From positions 1 to 39,221 of IMG/VR virus record IMGVR_UViG_3300010397_000035: DNA of 39,221 nt; one strand, written 5' to 3'. A model generated the notes under the pieces. That model worked only from the letters and a program-made list of their open reading frames with translations. It ran no database searches and was not told where the DNA came from. Below are positions 1-39,221 of the stretch, one piece after another. The stretch's first letter is position 1; each line of letters opens with the position of its first letter. This DNA is from a virus. Position numbers and translations under genes: made by a program.

Positions 1-123
1 AAAGTCAACCAGGACGACATGGGTGTCCCCGCCAAGTGGCAGACGGTGGTATTCGATCGCACCGTGCCGGACTACAGCGCTCCCCAGGTGACGACGAGCA
101 GCTACAGCGAGGAGATCGCCCAG
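1..123. repeat. Terminal direct repeat, left copy
   Basis: These 123 bases are identical to positions 39099-39221. The repeat lies inside a protein-coding gene and reads in the same frame in both copies. That fits the overlap left when an assembler closes a circular or circularly permuted genome; a short packaged terminal repeat is the alternative. Removing one copy leaves a unit of 39098 bases. Confidence 0.95.
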
Positions 124-252
124 AGCGAGGCGGAGCAGACGCGGCGTGAGATCGAAGAAGATGACGGCGTTTGGGAAGCGCGGATGGCCGAGAGCGAGCC
201 CAAGCGCAGGAAGGTCGCCAAGGTGAAGGACGAGGCCGATGACTTTGCGTGA
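1..252 (+). CDS. Zinc-binding-like phage protein after the major capsid gene, C-terminal part (split at the contig end)
   Basis: The open frame enters at base 1 with no start codon and ends at TGA 250-252. It is the 3' part of the gene that begins at ATG 38682; joined across the 123-base overlap the protein has about 222 residues. This part is charged, rich in Glu, Arg and Lys, and ends in a basic then acidic tail, which suggests an unstructured C-terminus. An in-frame ATG at 19 could be mistaken for the start, but the frame upstream is clearly coding in the other copy. The next gene starts inside this one at 239 (14-base overlap). Function unknown; its place between coat and adaptor-like genes suggests a role in the head or its assembly. 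Confidence 0.85.
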   Translation, partial: KVNQDDMGVPAKWQTVVFDRTVPDYSAPQVTTSSYSEEIAQSEAEQTRREIEEDDGVWEARMAESEPKRRKVAKVKDEADDFA

Positions 253-559
253 GCAATGGGTAGGCGACACGTTCGTCGCGGACAAGGTTGCGACCGAGGC
301 GAAGCACCCGAGCATGTCGGATGTGAAGTCGCTGCCCGGCTACCGCGAGCACGCCGACGGAACGTGGAGCGCGCCGGCCAAGGGAGCGTGGGGCGAGGCG
401 ATGCGGCCCTACTGGCGCGCGGACATGGCGCGGCACCAGGGCAACCTCGGCAACGGAGCGTACGAACCGAAGCAGCGACTGCGCGGCAAGACGAAACTGG
501 TGGCCCGCGAAGGCAAGTTGTATCGCGTTACGGACGGACAGCTCGTGGAGGTGGTGTGA
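239..559 (+). CDS. Hypothetical protein in the head-assembly region (106 aa)
   Basis: ATG 239 lies inside the end of the preceding gene, and the TGA at 557-559 overlaps the GTG of the next, so the three genes look translationally coupled. The product is a hydrophilic 106-residue protein without signal peptide, membrane segment or cysteine motif. Its C-terminus is predicted to form short beta strands. I do not recognise a family. The position between the coat gene and the adaptor-like genes makes a minor head or head-completion role plausible, but this is inference from order only. Confidence 0.75.
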   Translation: MTLREQWVGDTFVADKVATEAKHPSMSDVKSLPGYREHADGTWSAPAKGAWGEAMRPYWRADMARHQGNLGNGAYEPKQRLRGKTKLVAREGKLYRVTDGQLVEVV

Positions 560-1104
560 TCTACGTCGAGGGCTACCACATCAATCAGAACGTCTCGCCC
601 GTCGATCCCGATGTCGGCGGGGGTAACAACGTCGGCTGGTCGGGCAACGTCGTGACGGCACTCGCCGCAACGAACACCGTGCCCTTGACGCTGCACTTCG
701 ACGGCACGAGCGAGGACGGCGACGTCGGCGCGTTCCAGGGCAAGCTGGATGGCACCATCAACCCCGGTGAGCTCTACCGCGTGTGGCTCGTCGCCAAGGA
801 AACCGGCTCCGACTTGAGCTGGAACACACACTGCCCGGCGCTGCTGCTGTTCGATTCCAACGGCCATCCTTACGGCATCAGCAGCCCGGCTAACTTCTGG
901 GGCGCCGGCACGAATCGGACGCTGTCCAGCATCTACCAGCAGTTCTCCGTCACGCTGCAGATGCCGGCCAACACGCAAGGCGACCAGACGCCGAGCAGCG
1001 TGGCGCTGTGGGCGTTCGCGCCGGAAGCACAGGGCGGCGGCTTCGCCGCGACGCGGACCCTCTGCATCGACGAACTCGTCGTGGAACCGCTGGGGAGCGT
1101 GTAG
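556..1104 (+). CDS. Beta-rich virion protein, carbohydrate-binding-module-like (182 aa)
   Basis: I place the start at GTG 556, which overlaps the previous stop as GTGA. The frame is open further upstream, but that part is antisense-like arginine-rich sequence overlapping another gene. The protein is rich in Gly, Asn, Thr and aromatic residues, with alternating strands such as TLHFDGTSEDGDVGAF and YRVWLVAK, the style of a jelly-roll or carbohydrate-binding fold. It has no signal peptide, so it is probably a virion part rather than an exported enzyme. The stop TAG 1102-1104 abuts the next start in the same frame. Family not identified with certainty. Confidence 0.75.
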   Translation: MIYVEGYHINQNVSPVDPDVGGGNNVGWSGNVVTALAATNTVPLTLHFDGTSEDGDVGAFQGKLDGTINPGELYRVWLVAKETGSDLSWNTHCPALLLFDSNGHPYGISSPANFWGAGTNRTLSSIYQQFSVTLQMPANTQGDQTPSSVALWAFAPEAQGGGFAATRTLCIDELVVEPLGSV

Positions 1105-1845
1105 GTGTCGGTTCTTCTGACCAAGCTGCGCGGCCGGGTGCGGTCCAAGATTCGCAGCCTGGACGGCAAGGCCACCGGCCCCGATGTGGTGGCGGTCGAT
1201 ATTGCCCTCTGCGATGCCTACATCGCCCTGCAGGCGGACTTGCCGCAGCCGACGCTGTACACCGCCAACGCCGTGACGATCTCCGCGGGTACGGACTTGT
1301 TCTCGCTGCCGGTCACGGTGACGAGTTCGGGCTACGGGACGGGCAGCGAGGAATACGCCGGGCAGGTGGACTTGCAGCGCACCGTGGACGGCTTGTTCCT
1401 CAGGCGGTACACGGTCAACGAGCTCGAGTCGTGGATCAACGGCAACGTGACGACGCCACTCGGCATCCCGGAGCGGTTTGCCTTGTACGAGGACAACGGC
1501 CAAGTCGTGAGGGGGCGTTGCTACCCCGGCGCCAAGTCGGCCACGGTGTGCAACCTGTACTCAACCCTGCACGCCAACGACCTGCGCGATTGGGTCGGCA
1601 CGGGAGGCTCGGAAGGCTTGGAGACGGTGAGCGCCAACCTGTCGCGGGTCGGGGCTGCGGCGTTGGTGGACTACACCGCCGCGATGCTGGTGGCGCGGAT
1701 GGATGCCGACACACTGAAAAAGCGCGGCCTCAACCCGCAAGTCGCCACGCTGTGGCAGCAGGAAGCCGACCGGCTGCTGTACCAGGAAGCTGCACGGCGT
1801 AATGCCATCGAAAGCAACGGCCTCACGCAAAGGCGGGTGAGCTAG
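1105..1845 (+). CDS. Probable head-tail adaptor / connector protein (246 aa)
   Basis: Starts at GTG 1105 directly after the previous TAG and ends with a TAG whose G is the first base of the next GTG. The N-terminal 50 residues look helical (LLTKLRGRVRSKI, then a DALxDAY-like helix), followed by a beta-rich middle and a long C-terminal helix rich in Ala, Gln and Arg. This all-helical-plus-beta layout and the position after the coat gene resemble phage head-tail connector subunits that bind beneath the portal. Together with the next gene it may form the tail tube or nozzle base. No diagnostic catalytic motif is expected or seen; the role rests on order and size. Confidence 0.7.
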   Translation: MSVLLTKLRGRVRSKIRSLDGKATGPDVVAVDIALCDAYIALQADLPQPTLYTANAVTISAGTDLFSLPVTVTSSGYGTGSEEYAGQVDLQRTVDGLFLRRYTVNELESWINGNVTTPLGIPERFALYEDNGQVVRGRCYPGAKSATVCNLYSTLHANDLRDWVGTGGSEGLETVSANLSRVGAAALVDYTAAMLVARMDADTLKKRGLNPQVATLWQQEADRLLYQEAARRNAIESNGLTQRRVS

Positions 1846-2558
1846 TGGCTGTCCTGACCTACGCCAACCTGAAAAATCTGGCGTTCGACCGCGCGCAGGT
1901 GAACGTCACGACCGATGCCCCCGTCTCGGACACCGAGTTCGCGCGCTTCATCAACGAAGCCTACAGCGACGTCTGGCAAATCAGCGGCGGCCGCCCCAAG
2001 ACGGTGGCAAGCGCCACGGCGTGGACGTCGGCCAACTCGGCAACGGGCCAGGTGACGGGGATACTCACCGACGTCGAGGACATCATCCATGTGTGGGCGT
2101 CCACCACCTCGGGCAGCGTGGGAACGTCGGCGGGCGACACCGAATTGGATCGGGTCGAGCTATCCTACATCATGGCGCTGCGTGCCGATGGTGTGGGGCT
2201 GCCGACGTATGCGGCAACGACGCCGCCCAAGGTGTATGCGCTGTCGCGCAAGGCCACGACCACTCCCGCATCGGTCAACCTGCTGCAATTGGACTATTGG
2301 CCCAGCGTGACGGGGTTCTTCCTGCCGATCATGTACGTGCCACAGTTCACCGAAATCGACTCGGCCACGGTCACGACGCCCGACGTCAACGACCTCGAAT
2401 CGCGCGACATCGGCCTGCTGTGCGCCGCACGCATCGCGCAGATGGTGCAACGCAACGACCTGGTTCCCGGCATCCTCGCGGACGTGTCGATGCGGACGCA
2501 GGCGGCGCTCGCGCGCAAGATGGCGGCGCTGATGGATGGCAAGCAAGACACGCCATGA
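1845..2558 (+). CDS. Probable head-tail adaptor / tail nozzle-base protein (237 aa)
   Basis: GTG 1845 shares its G with the preceding TAG. The protein starts with a helical segment typical of phage adaptors (YANLKNLAFDRAQ, then FARFINEAYSDVW), has a central beta domain, and ends in a helix-rich tail (DIGLLCAARIAQMVQRND). It resembles the preceding protein in design, so the two may be distant paralogues that stack below the portal. The final TGA overlaps ATG 2555 as ATGA, which couples it to the tail gene carrying the early amber codon. Assignment is by architecture and position. Confidence 0.7.
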   Translation: MAVLTYANLKNLAFDRAQVNVTTDAPVSDTEFARFINEAYSDVWQISGGRPKTVASATAWTSANSATGQVTGILTDVEDIIHVWASTTSGSVGTSAGDTELDRVELSYIMALRADGVGLPTYAATTPPKVYALSRKATTTPASVNLLQLDYWPSVTGFFLPIMYVPQFTEIDSATVTTPDVNDLESRDIGLLCAARIAQMVQRNDLVPGILADVSMRTQAALARKMAALMDGKQDTP

Positions 2559-2671
2559 CGCCCGAGACGCTGGACCAGATGGTGCGCTAGATCGCCGCGG
2601 CGCAGAAGCCGGCGGAGCGCATCCCCTACGGCCCCTGGCAGGGGAGTTGCCGCAGCCTGACCGCCGACCAG
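2555..2671 (+). other. Upstream in-frame segment of the 1332-aa tail gene, interrupted by amber codon TAG 2588-2590
   Basis: ATG 2555 forms an ATGA overlap with the previous gene, the usual coupling in this genome. It opens a frame of 11 codons (MTPETLDQMVR), meets TAG at codon 12, and then continues in the same frame through 27 protein-like codons (for example RIPYGPWQGSC) into the 1332-residue gene. The downstream GTG at 2672 has no close Shine-Dalgarno; the nearest purine run is about 26 bases away. The natural N-terminus is therefore probably at 2555, with TAG read through, mutated, or a sequencing error for CAG. Confidence 0.75.
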
Positions 2672-5600
2672 GTGGGGCGGCAGTTCATCGCCGATCCGAC
2701 CTCCTCTGTGGTCAGCAAGAACTACCACTACCTGCCGCGACAAGGCTGGTGGCGGCGGCGCAAGGGACAGAGCCAGAAGTTCGACACGTTCGGCTCGGCG
2801 GTCGGCATGCTGCCTGCCAAATGGTCGGCGCGGTGCCGGCAGATGGACGAGTTCCTATCGGACAGCTTCACCGATGGGATTCCGTCCGTCGCTGCGCTCT
2901 TGACCAAGGAAACCGTCACCGGCACCGATAACGGCCGGTTCTCCAACTTCTACGTGCGCGACCAGGTGAACAGCGTCAACTACACCGTCGGCGCCGACTT
3001 CCACACCACCAACACCTATCCGAGCCCCGGCACGGTGCAGAAGTACAAGTTTGCGCCGCTGTGGTACGACTCGGGCGACGGCGGCATCACGCGCGGCGAG
3101 GCGGAGTTCCAGCGCCGTATGCTGTTCAGTGGCTCGCGCAGTTACGCCACGGTCGGCAAGTGGACGTATTTCCCGAGCCTCTACGGCACGCCGTCGCGGT
3201 GGCGGGGCACGTTTACCCCCACGGCCGCGCTGACGCAGACCAAGTTCGGCGCCTCCGACCAGTCCGGCGGCAGCGCTCCGCCGTGGGGTACGTCGCCATT
3301 CTTTAGCAAGCTGGACGATGACACCAGCACCAGCGCATCGGATTCTGACTTCATCACGCATACGGTGGGGTCAGGGTCCGAGGGCAACGTGCTGACGATC
3401 CGCACGTCGGGCCTGCTGACGGACCCCGGCGTCGATACCGGGTTTACGTTCAAGTTCCGCGCACGGTGCTCGGCCAATGCCTCCACGAACCGCCGCATGA
3501 TCTTCGGCATGTCCAACGTGTCAGGCGGCAGCATCTTCACGGCGCAGATCGGTGGCGACCAGAACGCTGCCACGCCGGTCGCCAACTTCGTCCGCACGTC
3601 TGACGGCACGACCGTCACGAAGCTATCGACCAGCTTCGATGAGTACACGTACAGCCTGAGCGGGTCGGAGTGCGCCGCGGTCAACTTCGCCAGCGCGTGG
3701 GATTTCAGCTTCACCTACAGCGGCACGACCTCGGCTGCTCCCACCATCGACATCTCGGCGTTCGAGTTCCAGACCGGTAGCACCACCACGGTGGAAGCCA
3801 ACCGCCTGATGCTGTCGGGGCCGATACCGCCGACCCACTGCGGCTATCTGACCAAAGGCACGGCGGTGGCTGGATCATCTACCTCGGGCTCGAGCCCCAC
3901 GGCCGATGTCTCGACGGGCGGCTGGACGCAGAACGATGGCGTCACGACCACCAACCTGTATTCGTTCATCAACGAAGCCAACACCACCGCCGATCCGATC
4001 ACCGACGACTACATCCGCGCATTCGGGAGCAGCACCAGTACCTACAAGGGCACACTGGCGGATTTCGGCTTCACCCCGGCGTCCACGGATACCGTCAAGT
4101 TGCGCTGGCGGGCGCGGCGAAATCCGATTTCGCCGTCGATTGACCTGACCATCGACTTGCGGAAAAGCGACGGCACCGACTACGCCAGCAGCCTGCAAAC
4201 GCTCACGGCGGGCTTCGCCAACTATGAATACACGCTGACCCCCGCCCAGATCACCGCGATCGGCTCCAATTGGGGCAGCCTGCAACTGTGGGCGATTGCC
4301 TCGGGCGGTGGGGCGTCGGATTACGTTCAGCTGGCCTGGTTCCAGCTCGAGTTCACGCCGGGGGCCTCTCGCTTGGGCGGCTGGCACGGTAAGGACCGCT
4401 TCCCGTTCGCCGTGGCGTATCGGTTCGAGGATGACGCCATCTGGGCGTTCACCACGCCGCGCATGCCCTCGGCCACACTTCCCAACGGCCTCGGCATCTT
4501 CACCGTGGACAGCAGCAACCCGGACACCGGCTACGACAAAGTGACGTGGACGCTGCCCACTCCGCCCTATGGGGCCAAGAAAACGGTGATGCTGCGGGGC
4601 ACGAAAATCGACAGCACCACCGACGATAATCTGGCGATGAACCTGCACGATATGCGGATCGTGGGCGAAGTCGATGCCGGCGTCACGTCGTATGACGACT
4701 ACGCCGCCGATGACGATGCTATCTACCTGGACGTGGACAAGCTGCTCGTGCACGAGGATCACATCATGCCGCCCCGCGCACGGTGGAACTTCGCCGGCGA
4801 CTCGCGGGTGTGCCACAGCTATGGCGGGCTCAATCCTGCGGCAATCACCTTGGCTCCGGTGGGCTTCACGGCGGACTACGACCTCACCGGCTCCGACACG
4901 GCGACGGCGCTCTACGCATCGGGCACGCGCAGCTACTACAAGATCACGTCCGCCACGCTGACGCTGGTATGGGACAACGGCTCTACGACGAGCACGAAAG
5001 CGTTTACGCTGGCGTCCTACACGCTGCAATCGCTGTGCGATGCGATCAACGCCACCAGCACGGCGGATACCGACTGGAGCGGCGGGGCGGGCAAGGCGAC
5101 GCAATGGCGGGCGCAAGTCCTGCCCGGTGTCAACGCCGATGCCGCGGCCACGAACCTGTGCCCGACCTCGCGAGCCATCACCTCCGTCGTGACGACGAGC
5201 AGCAGCACCTCATTGACCAAGGCGGCGGGCGGGCTGTCGGCGATTCCGGTCGGGGCATACGTCACCGGCTCCGGTATCACCGATGGCACCTACGTCACCG
5301 CGATTGTCTCCGATACGCAGTTGACTCTCAGCGCCGCCGCTACGGCCTCTGCGACCGTAACGTTGACGTTCGTGGCCGGGACTGGCGATTCGATCACCGG
5401 CGCAACCCACTCCACCTATGAAGGCTATGTCCGAGTGATTGCGAACAGCCTGCCCGGCTTCCTGTACTTCACCAAGACGTACCTCGCTACGTTCCCGGTC
5501 GAGAAATCCTCGATCTGGATGACCACCGCCTCACCGCTCTCTACGAAATCCGCCGCCAACAACTTCGTTGGGCGGGGGGCGAACAAGCACACGCCGCCCG

Positions 5601-6670
5601 AGTCGGCGGGGATTGCCATGGGCGGAGCGGGAGTCGATAACGGCTTCTTCGTGCCGTTCAGCCAGAAACGCGCAGTGATCCGCAACTTGAGAGATGCGGG
5701 CACGGGGCTCGATTCCGACTATCGGCTGTTCATCACCAACGCCGCCTCGGGAGCGTGTGGTCCTGTTGTCCCCGGCAATCGCTGCGCGTTCACGTTCACG
5801 CCCGAAGGCTGGATCGGCGCCGACTTGCAAGGCGAGATTCTGATTAGCGGCGACATCTACCACCACGCCCGGAGCGATGCCGTCACCGCCGTCGGAGACT
5901 TTGCCTACGAGGCGCCGCTGTGCGTCGCGGCTGCCGCTGCGGACACGGACACGGCGTTCATGTACGGCAAGGTTATGCGGAACGCCTTGTGGGTCAGCCA
6001 TCGCAACCCGGCAGGAACGAGCACGACGGTGACGGACCGGCAAGTCTGCTACGACTTCTCGGCCAGCAACCGGCAGGGATTGGCGGCGCTCCTGCGGGAC
6101 CAGCCCGTACACGGAGATAACGGCCGCGTCGTGATCCCTGCCGGTGTGCCGTGGGGTTGGTCCGCACCGCTTTTGGCGACTACCGCCGCGGTGGGTCGGT
6201 CGTTCTCGTGCATGTGCGAGGGACGCAGGAGCGACGGTTCCCACCTGTACGGCTGGAACGATGCCAACGCTGGCTCAACGGGCGATGGACGTATCGACGA
6301 GTTCGAGACGGGCGACACCGACAACGGCACCGCCATCGCCGCCAATCTGTATACGCCGTGGGAGTCGCTGGGCGATTCCAACAACATCGCGGGGCGGGAG
6401 ATCGTATTCGATCACTCCAGCCCCGCAGCCTCCACGGTGCAAGGCTCGTTCACGCGCAGCTTCACCGGCGACAACTACACCTGTACGCCGGATGTGAGCA
6501 GCTCGCTCATCGTTAGTTCGTACCGCTGGGTGTTGCCGCTGAGTGCGCGCGTTCACTCGGCGGCGTGTTATCTTGGCTTCGCGCAGACCGCGGGCGGAGC
6601 CGGCGAGTTGCGTGGGATCGACTTCCTGGCAGCGACGTACAAAGACCTTCGACCGGGGACTGCTGGGTAG
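2672..6670 (+). CDS. Large beta-rich tail protein, possible nozzle or receptor-binding protein (1332 aa)
   Basis: This is the largest gene of the window. Read from GTG 2672 it gives 1332 residues; with the upstream segment it would be about 1371. It is almost entirely beta-rich, Ser/Thr/Gly/Asp-rich sequence with several jelly-roll-like modules, including two near residues 210-370 and 410-560 that end in similar strands (IDISAFEFQT and VQLAWFQLEF). A more basic N-terminal region (WWRRRKGQSQ) may seat it on the tail. It has no signal peptide or coiled coil, so it is not a tape measure. The double stop TAG-TAA at 6668-6673 is followed by a strong ribosome site for the next gene. Position between adaptor-like and ejection-like genes suits a nozzle or receptor-binding protein; the exact role is open. 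Confidence 0.8.
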   Translation: MGRQFIADPTSSVVSKNYHYLPRQGWWRRRKGQSQKFDTFGSAVGMLPAKWSARCRQMDEFLSDSFTDGIPSVAALLTKETVTGTDNGRFSNFYVRDQVNSVNYTVGADFHTTNTYPSPGTVQKYKFAPLWYDSGDGGITRGEAEFQRRMLFSGSRSYATVGKWTYFPSLYGTPSRWRGTFTPTAALTQTKFGASDQSGGSAPPWGTSPFFSKLDDDTSTSASDSDFITHTVGSGSEGNVLTIRTSGLLTDPGVDTGFTFKFRARCSANASTNRRMIFGMSNVSGGSIFTAQIGGDQNAATPVANFVRTSDGTTVTKLSTSFDEYTYSLSGSECAAVNFASAWDFSFTYSGTTSAAPTIDISAFEFQTGSTTTVEANRLMLSGPIPPTHCGYLTKGTAVAGSSTSGSSPTADVSTGGWTQNDGVTTTNLYSFINEANTTADPITDDYIRAFGSSTSTYKGTLADFGFTPASTDTVKLRWRARRNPISPSIDLTIDLRKSDGTDYASSLQTLTAGFANYEYTLTPAQITAIGSNWGSLQLWAIASGGGASDYVQLAWFQLEFTPGASRLGGWHGKDRFPFAVAYRFEDDAIWAFTTPRMPSATLPNGLGIFTVDSSNPDTGYDKVTWTLPTPPYGAKKTVMLRGTKIDSTTDDNLAMNLHDMRIVGEVDAGVTSYDDYAADDDAIYLDVDKLLVHEDHIMPPRARWNFAGDSRVCHSYGGLNPAAITLAPVGFTADYDLTGSDTATALYASGTRSYYKITSATLTLVWDNGSTTSTKAFTLASYTLQSLCDAINATSTADTDWSGGAGKATQWRAQVLPGVNADAAATNLCPTSRAITSVVTTSSSTSLTKAAGGLSAIPVGAYVTGSGITDGTYVTAIVSDTQLTLSAAATASATVTLTFVAGTGDSITGATHSTYEGYVRVIANSLPGFLYFTKTYLATFPVEKSSIWMTTASPLSTKSAANNFVGRGANKHTPPESAGIAMGGAGVDNGFFVPFSQKRAVIRNLRDAGTGLDSDYRLFITNAASGACGPVVPGNRCAFTFTPEGWIGADLQGEILISGDIYHHARSDAVTAVGDFAYEAPLCVAAAAADTDTAFMYGKVMRNALWVSHRNPAGTSTTVTDRQVCYDFSASNRQGLAALLRDQPVHGDNGRVVIPAGVPWGWSAPLLATTAAVGRSFSCMCEGRRSDGSHLYGWNDANAGSTGDGRIDEFETGDTDNGTAIAANLYTPWESLGDSNNIAGREIVFDHSSPAASTVQGSFTRSFTGDNYTCTPDVSSSLIVSSYRWVLPLSARVHSAACYLGFAQTAGGAGELRGIDFLAATYKDLRPGTAG

Positions 6671-6688
6671 TAAGAAAGGGGGCCACGG

Positions 6689-7273
6689 ATGGCCTTACCG
6701 ACGCCGTACGGAAACCAAGCGCAGCAGATGGTGCAGGGAGCGCAGGCCCAGGGCTTCTTCAACCCGATGGGCTCGCCCCAGATCAACGCCGCCGTCCGCG
6801 CCAACGCGCTACGCAGCGCCGAGAACTCCCGCCGTAGGTCCGCGCTGCTGTCGCGGCTGATGGGGCTCGATCCCAACCAAGCGCGCGTGGCAGCGGTCAA
6901 CGCCGATGCGCAAGGCTCGGCCGCGACGCAGAGCGCCCTCAACAATGCCCAATTCGGGCAGTTGATGGGCAATCAGCAGTATGCGCGTAGCCTGTTCGGC
7001 TCGCAGCTGCAGAACGAGCAGCAGCGCGGATTGCTCAAGTATCAGCACGACTTGAACAAGCCCACACTGGGCGGCTACTTCGGTCAGGCGTTGGGCTATG
7101 CGCTACCGGGAATCGGTGGCCTGTTCCATCGCGGTGGCGGGCAGCAGCAGCAAGGCGGGTTGCCGTCGTTCGATTACCTGAGCGGTGCCGCGGGGCTCGG
7201 CGGGCAGCCCGACTATTCCTATCTACTCAATCAGGTCAATCCGTATCAGCAACTGTATGCGGGAGGCCAGTAG
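6689..7273 (+). CDS. Glutamine-rich virion protein, candidate ejection protein (194 aa)
   Basis: ATG 6689 follows a purine-rich site (AAAGGGGG) about nine bases upstream. The protein is very rich in Gln, Ala, Asn and Gly, with helical Ala/Arg stretches in the first 110 residues (ALRSAENSRRRSALLSRLMG), a glycine-rich hydrophobic segment near residues 125-150, and a Tyr/Gln/Asn-rich tail. This composition is common in small internal virion proteins that leave the capsid with the DNA. It is first in a run of three such genes, an order reminiscent of the gp7-gp20-gp16 injectosome set of P22, although I see no direct sequence match. Confidence 0.65.
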   Translation: MALPTPYGNQAQQMVQGAQAQGFFNPMGSPQINAAVRANALRSAENSRRRSALLSRLMGLDPNQARVAAVNADAQGSAATQSALNNAQFGQLMGNQQYARSLFGSQLQNEQQRGLLKYQHDLNKPTLGGYFGQALGYALPGIGGLFHRGGGQQQQGGLPSFDYLSGAAGLGGQPDYSYLLNQVNPYQQLYAGGQ

Positions 7274-7274
7274 C

Positions 7275-8477
7275 ATGGCGGACCCGCAGGTGCCGACCGA
7301 TCCGCAGACGATGCTCGCGCACCTGCTGAGTCTGCCGGCCGACCAGTTCGACGCCGCGCTCGGTATCGACGCCGCACCGGTGTTGGACACGGCGCCGATC
7401 CAGGCCCCGGCCCAGAGCGGCGGGCAGCGGTTCCTGCAGGGCTTCTCCGGGCTTGAGAACCAGCCGATGGCGCCGCCGCAGGATTTCGCCTCTGGGCTGC
7501 TCGGCGGGATCACTCGTGGCCTGGGAGCCGCGGGCACCCGTGCGGCGGCCCAGCGGGCGAAATTGGAAGCGGACGCGCTACGCAGGACGGCATTGCGGGA
7601 CGCCCAGAACATCGCGGCGACACGTCAGCATCAGACCGAAGTGTCGGGGGCCAAGCGCGGCCTAGTGATGGCCGGCGTCCATGCCGAACTGGCGAAGCAG
7701 AAGGAAAAGACGCCGGAAGAAATCACAGCCGAGGCCAAGGCGCGGGCACTCGGCGAGGCGCAGGGCAAGGCCGCGGGGCCCGAAGCGCCGGGGACGGCCG
7801 AGCCCAAGCTGTCAGATGACGCGCTGAACGCGATGGTGTCCACGTATTTCGGCACTGGCGTCGCGCCAAGCTTCGGCATGGGCAAGCAAGGCGTAGCGAA
7901 CAAGACACGGTTCTACAACCGCATCGGCGAGGTGGCAAAGGGCGGCGACATCGACCCTGCCCAGCGCATCGCGGCGTCCAAGGCGGAGCGCGACAACCTC
8001 ACCAAGCTGACGACGACCAACGGCGCATTGACGGCATTCGGCAACACGGTCGAGAAGAATCTCAACCTGCTCGAGCCCGCCCTCAAGGGGTTGCCCGATG
8101 TCGGTGTGGGCGTGCTCAATGCCCCGCTGCGTGGTGTCGCGAGCCAGTTCGGCAGCAAGACCATGAGCCGGTTCAACGCCGCTCGCCAAACGGTGGTCAA
8201 CGAGTTCGCCAAGATCATCAACAACCCCTCGCTGTCATCCAACGGCGTGCTGTCCGATTCCGCCCGCCACGAAATGGAAACGATCATCGACCCCAACGCG
8301 CCAGTCGGTGCGATTCGCGAGGCGATCAAGACGCTGCGCGGCGAGTTCAAGAACAGGAAGGCGTCGTACGCGCAGGAGATCGCCGACTCGCAGGCGCGCA
8401 TCAAGTCGCTCGGCGCGCTGCCCGGCACGGCCCAGGCCCGTCAGCGCCCGCCGCTGTCGGCATTCGAGGGGCAATAG
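7275..8477 (+). CDS. Helical internal virion protein, candidate ejection protein (400 aa)
   Basis: I chose ATG 7275, one base after the previous TAG, because the frame further upstream lies inside the neighbouring gene. After a Pro/Gln-rich N-terminus (residues 1-90) the protein is strongly helical with Ala/Lys/Glu coiled-coil-like stretches (KEKTPEEITAEAKARALGEA). A C-terminal helical domain follows around residues 230-385. No catalytic motif is visible. It is the second of three consecutive genes that I read as DNA-ejection or internal core proteins. Confidence 0.65.
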   Translation: MADPQVPTDPQTMLAHLLSLPADQFDAALGIDAAPVLDTAPIQAPAQSGGQRFLQGFSGLENQPMAPPQDFASGLLGGITRGLGAAGTRAAAQRAKLEADALRRTALRDAQNIAATRQHQTEVSGAKRGLVMAGVHAELAKQKEKTPEEITAEAKARALGEAQGKAAGPEAPGTAEPKLSDDALNAMVSTYFGTGVAPSFGMGKQGVANKTRFYNRIGEVAKGGDIDPAQRIAASKAERDNLTKLTTTNGALTAFGNTVEKNLNLLEPALKGLPDVGVGVLNAPLRGVASQFGSKTMSRFNAARQTVVNEFAKIINNPSLSSNGVLSDSARHEMETIIDPNAPVGAIREAIKTLRGEFKNRKASYAQEIADSQARIKSLGALPGTAQARQRPPLSAFEGQ

Positions 8478-8478
8478 C

Positions 8479-9447
8479 ATGCCATTCGACGTCGCAGGCG
8501 CGAAGGCCGCGGGCTACTCGGACGCCGAGATCAATGCCTATCTGGCCAACAAGGAAGCTGCTGCGCCCGATACGACGCAGACGGGCGGCGTCAACCCGCT
8601 CGTGCCGCTCGGCATCGGGGTTACAGGACTCGCGGCGGCAGGCTATGGCGCATCGCAATTGCCCAAGCTCGCGCGCGGGGCCGGTGGTGCGGCGCAACGC
8701 GCCGTGACCAAGTTCGCCGCGCGTCGCGTGCCCGGCGTGGGCGAAGCGATGGACGTGGCAGACCTCGTGAAGGAGTTGCGCGGACCCGGCGCACCGCCCG
8801 AAGCGACCGCACCGCCGCCCGTCGCCGAGCCCACCGTGATTGCGGAGAAACTTCCTGCCACGCGAGCGCGCGTGACGGACGAACTCAAAGCCCGCTTCCC
8901 CAAGGAACTCAAGAACTACAAGGCGGGCGAATCCATCAGCCACTCGCTGCTCGACAAGATCAAGACGGCCGACACGCTGCCCGGCTCAACCGCCTCACGC
9001 ACCGGCCTCAAGGGCCAAGAGAAAACCGACATGCGCCCCGGCTACACCGCCTCCGGCAACAAACAGCGAGGCAAGAGCGGGCCGAGGCTCGTGCGTGATG
9101 CGGCGGCACGGGCCAAGGCCGTCGAATCTCCGCCCCCCGGCTCGGCTCGAGCACGGACGCAGGCCCCGGTCGAAGCACCGACCGATCTCGAGCAGGCGTT
9201 GCGCGCCTCGATTGCCGGCGAACAGGCGATGAAGGCGCGCGTCGGCGGAGTGGTGGACCCGATGGCCCGCGTGCAGGCGATTCGCAACCTGGGGCTCGTC
9301 GGTGGCCCGGCGCTCGAGGCGCTGCAACTAATCCTGGGCGGCGCCAACATGCAGAACGATATGCAGCAGGCTCACGATGTCTACCAGAACTCAGCGCATC
9401 CCAGCGCGGCACTTCGGCGAGCCCTGGAGGGCTCTCAAGGCTTTTAG
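8479..9447 (+). CDS. Internal virion protein with a hydrophobic segment, candidate ejection protein (322 aa)
   Basis: ATG 8479 lies one base after the previous TAG. The N-terminus carries a short motif (AGYSDAEINAYLANK) of a kind often seen in phage internal virion proteins. A Gly/Ala-rich hydrophobic stretch at about residues 40-55 could insert in a membrane, followed by an Arg-rich and Pro-rich middle and a helical C-terminus. A membrane-active part in the third ejection-type gene would suit a protein that forms a channel through the host envelope, but no experiment-like evidence is available in sequence alone. Stop TAG 9445-9447 is followed by GGAGGG, the ribosome site of the next gene. 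Confidence 0.65.
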   Translation: MPFDVAGAKAAGYSDAEINAYLANKEAAAPDTTQTGGVNPLVPLGIGVTGLAAAGYGASQLPKLARGAGGAAQRAVTKFAARRVPGVGEAMDVADLVKELRGPGAPPEATAPPPVAEPTVIAEKLPATRARVTDELKARFPKELKNYKAGESISHSLLDKIKTADTLPGSTASRTGLKGQEKTDMRPGYTASGNKQRGKSGPRLVRDAAARAKAVESPPPGSARARTQAPVEAPTDLEQALRASIAGEQAMKARVGGVVDPMARVQAIRNLGLVGGPALEALQLILGGANMQNDMQQAHDVYQNSAHPSAALRRALEGSQGF

Positions 9448-9459
9448 GAGGGATCACGG

Positions 9460-10155
9460 ATGATCCGCAAACTGCTGTCGCTGTCGCTGATCTTGGGAGT
9501 CGCCGCCACGCTCGCTGCGGCGGGCAATCAGGAGATGCGTACCTACGAGCTCTACTCCGGTGCCAACGCCGCCGACTCCACCGCGCGCACCAGCTACCGC
9601 ATCCCGGTCAAGGGGGCCTCCAAGGTGTATCTGTGGATTCGCTCGGCGGGTGCAACCACGGATACGTCGTTCTGCGACTCGCTGACCACGTTCGCGGCGC
9701 TGTTCGGCGATAGCGTGTCGTTCATCGCCCGCGACTCGAGCGGCACCATCGTCACCCTGCGCAACTTCCCCGGCAATACGTCGGGCTACGGTAACAAGGC
9801 GTTCCCGATCTGCGCCGACTCCACGACGATCACACTCGTGGCCGGTACGACGGCGGTGGAAGATACGGTCAAGGGCATCGTCATTGCGACGCCCGACGTG
9901 GGTACTAAGCCGCTGCGACGCGGCATCTACGTCAACGTCACGCCGGCCGTGCGCTCTCAGCTCAACGCGGCGGGGCTCATCATCCCCAAGGGCGTGCCCG
10001 ATCCCTCCGGCGTGATCCAGGGCAACTATATGTGGCTGCGGCTGACGCCGACGACGCGGCTCACCACGGCGGGATTCAGTAGCACGGCGGGACTTCGCAC
10101 CGCGGGGGTCAACGGCCTGCGGGTCACGGCGACCGTTTACTACCCCAACAAGTAA
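9460..10155 (+). CDS. Secreted beta-rich protein with Sec signal peptide, in the tail gene block (231 aa)
   Basis: A clear GGAGGG site precedes ATG 9460. The first 21 residues form a classical signal peptide: basic MIRK, a hydrophobic core (LLSLSLILGVAATLA) and an AAA-G cleavage region. The mature part is beta-rich with many Thr, Ser and Asp residues, resembling virion decoration or appendage proteins, with two Cys that could form a disulfide in the periplasm. A signal peptide is odd for a protein encoded among tail genes, because virions assemble in the cytoplasm. It could be exported to the periplasm or surface, or the leader could act as a membrane anchor. A second gene of similar design lies at 34265. 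Confidence 0.8.
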   Translation: MIRKLLSLSLILGVAATLAAAGNQEMRTYELYSGANAADSTARTSYRIPVKGASKVYLWIRSAGATTDTSFCDSLTTFAALFGDSVSFIARDSSGTIVTLRNFPGNTSGYGNKAFPICADSTTITLVAGTTAVEDTVKGIVIATPDVGTKPLRRGIYVNVTPAVRSQLNAAGLIIPKGVPDPSGVIQGNYMWLRLTPTTRLTTAGFSSTAGLRTAGVNGLRVTATVYYPNK

Positions 10156-10724
10156 TGCCGATCACGCGCAGGCGCTACAACCCGGACAATATCAAGGATC
10201 ACGCCGAGGGCCCCGCGCTCCCGGCGGCGATCAAGACCATTCGTCTGTGCCTGCGCGAGTTGTACGACCTGGTGGACAGCCTCTCGACGGGCAGCACCAC
10301 GACGGGCGGCGGATCATCGAGCGGCGGCGGCAGCAGTGCGACGGTGGCCGACTCGCGCATCACCGTGGAGTGGACCGGCAACGGGGCGTACCGGGTCGAT
10401 ACCGCGGTGGATGGGGCGTGGCTGGTGCCGCACGACTGCGCCATTGAGACGATCTACCTGTGGCGCGGCACGGCAGGGACATCGGGACAGACGGTGATCG
10501 ACATCAACCGCCGCCGCTTGAACGATGCGCCGGGGACGGAAACGAGCCTCTATACCACGACGGCGAATCGCCCGACCTTGGCCTATGACGACGCCGATGG
10601 TGTGGTGCCGTGCAACCTGCCGGACCTGGTGGACCTGCTCGCGGGAGATGTTGTGACGATCGACTGCGACGAGAAAGATAGCGGCACGCCGCGCGACTTC
10701 CGCCTGACGCTGGAGGCTGCGTAG
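10155..10724 (+). CDS. Virion appendage protein with Gly/Ser linker (189 aa)
   Basis: ATG 10155 shares its A with the preceding TAA. Residues 1-48 form a basic then helical N-terminal part (IKTIRLCLRELYDLVDSL), residues 49-68 are a Thr/Gly/Ser linker, and the remainder is a compact beta domain (RITVEWTGNGAYRVD and following). The two-part layout suggests a virion-anchoring helix joined by a flexible linker to an exposed domain. I do not recognise the family; its neighbours are other appendage-like proteins. Confidence 0.7.
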   Translation: MPITRRRYNPDNIKDHAEGPALPAAIKTIRLCLRELYDLVDSLSTGSTTTGGGSSSGGGSSATVADSRITVEWTGNGAYRVDTAVDGAWLVPHDCAIETIYLWRGTAGTSGQTVIDINRRRLNDAPGTETSLYTTTANRPTLAYDDADGVVPCNLPDLVDLLAGDVVTIDCDEKDSGTPRDFRLTLEAA

Positions 10725-10725
10725 C

Positions 10726-12336
10726 ATGGCGACCTATACGGGCGGACTCGCGGAAAACGGCCTGCCCGAGCTGCGCGACGAGGGGGAAGTCTCCGAGCCC
10801 TCGATGACGCTGCGCGGTGTGCAGCGGGTGATGCTGACCGATGCCGATGGCGTCCCGGTCGCGAGCAGCGATAGCTCCGACACCGACGGCACGCCGGGCG
10901 ATACGCCGGATGTCCCGCTCTACGTCGCCAACCCGGACGGCCAGAACCTGCGCGTGCGCGTGGAGGGTGAGCCGGGGGTCAAGCTGACCGACGGCATCGA
11001 TGTCGCCGACGTGTTCGATCTGACCAACGCCAACCCGCTCGCGGTGGCGATCGTCGATAGCAGCGGCAATCAGATTACTAGCTTCTCGAGCACCGTTGCA
11101 GATACGGAACTCCCCGCGGCTGCCGTGCTGGCGGATGGCACGTCCAATCCTACCGCCCCCGCGGTCGGCGCGTTTGGGCACGTCTGGAACGGTGCGACGT
11201 GGGACCGGACGCCCGGTAACGCTACGGATGGCACCCTCGTCAACCTCGGCGCCAACAACGATGTGACCGTGACGTCGGGGTCGGTCACGGTGTCCGATGG
11301 TGGCGGGTCGATATCCGTCGATGACAACGGCGGCAGCCTCACGATCGATAACGCGGCCTTGTCCGTGACGGGCGGGGGCGTGGAAGCCTCGGCGCTGCGC
11401 GTGACGATCGCATCGGATTCCACCGGCGTGCTGTCGGTGGATGACAACGGTGGCAACCTGTCGATTGACGACGGCGGCAATTCGATCACCGTCGATGGCT
11501 CCGTGACTGTTACCCAAGCGACGGGCACCAACCTTCACGCGGTCGTGGACTCGGGCACCATCACGACGATCACCAACGTCGTGCATGTGGACGACAACTC
11601 CGGCTCGCTGACCGTGGACAACGCTGCGCTGTCGGTGACGGGCGGCGGAGTCGAATCCAGTGCCTTGCGCGTCACCATCGCCAACGACTCGACCGGCGTT
11701 CTGAGCGTTGATGATAACGGCGGCTCGTTGACGGTGGACGGTGCGGTCACGGTGACGCCCAATGCGATTGACGACGCGGCATTTACGCCCGCGGTCGATC
11801 CCGTCACGGTTGCAGCGGCGACGTTCGATGACGTGCAACCCGATAGCGTGGACGAGGGCGATAAGGGCGCGCTCAGGATGTCGGGGCGGCGCGAGCTGTA
11901 TGTGCAACTGCGTGACGCCGCAGGCAATGAGCGCGGCTTGCAAGTCGATAGCTATGGGCGGTTGGCGGTCACGCTGCCGACGCCCGATCCGGTGGACCCC
12001 GAGCCCAATATCGTCGTGGTCGATGGCACCGTGGCGACGATGGCGAAGCAAGCCACGGCGAACGCGCAGAGCGCGCTGACCATCTCGACCACGGCGCAAC
12101 GCATTGTCAGCGCGAACGCGGCACGATTGGCGCTACTGATCTGTAACAACGGCGCGGGCACGCTGTACGTTGGCAACACCTCGAGTGTGACAACTTCTGG
12201 CGCCACGATGGGCGTGCTCGTGCCTCCCAAGGGGAGACTGTCGGACATCGGCGACGGGGTGTATGTCGGCGAGCTATGGGGTATCTACAGCGCCGCGGCC
12301 ACGACGCAGAATGTTGTAGTGTGGGACTGTTCCTAG
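10726..12336 (+). CDS. Repetitive tail fibre / appendage protein (536 aa)
   Basis: ATG 10726 follows the previous TAG by one base. Residues 180-345 consist of degenerate beta repeats with the themes SVDDNGGSLT and ALSVTGGGVE; one unit of about 40 residues occurs twice almost unchanged. Such short-period beta repeats are typical of trimeric fibre shafts. The C-terminal 110 residues form a different globular domain (QRIVSANAARLALLICNNG and after) that may be the tip. No chaperone or enzymatic motif is seen. Host-contact function is likely by analogy with fibres, and its receptor is unknown. Confidence 0.75.
   Translation: MATYTGGLAENGLPELRDEGEVSEPSMTLRGVQRVMLTDADGVPVASSDSSDTDGTPGDTPDVPLYVANPDGQNLRVRVEGEPGVKLTDGIDVADVFDLTNANPLAVAIVDSSGNQITSFSSTVADTELPAAAVLADGTSNPTAPAVGAFGHVWNGATWDRTPGNATDGTLVNLGANNDVTVTSGSVTVSDGGGSISVDDNGGSLTIDNAALSVTGGGVEASALRVTIASDSTGVLSVDDNGGNLSIDDGGNSITVDGSVTVTQATGTNLHAVVDSGTITTITNVVHVDDNSGSLTVDNAALSVTGGGVESSALRVTIANDSTGVLSVDDNGGSLTVDGAVTVTPNAIDDAAFTPAVDPVTVAAATFDDVQPDSVDEGDKGALRMSGRRELYVQLRDAAGNERGLQVDSYGRLAVTLPTPDPVDPEPNIVVVDGTVATMAKQATANAQSALTISTTAQRIVSANAARLALLICNNGAGTLYVGNTSSVTTSGATMGVLVPPKGRLSDIGDGVYVGELWGIYSAAATTQNVVVWDCS
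11338..11732 (+). repeat. Two copies of a ~120-base repeat within the fibre gene
   Basis: Copy 1 (about 11338-11460) and copy 2 (about 11608-11732) encode nearly identical segments containing DNAALSVTGGGVE and DSTGVLSVDDNGG. At DNA level they differ at many third codon positions, so the repeat is old or kept by selection on protein sequence rather than recently duplicated. Confidence 0.75.
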
Positions 12337-12351
12337 CCAAGGAGGGCTCAG

Positions 12352-12972
12352 GTGATTAACGAAATCAAAGTCGGGCCGCAGACCAATGCCGATGGGGCGC
12401 AGATCGTCGCCCGCGGCGGCAAGACCGGCGCGCAGGTCGTCGCCGATGCGCACGGTCGCTACTTCGAGGCGGTGGCGCGCGGCAACGTCTACACGGCGTG
12501 CAACCAGTCGAGCACCACGTTCACGCTGTTCGGCACCACGACGGCGACAGGGTTCCTGCTCAGCAACCCGAGCGGCAGCGGCAAGAACCTCGCGATTCTC
12601 CAGATCGGTTACGCGCGCGTCACCGCGGAGTCGGCCGCGATCGAGCAGTTGGTGCTGTCGGGTGCCTATGCCAGCCAGACCCTCTCGTCGCTGACGGCGC
12701 TCTCGACTCGTTCGATGCTGGTCGGTAGCAACGCCACTGGCGTCGGCGTCGCCTACTCGGCGGCCACGCTGTCGGCGGCGGGCGTCATCATCGCCCCGGC
12801 ATTCGTGCCGTCGGTCAGCGCCACGGCTCCTGTCAACAACGGCCCCATGGCGATGGTGGATTACGGCGGCAGCATCGTGATCGCACCCGGCTCGTGGCTG
12901 CAGCTGGCCGCAGGATTCACCAACACGCTGGCTGGCATCGCATCGATGACGTGGGAAGAAGTTGCCGCGTAA
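12352..12972 (+). CDS. Virion decoration or appendage protein (206 aa)
   Basis: GTG 12352 has a strong AAGGAGGG site eight bases upstream, which decides this start. The protein is rich in Ala, Ser, Thr and Gly, with a beta-rich pattern and an N-terminal KVGPQTNADGAQIV segment. No signal peptide, coiled coil or metal site is visible. It probably belongs with the neighbouring fibre-like proteins. Its stop TAA at 12970-12972 is followed by an arginine/lysine-rich frame that belongs upstream of the next gene and is probably not translated. Confidence 0.65.
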   Translation: MINEIKVGPQTNADGAQIVARGGKTGAQVVADAHGRYFEAVARGNVYTACNQSSTTFTLFGTTTATGFLLSNPSGSGKNLAILQIGYARVTAESAAIEQLVLSGAYASQTLSSLTALSTRSMLVGSNATGVGVAYSAATLSAAGVIIAPAFVPSVSATAPVNNGPMAMVDYGGSIVIAPGSWLQLAAGFTNTLAGIASMTWEEVAA

Positions 12973-13012
12973 GTCACCGCACAAGTCTCGCAAGAAGCGA
13001 AAGGGGTGCCGC

Positions 13013-13966
13013 ATGGGAGTCGAGATCACCGGCGGGGACAACACCGTCAGCGCTACCGCCGATTCGGACACTGCCACACCGCTGACCGTCACCGGACACT
13101 CGGCCACGCAATCGGCCGACTTGATCCAGGGCGTATTCAACAACGGCGGCACGCTGATCCCCATCTTTGCGGTGACGCCTGCGGGACAATTGCGCGTGGC
13201 GGCAGAAAGCGGGCACGGCGACACGCCTGTGCAGGGCCTCGTGCTGGTCGCCAACTACGACGGCTCGGGCAACTTCGATATCGACACCCTGACCAATTCG
13301 TTCGCATTGTACGGCCCGTCGCCGCGATGGACGGGTGCGCGCTGGGCGGTATTGGAGGATTTCGTAACTACGGGGCCAAGCCACGGCTCGGTGATGATTG
13401 CCGACGGCTTGGCTGATAGCGGCGGCGGCCCAGACGTGGCGGCGGGATGGGTGGTTGGTCGCACGCTGCAAATCGCGCCCGATCTGGGTGGCTTGCTTGT
13501 GATCGGCAATATCGGCGACGTAACGGCGTCGATCAATTCCGCCCTGTCTGCCACCGGTACATACACGCTCTATACGCCCGGCGGTCGCTTCGTCATGGTG
13601 GGCACCAACCCCACGCCTGGCACCAATGAAATCGGTATCGTAGACGCCACCGCGCAAAGCGCATCCATCGCGTCGAGCAATCTCGCCAACACCGTCCCGG
13701 CCGGTTACTACCGGGTCTATTACACGCTCGGTGTCACTGCCACTCAGGTCGGGGCAGCAACGGTGCAGTTCGCCGTGCAATATACGGATGACGTTGGCTC
13801 TACATCGCAGAGCGGCACGGCGATTTCGCTGACGGGATCGAATCGCGACCGCGGCTCGTTCGAGATTTACCTAGTTTCCGGCAATGTCACCTATTCAGCC
13901 GCCGTGGTCGGTGCCGTGGGAACCGGCCGCTACGCGCTGCACGTGCGCATCGAGGCATTGGGATAG
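13013..13966 (+). CDS. Beta-rich virion protein upstream of the endolysin (317 aa)
   Basis: I chose ATG 13013 because GAAAGGGG sits just upstream. A TTG at 12962 would add a very basic 17-residue leader and overlap the previous gene. The protein is beta-rich throughout, begins with EITGGDNTVSATAD, and has a central domain with AWRVLEDF-like strands and a C-terminal domain. Two short sections resemble the preceding gene in style. It ends at TAG 13964-13966, immediately followed in the same frame by the ATG of the lysozyme gene. Likely another appendage protein. Confidence 0.7.
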   Translation: MGVEITGGDNTVSATADSDTATPLTVTGHSATQSADLIQGVFNNGGTLIPIFAVTPAGQLRVAAESGHGDTPVQGLVLVANYDGSGNFDIDTLTNSFALYGPSPRWTGARWAVLEDFVTTGPSHGSVMIADGLADSGGGPDVAAGWVVGRTLQIAPDLGGLLVIGNIGDVTASINSALSATGTYTLYTPGGRFVMVGTNPTPGTNEIGIVDATAQSASIASSNLANTVPAGYYRVYYTLGVTATQVGAATVQFAVQYTDDVGSTSQSGTAISLTGSNRDRGSFEIYLVSGNVTYSAAVVGAVGTGRYALHVRIEALG

Positions 13967-14419
13967 ATGGATCGCAAGAAGCTCATGGACGAGCTGGCCC
14001 GCGACGAAGGTCGCGTGCTGACCGCCTATCGCGACTCGATGGGCTATTGGACCGTCGGGGTTGGGCATCTGCTCGGCTCATCGCCGCGCATGTCACGCAT
14101 CACCGATGACGAGTGCGATGCACTGCTCGAGTACGACATCCGCCTGGCGGAAGCGAGAGCCCGCAGCGTGGTGCCCGATTTCCTCACCATGAGCGATGCG
14201 CGGCAACGCGCGCTCTGTAATATGTCGTTCAATAGAGGCGAGCACTTGGCGAGAAGCACCACGATCGTGCCGGCGATTGCCAAGGCGGCGAAGTCGGGGC
14301 TGGAGTCTGACTGGCAACTCGTTCCGGCAGCGATTGCGGGCAGCGAGTGGGCGCAACAGGTCAAGGCGCGGGCCGTCAGGCTGGGGCAGATGTTCGCCAC
14401 CGGAACCGACTACGTATGA
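13967..14419 (+). CDS. Endolysin, T4-type lysozyme (GH24, N-acetylmuramidase)
   Basis: This enzyme cleaves the glycan strand of peptidoglycan to release progeny. It matches T4 lysozyme over its whole length (150 versus 164 residues). The catalytic triad is in place: Glu14 in LARDEGR, Asp23 in YRDSMGYW and Thr29 in YWTVGVGHLLG. The middle NMSFNRGE corresponds to NMVFQMGE of T4, and the C-terminal ...GTDYV resembles the RTGTWDAY end. It has no signal peptide or signal-arrest sequence, so it needs a holin. The ATG directly abuts the previous TAG, and the TGA overlaps the ATG of the next lysis gene. Confidence 0.97.
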   Translation: MDRKKLMDELARDEGRVLTAYRDSMGYWTVGVGHLLGSSPRMSRITDDECDALLEYDIRLAEARARSVVPDFLTMSDARQRALCNMSFNRGEHLARSTTIVPAIAKAAKSGLESDWQLVPAAIAGSEWAQQVKARAVRLGQMFATGTDYV

Positions 14420-14706
14420 CGTGGCAAGTCGTTCAGTACCTGCTCGGCGGCGGGTTGCTCGTCAACATCGTGATCCTGGCCGCAGCGTGGGGCGACATGC
14501 GGCGGCAGATCGCAGCCAACCGCGAGAGGCAGGACGAACGCCATGAGGAAACCGACAAGAAGCAGGACGAGCGGCACGCCGAGAACACCCGCAAGCTGGA
14601 CGACATCAGCCACGATGTAAAGCGGACCAATGGGCGCGTCACGCGATTGGAGGAGCAAGTGGTCAACCACCAAAAGGAGATCAACCGGCTCCGAGATAGA
14701 TCATGA
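14416..14706 (+). CDS. Membrane protein with coiled coil, candidate lysis protein (96 aa)
   Basis: ATG 14416 overlaps the lysozyme stop. Residues 5-25 form one membrane segment (LLGGGLLVNIVILAAAW), followed by a highly charged coiled coil to the end (RQDERHEETDKKQDERHAEN and on). This is the layout of an inner-membrane spanin or of small phage membrane proteins such as XhlA. With the lysozyme and holin-like genes next to it, a role in lysis or in membrane attachment of the lysis machinery is likely. No separate outer-membrane spanin with a lipobox is seen nearby. Confidence 0.75.
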   Translation: MTWQVVQYLLGGGLLVNIVILAAAWGDMRRQIAANRERQDERHEETDKKQDERHAENTRKLDDISHDVKRTNGRVTRLEEQVVNHQKEINRLRDRS

Positions 14707-15293
14707 GATGGCCCAAGTTGCACGTAGTGCTGGAGCACGATCGCGAAGTCAAGGACTGGCTGCGCTACTTATCACAGGAGGTGCGAATCATGACGGTCGA
14801 TCTCAAGCGGTTGAAGAAGGACGTGGCGGACCTCGGCAGTGACACGCAGACGCTCAAGGCGGCGGCCGATCAGGCCGAGGCCAGCATGGACGCGATCAAG
14901 GCCAAGCTGGACGCGCTGATTGCCGCGGGCGATCCGGCGACACAGGCGGAACTGGAAGGCATCGCGGCGCAGATCGAGGCGGCCTCGGCAGCGCTCAAGG
15001 GCACGACGGCCGAGCTCAAGGCGGCCAGCGACCGCGACAACCCGCCCACCGTGGCACTGCCGTCCGGCAAGGTCGGCGAGGCGTACTCGGCCAGCCTGGC
15101 GGATGAGGACTCCACGTCCGTCACATGCATCATCCAGTCGGGCGCGCTGCCGGATGGCCTGGCGATCGACCTGGAAACGCTGTCGGGCACGCCCACCGTG
15201 GCGGGGGACTTCTCCGTGGTGCTGTGGCACATCGATGCCCAGAGCATCCACGTGGGACCGGCGACCAACTACACCATCAGCATCGCGCAGTAA
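14703..15293 (+). CDS. Coiled-coil plus Ig-like (He_PIG-type) domain protein (196 aa, possible internal start)
   Basis: ATG 14703 overlaps the previous stop. However, the best ribosome site in the region (AGGAGGTG, six bases from ATG 14790) precedes an in-frame internal start that would give 167 residues. The long form adds a 29-residue hydrophilic leader. Residues 35-110 are a helical coiled coil rich in Ala, Lys and Glu. The C-terminal 85 residues look like a putative Ig domain: PSGKVGEAYSASL then SGALPDGLAIDLETLSGTP, the He_PIG pattern. Such domains bind surfaces or sugars in phage structural proteins. Its location inside the lysis cassette is unexplained. Confidence 0.75.
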   Translation: MRWPKLHVVLEHDREVKDWLRYLSQEVRIMTVDLKRLKKDVADLGSDTQTLKAAADQAEASMDAIKAKLDALIAAGDPATQAELEGIAAQIEAASAALKGTTAELKAASDRDNPPTVALPSGKVGEAYSASLADEDSTSVTCIIQSGALPDGLAIDLETLSGTPTVAGDFSVVLWHIDAQSIHVGPATNYTISIAQ

Positions 15294-15318
15294 CTCATCC
15301 ACCGCGGAGGGTTCACGG

Positions 15319-15651
15319 ATGAACCCGCAGACCATCGGACAAGTCGGGCTACTGCTCGGCAGCCTCGGCGCCGCGATGCAGTGGCTCCGGGCGCAGAAGG
15401 CGTTCCCCGATTGGGCGTTCTACGCGATCGCGGGACTGCTGGCGGCAGGCGGCGTCTACCTCGCCACGGACGGCGCGGTGCTGGACTGGCGCGGCTACAT
15501 CCTCACCAACTGGCCCGTGCTCGTCACCTTCTTCGGTGCCGTCACGGGCGGCAACTCGCTCGTCAGCAACGCAGCCAAGGGCTTGGTCGCCAAGGGCGCC
15601 AACTCCGACAACATGCTGATTCCGCTGACGGACTCCAAAGGCTCGAAATGA
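15319..15651 (+). CDS. Holin-like membrane protein (110 aa)
   Basis: A GGAGG site lies nine bases upstream of ATG 15319. Three hydrophobic segments are visible: residues 8-22, 32-49 (FYAIAGLLAAGGVYLA) and 62-80 (WPVLVTFFGAVTGGNSLV), followed by a short polar C-terminus ending in DSKGSK. Size, segment count and neighbourhood with lysozyme fit a class I-like holin that permeabilises the inner membrane. The stop TGA overlaps the ATG of the outer-membrane-barrel-like gene. The function is inferred from topology and context. Confidence 0.75.
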   Translation: MNPQTIGQVGLLLGSLGAAMQWLRAQKAFPDWAFYAIAGLLAAGGVYLATDGAVLDWRGYILTNWPVLVTFFGAVTGGNSLVSNAAKGLVAKGANSDNMLIPLTDSKGSK

Positions 15652-16148
15652 AAGGAACCCACATGCTGCGAGGCATTCTCGCCGCTGCTGCATTGCTGTT
15701 TCTCTGCGTAGCCCTGCGCTGCGCCTCCGCCGATCCCGTCATCACCCCCTCTCTCGGGGCGAACGTCGTCACGTTCGACAAACAGAGCCGTCCCAGCGAC
15801 TTCGAGCTCGGCGGGACTGGAGCGTTGAGCGTGTCGCCCCACATCTCCGCCGTGGCGGGGGCGTGGTACGGCGTCGGGCGGACGTATCTCCGGGGCTCGA
15901 TCGGCGCGCGCATCACGGCGACCGATGTGCAGAACGAGAACTTCTCGATTGGGCTCGGGGCTCAGTACAACGGCTCGAGCGACCCAGACCTGCGCCCCGA
16001 AGGTTGGGACGGCGACGCCACGATCGGCTGGCGGCCCTACCCCGACCGGATGCCCAACGTCGCCTTGGTCGCTCAGGGCGCCTACCTGTTCACGACCCAG
16101 GAAGCCCAGATGACCTTGGGCATCCGCTACGCCTTGAGGGCCTTCTAG
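15648..16148 (+). CDS. Outer-membrane beta-barrel-like protein with signal peptide (166 aa)
   Basis: ATG 15648 overlaps the previous stop; an in-frame ATG at 15663 with a GAAAGGA site upstream is the alternative start (161 residues). A signal peptide ends near residue 28 (CASA-D). The mature chain has alternating amphipathic strands (ALSVSPHISAVAGAWYG, then FSIGLGAQYNG) and ends in LGIRYALRAF. A terminal Phe after alternating residues is the known recognition signal for the BAM outer-membrane insertion machine. About eight short strands would fit. Lambda Lom is a precedent for phage outer-membrane proteins. The role could be superinfection exclusion, receptor masking, or help in outer-membrane disruption at lysis. 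Confidence 0.75.
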   Translation: MKGTHMLRGILAAAALLFLCVALRCASADPVITPSLGANVVTFDKQSRPSDFELGGTGALSVSPHISAVAGAWYGVGRTYLRGSIGARITATDVQNENFSIGLGAQYNGSSDPDLRPEGWDGDATIGWRPYPDRMPNVALVAQGAYLFTTQEAQMTLGIRYALRAF

Positions 16149-16394
16149 ATGACCGTACTGGAACTGCTATCCAAGTGGGGCCTGCAGTCGGGGCCGGTAC
16201 TCATCAACGCACTCAACTGGCTGGTCAAGAACGCTCCCGACCTCGCCCCTCAGGCCCAGGCGGCATTGGACGAGCTCAACAAGGCGCTCGGTCCCGAAGC
16301 GCTGGGGAATCTGGCGCAGGTGGTGGTCGAGGAGTTGAAGGATGTCGGCCAGGGCAAGACCGACGGGCGATTTCACCCCTCAGATTTGGGCTAG
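16149..16394 (+). CDS. Hypothetical helical protein downstream of the barrel gene (81 aa)
   Basis: The ATG directly abuts the preceding TAG in the same frame. The protein is mostly helical with amphipathic segments (LLSKWGLQSGPVLINALNWL, then AALDELNKALGPEALG). It lacks a signal peptide or clear membrane span. No family recognised. It ends at TAG 16392-16394, and GGGAGGA follows as the ribosome site of the next gene. Confidence 0.65.
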   Translation: MTVLELLSKWGLQSGPVLINALNWLVKNAPDLAPQAQAALDELNKALGPEALGNLAQVVVEELKDVGQGKTDGRFHPSDLG

Positions 16395-16403
16395 GGAGGA
16401 ACC

Positions 16404-16580
16404 GTGCCACTCAAGCGAGGTTCGAGTCCCAAGACGATCGCGAAGAACATTGAGGAGTTTCACACTGGCAAAACCTACGCCCGCACCGCCGCCGAGTTCG
16501 GGAAGGAAAAAGCGAATAAACAGGCTGTGGCGGTGGCAATGAGCGAGGCGGGCAAGTCGCGCAGAAAGCGGGCGAAGTGA
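16404..16580 (+). CDS. Small basic protein, DUF6496-like (58 aa)
   Basis: GTG 16404 is preceded by GGGAGGA. The sequence MPLKRGSSPKTIAKNIEEF, followed near the end by NKQAVAVAMSEAGKSRRK, closely follows the pattern of the DUF6496 family of small phage and bacterial proteins (PLKKGSS...KQAVAIALSKAGKS). The function of that family is unknown. The product is very basic and could bind nucleic acid. Its TGA overlaps the ATG of the following gene. Confidence 0.85.
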   Translation: MPLKRGSSPKTIAKNIEEFHTGKTYARTAAEFGKEKANKQAVAVAMSEAGKSRRKRAK

Positions 16581-16936
16581 TGGGCCGCCCGCGTCAGGCA
16601 TCGAGCGCCAAGAGCAACAGCCCCACCGCCGCAACGGGCAAGGTGGGCAACTACGCCGCGCCCGTCGATACCGCCGGCATGTCGCAGGCGGACAAGGAGA
16701 CGTTCGGGCTCGGCTCGCCGTCGCTGGTCAGGAAGTCCACGCCCGATCCGGTGAGCTCCGCCGTGTCGAGCGCCGCCGCCGTGGTCAAGCGGGTCGTGTC
16801 GGGAGTCGGTCGGCACCTGAACTCCACCGGCAGCCAGCGCAGCCCGAGCACGATGCTGGACCGCAAGCCCAAGGCCCCCGCCGACACGCTGTCGGACGCC
16901 GAGCGGGAACGCATCGCCCGGAAGTACGTGGACTGA
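16580..16936 (+). CDS. Hypothetical low-complexity protein (118 aa)
   Basis: I chose ATG 16580, which shares its A with the preceding TGA; a GTG three bases upstream is possible. The protein is rich in Ser, Ala, Thr, Lys and Arg, with a basic N-terminus and little predicted structure apart from a C-terminal helix (SDAERERIARKYVD). No family is recognised. It sits in a tightly packed run of small late genes. Confidence 0.65.
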   Translation: MGRPRQASSAKSNSPTAATGKVGNYAAPVDTAGMSQADKETFGLGSPSLVRKSTPDPVSSAVSSAAAVVKRVVSGVGRHLNSTGSQRSPSTMLDRKPKAPADTLSDAERERIARKYVD

Positions 16937-16937
16937 C

Positions 16938-17267
16938 ATGGCCCGCAAGCGGATCACGATTCGCGATCTGGTAGCGGCGTGCGCGGAGCGCTCGGGGCTC
17001 GAGCGGCGGCCGTTCATCTTCATCCTGTGGACCGATGCGGCATCGGATCACGGCTGGGACAGCGACTCGGGCAGCTGCTCGATCGGCCCGGTGTGGTCGG
17101 CGGGTTTCACGCTGGTGTGCAACGCCGAGCAAGTGGTGCTGGCGGGGGATGTGTCGCCCGAAGGCGGCCATAACCGCCGTATCGCGGTTCCCATAGCGTG
17201 CATCAACGAAATCCGCCACGGTGCGATGGACGGTCCCTTGGTTTGGCAAGCCAAACGGTCCAAGTGA
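16938..17267 (+). CDS. Hypothetical protein (109 aa)
   Basis: ATG 16938 follows the previous TGA by one base. A basic N-terminal helix (RKRITIRDLVAACAERSG) is followed by beta strands (PFIFILWTDAASDHGW, then GFTLVCNAEQVVLAGDV). I do not recognise the family. The TGA overlaps the GTG start of the phosphoesterase gene, so the two are probably translated together. Confidence 0.65.
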   Translation: MARKRITIRDLVAACAERSGLERRPFIFILWTDAASDHGWDSDSGSCSIGPVWSAGFTLVCNAEQVVLAGDVSPEGGHNRRIAVPIACINEIRHGAMDGPLVWQAKRSK

Positions 17268-18103
17268 GCAAAGCTACCAAGTCGAAGGTTCCCAACGTCA
17301 TCGTCGTGTCCGACAACCACGCCGGCTGTGGGTTGGCCCTCTGCCCCAAGCGGGTCGTGCTCCGGGACAAAGGCGTCTACCACGCCTCGGCGTTCCAGCA
17401 GAAGATCTGGGCGCACTGGACGGAGTTCCGTACCAAGTGGGTACCGCGGGTCACCAAGGGGGAGCCGTTTATCCTGGTCCACAACGGCGACGCCATCGAC
17501 GGCCGCCACCACGGCACGACGAGCCAGATTTCGCACAACCTGCAGGATCAAGAGAACATCGCCCACGACGTCCTAGCGCCGCTCGTAGAGAAGGCGGCGG
17601 CCTACTACCACATCCGGGGCACGGAGGCCCACGTCGGGCCCTCGGGCGAGGCGGAAGAAAGCCTAGCGCAACGCCTGGGCGCCATTCCCGACTCGGGCGG
17701 CAACCACGCCCGCTGGGACTTGTGGCTCGACCTGCAAGGCCACCTGTGCCATTTCAGCCACCATATCGGCGTGACGGGCTCGAGCCAGTACGAGGCCACG
17801 GCGTTGGGCAAGGAGATGAGCGAGAACTACTCCGAGGCCGGACGGTGGGGGGAGCACCCGGCCCAGGTCGTGATCCGCAGCCACCGTCACCGCTACGGCA
17901 TGTGGCAGCACTACGGCAAGCACGGCCTGCAGATGGTCGTGACCACTCCGGCGTGGCAGCTCAAGACCGGCTACGTGTTCCGGGGCCAGGCCAAGATGAG
18001 CCAGCCCCAGATCGGCGGGGTGTTGATCCGCTGCGGTGACGAGGAATTGCACACGCGGGCCATGGTGTGGGCGATGGCGCGCTCGCAGACGGAGCGGGCG
18101 TGA
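17264..18103 (+). CDS. Calcineurin-like metallophosphoesterase (279 aa)
   Basis: GTG 17264 overlaps the previous stop as GTGA. The two-metal phosphoesterase signature is present in order: VVSDNHAG (about residues 15-22, in place of DxH), NGDAIDGRHHG (about 73-83, the GDxxDG block), a GTEAHVG block (about 119), HHIG (about 166) and RSHRHRYG (about 205-212, the GHxHx-type block). The family hydrolyses phosphomono- or diesters; phage members are often annotated as phosphoesterases or putative DNA repair or nucleotide enzymes. The substrate cannot be read from sequence. It is followed by a coupled small HTH gene. Confidence 0.85.
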   Translation: MSKATKSKVPNVIVVSDNHAGCGLALCPKRVVLRDKGVYHASAFQQKIWAHWTEFRTKWVPRVTKGEPFILVHNGDAIDGRHHGTTSQISHNLQDQENIAHDVLAPLVEKAAAYYHIRGTEAHVGPSGEAEESLAQRLGAIPDSGGNHARWDLWLDLQGHLCHFSHHIGVTGSSQYEATALGKEMSENYSEAGRWGEHPAQVVIRSHRHRYGMWQHYGKHGLQMVVTTPAWQLKTGYVFRGQAKMSQPQIGGVLIRCGDEELHTRAMVWAMARSQTERA

Positions 18104-18339
18104 TCAAGGAAAACGAATGGCTGGAAGAAATCGACCGCCTGTCCCGCCGGCATACGGACGGCTGGACCACCGACGAGATGGCCGCCGCCACCGGGTTGTC
18201 GCGCGAGACGGTGCGGGCGCGGCTCAAGCAAGGCATGCTGCTCGGCATCATCGCCCATGCCGGATTCCGCTCGGGCCTCTCCATCGACGGCAAGGGGACG
18301 CGCACGCCGGTCTATCGGCGGATCAAGACTAAGAAATAA
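18100..18339 (+). CDS. Small helix-turn-helix protein (79 aa)
   Basis: GTG 18100 overlaps the phosphoesterase stop. Residues 22-45 read as a helix-turn-helix (WTTDEMAAATGLSRETVRAR), followed by a short basic wing and a C-terminal RRIKTKK. It could act as a DNA-binding regulator of late genes or be a phosphoesterase partner. The TAA at 18337-18339 lies inside the 3' end of the convergent minus-strand gene, an 11-base tail-to-tail overlap. Confidence 0.75.
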   Translation: MIKENEWLEEIDRLSRRHTDGWTTDEMAAATGLSRETVRARLKQGMLLGIIAHAGFRSGLSIDGKGTRTPVYRRIKTKK

Positions 18340-18826
18340 GCGCCTTCCACTGCTCGGTCAGCGCGACTTTCAGCCCCATCAGGTCCGGTCGGCGCGCGGT
18401 TTTCAATCGCACGGCAAGCTTTCCAAACCTGACGTCGCCGATGCGTTCCAGCCACCAGTCGCGGAACTCGGCCGGCTTGTGGTGGGCGAACGTGTAGTGA
18501 CACCCCGCGCATAGCCCCGTTGCGTTGTCGGGGTCCCAGCGTAACGCGTGGATGCGCCTACTGTTGAAGTGGGCCCAATGCAGCGGACAGAACTTTTGGC
18601 AGCGCTGGCACGGCCCGTACCACGTCCGCGTCCCATCCAGCCGCGCGGCTCCTAGTTTCACCATGCAGATGTCACGAGCTAGCTCGTCCAGCTGCTTGAC
18701 CAGGGCATGGTGCTTGCTCACCGCTTTCATCTGCACGCGGGTCTTGAGCCGTTTGGTGCGGGATAGCTTGGTGCGGCGGGCGATGGCTCCTTCCTGGCGC
18801 TTGGTCAGGCTGCGGCCGTTTCTCAC
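18329..18826 (-). CDS. NinG/HNH-type nuclease-like protein (165 aa)
   Basis: I chose GTG 18826 because it overlaps the stop of the upstream gene as GTGA; further upstream the frame lies within that gene. The N-terminal 35 residues are very basic. A metal-binding HNH-like core spans about residues 73-125: CQRC, then LHWAHFNSRRIHALRWDPDN, then CAGCH. The H-F...LRWDP-N...C-x2-C arrangement resembles lambda NinG (Rap), a Holliday-junction recombination nuclease, and related HNH proteins. It is the last gene of the minus operon. It may act in recombination or DNA processing during replication. Confidence 0.75.
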   Translation of the reverse strand: MRNGRSLTKRQEGAIARRTKLSRTKRLKTRVQMKAVSKHHALVKQLDELARDICMVKLGAARLDGTRTWYGPCQRCQKFCPLHWAHFNSRRIHALRWDPDNATGLCAGCHYTFAHHKPAEFRDWWLERIGDVRFGKLAVRLKTARRPDLMGLKVALTEQWKALIS

Positions 18827-19020
18827 CGCTGATGCTTCCTGAGCCAGCACGACCCGCAGTAGTAGACGTCGTTGTCGATCACCGAGGACATATTGGTGCA
18901 ACTGAACCACTGGCAGCGGAGCGGCCCCCGCCGCCGCAAATCGACGCCTTCGCACGTTGAGTCGGCGACGGGGGACTCCTCCCGATCCATCAGGCTACGG
19001 CCATCCGTGTCCCACGTCAT
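18823..19020 (-). CDS. Small zinc-ribbon-like protein (65 aa)
   Basis: ATG 19020 and the TGA at 18823 overlap its upstream and downstream neighbours, so it sits in a coupled chain. The C-terminal half contains CQWFSC and CGSCW, a C-x4-C...C-x2-C pattern that could bind one zinc ion. The N-terminal half is charged and probably flexible. No specific family recognised; it is one of several tiny Cys-rich proteins of this operon. Confidence 0.65.
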   Translation of the reverse strand: MTWDTDGRSLMDREESPVADSTCEGVDLRRRGPLRCQWFSCTNMSSVIDNDVYYCGSCWLRKHQR

Positions 19021-19136
19021 CGCCCGTCCTCCGGAGGGAACTGGCTCGACATAGGCTTCTCGACTACGTTGTTAGGGCGTGGAGTGGAATCCGGTGAGTC
19101 AGAAGCGGTGGCGGCGGCCAACAGGGAGCCTTTCAT
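19017..19136 (-). CDS. Putative very small protein (39 aa)
   Basis: ATG 19136 is preceded by AAGGA at modest spacing, and the stop overlaps the start of the next gene as ATGA. The product is a short polar peptide (MKGSLLAAATASDSPDSTPR and on) without recognisable fold. Coupling and the lack of another candidate between 19020 and 19163 are the only support. Confidence 0.4.
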   Translation of the reverse strand: MKGSLLAAATASDSPDSTPRPNNVVEKPMSSQFPPEDGR

Positions 19137-19162
19137 GGTGTGCCGTCCTTGGCGTGAGTGGA

Positions 19163-19675
19163 CTAGAGCGGAACGCTCAACGTCGAACCAGGAACTTCGC
19201 CAACAAAGTGCCACTCATCCGGCACGCTCTCGCGCTGGCCGTTGGCGTCGATCGGCACGACATCGAGCCAGTATCTAGAGCCTTGCGGCGCGTCCTGCAA
19301 GCTGATCTGTAGATGAATCGCATCAGCGTCCTGCGTCGTCATGACCTGTGTACGTACCGCATCCGTATATGGGTCCGCTAGCCAATAACTAGCCACAGAG
19401 CCGAGCGGCACGTCGCCCCACGGGCCGGCCTCGAGCCGATAATCCCAATCGGGCGTCATGCGTGAGGTGTCGATGAGGCCGGCAACATACCAGCCGTTCG
19501 GCATCCCGAAACTGCCATGCCCCCCGACGGCGATGTCGAGCCCGAAGTGGCTGCCATCGTTGTAGGCGGAGACGAAAGCGTGCGGCGCGGTGGTGCGTTC
19601 AATCGGATTCGCGGCGGTCGGCATCAGGCTCCGGCAGCCGGTCAGGGTCAGTAGCAGCAGTGCGATCCATCGCAT
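19163..19675 (-). CDS. Predicted lipoprotein (170 aa)
   Basis: GGAGGGAGGA lies just upstream of ATG 19675. Residues 1-14 form a lipoprotein signal: MRWIALLLLTLTGC, with lipobox LTGC and lipidation expected at Cys14. The +2 residue is Arg, not Asp, so sorting to the outer membrane is expected if the host uses the Lol rule. The mature part is a beta-rich domain with many aromatic residues (FGLDIAVGGHGSFGMPNGWY and on). It lies directly downstream of the anchored beta-helix gene, so the two may act together in the envelope. Phage lipoproteins are often superinfection-exclusion factors (for example Llp of T5), but no homology is visible here. Confidence 0.75.
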   Translation of the reverse strand: MRWIALLLLTLTGCRSLMPTAANPIERTTAPHAFVSAYNDGSHFGLDIAVGGHGSFGMPNGWYVAGLIDTSRMTPDWDYRLEAGPWGDVPLGSVASYWLADPYTDAVRTQVMTTQDADAIHLQISLQDAPQGSRYWLDVVPIDANGQRESVPDEWHFVGEVPGSTLSVPL

Positions 19676-19699
19676 GGCGTCCTCCCTCCGTGGGTTGGT

Positions 19700-21058
19700 T
19701 CATCGTTGCGTCACCGTCTGGCGCTTGGCGCCGAGCGCGATCAACGCCGCCCCGCCCAGCGCCGCGAATGCTGCCGCGATCATCAGCAGCGGTGAGTAGG
19801 CCGAGGCGACGTTGCTCATCGCCGAGCGGTTGCCGGCGGCGTCGTAGCTGTAGAGCGCAATTCGCCACCACACCCCCGGCGAGGGCAGTTGCACCGTAGC
19901 CGCCCCTGGCCCCAGCGATGTCAGCGGCACCGCAGCGGCAGTACCTGTCTGCAGTTGCGCGAATGTGCCGACATGTACTTCGTAACGCACCGCATCGGCG
20001 GGCGGGGTCCAGGTCAGCCGGACGTTGCCGGCCAGCGGCTGCGCCGCTACCAGATTCGTGATAGGAGCCGGAGGCGTCATATCGGGCGCGTTCGTTACCA
20101 TCGCCCCTGCGATTGCTGCCAGCGTCGGGGCCACGGACACCCCGCCCGCGAACGTATTGCCCCATAGCTGGACGGCCCCCGGCTGCCACAGCGAGCGCTG
20201 ATACTGGTCGGTCCACGCCCACTTGCCGGTGACGCGGCACCAGCGCAGCGTATCGCGCGCGATATCGAACGCGGTGACGTTGCCATCGAACAGCGTGCTA
20301 TCGATCTTCCAGCCCTGGAATCCTCCCTGCCACTCCATCGTGCCGCCCGCCATGTGGAACTCGCAGCCGAGCATGGCGCTGTTCCAGTGCCCAAGGCAGT
20401 TGGGCGTCGAGCCATCACAGGTGGACGAGCTCGAGGGGCACCAACGCGAACTCGCGGCGCCCGGCCCCGTCGCCGTCCAGGTGCAGTGGTCGAATAGGTT
20501 GTTGTAGCAGCCCGCGGCGACCGTGCTCGGGTGGTCCATCTTGTCGACCGAGTTCCGCCAGCGGTTCGTCTTCACGTCGGGCGCGTTCATTACGTAGACG
20601 GTCTGGTTGCGGCGCTCGATCCGGTTGCGCGACGAGAAATGGTACTCGCAGTGCGTCGCGTCGGTGGAGGGGTTGTTGTGCGTCACGGTGAAGCTGCAGT
20701 CCTCGACCGTGGTGCCATCATCGTCCCACCACAGCAGGATATGGTCGCCGCTGGTGACGCCCTCGCCCAGGTGGTCGGCATGGCAGCGCTTGAAGCTCAT
20801 CCCGCGACTGCTCGACAGATTGCCCTTGTTCACGGTCCACCGTGGCCCCAGCACTGTCACGTTGACCAGCACGGCGTCGTTCGCTTGTCGCGTGTCGAGC
20901 GAGCCCTTGACCACCACGTTTTTGATGACGGCACCGCTGGCCCACACGTTGAGATCGCCCGCGATCGTGGTGTCGGAGAGGAATGCATCCGGCTTGGTGA
21001 TCGTGGTATCCGCGCGGGCGGGCGTGGCGAGCAGTAGCAGCAGCATCCATGCTTTCAT
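19700..21058 (-). CDS. Secreted right-handed beta-helix / FN3 protein with C-terminal membrane anchor (452 aa)
   Basis: ATG 21058 overlaps the upstream stop. Domains in order: signal peptide (MKAWMLLLLLATPARA, cleavage near residue 16); a pectate-lyase-like parallel beta-helix over about residues 17-310, with stacked short strands such as AVIKNVVVKG and DAVLVNVTVLG and many Cys that could form disulfides; a fibronectin type III domain over about 325-415 (ITNLVAAQPLAGNVRLTWTP); and a C-terminal hydrophobic span (LLMIAAAFAALGGAALIALG) followed by KRQTVTQR. Export plus an anchor argues against a virion tailspike and for display on the infected cell's envelope. Beta-helix proteins often bind or cut polysaccharide. 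No catalytic residues can be assigned. Confidence 0.8.
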   Translation of the reverse strand: MKAWMLLLLLATPARADTTITKPDAFLSDTTIAGDLNVWASGAVIKNVVVKGSLDTRQANDAVLVNVTVLGPRWTVNKGNLSSSRGMSFKRCHADHLGEGVTSGDHILLWWDDDGTTVEDCSFTVTHNNPSTDATHCEYHFSSRNRIERRNQTVYVMNAPDVKTNRWRNSVDKMDHPSTVAAGCYNNLFDHCTWTATGPGAASSRWCPSSSSTCDGSTPNCLGHWNSAMLGCEFHMAGGTMEWQGGFQGWKIDSTLFDGNVTAFDIARDTLRWCRVTGKWAWTDQYQRSLWQPGAVQLWGNTFAGGVSVAPTLAAIAGAMVTNAPDMTPPAPITNLVAAQPLAGNVRLTWTPPADAVRYEVHVGTFAQLQTGTAAAVPLTSLGPGAATVQLPSPGVWWRIALYSYDAAGNRSAMSNVASAYSPLLMIAAAFAALGGAALIALGAKRQTVTQR

Positions 21059-21381
21059 CGGGGCTCCGTGGTGGGTGTGGCGTCCGGCTCCGGGATCGCG
21101 TCGGCTTCGGCGAGCGCCACGTCGATACGATAGCGGAAGTCGCCGGCCCAATTGTCCGCCGATTCGCGGAGCAGCCCGCGCAGCGCCTTCACCGCGCGCC
21201 GGGCGTCGTCCCGCTCGCGCTCGACATAATTGATCGCCTGGTCGAAATCGGCTTGAACGTGCAGCGGCACCGTTCCGCGCTCGCGTTCTAGCTGAGCGAT
21301 GCGGGCGCGCAGTCGCCCATTTTCTTGCAGTGCGTTCGCGATGTCGCTCATGCCGATCGTCGGCGTGCTGTCATCGCTCAT
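21055..21381 (-). CDS. Small coiled-coil protein (108 aa)
   Basis: I chose ATG 21381, which overlaps the upstream stop; the frame further upstream runs antisense-like through the neighbour. The protein has an acidic N-terminus (MSDDSTPTIGMSDIANAL), a coiled coil with ENGRLRARIAQLERERG, and a second helix (NYVERERDDARRAVKALRG). This is the style of many small accessory phage proteins of unknown function. Its stop overlaps the start of the beta-helix gene. Confidence 0.65.
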   Translation of the reverse strand: MSDDSTPTIGMSDIANALQENGRLRARIAQLERERGTVPLHVQADFDQAINYVERERDDARRAVKALRGLLRESADNWAGDFRYRIDVALAEADAIPEPDATPTTEPR

Positions 21382-21716
21382 GATCGGCTCTCCGGCTCGC
21401 CCGGCGCTCCGAGGGCGCGGATGCCGTAGGCGCACTCGCGCGCCGATGACGCAATATTGGGGTAGTACGTGGAGTTGCGAGCCTGCTCGTCGCATACCTT
21501 CGCGCACCGCTCGCGCTCCTCCGCCCGCGCCTCGGCGATGAGGGCGAGCACGGCGTCGGCGGCATGCAGGTCCATTCGTTCGACCGGGCACTTCTCAATG
21601 GCCTCGCGATAGACGGCGCTGAGCGCGTTGTAGTGTGGCGCGCCCGTCTCAGGGATGTTGCCGCGAACGCGAATGCGCTTGAGCCGCTCGGCGATCTGCT
21701 CCCGCGTGAGGCTCAT
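21378..21716 (-). CDS. Small phage accessory protein with EARAEERER motif (112 aa)
   Basis: ATG 21716 overlaps the upstream stop. The N-terminus MSLTREQIAERLKRIRV and the central IAEARAEERERCAKVCDEQ helix are typical of a widespread group of small phage proteins of unknown function. The first residues and the EARAEERER segment recur in the gene at 22170-22496, including stretches of identical DNA. It contains four Cys, but not in a clear zinc pattern. Confidence 0.65.
   Translation of the reverse strand: MSLTREQIAERLKRIRVRGNIPETGAPHYNALSAVYREAIEKCPVERMDLHAADAVLALIAEARAEERERCAKVCDEQARNSTYYPNIASSARECAYGIRALGAPGEPESRS
21507..21538. repeat. 32-base identical repeat, copy 1 (copy 2 at 22335-22366)
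   Basis: These 32 bases encode the EARAEERER helix in the genes at 21378 and 22170 and are identical in both. The genes differ elsewhere, which suggests exchange of small modules. Confidence 0.85.
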
Positions 21717-21740
21717 CGCTGCTCCGGTTCGAGTGCGCGG
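21699..21740. repeat. Gene-junction repeat, copy 1 (copy 2 at 22479-22523)
   Basis: The segment spans the start of one gene (MSLTRE) and the end of the gene before it (RALEPEQ). The second copy differs by one base change and three inserted bases. Both copies lie at ATGA-coupled junctions of the minus operon. Confidence 0.85.
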
Positions 21741-21943
21741 ATGGCCTTGGCTAGCTCGCAGAGGACGCATCCGTTTACGCACTTGCGGTGGTCGGGATAA
21801 TTCAGCACCTCATGCGCCACTACGTCGCGGGCCGCGTCGATCAATCCCTTCAGTTTGCGATGGGGAAGAAACAGAGGCCTGTTCGCCGCCTCCCGGCCGA
21901 TGCGCTCTGAATCCTCGCGGGTCAGGAAATCAGGTTCGCTCAT
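21713..21943 (-). CDS. Small hypothetical protein (76 aa)
   Basis: ATG 21943 overlaps the upstream stop. The sequence opens MSEPDFLTREDSERIG, has a helix around residues 27-42 (KLKGLIDAARDVVAHEVL), a CVNGCVLC cluster of three Cys, and ends in AIRALEPEQR. The final residues match those of the gene ending at 22493 (RALEPEQQP), and the DNA at both gene junctions is duplicated. Function unknown. Confidence 0.6.
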   Translation of the reverse strand: MSEPDFLTREDSERIGREAANRPLFLPHRKLKGLIDAARDVVAHEVLNYPDHRKCVNGCVLCELAKAIRALEPEQR

Positions 21944-22173
21944 CGCTTGAGCCTCCGCACACGTTTTACGCAACAGGTCGGAATGGCGGTTGCGTCCGAG
22001 ACGTTGCCCGTCGTGTCGCCCACGTTTTGCACAACGACGATCTCTCGCTTGTTTCGCCTGAGCAGGTACCCGACCGTCCGACACAGCGCGATCCCTTTCT
22101 TGGCATATTCTGCGGGAGACGACCACCCACCGAACGACCTCGCGTCCCACCATTCGACCTCCACAATGGTCAC
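21940..22173 (-). CDS. Small basic hypothetical protein (77 aa)
   Basis: GTG 22173 overlaps the upstream stop as GTGA. The protein starts with an acidic strand (MTIVEVEWWDARSFGGW), continues with VGYLLRRNKREIVVVQNVGD, and ends with a basic CCVKRVRRLKR. The alternating strands suggest a small beta domain. No family recognised. Confidence 0.6.
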   Translation of the reverse strand: MTIVEVEWWDARSFGGWSSPAEYAKKGIALCRTVGYLLRRNKREIVVVQNVGDTTGNVSDATAIPTCCVKRVRRLKR

Positions 22174-22496
22174 AATGTCGGCTCCTTCGCAGCGAATACC
22201 TCGGCAGCCTCCTTGAAAGCGTTGGCTCGCAGCCCTTGGTGGCCGTAGTTGACGATATCCTTGTCGAGTGGGACGCCCTTCACAGCGGAGGCGAACAGCG
22301 CGAACGGTGCCAGCGCCTCACGCAAGCTCTCGGCCCGCTCGCGCTCCTCCGCCCGCGCCTCGGCGAGCATTTCGAGCAAGTCGCGTTGCAAGCCATCCCA
22401 CGCGCATGGCACGAGCGTGCCTCGGTCGGGATCGTTGCGATTACGCACGAGGATGCGGTCGATCCATTCTCGGTCGCTCTCCCGCGTGAGGCTCAT
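22170..22496 (-). CDS. Small phage accessory protein, partial paralogue of the gene at 21378 (108 aa)
   Basis: ATG 22496 overlaps the upstream stop. It begins MSLTRE like the gene at 21378-21716 and contains LAEARAEERERAESLREAL, encoded by DNA that includes 32 bases identical to that gene. The rest of the two proteins differs, so this is a mosaic rather than a simple duplication. Function unknown. Confidence 0.65.
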   Translation of the reverse strand: MSLTRESDREWIDRILVRNRNDPDRGTLVPCAWDGLQRDLLEMLAEARAEERERAESLREALAPFALFASAVKGVPLDKDIVNYGHQGLRANAFKEAAEVFAAKEPTL

Positions 22497-22873
22497 GGCT
22501 GCTGCTCCGGTTCGAGTGCGCGGCGGCCCGCTTCAGTTGCTGCGTTGAATCGCGCCTGCTCGTCAGCGGGGAAGCCATGCCATCCGCTATTCAGGTCCAC
22601 CAGTTCGCGCAGGGCAGATTCCAACGCCTTGATGCGCTCCCGCGCCGCCCGATACCCGCGAGCCTCGGCCTCTGCGCGGATGCGGGCGATGGCCGGGCCT
22701 AGCGATGGCATCGTGCGACACAATCCAGCCAGATATGCCTCGTGGTCCTGCTCGGTCGGCGGGGTCGGGTCGGCCGTCATGGCTTGGTGCTCCGCTCCAC
22801 GAAATTCCTCCTCGCACGCCGGGCAGATATCGCTCGCATGGGCTGGCCCGCCACAGTTACCGCACGTTGCCAT
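22493..22873 (-). CDS. Zinc-ribbon and coiled-coil accessory protein (126 aa)
   Basis: ATG 22873 starts a protein with an N-terminal zinc ribbon, CGNCGG...CPACEEE (residues 4-22), then a polar linker and a long helix (ARERIKALESALRELVDL). It ends ATEAGRRALEPEQQP. An internal ATG at the MTADPTPPTEQ segment could give a shorter product without the zinc site. The zinc ribbon suggests binding to nucleic acid or protein; the rest matches the general style of the small genes around it. Confidence 0.65.
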   Translation of the reverse strand: MATCGNCGGPAHASDICPACEEEFRGAEHQAMTADPTPPTEQDHEAYLAGLCRTMPSLGPAIARIRAEAEARGYRAARERIKALESALRELVDLNSGWHGFPADEQARFNAATEAGRRALEPEQQP

Positions 22874-22892
22874 CGCTCCTCCGTGTGTGCCG

Positions 22893-22961
22893 CTACTGGC
22901 GGGGTCGCAGGCCGAGCCATCCGGCCAACGGTTTCACCTGCGCCGCTGCGATCCCCGCCAT
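22893..22961 (-). CDS. Possible 22-residue peptide
   Basis: ATG 22961 lies four bases after the stop of the upstream gene and opens MAGIAAAQVKPLAGWLGLRP, ending at TAG. There is no strong ribosome site. It fills the only gap in this stretch of the operon. Weak support. Confidence 0.25.
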   Translation of the reverse strand: MAGIAAAQVKPLAGWLGLRPRQ

Positions 22962-22965
22962 GCTG

Positions 22966-23280
22966 CTAGCTCTGGTCGTGCCCGTAGGGCGGCACGTAGG
23001 GCCTGGGGGCCGAGGGGGCGGGGGTGACGATGAAGCAGCCATCCCAATAGCAGAACCGCATCCCGCCGTCCGCATCCTCCCAGCCGATCTTGTGATCGTT
23101 GTACTGGAACATTATCGCTTCCGCCGGCCTCAAGAACGGCGGCACCGCGAGCAGCAGGAACGCCGTCAGCAACGCCGCAGCTTTGAGGCGCTGCGAGAAC
23201 TTCCGTGCCGCTTCGCGGGCGTGGTACTCACCGATGATGCGGGGCAGCCAGTTGGGATCGCGTTCGTGCTTGAGGATCAT
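22966..23280 (-). CDS. Small membrane protein (104 aa)
   Basis: AGGAGGTG seven bases upstream fixes ATG 23280 as the start. A basic helical N-terminus (residues 1-33) is followed by one membrane span (AAALLTAFLLLAVPPFL), then a polar domain with Trp, Tyr and Asp (YNDHKIGWEDADGGMRFCYW) and a Pro-rich end. It is probably an inner-membrane protein with the C-terminal part outside. No family recognised. Confidence 0.7.
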   Translation of the reverse strand: MILKHERDPNWLPRIIGEYHAREAARKFSQRLKAAALLTAFLLLAVPPFLRPAEAIMFQYNDHKIGWEDADGGMRFCYWDGCFIVTPAPSAPRPYVPPYGHDQS

Positions 23281-23521
23281 GCCGCACCTCCTGAGTGGAC
23301 ATCTGACGGGCTACTAGCCGCTCGCCCCCCTCGGAAAGGCACGAGTTGCGTTCGCCCGCCAACACAGCCCGGTGTTTCATCGCATCGGAGGAGCCGATTG
23401 TCGCAGGTTCTCCCTGCGCACCATGCCGGGCACACAAGTCCGTTGCGCGCTGCAGGAAACGACCCCTCGCCACCTACACACCCGAGGCCAATCGGCCTAG
23501 GTGAATTGCACGCGCAACGGG
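23281..23521 (-). other. 241-base gap between minus-strand genes
   Basis: I see no convincing gene here. The right end holds the hairpin described at 23471-23503, and the left end holds the ribosome site of the membrane-protein gene. I find no good sigma70 promoter on the minus strand, so the downstream genes may depend on read-through of the hairpin or on a weak promoter I cannot recognise. Confidence 0.6.
23471..23503 (-). terminator. Bulged hairpin after the Gp157-like gene
   Basis: CACCTA (23471-23476) pairs with TAGGTG (23498-23503), and an inner GGCC/GGCC pair closes a four-base loop. An alternative fold uses CCGAGGCC against GGCCTAGG with one mismatch. It begins about 19 bases after the minus-strand stop. 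There is no T run, so it may be an attenuator or RNA-processing site rather than a full intrinsic terminator. Confidence 0.4.
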
Positions 23522-24055
23522 TTACGTCACAACGATGCGGCGATTACCTTCGACCAGCGTGGCGCCGGGCACACTCTCGCCCCGCTTCAACGCCTCGGCA
23601 ATCGCTTTCTTGTCCGGTTCGTATTCCAGCCGCGTGCGCAGGTAGGGGGTCGGCGTCTCTCCAAACTCCGGCCCGATCTCCACGCGCGAGGGGTTCTGCC
23701 GCCAGCCGATCTTGTATTGCACTCCATCCAACACTTTCTTGTCCATGCCATCCAAGATGCTGAGAATGTACTTGTCCAGCCGCTCCAGCACCCGTTCGGC
23801 CCGCTGTGCCTTCATCGTGGCGTCGGCGGCGCGTTCGTAGAGCTCGGCGATGAAACTGGATTGGCTCTTCCGGGCCGCGGCGAGCGCATCGCGCTTCTCA
23901 AGCGCCGCCTGCATGCAGTCGTAGACCAAGCCGGCCAGTTCGTCGGGGGTGTCGTCGTCCTCCAAGTCCTCGAGCCGCATCATGGCATCGAGCAGGGCGA
24001 ACTCGGTTTCCCATGCCGTCTGGCGGCGGACGGGGCTAGAAACGGGCGAAGCCAT
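23522..24055 (-). CDS. Gp157-family phage protein (Siphovirus Gp157-like, 177 aa)
   Basis: AAGGAG precedes ATG 24055. The layout matches the Gp157 family (PF05565). There is an N-terminal helix with the acidic segment MMRLEDLEDDDTPDELAGLV, a long helical middle with a coiled coil (ERVLERLDKYILSILDGM), a short beta core (YKIGWRQNPSRVEIG), and a C-terminal DKKAIAEALKRGESVPGATLVE-like end in which Lys and Glu are conserved. Family members lie in replication and recombination regions of phages; their exact biochemical role is not established. The gene overlaps the upstream one by 20 bases. Confidence 0.85.
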   Translation of the reverse strand: MASPVSSPVRRQTAWETEFALLDAMMRLEDLEDDDTPDELAGLVYDCMQAALEKRDALAAARKSQSSFIAELYERAADATMKAQRAERVLERLDKYILSILDGMDKKVLDGVQYKIGWRQNPSRVEIGPEFGETPTPYLRTRLEYEPDKKAIAEALKRGESVPGATLVEGNRRIVVT

Positions 24056-24509
24056 CTTCCAACTCCTTGCCTTGAGCGGCGGGCATGATGATTTCGTTGT
24101 ACAGCTTCCGCGCCAGGCACAGAATCCAGTCGTGCTGGGCCTCGCTGCCCGTTCCTGCGGCCGGTCCTGCCCCCGCGAATGCCTCGCAGGCTGCCTTACA
24201 CGCCGCCTGGGCCGCGATCGACCGCTCGCGTGACTCCTGTATCGTGACGGACCCTGCGAGGGCCGGAGGGGGCGACTGTGGCGTTTGGACGGTTCTGGCG
24301 GCAGGCGGCAGGCCGGGCGAATCCGCTCGGCTCGGAATCCCGCGCTGCGGGTGCTTGTCCGGGCAGGCCCAAAATCCTTCGTAAGGCTGGCCCGGATTCT
24401 TGGCCCGCGGCCCCGCGATGCCGGGCGGCACCCAATGCAACGGCTTGCCGCAATCGCGCCAGTTACAGAACGGAATTGAGGTGGGGGCGCCCACTGACTG
24501 CTGATTCAT
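24036..24509 (-). CDS. Zinc-finger-like hypothetical protein (157 aa)
   Basis: ATG 24509 lies one base after the upstream stop. The N-terminal domain contains CNWRDCGKPLHW...WACPDKH (residues 15-53), a plausible zinc site. A Pro/Ala-rich linker and a C-terminal helical domain (AAQAACKAACEAFAG, then DWILCLARKLYNEIIMPAA) follow. The tail overlaps the start of the Gp157-like gene, so the two are co-translated and may cooperate. Function unknown. Confidence 0.65.
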   Translation of the reverse strand: MNQQSVGAPTSIPFCNWRDCGKPLHWVPPGIAGPRAKNPGQPYEGFWACPDKHPQRGIPSRADSPGLPPAARTVQTPQSPPPALAGSVTIQESRERSIAAQAACKAACEAFAGAGPAAGTGSEAQHDWILCLARKLYNEIIMPAAQGKELEDGFARF

Positions 24510-24510
24510 G

Positions 24511-24669
24511 CTATCTCCCCTGCCACGCCACGATGACCCCCGCGGCGATGAGTAGAACTACAGCCAAGGGTCCGGGCCACCACTTAGGGCCGCGGTACGA
24601 CTCAACGCTCAACTGAGAGATCGTCCCATTGCCCTGTGAGGATTTCTTTCGATAGTAGGCGCGGCTCAC
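24511..24669 (-). CDS. Small single-span membrane protein (52 aa)
   Basis: GTG 24669 has an excellent ribosome site, GGAGG with six bases spacing, although it lies inside the end of the upstream gene in another frame (68-base overlap). The product has a polar basic N-terminus (SRAYYRKKSSQGNG) and one membrane span (WPGPLAVVLLIAAGVIVAW). The frame is open further upstream, but that part is an overlap shadow. Function unknown. Confidence 0.6.
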   Translation of the reverse strand: MSRAYYRKKSSQGNGTISQLSVESYRGPKWWPGPLAVVLLIAAGVIVAWQGR

Positions 24670-24838
24670 TCTTAACCTCCGTAGGCGAGACACGCTCGCC
24701 GGCTTTGATGGCTTCATAGACGCGGTGCGAGAGCAGGGCCCCAAGCCCCGGCTGCTTCAACCGCACCGCGATGAGATGCGACGCCCACACTTGCCTGAGC
24801 GTGGCGAGCATCTGGTCGTAGGACTCGGGGTTTCTCAT
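24602..24838 (-). CDS. Small hypothetical protein (78 aa)
   Basis: ATG 24838 overlaps the upstream stop of the P-loop gene. The protein is helical (YDQMLATLRQVWASHLIAVR) with a C-terminal basic/acidic tail and no metal site or membrane span. Coupling to the P-loop protein suggests they act together. No family recognised. Confidence 0.65.
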   Translation of the reverse strand: MRNPESYDQMLATLRQVWASHLIAVRLKQPGLGALLSHRVYEAIKAGERVSPTEVKSEPRLLSKEILTGQWDDLSVER

Positions 24839-25197
24839 CGCTCCTTCACGATCTGAACGCCGCGCTTGCGCAGCTCCGGCTCGATTTCTTTCATGACCGT
24901 CTCAATGCCCTTGTGCATGATCGCCTGGCCGCGCGTCTGTTGCTCCTTCGGCTTGGTCAGCCACACAACCTCATCGCACGGCTTGCCGGTCGGGTTGTCC
25001 TCGAGCCACTTGCGCAATCCGCGCGCCACCTGTACGCCCTCGATCACCTCGGGCCCGCCAGTGCCGAGCATGGATGCAACCTTGTCGATTGCGGGCTCCC
25101 AGCCGAGGTGGATCAAGTCATCCGTATGGGCCGCGTGTTTTCCCGCCTTGGTCGTCTTGCCGGTGCCGGGTCCGCCCGTAATCACTCGCTTAGGCAT
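24835..25197 (-). CDS. P-loop NTPase, small (120 aa)
   Basis: ATG 25197 overlaps the end of the upstream zinc-protein gene by 8 bases. Residues 8-15 are a perfect Walker A motif (GGPGTGKT), preceded by a hydrophobic strand (KRVIT), as in kinase-like or AAA-type P-loop folds. A possible Walker B or second strand is CDEVVWLT (about residues 79-86). At 120 residues it is short, so it may be a minimal kinase-like NTPase. Similar small P-loop proteins occur in phages next to replication genes, with unknown substrate. The C-terminal half is helical and basic. Confidence 0.8.
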   Translation of the reverse strand: MPKRVITGGPGTGKTTKAGKHAAHTDDLIHLGWEPAIDKVASMLGTGGPEVIEGVQVARGLRKWLEDNPTGKPCDEVVWLTKPKEQQTRGQAIMHKGIETVMKEIEPELRKRGVQIVKER

Positions 25198-25321
25198 CGC
25201 GTTCCGCCTCTTGTTGTGCCGCGCGCCATTCCTCGCGGCTCTCGAATGCCATCCCGCACTCCATGCAGACGAGGTGTTCGCACTCCCAATGCGGGCACGA
25301 ATCCATCATGGCGGGGCTCAT
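25190..25321 (-). CDS. Zinc-binding microprotein (43 aa)
   Basis: ATG 25321 overlaps the upstream stop as ATGA. The 43-residue product contains CPHWECEHLVCMECG, with Cys at residues 9, 14, 19 and 22 and two His, enough for a zinc site, followed by an acidic helix (SREEWRAAQQEAERDA). It ends inside the start of the P-loop gene. Its coupling and cysteine pattern make it a convincing small gene despite its length. Confidence 0.6.
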   Translation of the reverse strand: MSPAMMDSCPHWECEHLVCMECGMAFESREEWRAAQQEAERDA

Positions 25322-25476
25322 ACGCTGTTCGCCAGATCAATCACGGTGCGCCACTTCTCATCTTCGGTTTCGTCGCAGTCCAAGGCGAACTCCAGCTCGC
25401 ACTGCTCGCGGCACTCGTCACACATCCCGTTCCACAGATCGTCACGCCACTCGCCACATACCTCGCACGGCTTCAT
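25318..25476 (-). CDS. Zinc-ribbon microprotein (52 aa)
   Basis: ATG 25476 lies two bases after the stop of the pilin-domain gene, and its TGA overlaps the next ATG. The product has CEVCGEW...CDECREQC (Cys 4, 7, 19, 22), a classical C-x2-C...C-x2-C zinc ribbon, and an acidic C-terminal half. No family recognised; it is part of the series of tiny Cys-rich proteins of this phage. Confidence 0.65.
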   Translation of the reverse strand: MKPCEVCGEWRDDLWNGMCDECREQCELEFALDCDETEDEKWRTVIDLANSV

Positions 25477-25478
25477 GG

Positions 25479-26279
25479 CTAGTTATCTCCGTTCGGCTCG
25501 ATCATGGGCGGCTGGCCGTTGGGGTCCGCGGGGCTCGGGCCCTCGTCATGGTGGGCGCCGTTCGCCAGCATCTCGACGTCGCCGCCCGTCAACTCGATCT
25601 TGAGCGGATTGCTCTTGCCCTGGCCCTTGATGCTGTGCGCCTGCCGCGCCACGTCGGCATAGCTGACGATGCCCGATACGGCGGACGGCGGTGCGTCCGC
25701 GGCCGCGCGGTTCTCCCACGAGATACCCTCGCCGCCCTGATGCGAGAACGGATTGACGAATAGGTCGGACCCCGCAGCGGCATCGTGGTTGGCCGAGTAG
25801 TCGGAGCCATCGCCATCGCCCCCCGAGAGCTGGGCCGCGTTGTCCGAGTACATGCCATCGTTCAGCGTCATGAAGTTCTCGGCGGCGAGTTGCATCGTGT
25901 GCATATTGGCCTTGGTTGCGGCTTCCTTGGCGCGATCTTGCAGGGCGAGGTAATTCGGCACCGCAATCGCCGCCAGAATCCCGATCACGACGACGACGAT
26001 CATCAGCTCCACCAAGGTGAAGCCGCGATCCAGGTGCGGGCGCAGCCACGGCGCCGTCCGATACGGCTTGGGGCCGATGCCGTGCGAGTAGTCGGGCAGC
26101 GGTGCCGCGGTGTTCAAGTCGGGCAGCTTCGCCTGCACGATGTGATTGAGAATCCGCATCGCGCCGTTGGGGTGCGGCGTGCCGTCGCCGCCGTCGATGG
26201 TGTCCTGCTGGTGGTCCAGGTAGTCGAGGATTTCTTCCCACAACTCGCGCGGGACGAGCACGTCGGATTCGATGGTCAC
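25479..26279 (-). CDS. Type IV prepilin / pseudopilin domain fused to a phage-type N-terminal domain (266 aa)
   Basis: GTG 26279 follows AAGGAG with eight bases spacing. Residues 1-60 look like a small phage domain (VPRELWEEILDYLDHQ). Residues 83-105 form a complete class III signal and pilin helix: RG-FTLVELMIVVVVIGIL, with the prepilin peptidase site between Gly86 and Phe87 and the conserved Glu91 at mature position 5. The amphipathic helix continues (NYLALQDRAKEAATKANMHT) into a globular part with LFVNPFSHQGGEG, as in bacterial major pilins. No start codon lies near the cleavage site, so the fusion appears real, with an 86-residue leader. It could join or jam the host pilus or secretion pseudopilus, or mask a pilus receptor. 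Confidence 0.85.
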   Translation of the reverse strand: MTIESDVLVPRELWEEILDYLDHQQDTIDGGDGTPHPNGAMRILNHIVQAKLPDLNTAAPLPDYSHGIGPKPYRTAPWLRPHLDRGFTLVELMIVVVVIGILAAIAVPNYLALQDRAKEAATKANMHTMQLAAENFMTLNDGMYSDNAAQLSGGDGDGSDYSANHDAAAGSDLFVNPFSHQGGEGISWENRAAADAPPSAVSGIVSYADVARQAHSIKGQGKSNPLKIELTGGDVEMLANGAHHDEGPSPADPNGQPPMIEPNGDN

Positions 26280-26281
26280 GG

Positions 26282-26359
26282 CTAGTTCTCCTTCCGAGAG
26301 AGAGCATCGCGTAGCACGAACAGACCGAACAGCACCGAGACGAGCGGGAACGCTACCAC
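26282..26359 (-). CDS. Possible membrane peptide (25 aa)
   Basis: GTG 26359 overlaps the stop of the upstream gene by a few bases and encodes a peptide that is almost all membrane span (VVAFPLVSVLFGLFVLRDAL) ending SRKEN at a TAG. It is directly upstream of the pilin-domain gene. There is no strong ribosome site, so coupling would be needed. Confidence 0.4.
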   Translation of the reverse strand: MVAFPLVSVLFGLFVLRDALSRKEN

Positions 26360-26550
26360 TTGGCCACCGCCGATCCGACGACCACGCGGCCACACTTGCT
26401 GCAGGTTCCATCCTTGCGGGTGTAGCGGTTGCCCGAGCAGCCGCAGGGGAAGCACTCGCCGATGTTGCGCGTCAGCCGCTCCACCGCGATCAGGTACAGC
26501 GCCACGATCAGCGTCGCCACGATCAGGAACGTGTTGCCGGGTCCGTTCAT
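26353..26550 (-). CDS. Membrane-anchored zinc-ribbon protein (65 aa)
   Basis: GGAGG six bases upstream fixes ATG 26550. One membrane span (NTFLIVATLIVALYLIAVE, residues 6-24) is followed by a zinc ribbon, CFPCGCSGNRY...CSKCG, and a short tail. It is the first gene after the leftward promoter, about 170 bases downstream of the predicted start of transcription, so it is expected to be expressed earliest. Function unknown. Confidence 0.7.
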   Translation of the reverse strand: MNGPGNTFLIVATLIVALYLIAVERLTRNIGECFPCGCSGNRYTRKDGTCSKCGRVVVGSAVAKW

Positions 26551-26729
26551 CGCTTGCCTCCGAGTTTGGGTTGAGCTTCGGAGGATTGCTATTGCACTTG
26601 AGGTGCCACGGAATAGGCGTTGTGGGGCAAGCACTTAGGATGGCGACATCGAGCGAGGCGTTGCGAATTGACCCGCGGAGCGCGGCAGAACGCCCGATAC
26701 CACAACCACAGCAGAGCCCCATAGCGCAT
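26551..26729 (-). other. Untranslated leader of the leftward operon
   Basis: About 180 bases lie between the first minus-strand start codon and the -10 of the leftward promoter. Open frames cross it, but none has a ribosome site or a convincing protein pattern. A long leader of this kind could hold an antitermination or regulatory RNA element; I see no definite fold. Confidence 0.5.
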
Positions 26730-26758
26730 AGATTACATGGGCATGGAGCGTGTGTCAA
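26730..26758 (-). promoter_or_regulatory. Leftward sigma70-like promoter
   Basis: On the minus strand TTGACA (26758-26753) is a perfect -35 box. Seventeen bases further lies TAATCT (26735-26730); an overlapping alternative is TGTAAT at 15 bases spacing, closer to consensus in sequence but not in distance. It would drive the minus-strand operon from the membrane zinc-ribbon gene on. Confidence 0.7.
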
Positions 26759-26778
26759 CGATTTTCTTGTTTGACAAG
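26753..26778. promoter_or_regulatory. Operator-like inverted repeat between divergent promoters
   Basis: The two -35 boxes form an inverted pair (TGTCAA 26753-26758 and TTGACA 26771-26776) separated by 12 AT-rich bases. A tight palindrome, CTTGT-TTG-ACAAG, covers 26766-26778 and overlaps the rightward -35 box. A protein bound here could switch both promoters at once. No repressor gene is recognised, although the small HTH protein at 18100 is a candidate. Confidence 0.55.
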
Positions 26779-26799
26779 CCGGGCGGTGCTAGGTATCTT
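26771..26799 (+). promoter_or_regulatory. Rightward sigma70-like promoter
   Basis: TTGACA (26771-26776), 17 bases, then TATCTT (26794-26799): a near-consensus promoter with ideal spacing. Transcription would start near 26806 and run into the replication gene at 26973. The spacer contains CGGGCGGTGC, a ten-base string repeated next to the TTGACG box at 34169. Confidence 0.75.
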
Positions 26800-26972
26800 C
26801 CCGCCCATGGGGCTCATGGTGCATCGAAGCAGCAGACGATTCCTCGACGTGGGCGGTCGTGGCGCTCCAGCCAAGTCCTGCTCCTCGCGGGCCTGCAGCT
26901 TCGGAGCCCCATAAGCCACGGCCACCCACCTCGCGGAATCGCACCCATACCCACGGACGGGATATATCGGTC
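26800..26972 (+). other. Untranslated leader of the rightward operon
   Basis: About 165 bases separate the predicted transcription start from the first start codon. The sequence is open in several frames but shows no ribosome site or protein pattern that I trust. It could carry a leader RNA element; no definite fold is seen. Confidence 0.5.
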
Positions 26973-27695
26973 ATGCCACGCCAAAAGCGTTGGGCAACCC
27001 TCCTCATTGAGCCGCTAGCCGTTCTTAACGATCCAGCCTTCATGATGATGGCCGAGCACCCCTTATGGGAGCGCGCCCAACGCGCCTATCTCATGCTGCT
27101 GTTCGAGGCATGGGGCCAAAAGGAGCCGGGGGTATTTCCCTACACCCCGCGCGGGCTCGCCAAGGCGTCTGGATTAGACCTCAAGGCGTGGGAGGAAATC
27201 GAGCACGTCGTCAAGCCCGGTTTCACCATTCGCGAGAGCGACGGCGCATGGACATTCCCGCTAATGATCGAAGTGAACGAGCGCCAGAAGCGCATTCACA
27301 AGAAGCAAACCGAGAAGTCTAAGCGTGCCGCTAAAGCGCGTTGGAGCAAGCCGTTAGATGCTACAAGCATGGCTAATGGGCATGCCTGTAGCAATGGCGT
27401 AGGGCATGCAGATTCTATTTCTGTTTCTAATTCGGATTCTGTTTCGGTTGCAGAACCTAAAGTCAAAAGAGGAAGACGACCCACCGCGTTCGCCGACGAG
27501 TTGATTTCTCGGCTCGAGGCCAAGTACCCACGGCTCGACGTCAGGCTCACGGCCGACAACCTGCTGAATCACCCCAAGCAATACGTCGATTGGGACAAGG
27601 CACTGCATAACTGGTGTCGCAAGAGCGAGTTAAACGGTTGGGACCGCAAGAAAACGGACGTTTCCACCTGGGGAGAGGACGATGCAACGCCCTGA
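26973..27695 (+). CDS. Replication initiation protein, DUF1376 (YdaU)-like (240 aa)
   Basis: I chose ATG 26973, although the ribosome site is weak, because the conserved domain begins just after it. Residues 15-130 follow the DUF1376 pattern: LNDPAFMMMAEHPLWERAQR with a helix, GVFPYTPRGLAKASGLD as a winged-helix-like unit, and a basic helix ending AAKARWSK. DUF1376 proteins are replication initiators or their relatives in phages and occupy the place of lambda O. The middle (residues 130-165) is Ser/Asn/Val-rich and encoded by an AT-rich repeated stretch, the origin candidate. The C-terminal domain (FADELISRLEAKYPRLDV...) probably contacts a helicase or its loader. Confidence 0.8.
   Translation: MPRQKRWATLLIEPLAVLNDPAFMMMAEHPLWERAQRAYLMLLFEAWGQKEPGVFPYTPRGLAKASGLDLKAWEEIEHVVKPGFTIRESDGAWTFPLMIEVNERQKRIHKKQTEKSKRAAKARWSKPLDATSMANGHACSNGVGHADSISVSNSDSVSVAEPKVKRGRRPTAFADELISRLEAKYPRLDVRLTADNLLNHPKQYVDWDKALHNWCRKSELNGWDRKKTDVSTWGEDDATP
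27357..27460 (+). other. Replication origin candidate (AT-rich, 24-base spaced repeats)
   Basis: Inside the DUF1376 gene the base composition turns AT-rich, with TCT/AAT/ATT codons unlike the rest. GGGCATGC occurs at 27378-27385 and 27402-27409, and GATTCT at 27411-27416 and 27435-27440; both pairs are spaced exactly 24 bases. Related GCATG occurs at 27368. An initiator gene carrying iterons and an AT-rich unwinding stretch within itself is the lambda O/ori arrangement. Confidence 0.6.
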
Positions 27696-28071
27696 TTTCC
27701 GCAACGAGGCGATGCGGCTCGCCAACGGCTTCGGCGTCGAACTCACGCACGACCGCCTTGAGGCCCTGTGGGGAAGGTTCGGCAGCCTGCACCGGGACGT
27801 ATGGGCCGCCGCGGTGACGGAGTGCCTGTGCGAGCCGCGCTACCCCACGCTCGCCCGCCTCGATACCGCCGTGGCATCGCACAAGCCCGACATCGCCCCC
27901 CGGCGCCTCGAGCCGCTGGACGAACCCCGCCACGACTACGACCTCGAGGCCGAGCGCCGGTTCCGGGCCGAATTGCGCCAGATGGCCGCCGAGGGTAATT
28001 ACTTCGCCAAGGCGTTTCTCGACGCATCACCGAGCGGACCGAACGAACGTGATGCCGCGCAACAGCGGTAA
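27682..28071 (+). CDS. Probable replication partner protein, helicase-loader-like (129 aa)
   Basis: ATG 27682 lies inside the end of the initiator gene (14-base overlap) behind GGAGAGGA. The N-terminal 70 residues follow a pattern common in phage helicase-loader or replication P-type partners: LWGRFGSLHRDVWAAAVTE, then PRYPTLARLDTAV. The C-terminal part is acidic/basic and helical. No ATPase motif is present, so it is not a DnaC-type ATPase. The role is inferred from this pattern and from position directly after the initiator. Confidence 0.6.
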   Translation: MQRPDFRNEAMRLANGFGVELTHDRLEALWGRFGSLHRDVWAAAVTECLCEPRYPTLARLDTAVASHKPDIAPRRLEPLDEPRHDYDLEAERRFRAELRQMAAEGNYFAKAFLDASPSGPNERDAAQQR

Positions 28072-28085
28072 GGGAGAGGGGTTAT

Positions 28086-28436
28086 ATGCGGCCGTCTAAG
28101 CACTGGAAGCCCTGCAAGCACTGCGGCATCCCCCAATGCGGTCCCGGCAATCTGTGCGTGATGTGCGCCGTGATCCAGGCCGTCGAGTGGGGATACCGCG
28201 AACCGAAGCCGAGCCCGTACCAGAAAGCCCTCGCGAGGCTGCGTCAGGAAATGCGAGAGGCGGCGGCACGGCGGTGGGCCGAGGCGGTGGAGCGCGAGGA
28301 GCGCGACATCCCGCCGAAGCCTACGGGCATCACGCGATCGGAGTGGGACGGTGCGGCGTTCCGCAAGTGGCAAGACGCCGTGCGCCGTGCGCACTACCGA
28401 AGCGGTGATGACGAGCGCGACAAGGGGAACGCATGA
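28086..28436 (+). CDS. Zinc-ribbon protein (116 aa)
   Basis: AGGGAGAGGGG lies seven bases upstream of ATG 28086. The N-terminus holds CKHCGIPQCGPGNLCVMC, a compact four- to five-Cys zinc site. The rest is helical and highly charged (REMREAAARRWAEAVEREER). It may bind DNA in the replication region, but no family is recognised. The end couples to the next gene by ATGA. Confidence 0.65.
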   Translation: MRPSKHWKPCKHCGIPQCGPGNLCVMCAVIQAVEWGYREPKPSPYQKALARLRQEMREAAARRWAEAVEREERDIPPKPTGITRSEWDGAAFRKWQDAVRRAHYRSGDDERDKGNA

Positions 28437-28738
28437 GCCCGGAGGAAAAGGCGGTCATCGACGCGGCCATCGCCTGGGAGCGCGAGCGCAACACGATTGC
28501 GATGACGCACGGCGCGGTGGATATCACCGCGCGAGCGCTTTGGAGTGTCGTGCGTGCATTGCGCGAATCGCGCAAACCGAAACCGCGATGGTCGGTTGAT
28601 CCTGGCGGCTTCGTCACGGATGGCAACGCATCCGTGTACCCGCAGTTTTGGGGCAACATCGTGACTCAGGGTGACGCGCGTAAATTGGCCGAGCGTATTT
28701 GCGACTTGCTCAACGAGGACGATGAGCGCAGCAAGTGA
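28433..28738 (+). CDS. Hypothetical protein of the replication region (101 aa)
   Basis: ATG 28433 overlaps the previous stop. An N-terminal helix (PEEKAVIDAAIAWERERN) leads to a basic patch (RESRKPKPRWSV) and a mixed domain with YPQFWGNIVTQGDARKL. No motif recognised. Its TGA overlaps the GTG of the following gene. Confidence 0.65.
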   Translation: MSPEEKAVIDAAIAWERERNTIAMTHGAVDITARALWSVVRALRESRKPKPRWSVDPGGFVTDGNASVYPQFWGNIVTQGDARKLAERICDLLNEDDERSK

Positions 28739-29178
28739 AACCGCCCCTGCTCTCCGACCGCATCGAAATCCTAGCCCAGCACAAACGCGACGCGATGGTC
28801 GAGTGGGTGTGCTCCGACGAGATCATCACCCAAACGCAGTGCGCGCTGGAGGCGCGGTTGCGCATGGGTACTCGCGATGGTGTGCGCAATGTGCTGACGC
28901 TGATGGGATTTGTGAATGATGCGCCGCAAGTGCAAGTCGCAATCAACAACCTGCTCGTCGGCATGAATGTGAAAAGCGATGACGAGTTGAAGCAACTAGT
29001 GGAATCGGGCCGCGCGATGGAGCGAATCAAGAACGACGTCGGCGACAACCTCGATGCGCACTTGGCGAACGGGTTGGAACTGGTCAAGGCGGTACTCAAG
29101 CTGCAACCGGACAAGCGCGCCGGCGTGATTGCCGAGCTGGGCGGGCTGCTGCCGGTCACGAACGGAGGCACGCATTGA
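28735..29178 (+). CDS. Helical hypothetical protein (147 aa); small-terminase candidate only by position
   Basis: GTG 28735 overlaps the previous stop. The protein is almost wholly helical: MVEWVCSDEIITQTQCALEA, then GVRNVLTLMGFVND, then two amphipathic helices and a hydrophobic end (GLELVKAVLKLQPDKRAGVI). Small terminase subunits are helical oligomers of this size and usually lie upstream of the large subunit, so this is the best candidate in the window. I see no convincing DNA-binding motif and hold the idea loosely. Confidence 0.6.
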   Translation: MKPPLLSDRIEILAQHKRDAMVEWVCSDEIITQTQCALEARLRMGTRDGVRNVLTLMGFVNDAPQVQVAINNLLVGMNVKSDDELKQLVESGRAMERIKNDVGDNLDAHLANGLELVKAVLKLQPDKRAGVIAELGGLLPVTNGGTH

Positions 29179-29552
29179 GTTGGCTGGAGCGGAATGTGCG
29201 AATCCCCCGAGTGGCAGAGAAGCCGATCGAGCCATCCGAACGGCTGCGCTGCTTGCATTGCGGCTCGGCGGGCCCGTTCGCCTCGTGCGTGATCCTGCGC
29301 GACTACGCCTTGCGCGAGGGCCAGATCATCAGCGAGCCCTCGGGCGACCGCGTGGCGTGCCAGCGTTGCGGCGGGCAGTTCTCGATGCACCGTGACGGCA
29401 GCTTTCAGCACCACGCTCAGGCGGAACCGTACACCGGCGAGGCGCGCGCCATTGCCGGGATTCCGTTGCAGCAGGGGGTCACGGACATCGAGCGCCCCGC
29501 CCCCGATCTGAGGCCGCTGCCGCCGATGGCACGGCAGAGGCCGAGCGTATGA
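29175..29552 (+). CDS. Zinc-ribbon protein with TTG start (125 aa)
   Basis: TTG 29175 overlaps the previous TGA and has GGAGG six bases upstream, so the rare start is well supported. The protein has two Cys pairs, CLHCGS (about residues 26-29) and CQRCGG (about 62-65), spaced as in a zinc ribbon, separated by a stretch with CVILRDYALREGQII. The C-terminus is Pro/Arg-rich. No family recognised. Confidence 0.65.
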   Translation: MSWLERNVRIPRVAEKPIEPSERLRCLHCGSAGPFASCVILRDYALREGQIISEPSGDRVACQRCGGQFSMHRDGSFQHHAQAEPYTGEARAIAGIPLQQGVTDIERPAPDLRPLPPMARQRPSV

Positions 29553-29743
29553 TTATCGCAAAAATTGCGATATGCGGCATATAGGCGGTGGGGCTTATCG
29601 CGTTGATGACGATTGCAATTCATCACGCAGTTAACGGCGAAGGTCATGCCGCTGTGCGGCTCATCGGTTGGCTATGTTTGGGGACGATCGTGTTGGCGTT
29701 GATCGTGGCGCTTGGCTATCCGCTGGCGGAGGCATTGTCGTGA
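29549..29743 (+). CDS. Small two-span membrane protein interrupted by an in-frame amber codon at codon 12
   Basis: ATG 29549 overlaps the previous stop as ATGA and reads MIIAKIAICGI, then TAG 29582-29584, then continues in frame AVGLIALMTIAIHHAVNGEG and a second span (LIGWLCLGTIVLALIVALGY) to TGA 29741-29743. The hydrophobic helix spans the amber codon without a break in pattern, so the intact protein of about 64 residues seems to be the ancestral product. A GTG at 29588 three bases after the TAG could restart translation and give 51 residues. The stop overlaps the next GTG. Confidence 0.6.
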
Positions 29744-29820
29744 TCCTATTCGCATTGCAGCAGCTGGCGATCATCGTGTCGCTGGGGATGACGTTCGCCT
29801 GGATCGACGGCGACCGATGA
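29740..29820 (+). CDS. Single-span membrane peptide (26 aa)
   Basis: GTG 29740 overlaps the previous TGA, and the TGA at 29818-29820 overlaps the next ATG. The product is a single hydrophobic span (ILFALQQLAIIVSLGMTFAW) ending IDGDR. Coupling on both sides supports it despite its small size. Function unknown; it is one of a chain of tiny membrane proteins before the terminase gene. Confidence 0.55.
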   Translation: MILFALQQLAIIVSLGMTFAWIDGDR

Positions 29821-29963
29821 GGCGCGAGCATGTGGTTGTGGCGACTAGTATCGGCATCGCGGCCGCAGCGGCGCACATCCTGACGCATAACTTCTGGGCC
29901 GCGCTGGGGACCATTGCGACGCTCAACGCCATTGTGATGGCGATATGGTACCGCGACCGATGA
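29817..29963 (+). CDS. Small membrane protein (48 aa)
   Basis: ATG 29817 and the final TGA both overlap neighbours. A short basic N-terminus (MRREH) is followed by two hydrophobic stretches (VVVATSIGIAAAAAHILT and GTIATLNAIVMAIWY). It resembles other phage micro-membrane proteins; no family recognised. Confidence 0.6.
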   Translation: MRREHVVVATSIGIAAAAAHILTHNFWAALGTIATLNAIVMAIWYRDR

Positions 29964-30313
29964 CGACCGAGCGCGACACCAGCAACGACCAGTGGGCCGC
30001 CGTGCCCGGCGAGTGGCATATGTTCGATAGCCTGACCGGCGCCCGCTTGACGCTGGACTTGGACCGGCTGCCCTCCCGGTGGGGACCGGACAAGCGCAAG
30101 AGCTACTGCGATGCAATCCTCGCCATGCTCAATGCTTCACCCGAGCCCGACCGCACGCCGCGACCGATCCCGCTGCCCGAGCCGCCGCCCAAGCCGGAAC
30201 CGCTGCCGGCCCCCAAGCCAGAGCCGTTGCCCGAGCCGAAGCCGGTCCCGGTGCCCGATCCGTCCCCGATGCCCGCGCCGCGGCCGACACGCCCGCCGCT
30301 GGAGCCGCGGTGA
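29960..30313 (+). CDS. Proline-rich repeat protein (117 aa)
   Basis: ATG 29960 overlaps the previous stop. Residues 1-60 form a small polar domain with EWHMFDSLTGARLTLDLD. Residues 63-117 are an almost pure Pro/Glu/Lys repeat (EPPPKPEPLPAPKPEPLPE style), an extended rigid rod like that of TonB, which crosses the periplasm. There is no membrane segment, but the genes on both sides encode spans, so a complex reaching from membrane to periplasm is possible. The frame is real: neighbours overlap by four bases at both ends. Confidence 0.65.
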   Translation: MTTERDTSNDQWAAVPGEWHMFDSLTGARLTLDLDRLPSRWGPDKRKSYCDAILAMLNASPEPDRTPRPIPLPEPPPKPEPLPAPKPEPLPEPKPVPVPDPSPMPAPRPTRPPLEPR

Positions 30314-30489
30314 GGCCTGAATTGGTCGAAGCGGTGCCGCTCGTGATGGCCGTCGTGCTGGTGGTGGGTGCCTGGCTCGTGGAACGCGATGAGGTGCGAG
30401 CCGATTTCCGCGAGTGGGCCGATGCGTGGGTCGGCAAGTTGGTGGCGTGGGCGCTGGCGATCGAGCGGGGGCGCCGTGGCCCTCGCTGA
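30310..30489 (+). CDS. Small membrane protein (59 aa)
   Basis: GTG 30310 overlaps the previous stop. One span (AVPLVMAVVLVVGAWLV, residues 8-24) is followed by an acidic/aromatic amphipathic helix (RADFREWADAWVGKLVAWAL) and a basic end. Function unknown; it belongs to the chain of micro-membrane genes. Confidence 0.6.
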   Translation: MRPELVEAVPLVMAVVLVVGAWLVERDEVRADFREWADAWVGKLVAWALAIERGRRGPR

Positions 30490-30498
30490 GAGGATGCG

Positions 30499-30702
30499 AT
30501 GATTGACTCGCTGTTCGTTCGCGTGGACACGACGCAGGCCTATCCCGTCGCGCAGTGGGTATTACCGAACGCGACGCATCATGCGACCAGCGGATGGAAC
30601 ACGTTGCTCATGTCATGCTTTGCGATATGCGTGGTCATGGTCACGCTCGTGGGAGTCGTTGCATCTTTCAAGCTGTTAATGAAAATGTTGACCGAATGGT
30701 AA
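30499..30702 (+). CDS. Small single-span membrane protein (67 aa)
   Basis: GAGAGG lies just upstream of ATG 30499. A polar N-terminal part is followed by a membrane span (LMSCFAICVVMVTLVGVVASF) and a short basic end (KLLMKMLTEW). The TAA at 30700-30702 overlaps the ATG of the terminase gene, so the two are co-translated. Function unknown. Confidence 0.7.
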   Translation: MIDSLFVRVDTTQAYPVAQWVLPNATHHATSGWNTLLMSCFAICVVMVTLVGVVASFKLLMKMLTEW

Positions 30703-32366
30703 TGGCCCTCGCTGACACCGCCGTCACCGTCCAAGCCATCCTGGACTTGAAGCAGCGCGACCCGCTGCGTTGGTTCAAGTTCGCCGTGCCCCGGCTGCGC
30801 GAGGCGTTCGCGCTGTTCACGTCGCACGATCCGGTCGACGAGCTGCACGCCCGCGGCCCCAACGGCACCGGCAAGACGCTGACCAAGGCGATGTTCGTCG
30901 TGGCGTGCGCGCAGAAACGCACCGACTTGGACGGCGTACCGATCCCGCAATGGCGTGGCCGGGTCGAGTGCTTGCAACTTGTCTTGGACTTCCCGCAGCA
31001 GTTGCTCTCCGTCAAAGCGGCCTACGAACGCGCACTCGGACAATGGCCGCATCACGCCCGCTACAACGGCGAGCACCTGACCGGCGTGCATGTGATGCCG
31101 GTCGGGGGTGACCCGGACGACGAGTCGCAATGGTCGGTGATCTATTTCATGTCGCAAAAGAACATGCAGGCGGGCACCGGAGCGCGAGCGGATGTTATCG
31201 ACTTCGACGAGCCGCCGCACATGGACTTCCTGCGCGAGCTCCGCAAGGCGGCGCATGCCGGACGCCGCAGCATCATCATCATCGGCGAGACACCAACGCG
31301 GAGACGCGAGTGGGCGCCGCTGCGCGAGGACTACGGCGACACGCCCCGCAGAACGCTCCGGCGCGTGGACAAGGAACGCGCCGAGGTGCGCTGGTCGCTC
31401 GATGAGGTCGATAGCTGGCTGCTCAGTGACGAGGCCAAGGAGAAACTGCGGAGGAAGTACAGCACCGACCCGCTTAGGGCTGCGAGAGAGCACGGCGACT
31501 ACGCCAACACCGAAGGCAAGTGCCCGTTCGATGACGTGACGATCATGCGGATGATCGAGGCGTGGTGCGTCGAGCCGGACATCAAGCACATTCGCGTCGC
31601 GATCGAGTCGCCCGATGGGGAAGCCAAGACGATCGAGCGCGTGCCGGTCGAAGTGTGGCAGATGCCCAAGCGCGGGCAAGAGTGCTACATGGCGATCGAT
31701 CCGGCCTCCGGCATCGATGACGACGCGCACAACCCCGCGGCGTTGCACTTGTGCGATGCGGATACCGGCGAGTTGCTGGTGCGCTGGAACGGCTACCTCG
31801 CCCCCTACAGCGTGGGCGCGATGGCGGCGGCGCTGCACCGCCACTACAACCTCGCCGCGTGTGATATCGAGATGAAGGACCATTGGGGTGTCAACGTCGT
31901 GCGGGGCTACACCGACAACGACGGCGGCAATCTGTGCTATGAACAGCGCGAACTACGTCCGGGGGTATGGGCCAAGGAGGTGGGATTCGATGTCAGCCAA
32001 GAAACGCGCGCCATCTGGATCGGCGGCATCCAGGAATGGATCGCAGCGTTCCGTGCCAATGTTCCTTATGGAATGTGCCGATCACGCGCGGTGTTTGAGT
32101 GTCTACTCGACACTGAGTTGGACGACCGCGGGCGGATCGTTGCAGCGCCCGGAGTGGCGCATGGTGAGGATATGGTGCTTAGGGGGCAAACTCTCCGTCG
32201 AACCATCCGCCCGACCAAGGAAGCGCCCGTCCGCTACGAACCGCCGCCCGCGCCGCACGAGCTGACCCAGAAAGCCAACGACGAACTCGCCCGACTGATT
32301 GCCGGCACGGAGGCCGATGCACTCGAGCCCGACTACCTCACGCCCCACGATCCGCCGCGCTGGTAG
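30702..32366 (+). CDS. terL: Terminase large subunit (ATPase and nuclease, 554 aa)
   Basis: This motor cuts and pumps phage DNA into the procapsid. I chose ATG 30702, which overlaps the previous stop. The ATPase has Walker A GPNGTGKT near residue 52 and Walker B VIDFDEP near residue 165, followed by an IIIIGETPT coupling motif. The nuclease domain has the expected acidic residues: AIDPASG near 330, DIEMKDHWG near 388, and HGEDMV near 487. Length is normal for the family. The C-terminus overlaps the GT-C gene by 50 bases. Usually the portal gene follows directly; here three other genes intervene. Confidence 0.95.
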   Translation: MALADTAVTVQAILDLKQRDPLRWFKFAVPRLREAFALFTSHDPVDELHARGPNGTGKTLTKAMFVVACAQKRTDLDGVPIPQWRGRVECLQLVLDFPQQLLSVKAAYERALGQWPHHARYNGEHLTGVHVMPVGGDPDDESQWSVIYFMSQKNMQAGTGARADVIDFDEPPHMDFLRELRKAAHAGRRSIIIIGETPTRRREWAPLREDYGDTPRRTLRRVDKERAEVRWSLDEVDSWLLSDEAKEKLRRKYSTDPLRAAREHGDYANTEGKCPFDDVTIMRMIEAWCVEPDIKHIRVAIESPDGEAKTIERVPVEVWQMPKRGQECYMAIDPASGIDDDAHNPAALHLCDADTGELLVRWNGYLAPYSVGAMAAALHRHYNLAACDIEMKDHWGVNVVRGYTDNDGGNLCYEQRELRPGVWAKEVGFDVSQETRAIWIGGIQEWIAAFRANVPYGMCRSRAVFECLLDTELDDRGRIVAAPGVAHGEDMVLRGQTLRRTIRPTKEAPVRYEPPPAPHELTQKANDELARLIAGTEADALEPDYLTPHDPPRW

Positions 32367-33660
32367 GCTCTACGCCGGCCTCGCGGCCATCTTCGCCGCC
32401 CGGCTGCTGGCGTTCTGGCTGTTCCCCCTGTGCGCCGAAGATGCCTATATCAGCTACCACGCCGGCATCGACCCCGCCTGGCGTGCCGCGACCACGTCGC
32501 CGCTGTGGAGCCTGCTGTGCGCCGCAGCCGATCCGCCGACCGTGGCGCGGCTCCTGAGCCTCGTGGCCGACTGCGTGGCCGTGTGGGCCGCGTGGCGCGT
32601 TCTGGGCGTATGGGGCTACTGGACGTTCCTGGCGCTGTGGGTGTCGCCATTCTTTACAGGCTCGGCCGTGTCAGGGCTCGAGACGCATGCGGTAGCCGCG
32701 TGTCTGCTGGTGGCTCGAGTCTGGCCGGTCGGCTACTTCCTGGCCGCCTGCCTGCGTCCCGATGCGGCGGCAATTGCGCTGGTGGCGAGCGGCAAGCGGT
32801 GGCGCTACGCCTTGGCGGGATTCCTCATGCTGCTCGGGGTCGGGCTGCTGTTCTGTGGCCATGCGCTGCCGCAAACGATGGCCAGCAAAGCACTTGTATA
32901 CGGAATCCATCCCGGCGACTGGACTTGGCTCGCCCCCCGCGAGTTTGACTTTCTTTCCATTGCGGTCGGGATCGGTTGCGCGGTAGCGTTGCTGAAGCAG
33001 CGCGAAGGCCACCGGCCCCCCTGGCTCTACGTCACGGGGGCCGTCGCCTTTCTGCTGGCGCATGTGGCGTTCGGCTCGCCACACTTTTGGTGGTGGGCCG
33101 TCCCGCCGTTCGCGATGCTCAGTTTCGTGGCGTGTGAGTCCATCCGCCGCCCCTGGCATCTCGTCATCGCGCTCGCCTGCTTGGCTCTGTTCGCTGGCCG
33201 CCAGTGGCACGCCTTGACCGAGCGCACCGAACGCGAGGCGCAGTTGTGGCACGCGGGTGAGGAATTGGCCAAGTTCCATCCTCGAGGCACGGTGCTGCTC
33301 GAGCCCGCCGGCATGATCCCCTATCAGAATCGCAACCTGCGCGTCATCGATGACGTGGGGCTGCTCGAGCCGTGGATGGCGTGGCGGCGCAAGCTGGGAC
33401 GCGGCTGGCGCACCGATGCGCTCAACCTATACAAGCCGCGCTGGCTCATCATGCGAATGCGCGAGTATGTCTATCCCGATGGCTGGATCGTCGGGCAGCC
33501 GAGTTTCTACGATTCCACCGATGCCAAGCTGCCAGATTACGGTTTGGTATCGCTGCCGGGCGTTACATATATCGGACAGTCGGGACAGTTCAAGACCAAG
33601 ATGGTATCGAGCAATTTAGTGATCTTGATGCGAAAGCCCTTGACACCGCATCCGAAATAG
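32317..33660 (+). CDS. Polytopic GT-C-type glycosyltransferase-like membrane protein (447 aa)
   Basis: I chose ATG 32317 with GGAGG three bases away, inside the end of terL; TTG 32299 is the alternative. The protein has about eight to ten membrane spans over residues 16-300. The first outside loop holds ED (residues 41-42) in AEDAYISYHAG, then TTSPLWSLL (59-67), SGLETH (119-124) and RPDA (147-150). This D-A-Y-I / TSPLW / SGLE / RPD set is that of bacterial GT-C enzymes of the arabinofuranosyltransferase or mannosyltransferase kind, which use polyprenyl-phosphate sugars outside the membrane. The last 130 residues form a soluble domain (FHPRGTVLLEPAGMIPYQNR). It could modify a surface glycan that serves as phage receptor. 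Confidence 0.8.
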   Translation: MHSSPTTSRPTIRRAGRLYAGLAAIFAARLLAFWLFPLCAEDAYISYHAGIDPAWRAATTSPLWSLLCAAADPPTVARLLSLVADCVAVWAAWRVLGVWGYWTFLALWVSPFFTGSAVSGLETHAVAACLLVARVWPVGYFLAACLRPDAAAIALVASGKRWRYALAGFLMLLGVGLLFCGHALPQTMASKALVYGIHPGDWTWLAPREFDFLSIAVGIGCAVALLKQREGHRPPWLYVTGAVAFLLAHVAFGSPHFWWWAVPPFAMLSFVACESIRRPWHLVIALACLALFAGRQWHALTERTEREAQLWHAGEELAKFHPRGTVLLEPAGMIPYQNRNLRVIDDVGLLEPWMAWRRKLGRGWRTDALNLYKPRWLIMRMREYVYPDGWIVGQPSFYDSTDAKLPDYGLVSLPGVTYIGQSGQFKTKMVSSNLVILMRKPLTPHPK

Positions 33661-33672
33661 GTACGGACCTAT
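33657..33672 (+). promoter_or_regulatory. Hairpin covering the start codon of the HNH gene
   Basis: ATAGGT (33657-33662) and ACCTAT (33667-33672) pair perfectly around the loop ACGG. The stem includes the stop of the glycosyltransferase gene and the first bases of ATG 33671. Translation of the HNH gene could be held down until a ribosome from upstream opens the stem. Start-region hairpins are known to restrain T4 homing endonucleases. A six-base stem could also arise by chance. Confidence 0.4.
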
Positions 33673-34168
33673 GCCAGAGATACGAGTAATTCCGCCAGGG
33701 GTAACGGGCCAAGACTTGATGGGTCGTCGCGGCTGGCGTCCGCCCAAGCTTGACCTTGAGGGATGGCTTGCGCGAAGGGGCGCCTGGTACACCGTGGAGC
33801 CGAATGGGTGCTGGCAGTGGCGGCGGGCGCTTTCGGGCGGTCAGCGCAATCGGGCCGGATATGGCGTGCTATTCGTCAACGGCCGCAGGGTCGCCGCCCA
33901 TCGCTATGCTTTTGAGTTGATGAGGCGCCCCATTCCCAAAGGGCTCTGCATCAATCACATCTGCGAGAACCGAGCCTGCGTCAATCCCGACCACATGGAA
34001 CTCGTGACGCCCGGCGTAAACGTGCTCATGGGGCGCGGCCCGTCGGCGAAGCGGCTGGGCGCCAAGACTTGTCCCAATGGGCATCCATACCGTCCCGAAA
34101 CAACCTACATCACACCGAGCACGGGATGGCGTCGATGTCTGATATGCAGGGCGCTGCGCGAAAAGTAG
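33671..34168 (+). CDS. HNH homing-endonuclease-type protein (165 aa)
   Basis: ATG 33671 follows the previous stop by ten bases. The HNH core spans residues 46-115: NGCWQW, GYGVLFVNGRRVAAHRYAF, GLCINHICENRACVNPDHME. The His-Asn-His set is complete (His77/His96 region, Asn100/Asn105, His108). A second zinc ribbon near the end has CPNGHPY...CLIC. Free-standing HNH genes of this class are mobile in phages and cut genomes that lack them. It sits between the glycosyltransferase and a secreted-protein gene in an otherwise conserved terL-portal interval, so it may have brought these neighbours in. Confidence 0.9.
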   Translation: MPEIRVIPPGVTGQDLMGRRGWRPPKLDLEGWLARRGAWYTVEPNGCWQWRRALSGGQRNRAGYGVLFVNGRRVAAHRYAFELMRRPIPKGLCINHICENRACVNPDHMELVTPGVNVLMGRGPSAKRLGAKTCPNGHPYRPETTYITPSTGWRRCLICRALREK

Positions 34169-34197
34169 TTGACGCGGGCGGTGCGCGTAGTCTTTGT
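34169..34197 (+). promoter_or_regulatory. Candidate rightward promoter for the capsid block
   Basis: Directly after the HNH stop lies TTGACG, with CTTTGT at 17 bases or TTTGTT at 18, a weak -10. The spacer holds CGGGCGGTGC, the same ten bases as in the strong promoter at 26771. The pairing of a TTGAC box with this string at two places suggests a shared promoter or regulatory element. Confidence 0.45.
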
Positions 34198-34264
34198 TGT
34201 CTTTTGCTGGCGACCAAATAGCGCAATCTGGCGTGCGCGCTCAGTACACGGAGGTACAGAGCAC

Positions 34265-34906
34265 ATGACCCGCAAGACCCGCGGCTTGGCCGCACTTTGC
34301 ATGCTCGCCACGCTGGCCATCCCGATCATTGCATCGGCGGGCTGGCACACCGACGAACTCGGCTGGCACATCAGCCGCATCGGCGGCGCCACCGGCACCG
34401 CCATCGTCCAGGTCGATACCGCCTTCACCGTGGTCAACGGCGTGTCGGTATTCGACACCACGGCGGTGTTCTCGCTCGACCGCGCCGACGTCCCGCCGCG
34501 CGGCAATCCCGTCGTCAGTCTCGGTGCCCTGGCCGGCAGCAACACCGCCACCAACGACACCACGGTCGTGGCGTACCTGACGCTGCAGCCGGACTCGGGC
34601 ACCGTTGCCCCTGCGGTCGGTAGCGGCACGATCACGGTCATGGTCGAAGGCAAGATCGGCGGCTATGGGCCGGTGGCGGTCAACTCGTCGGGTTGGTCGC
34701 GTATCGACTCGACGGTGACGACGCTCGGCAGCACCTCGCTGGACCAGAGCGTGACGATTCCGATCCGCACCATCGGCAAGTACAGCACGCCGCTCGGCTT
34801 CAGTTCGCTGCGCGTTCGCACCATCGGCGGCACGGCAACGCTCGGCGCATGCCGATCGTTCCTGCGCTGGTGGGAGAACGACTCCAGCAACCCGAAGCGG
34901 CCGTAG
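34265..34906 (+). CDS. Secreted beta-rich protein with Sec signal peptide (213 aa)
   Basis: GGAGG ten bases upstream supports ATG 34265. A signal peptide ends at residue 25 (ALCMLATLAIPIIASA-GW). The mature part is a beta-rich, Thr/Val/Gly-rich domain (IVQVDTAFTVVNGVSVFDTT and on) ending in a basic tail. It resembles in design the secreted protein at 9460 and, like it, lies within the morphogenesis genes. Expected location is the periplasm or cell surface. Function unknown; a decoy or exclusion role is possible. A 68-base gap with a GC hairpin follows before the portal gene. Confidence 0.75.
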   Translation: MTRKTRGLAALCMLATLAIPIIASAGWHTDELGWHISRIGGATGTAIVQVDTAFTVVNGVSVFDTTAVFSLDRADVPPRGNPVVSLGALAGSNTATNDTTVVAYLTLQPDSGTVAPAVGSGTITVMVEGKIGGYGPVAVNSSGWSRIDSTVTTLGSTSLDQSVTIPIRTIGKYSTPLGFSSLRVRTIGGTATLGACRSFLRWWENDSSNPKRP

Positions 34907-34974
34907 CTCAGTGACCCAGCGGAAGCCGGGGGTTAGTACTCAGGGGGAGGGCGCGACGCCCCCGGCGCTCCGCG
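34907..34974 (+). promoter_or_regulatory. Portal leader with GC hairpin
   Basis: GGGGGAGG (34943-34950) is a strong but distant ribosome site for ATG 34975. The hairpin GGGCG-CGA-CGCCC (34949-34961) lies between and, when folded, would bring the site to about 13 bases from the start. No other good site exists. Confidence 0.45.
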
Positions 34975-36951
34975 ATGCCTAGCCGCTACGCCGATCTGCC
35001 GCCGCACAAGGCGGTTGACAAGCGGTTCGAGGACAACTATCCGCTGTGGCGTCCCAAGTACGACGCCATGCACGAACTCAGCCGCTTCCTTTCCGGCGAT
35101 CGCTACGTCAACGACGGCGGCGCGTTCAACAAGGACCGCCGCGGCGTGCAGATTCGTGGCCAGGACATCCAGGACACGATCCGCCACGTCGTTGCCAAAG
35201 CCACCGAGAAGCCGCGCAGCATCGAAGCCCGCCCGATCGATACCGACACCGATCCCGACGCCGCCGAGCTGATGCAGGGGTTGGTCACCAACGAACTGAG
35301 CGACCCCTACAAGGGCTTCGAGCGCGAGCGTTACGCGGCGATTCAGAGCTGCCGCGAGATGCGGCTGGGTGTGGTGTGGATGGACTACGTACCCGACTTC
35401 GGCGCCTATGGCGGCGAGATCATGTACTCGTGGCAATCGCCCGACCGCATCATGTGGGAGGCGCCGTATCACCCGCATCATCCCTTGTGCGGCTGGTTGA
35501 TCCGCGACAAGCGCATCAACGTCGATGAGGCGCGCGATACGTATTCGGCTCCCTGGCTCGAGCCCGACCGCGGCGCGTTGACCGCTCAAGGCAACTGGAA
35601 AGCCGGCACGCCGCTGATTCAGGGCTACAACGACTGGCTGGCCGCAACCTGCATCAACGATGACAAGGTCACGGTACGGGAGTGCTGGTACAAGAACGAC
35701 AAGACGCTGGCCAAGAATAAGAAACCGGTCAACTACGAACCGCTGAAGCCGGAAGATCGCTACCTCTCCTGCCAGGACGGCTGCGGCTTCCGTAGCGATA
35801 CCCAAGCGACGCTGGCGAGCATGGGCGCCCCCAAGGCGCTGCCCGAGCAAGTCGATACCGGCTGCCCCGTATGCGGCGGACACCTGACCCGCGTGGATGC
35901 CACGCAGACGAGTGCAAGCGTGCTGGCGTACTCGAAGGGCCGCCGCCTCGTCATCAGCGCACCCTACTCGCCTAACCCCAACGACGAGCCGCTCTACGAC
36001 GGCCAATGGCCGATTGCCAAGGCTAGGTCGTTCCCCGGCCTGTTCCTGTTCGCCAGTGTGAAGCCGGGCGATGTGATGGGGCCGTGCGATGTGGACTGGA
36101 TGTGGGACCAGCAAGTCGCCCAGGACAACTTGGACACGCTGGCGGTGCAACGCGTGTTCGAGCACCGCAACTATTGGATCATGCCGGAAGTTGGAATCAA
36201 CGACTATCGGCGGAAGCGGTTCGAGTTCCGCGAGGACCAGCAGAACCTGATGTTCCGCGACATGACCAAGGCCAAGTACGGGCCGCTTGAGGTGCAGAAC
36301 ATCAACGGCACCGGGCTTGATCCGGCTTGGGGCGGCGTGAGGTCGGTTGTAAGCCAGAATCTCACGCGCTACGTGCCCAAGTCGGACATCGGGCTCGTCC
36401 CCGGCGAAGCCCACGACATCCCGGTCGGCACCACGCAGCTGGTGCAAGAGCAGGCCGAGACGTCCACCAAGGACTTCATCACCCGCTGCAACCAGGAACT
36501 GTCGATGTTCTACGGCGTCGTGGCGGACTACATCAGCGCGACGTACACGCCCGAGCGCATGGCGCGGCTCAATATCGACGGCACCGACTTCCTGCTGCAA
36601 TTGAAGGGCGACGATCTGCCCAACTTCGATTTCGTCGTCACCGAAACCCCCGACTTCACCGGCATCGACAAGGAGAAGTCCCAGGCATTCGACCAAGCGA
36701 TGGGTGTGGCAATGCAGATGGGCCCCGAGGCGTTGGATGCGTGGGGGCAGTTCCACAACGTGCCCAAGTCGGTGATTCGCACGATTCAGAAGCTGTTCCA
36801 GGAGAAGCAAGCCCAGGCAGAGCAGATGGCGGCGCAGGGAATGGCGCCCGGTGCGGCGGGAGGCCCAGGGATGGCAGCTATGGAGAGCCCCGCCGCGCCC
36901 CCAACGAATGGCCCAAGTGGTGGCGGCATGATGCCGTCACCTGTTGGCTAG
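34975..36951 (+). CDS. Portal protein with internal zinc-ribbon insertion (658 aa)
   Basis: The portal ring is the DNA gate and the start point of capsid assembly. The length, the place between terL and scaffold, and a helical Gln/Met/Ala-rich C-terminus (QEKQAQAEQMAAQGMAPG) fit podovirus portals. The N-terminal half has a wing-like alpha/beta domain with DRYVNDGGAFN and WMDYVPDFGAYGGE. An insertion around residues 263-302 carries two Cys pairs, SCQDGCGF and GCPVCGGH, a zinc ribbon not typical of portals. The long helix of the crown or stem follows (DIPVGTTQLVQEQAETSTKD). Confidence 0.85.
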   Translation: MPSRYADLPPHKAVDKRFEDNYPLWRPKYDAMHELSRFLSGDRYVNDGGAFNKDRRGVQIRGQDIQDTIRHVVAKATEKPRSIEARPIDTDTDPDAAELMQGLVTNELSDPYKGFERERYAAIQSCREMRLGVVWMDYVPDFGAYGGEIMYSWQSPDRIMWEAPYHPHHPLCGWLIRDKRINVDEARDTYSAPWLEPDRGALTAQGNWKAGTPLIQGYNDWLAATCINDDKVTVRECWYKNDKTLAKNKKPVNYEPLKPEDRYLSCQDGCGFRSDTQATLASMGAPKALPEQVDTGCPVCGGHLTRVDATQTSASVLAYSKGRRLVISAPYSPNPNDEPLYDGQWPIAKARSFPGLFLFASVKPGDVMGPCDVDWMWDQQVAQDNLDTLAVQRVFEHRNYWIMPEVGINDYRRKRFEFREDQQNLMFRDMTKAKYGPLEVQNINGTGLDPAWGGVRSVVSQNLTRYVPKSDIGLVPGEAHDIPVGTTQLVQEQAETSTKDFITRCNQELSMFYGVVADYISATYTPERMARLNIDGTDFLLQLKGDDLPNFDFVVTETPDFTGIDKEKSQAFDQAMGVAMQMGPEALDAWGQFHNVPKSVIRTIQKLFQEKQAQAEQMAAQGMAPGAAGGPGMAAMESPAAPPTNGPSGGGMMPSPVG

Positions 36952-36960
36952 AGGTACACG

Positions 36961-37734
36961 ATGACTGACCCGACTCAGACGACGGGGACGCCCGAGCAGG
37001 ACGGCGGGGACGCGGCGGAAGTGCCGACGGCCGGAACGCCTGTTGCGGATGACCGGAACGCTGACCACGGCATCAATCGCGAAGAAGCCCTGGTGTGGAA
37101 GTCCAAGGCCGAACGGCTGAACGCTGCCGAGGCCGAGGCCAAAGCCTACAAGGCGCAACTGGATGCTTTGACACGTTCGCAGTCGCCAGCCGCGAACGGG
37201 AGCGATCCACGAGCCGAACGCTTGGCCACGGTCAAACGGTTTGCCGAAGGCACGATTGGCGAAGGACCAGACCCGGTGGCTGCCGAAGTGCTGGAGTTGC
37301 GCGAGGCGTTGGCGATGACGGTCGCAGAGCTCACCAACGTACGAGAGCTCGACCGCGTGGCCGACGAGGACAAGCGCTCCCGCATCGCCAAGCACTTCAA
37401 TGACAACCGACACCGGCTCGGTGACGTGAAGGCGGCACGCGCAGAGATCGAGGCCGAAGAGCGGGCGGCAAAGGTCGCCGAGCAGGAGGCTGAGATCGAA
37501 CGGCTGAAAAAGGCGCTCGAGGCGCAAGCCAAGCGTCCCGGCTCCGACGTGGTGCAGACGCACACGCGCGAAGTCTCCGCCGCCGAGCACAAAGACATCA
37601 TGACGCAAGCGCAGTGGAACGAACGACAGGCCATGCTCGAGCGGCAAGCCGATAGCGGCGACTTGGAAGCAATCAAGATCCGCCGGCGAGAGCAAGTGGC
37701 CCGCGCCAATGGAAAGTTGCGCGTCGAGGGTTGA
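36961..37734 (+). CDS. Capsid scaffolding protein (257 aa)
   Basis: ATG 36961 follows the portal stop by nine bases. The acidic, Pro/Thr/Gly-rich N-terminus (residues 1-40) is followed by long coiled-coil helices rich in Ala, Glu, Lys and Arg (KSKAERLNAAEAEAKAYKAQ; AARAEIEAEERAAKVAEQEA) and a basic C-terminus (IKIRRREQVARANGKLRVEG), the part that binds coat protein in P22. Position directly before the major capsid gene supports the call. No protease domain is seen. Confidence 0.85.
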   Translation: MTDPTQTTGTPEQDGGDAAEVPTAGTPVADDRNADHGINREEALVWKSKAERLNAAEAEAKAYKAQLDALTRSQSPAANGSDPRAERLATVKRFAEGTIGEGPDPVAAEVLELREALAMTVAELTNVRELDRVADEDKRSRIAKHFNDNRHRLGDVKAARAEIEAEERAAKVAEQEAEIERLKKALEAQAKRPGSDVVQTHTREVSAAEHKDIMTQAQWNERQAMLERQADSGDLEAIKIRRREQVARANGKLRVEG

Positions 37735-37772
37735 AGCTGCGCTAGCGCGAATCGTCAGGGAGGACGAAACGC

Positions 37773-38624
37773 ATGGCATCACCTCCGATCCTTACCCCGA
37801 GCGGTACGACGGGGTTCAACCGGCAGACCTGGGCCGACACGATCGAGGGCACGACCTACCAGAAGATGGTGGCGATCCCTTCGTTCGATGAGTACCCCGG
37901 CCGGATTCTCAATCAGGGCAACGTGCGGAAGCAGGGCCGCACGGCCGGCCAGACGCTCGGCCAGTCGGCGGAAGGCACCTCGCTGACCTCGGGCGACATC
38001 ACCGGCACCCCGATCACCATCACCCCGGTCGGCCGCTACGTCGCGGTCTACTGGTCCGAGAACGAGGACGCCCAGGTCGAAGCCAACCTGGATCGCGTCG
38101 CCGCCGACAACATCGAGCAGTCGCTCGCCGAAGTGTCGGACACCGCTGCACTCGCTACCGCCACCTCGCTGACGCAGACGATGAGCCAGGCGAGCGTGGA
38201 TGCGGCGATGTTCCGCCAGGCCGTCGGCCGCTTGGTCGGCAACATGAACGGTGCCGTGATGCCGGGCGACGACAGCATCATGGCGATCTTCTCGCACACG
38301 CAGTACCCGAACCTGATGAACATCCCCGAGTTCACGGATGCCGACGTCCGTGGCGACTCGGAGAACCCGCACGTCAAGGGCATCTATACCCGCGGCGGCG
38401 GCGTCAAGGTCATGCTGTCCACGGTCGTGGCGCAGGATGCCAACGGCTGGCACAACATCCTGTACGTGCGCAAGGCGTTCGTGGTGGGATGGAATGCTCG
38501 CTCGCGCATCAAGCGGCAGGACATCGAGCTGCAGAACCGCATCATCGTCTACAACAACTTCGGAGTCTCGGTGCAGCACGATTTGCGTGCCATCGATCTG
38601 CGGACGACGGCGAGCGGTCTGTAA
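37773..38624 (+). CDS. Major capsid protein (HK97-fold-like, 283 aa)
   Basis: GGGAGGA lies about ten bases upstream of ATG 37773. The length and pattern fit an HK97-fold coat protein of the N4-gp56/P22-like kind: an N-terminal arm (NRQTWADTIEGTTYQKMVAI), a central spine-helix segment with DAAMFRQAVGRLVGNMNG, a DDSIMAIFSHTQYPNLM strand-helix block, and a C-terminal axial domain (NILYVRKAFVVGWNARSRI). It is the expected partner of the scaffold upstream. The TAA is followed by a GC hairpin. Confidence 0.85.
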   Translation: MASPPILTPSGTTGFNRQTWADTIEGTTYQKMVAIPSFDEYPGRILNQGNVRKQGRTAGQTLGQSAEGTSLTSGDITGTPITITPVGRYVAVYWSENEDAQVEANLDRVAADNIEQSLAEVSDTAALATATSLTQTMSQASVDAAMFRQAVGRLVGNMNGAVMPGDDSIMAIFSHTQYPNLMNIPEFTDADVRGDSENPHVKGIYTRGGGVKVMLSTVVAQDANGWHNILYVRKAFVVGWNARSRIKRQDIELQNRIIVYNNFGVSVQHDLRAIDLRTTASGL

Positions 38625-38636
38625 TCAACCCGAGCG

Positions 38637-38662
38637 GGGCGGGTGCTCGTATAGGCCCGCCC
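38637..38662 (+). terminator. GC hairpin after the major capsid gene
   Basis: GGGCGGG (38637-38643) and CCCGCCC (38656-38662) form a perfect seven-base stem with a 12-base loop. There is no T run after it, so it may be a partial terminator or an mRNA-stabilising end that favours high coat-protein expression. Confidence 0.5.
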
Positions 38663-38681
38663 AACTCACCAACGAGGATTC

Positions 38682-39221
38682 ATGGGAATCACGCACCAAG
38701 TAGGCGACCCCGACCTCAAGCGTCCCGCGATCCGTGCCGAGCGCGGCGCCTGCGCCGACTGCCCCGTATACGAAAAGTGCCTGTTTCACATGCCGCGCTA
38801 CGGCGGGTTCAAGAACCAAGGGCCCCGCAATGTGGTGTACGCGCTCATCACCGACAAGGTGGAGAACCACAACGCCAAGGAAGAATGCGTCTCGTGCAAG
38901 AACTTCGTCGAGACGATGCAGGACCGCATGCTGTCGGGTCGTGCTGCCGCTGATGAAGGCCGGCAGGGTGCCGAGCGGGTGCGCGTGCTGCTCAACCGCA
39001 CGACCTACCGCATGGGCACCGAGATGCCGTTCAACGGCAGGGGAGAAATCATCAAGCAGCCGCTCTATCTGGTGGAGGACTTGCGCAAAGCCGGCTACAA
39101 AGTCAACCAGGACGACATGGGTGTCCCCGCCAAGTGGCAGACGGTGGTATTCGATCGCACCGTGCCGGACTACAGCGCTCCCCAGGTGACGACGAGCAGC
39201 TACAGCGAGGAGATCGCCCAG
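38682..39221 (+). CDS. Zinc-binding-like phage protein after the major capsid gene, N-terminal part (split at the contig end)
   Basis: ATG 38682 is 57 bases after the coat-protein stop, with a weak GAGGA-type site. The frame stays open to the last base and continues at the left end of the window (stop 250-252), giving about 222 residues. Cys24, Cys27 and Cys33 in CADCPVYEKC, with Cys69 and Cys72 in CVSCK, suggest a zinc site. A long helix and a beta stretch (IIKQPLYLVEDLRKAGYKVN) follow. Role unknown; a minor head protein is the simplest guess. Confidence 0.8.
   Translation, partial: MGITHQVGDPDLKRPAIRAERGACADCPVYEKCLFHMPRYGGFKNQGPRNVVYALITDKVENHNAKEECVSCKNFVETMQDRMLSGRAAADEGRQGAERVRVLLNRTTYRMGTEMPFNGRGEIIKQPLYLVEDLRKAGYKVNQDDMGVPAKWQTVVFDRTVPDYSAPQVTTSSYSEEIAQ
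39099..39221. repeat. Terminal direct repeat, right copy
   Basis: Exact copy of positions 1-123. See the left copy for interpretation. Confidence 0.95.

Follow-up and report, generated by a model that had tools for sequence, protein, structure and literature searches.

Why should a phage carry the gene for a membrane glycosyltransferase between its terminase and portal genes, and what might the enzyme do for it? The question is raised by one open reading frame in the window, by which we mean the whole stretch of DNA analysed here, an IMG/VR virus record of 39,221 bp with 64.9% GC.

The gene and its surroundings

The reading frame and the genes around it are arranged as follows.

30603-32366, plus strand: terminase large subunit gene, true start uncertain (motifs GPNGTGKT, DVIDFDEPP and AIDPASGIDDD)
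32306-32319, plus strand: SD-like GGAGG, followed after 3 nt by the ATG, both lying within the last part of the terminase gene
32317-33660, plus strand: GT-C glycosyltransferase gene, intact, 447 codons plus stop, start ATG at 32317
33671-34168, plus strand: HNH endonuclease gene, 10 nt after the GT-C gene (HNH_3, 4e-10; phrog_826, 1e-36)
34265-34906, plus strand: small secreted-type ORF with a signal-peptide-like start and no family match
34975-36951, plus strand: P22-like portal gene (Pfam P22_portal, E=2e-11)

The terminase and GT-C genes overlap by 50 nt (32317-32366), and an in-frame TTG at 32299 offers an alternative start that would add six codons. Visible Walker A/B and nuclease motifs, together with gene order, are the basis of the terminase call, the Pfam match to Terminase_6N reaching just E=0.056. 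The sequence-only reading had placed the GT-C gene between terminase and portal, and there it lies, in an interval that also holds the HNH endonuclease gene and the secreted-type ORF and so comprises three genes, not one. The GC content and codon usage of the GT-C gene fit the phage's own genes. Among the genes compared, it is the HNH gene, a short one, that has the most distant codon usage. This endonuclease may have aided the insertion between terminase and portal.

At the right end of the record (36961-39221) the order is portal, scaffold-like and capsid-like genes, and the left end (1-9447) carries tail/ejection-like genes, an arrangement that fits the P22 type, provided that the record represents a nearly complete genome in circular permutation. 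Small ORFs similar to the secreted-type one, with signal-peptide-like starts and in structural regions, lie at 9460-10155 of the window (plus strand; no family match) and, judged by eye, at 16641-17351 of L066, the second phage described below. Two recombination genes were also annotated.

18329-18955, minus strand: NinG/Rap-like recombination gene (6e-10)
23522-24055, minus strand: Gam/Gp157-like recombination gene (E 4e-17 Pfam, 2e-19 PHROG)

An AftB-like glycosyltransferase

Single-sequence searches with the GT-C protein gave no match in Pfam, NCBIfam, PHROGs or the PDB, tblastn against phages and plasmids yielded nothing useful, and no relatives appeared when viral and genome contigs were scanned with the single GT-C, terminase and portal sequences. 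Relatives came from 84,980 species genomes, in which a DNA pattern (D.[YF]I and T[ST]PLW, 17-27 residues apart) picked out 36 bacterial loci, 34 of them with the protein motif; in viral contigs, two DNA motif scans found no locus. A profile from 26 pattern-locus proteins scored the GT-C protein at 85.9 bits, and the two loci that matched it individually (75 and 49 bits) both belong to Candidatus Eisenbacteria. With a second profile, made of the Eisenbacterial orthologues and the L066 protein and leaving the window protein out, the score was 103.7 bits. The reversed sequence scored -17.4, and the best of 1,000 global and of 1,000 local shuffles reached 6.4 and 5.4, respectively; since none of these 2,000 shuffles exceeded 6.4, the family resemblance is not due to chance.

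The protein had been described as arabinofuranosyltransferase-like, which the profile searches bear out: a broad family profile (A1) matched AftB (9dlf) at E=6.8e-81 and a profile of the Eisenbacterial and window proteins (A2) at E=1.6e-8, AftB being the only significant solved chain for both, whereas the single sequence alone matched none. AftB, a mycobacterial beta-(1,2)-arabinofuranosyltransferase of family GT89 (PDB 9dlf/9dlh), belongs to the same GT-C_A class and shares with the phage protein a C-terminal soluble domain with a G..D..GL.P signature, although it is 669 aa long, as opposed to 447, and its first loop is longer by 11 residues. The sequence blocks named earlier (EDAYIS, TSPLW, SGLETH and RPDA) are all present, and the acidic pair is conserved among relatives, its aspartate in 27/27. 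The following elements could be located.

32437-32508, plus strand: first extracytoplasmic loop, from the acidic pair E41 D42 to TSPLW (D42-T60 spacing 18, not 29)
32674-32682, plus strand: G-L-E of the SGLE motif (E122, equivalent to AftB E172)
32755-32763, plus strand: RPD motif (R147, equivalent to AftB R221, donor phosphate)
32869-32889, plus strand: PQTMASK motif (T187, equivalent to AftB T274; K191 invariant)
33073-33110, plus strand: GSPHFWWWAVPP, at the site of AftB GGDFMHGR (R372); the aromatic residue is W here and Y in Eisenbacteria
33298-33400, plus strand: signature of the C-terminal soluble domain, EPAGMIPY...VIDDVGLLEPW...RRKLGRG

In AftB the residues D62, T91, E172, R221, T274 and R372 touch or face the donor, and the mutants D62A, R221A and R372A are dead (PMC12041299). 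Counted on the alignments, the first five correspond to D42, T60, E122, R147 and T187 of the phage protein, which thus keeps five of the six. The exception is R372, for which, as for GGDFMHxR, there is no equivalent; full membership of AftB (GT89) was rejected on this ground, and since a residue whose replacement inactivates AftB is not kept, we call the protein AftB-like without filing it as AftB.

A MAFFT-guided AlphaFold2 model from 27 sequences reached pLDDT 71 and pTM 0.77, the single-sequence model being poor (pLDDT 42). Foldseek searches of the guided model, which provide the structural check on the proposed GT-C identity, ranked ALG12, ALG9, PimE, AftA and ArnT first in the PDB; because the TM-scores of the confident hits were 0.35-0.49, the model supports the fold class only, not a close match. 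Against viral models there was no match at E<=0.001. Profiles and model together confirm the window protein as a predicted multi-span GT-C (GT-C_A) glycosyltransferase.

Eisenbacterial relatives and a second phage

By tblastn, 11 of 47 Candidatus Eisenbacteria genomes match the GT-C protein (best E=4e-21, 40% identity), and none does among 117 from the phylum to which G004, a Deltaproteobacteria MAG filed under Myxococcota in the lineage table of the tree, belongs. In the tree the window protein falls inside an Eisenbacterial clade (support 100/97; 16 rows including the window and L066) together with the orthologues L015, L011 and L040-L049, on a long terminal branch (1.83). These chromosomal proteins are about 505-525 aa long, with a full first loop and a longer N terminus and loops, and the phage copy is 28-33% identical to them; EDA.I, SG[LM]E, RP, PQ[ST]..[AS]K, EP.G, VD[ED].GL..P and RR are invariant in the orthologues and the phage protein alike. 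Given the long branch and the low identity, the substrate of the phage enzyme may differ from that of its chromosomal relatives. In the loci that we read the Eisenbacterial genes are solitary, with tRNA synthetase, peptidase and binding-protein genes as neighbours, so that this housekeeping neighbourhood, in which no glycan cluster was seen, gives no clue to function.

A second gene of Eisenbacterial type lies in the window.

25479-26411, minus strand: type IV pilin-like gene with an N_methyl motif (RGFTLVELMIVV...), 57% identical over its full length to an Eisenbacterial pilin

At least 40 residues of unrelated phage-like sequence stand in frame ahead of the pilin motif, resembling a fusion to another small protein, and a start codon is absent near the cleavage site. 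As an Eisenbacterial-type pilin and the GT-C protein both point to one phylum, the host of this phage is, judged from its genes, most likely a member of Candidatus Eisenbacteria. Prophages of its lineage were not found there, neither the portal nor a phosphoesterase-like ORF of the window having a match in the 47 genomes.

Scanning 2.9 million viral contigs with a profile yielded one further record with the gene, IMGVR_UViG_3300046517_001799 (L066). Its orthologue has 468 aa and a full-length first loop (29), and is 43-49% identical to the Eisenbacterial genes. By inspection L066 has ORFs for a terminase, a portal and capsid-like, tape-measure-like, tyrosine-recombinase-like and DnaB-like proteins; the GT-C gene follows a RecA/Sak4-like gene among recombination and replication genes, apart from terminase and portal. 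Only the GT-C and phosphoesterase-like genes are common to the two phages, which are otherwise unrelated. The phosphoesterase-like genes, so named by eye, lie at 17198-18103 (plus strand) in the window and at 899-1984 in L066, and are 54% identical, with no PHROGs or Pfam match. Two separate captures of GT-C genes by phages are likely, as the tree does not join the phage copies, although the long branch leaves doubt.

The position beside head genes had suggested a role late in infection. That suggestion finds no support, because the L066 orthologue sits in a different gene block, which speaks against a role bound to the late operon; a late-only function was rejected on the gene order of the second phage. 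The 11-residue loop deletion, the lost R372 equivalent, the neighbouring HNH gene and the Eisenbacterial origin had escaped the sequence-only reading.

Possible functions of the enzyme

What, then, would such an enzyme do? We give a little better than even chances to a solitary, host-derived GT-C that carries out a surface modification like that of serotype conversion, using a lipid-linked sugar of the host. Directly behind this reading stand the homology, the fold class, the active-site residues, the origin in a host family, the occurrence in two unrelated phages and the missing gtrA and gtrB; from these we infer the activity, the donor, the acceptor and the benefit to the phage. The gene would have been acquired from among the chromosomal genes of Candidatus Eisenbacteria. 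Its product would reside in the cytoplasmic membrane, take a sugar from a polyprenyl-phosphate donor that the host synthesises and flips, transfer it with the help of the first-loop aspartate D42 and of R147, and place it on an envelope acceptor at the outer face, which could be O-antigen, another surface glycan or a glycoprotein. The most likely benefit would be an altered receptor, leading to superinfection exclusion or to a modification resembling serotype conversion, and there are precedents in the modification of O-antigen by phage GtrABC (PMC3688519) and in superinfection exclusion (reviewed in PMC11436027). The suggested change of the receptor glycan, by which released virions would escape loss on debris, may be one option.

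The claimed absence of gtrA and gtrB holds: neither GT2/GtrB-type (PF00535) nor GtrA (PF04138) genes were detected in either virus record, which may be incomplete, and the positive controls matched. For want of such genes, the donor lipid and its flipping would come from the host. The GT-C enzymes known from phages are mainly those encoded by the third gene of gtrABC cassettes, in phages of enterobacteria. GtrC of P22 and of Shigella phages is likewise a phage-borne multi-span glycosyltransferase that uses a lipid-linked sugar, as predicted here, but the window gene has neither the gtrA flippase nor the gtrB bactoprenol glycosyltransferase of that cassette beside it, lacks a PHROGs match, lies between terminase and portal and is of AftB-like lineage. 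The three-component GT136 pentofuranose system of Citrobacter O1/O2 also employs an extracytoplasmic GT-C for side-chain glycosylation, accompanied by a donor synthase and a flippase, whereas the phage record has the transferase alone. As for AftB itself, we know of no mycobacterial arabinan in the inferred host.

The first loop raises the possibility of an altered or non-catalytic copy, which would bind donor or acceptor without transfer, interfere with the host orthologue and so lower or change the surface modification of the host. Eleven residues are missing from this donor-site loop, corresponding to YARNLAxGxGLVYNPGERV, and the protein is additionally shorter at its N terminus and in several other loops. 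In each of the 45 relatives measured the loop Thr follows the catalytic Asp at a distance of 29 residues (30 in two of them), and in AftB the distance is likewise 29 (PMC12041299). Rows derived from the genome pattern are biased in this respect, since the pattern itself required 21-31, but the spacing is 29 in all 18 rows obtained by other routes (Eisenbacterial tblastn or HMM hits and the second phage). The deletion may change or abolish donor binding, and the long terminal branch also speaks for an altered copy. Nevertheless D42, T60, E122, R147, T187 and K191 are all retained despite about 70% divergence, and with catalytic, phosphate, sugar and loop residues so preserved a dead enzyme is not expected; in addition, the AF2 model is still GT-C-like and the second phage's orthologue has the full-length loop. 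We therefore regard an altered copy as unlikely.

Somewhat more doubtful still is a role in glycosylating the type IV pilin of phage or host, which would shield the pilus from competing phages. The model here is TfpW of Pseudomonas group IV strains, a GT-C arabinosyltransferase whose substrates are pilins and which gives protection against pilus phages (PMC11841053), and the phage genome likewise has a pilin gene, one close to an Eisenbacterial pilin. TfpW, however, is encoded by the bacteria themselves, in association with their pilin, and its likeness to the phage protein is one of enzyme class; in the window about 6 kb separate the GT-C gene from the pilin gene, which lies on the opposite strand, the record of the second phage has no pilin match, and in the loci read the host GT-C genes are not beside pilin genes.

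The HNH endonuclease gene directly 3' of the GT-C gene, and the broken adjacency of terminase and portal, would also suit passenger cargo, inserted in association with the endonuclease and of no present benefit. We hold this to be improbable: the ORF is intact, its motifs are retained at about 30% identity, its codon usage is phage-like, and the orthologue of the unrelated phage lies elsewhere with no HNH gene seen adjoining it. An equally speculative proposal is that the phage remodels the pilus or envelope of its host into a private receptor state: with a pilin of Eisenbacterial type encoded by the phage itself, and a GT-C whose shortened loop alters the choice of donor or acceptor, infected cells would present a pilus or glycan of no use to competitors. 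An assembly chimera with host DNA, which the host-family origin of the protein might suggest, was rejected as extremely improbable: the start codon lies within the terminase gene, GC content and codon usage are phage-like, identity to chromosomal genes is just 28-33%, and a second phage has the orthologue.

A surface-glycan transferase is a known strategy of phages; its AftB-like version and the missing loop segment are new. That two phages of a little-studied phylum, unrelated to each other, carry a stand-alone AftB-like GT-C from a family that is solitary in the host suggests surface-glycan conversion by one captured enzyme relying on the donor lipid of the host. The AftB-like GT-C also provides a marker for Eisenbacteria phages, and the natural deletion in a donor-site loop of otherwise constant length offers a ready test of the role of this loop in AftB-type enzymes.
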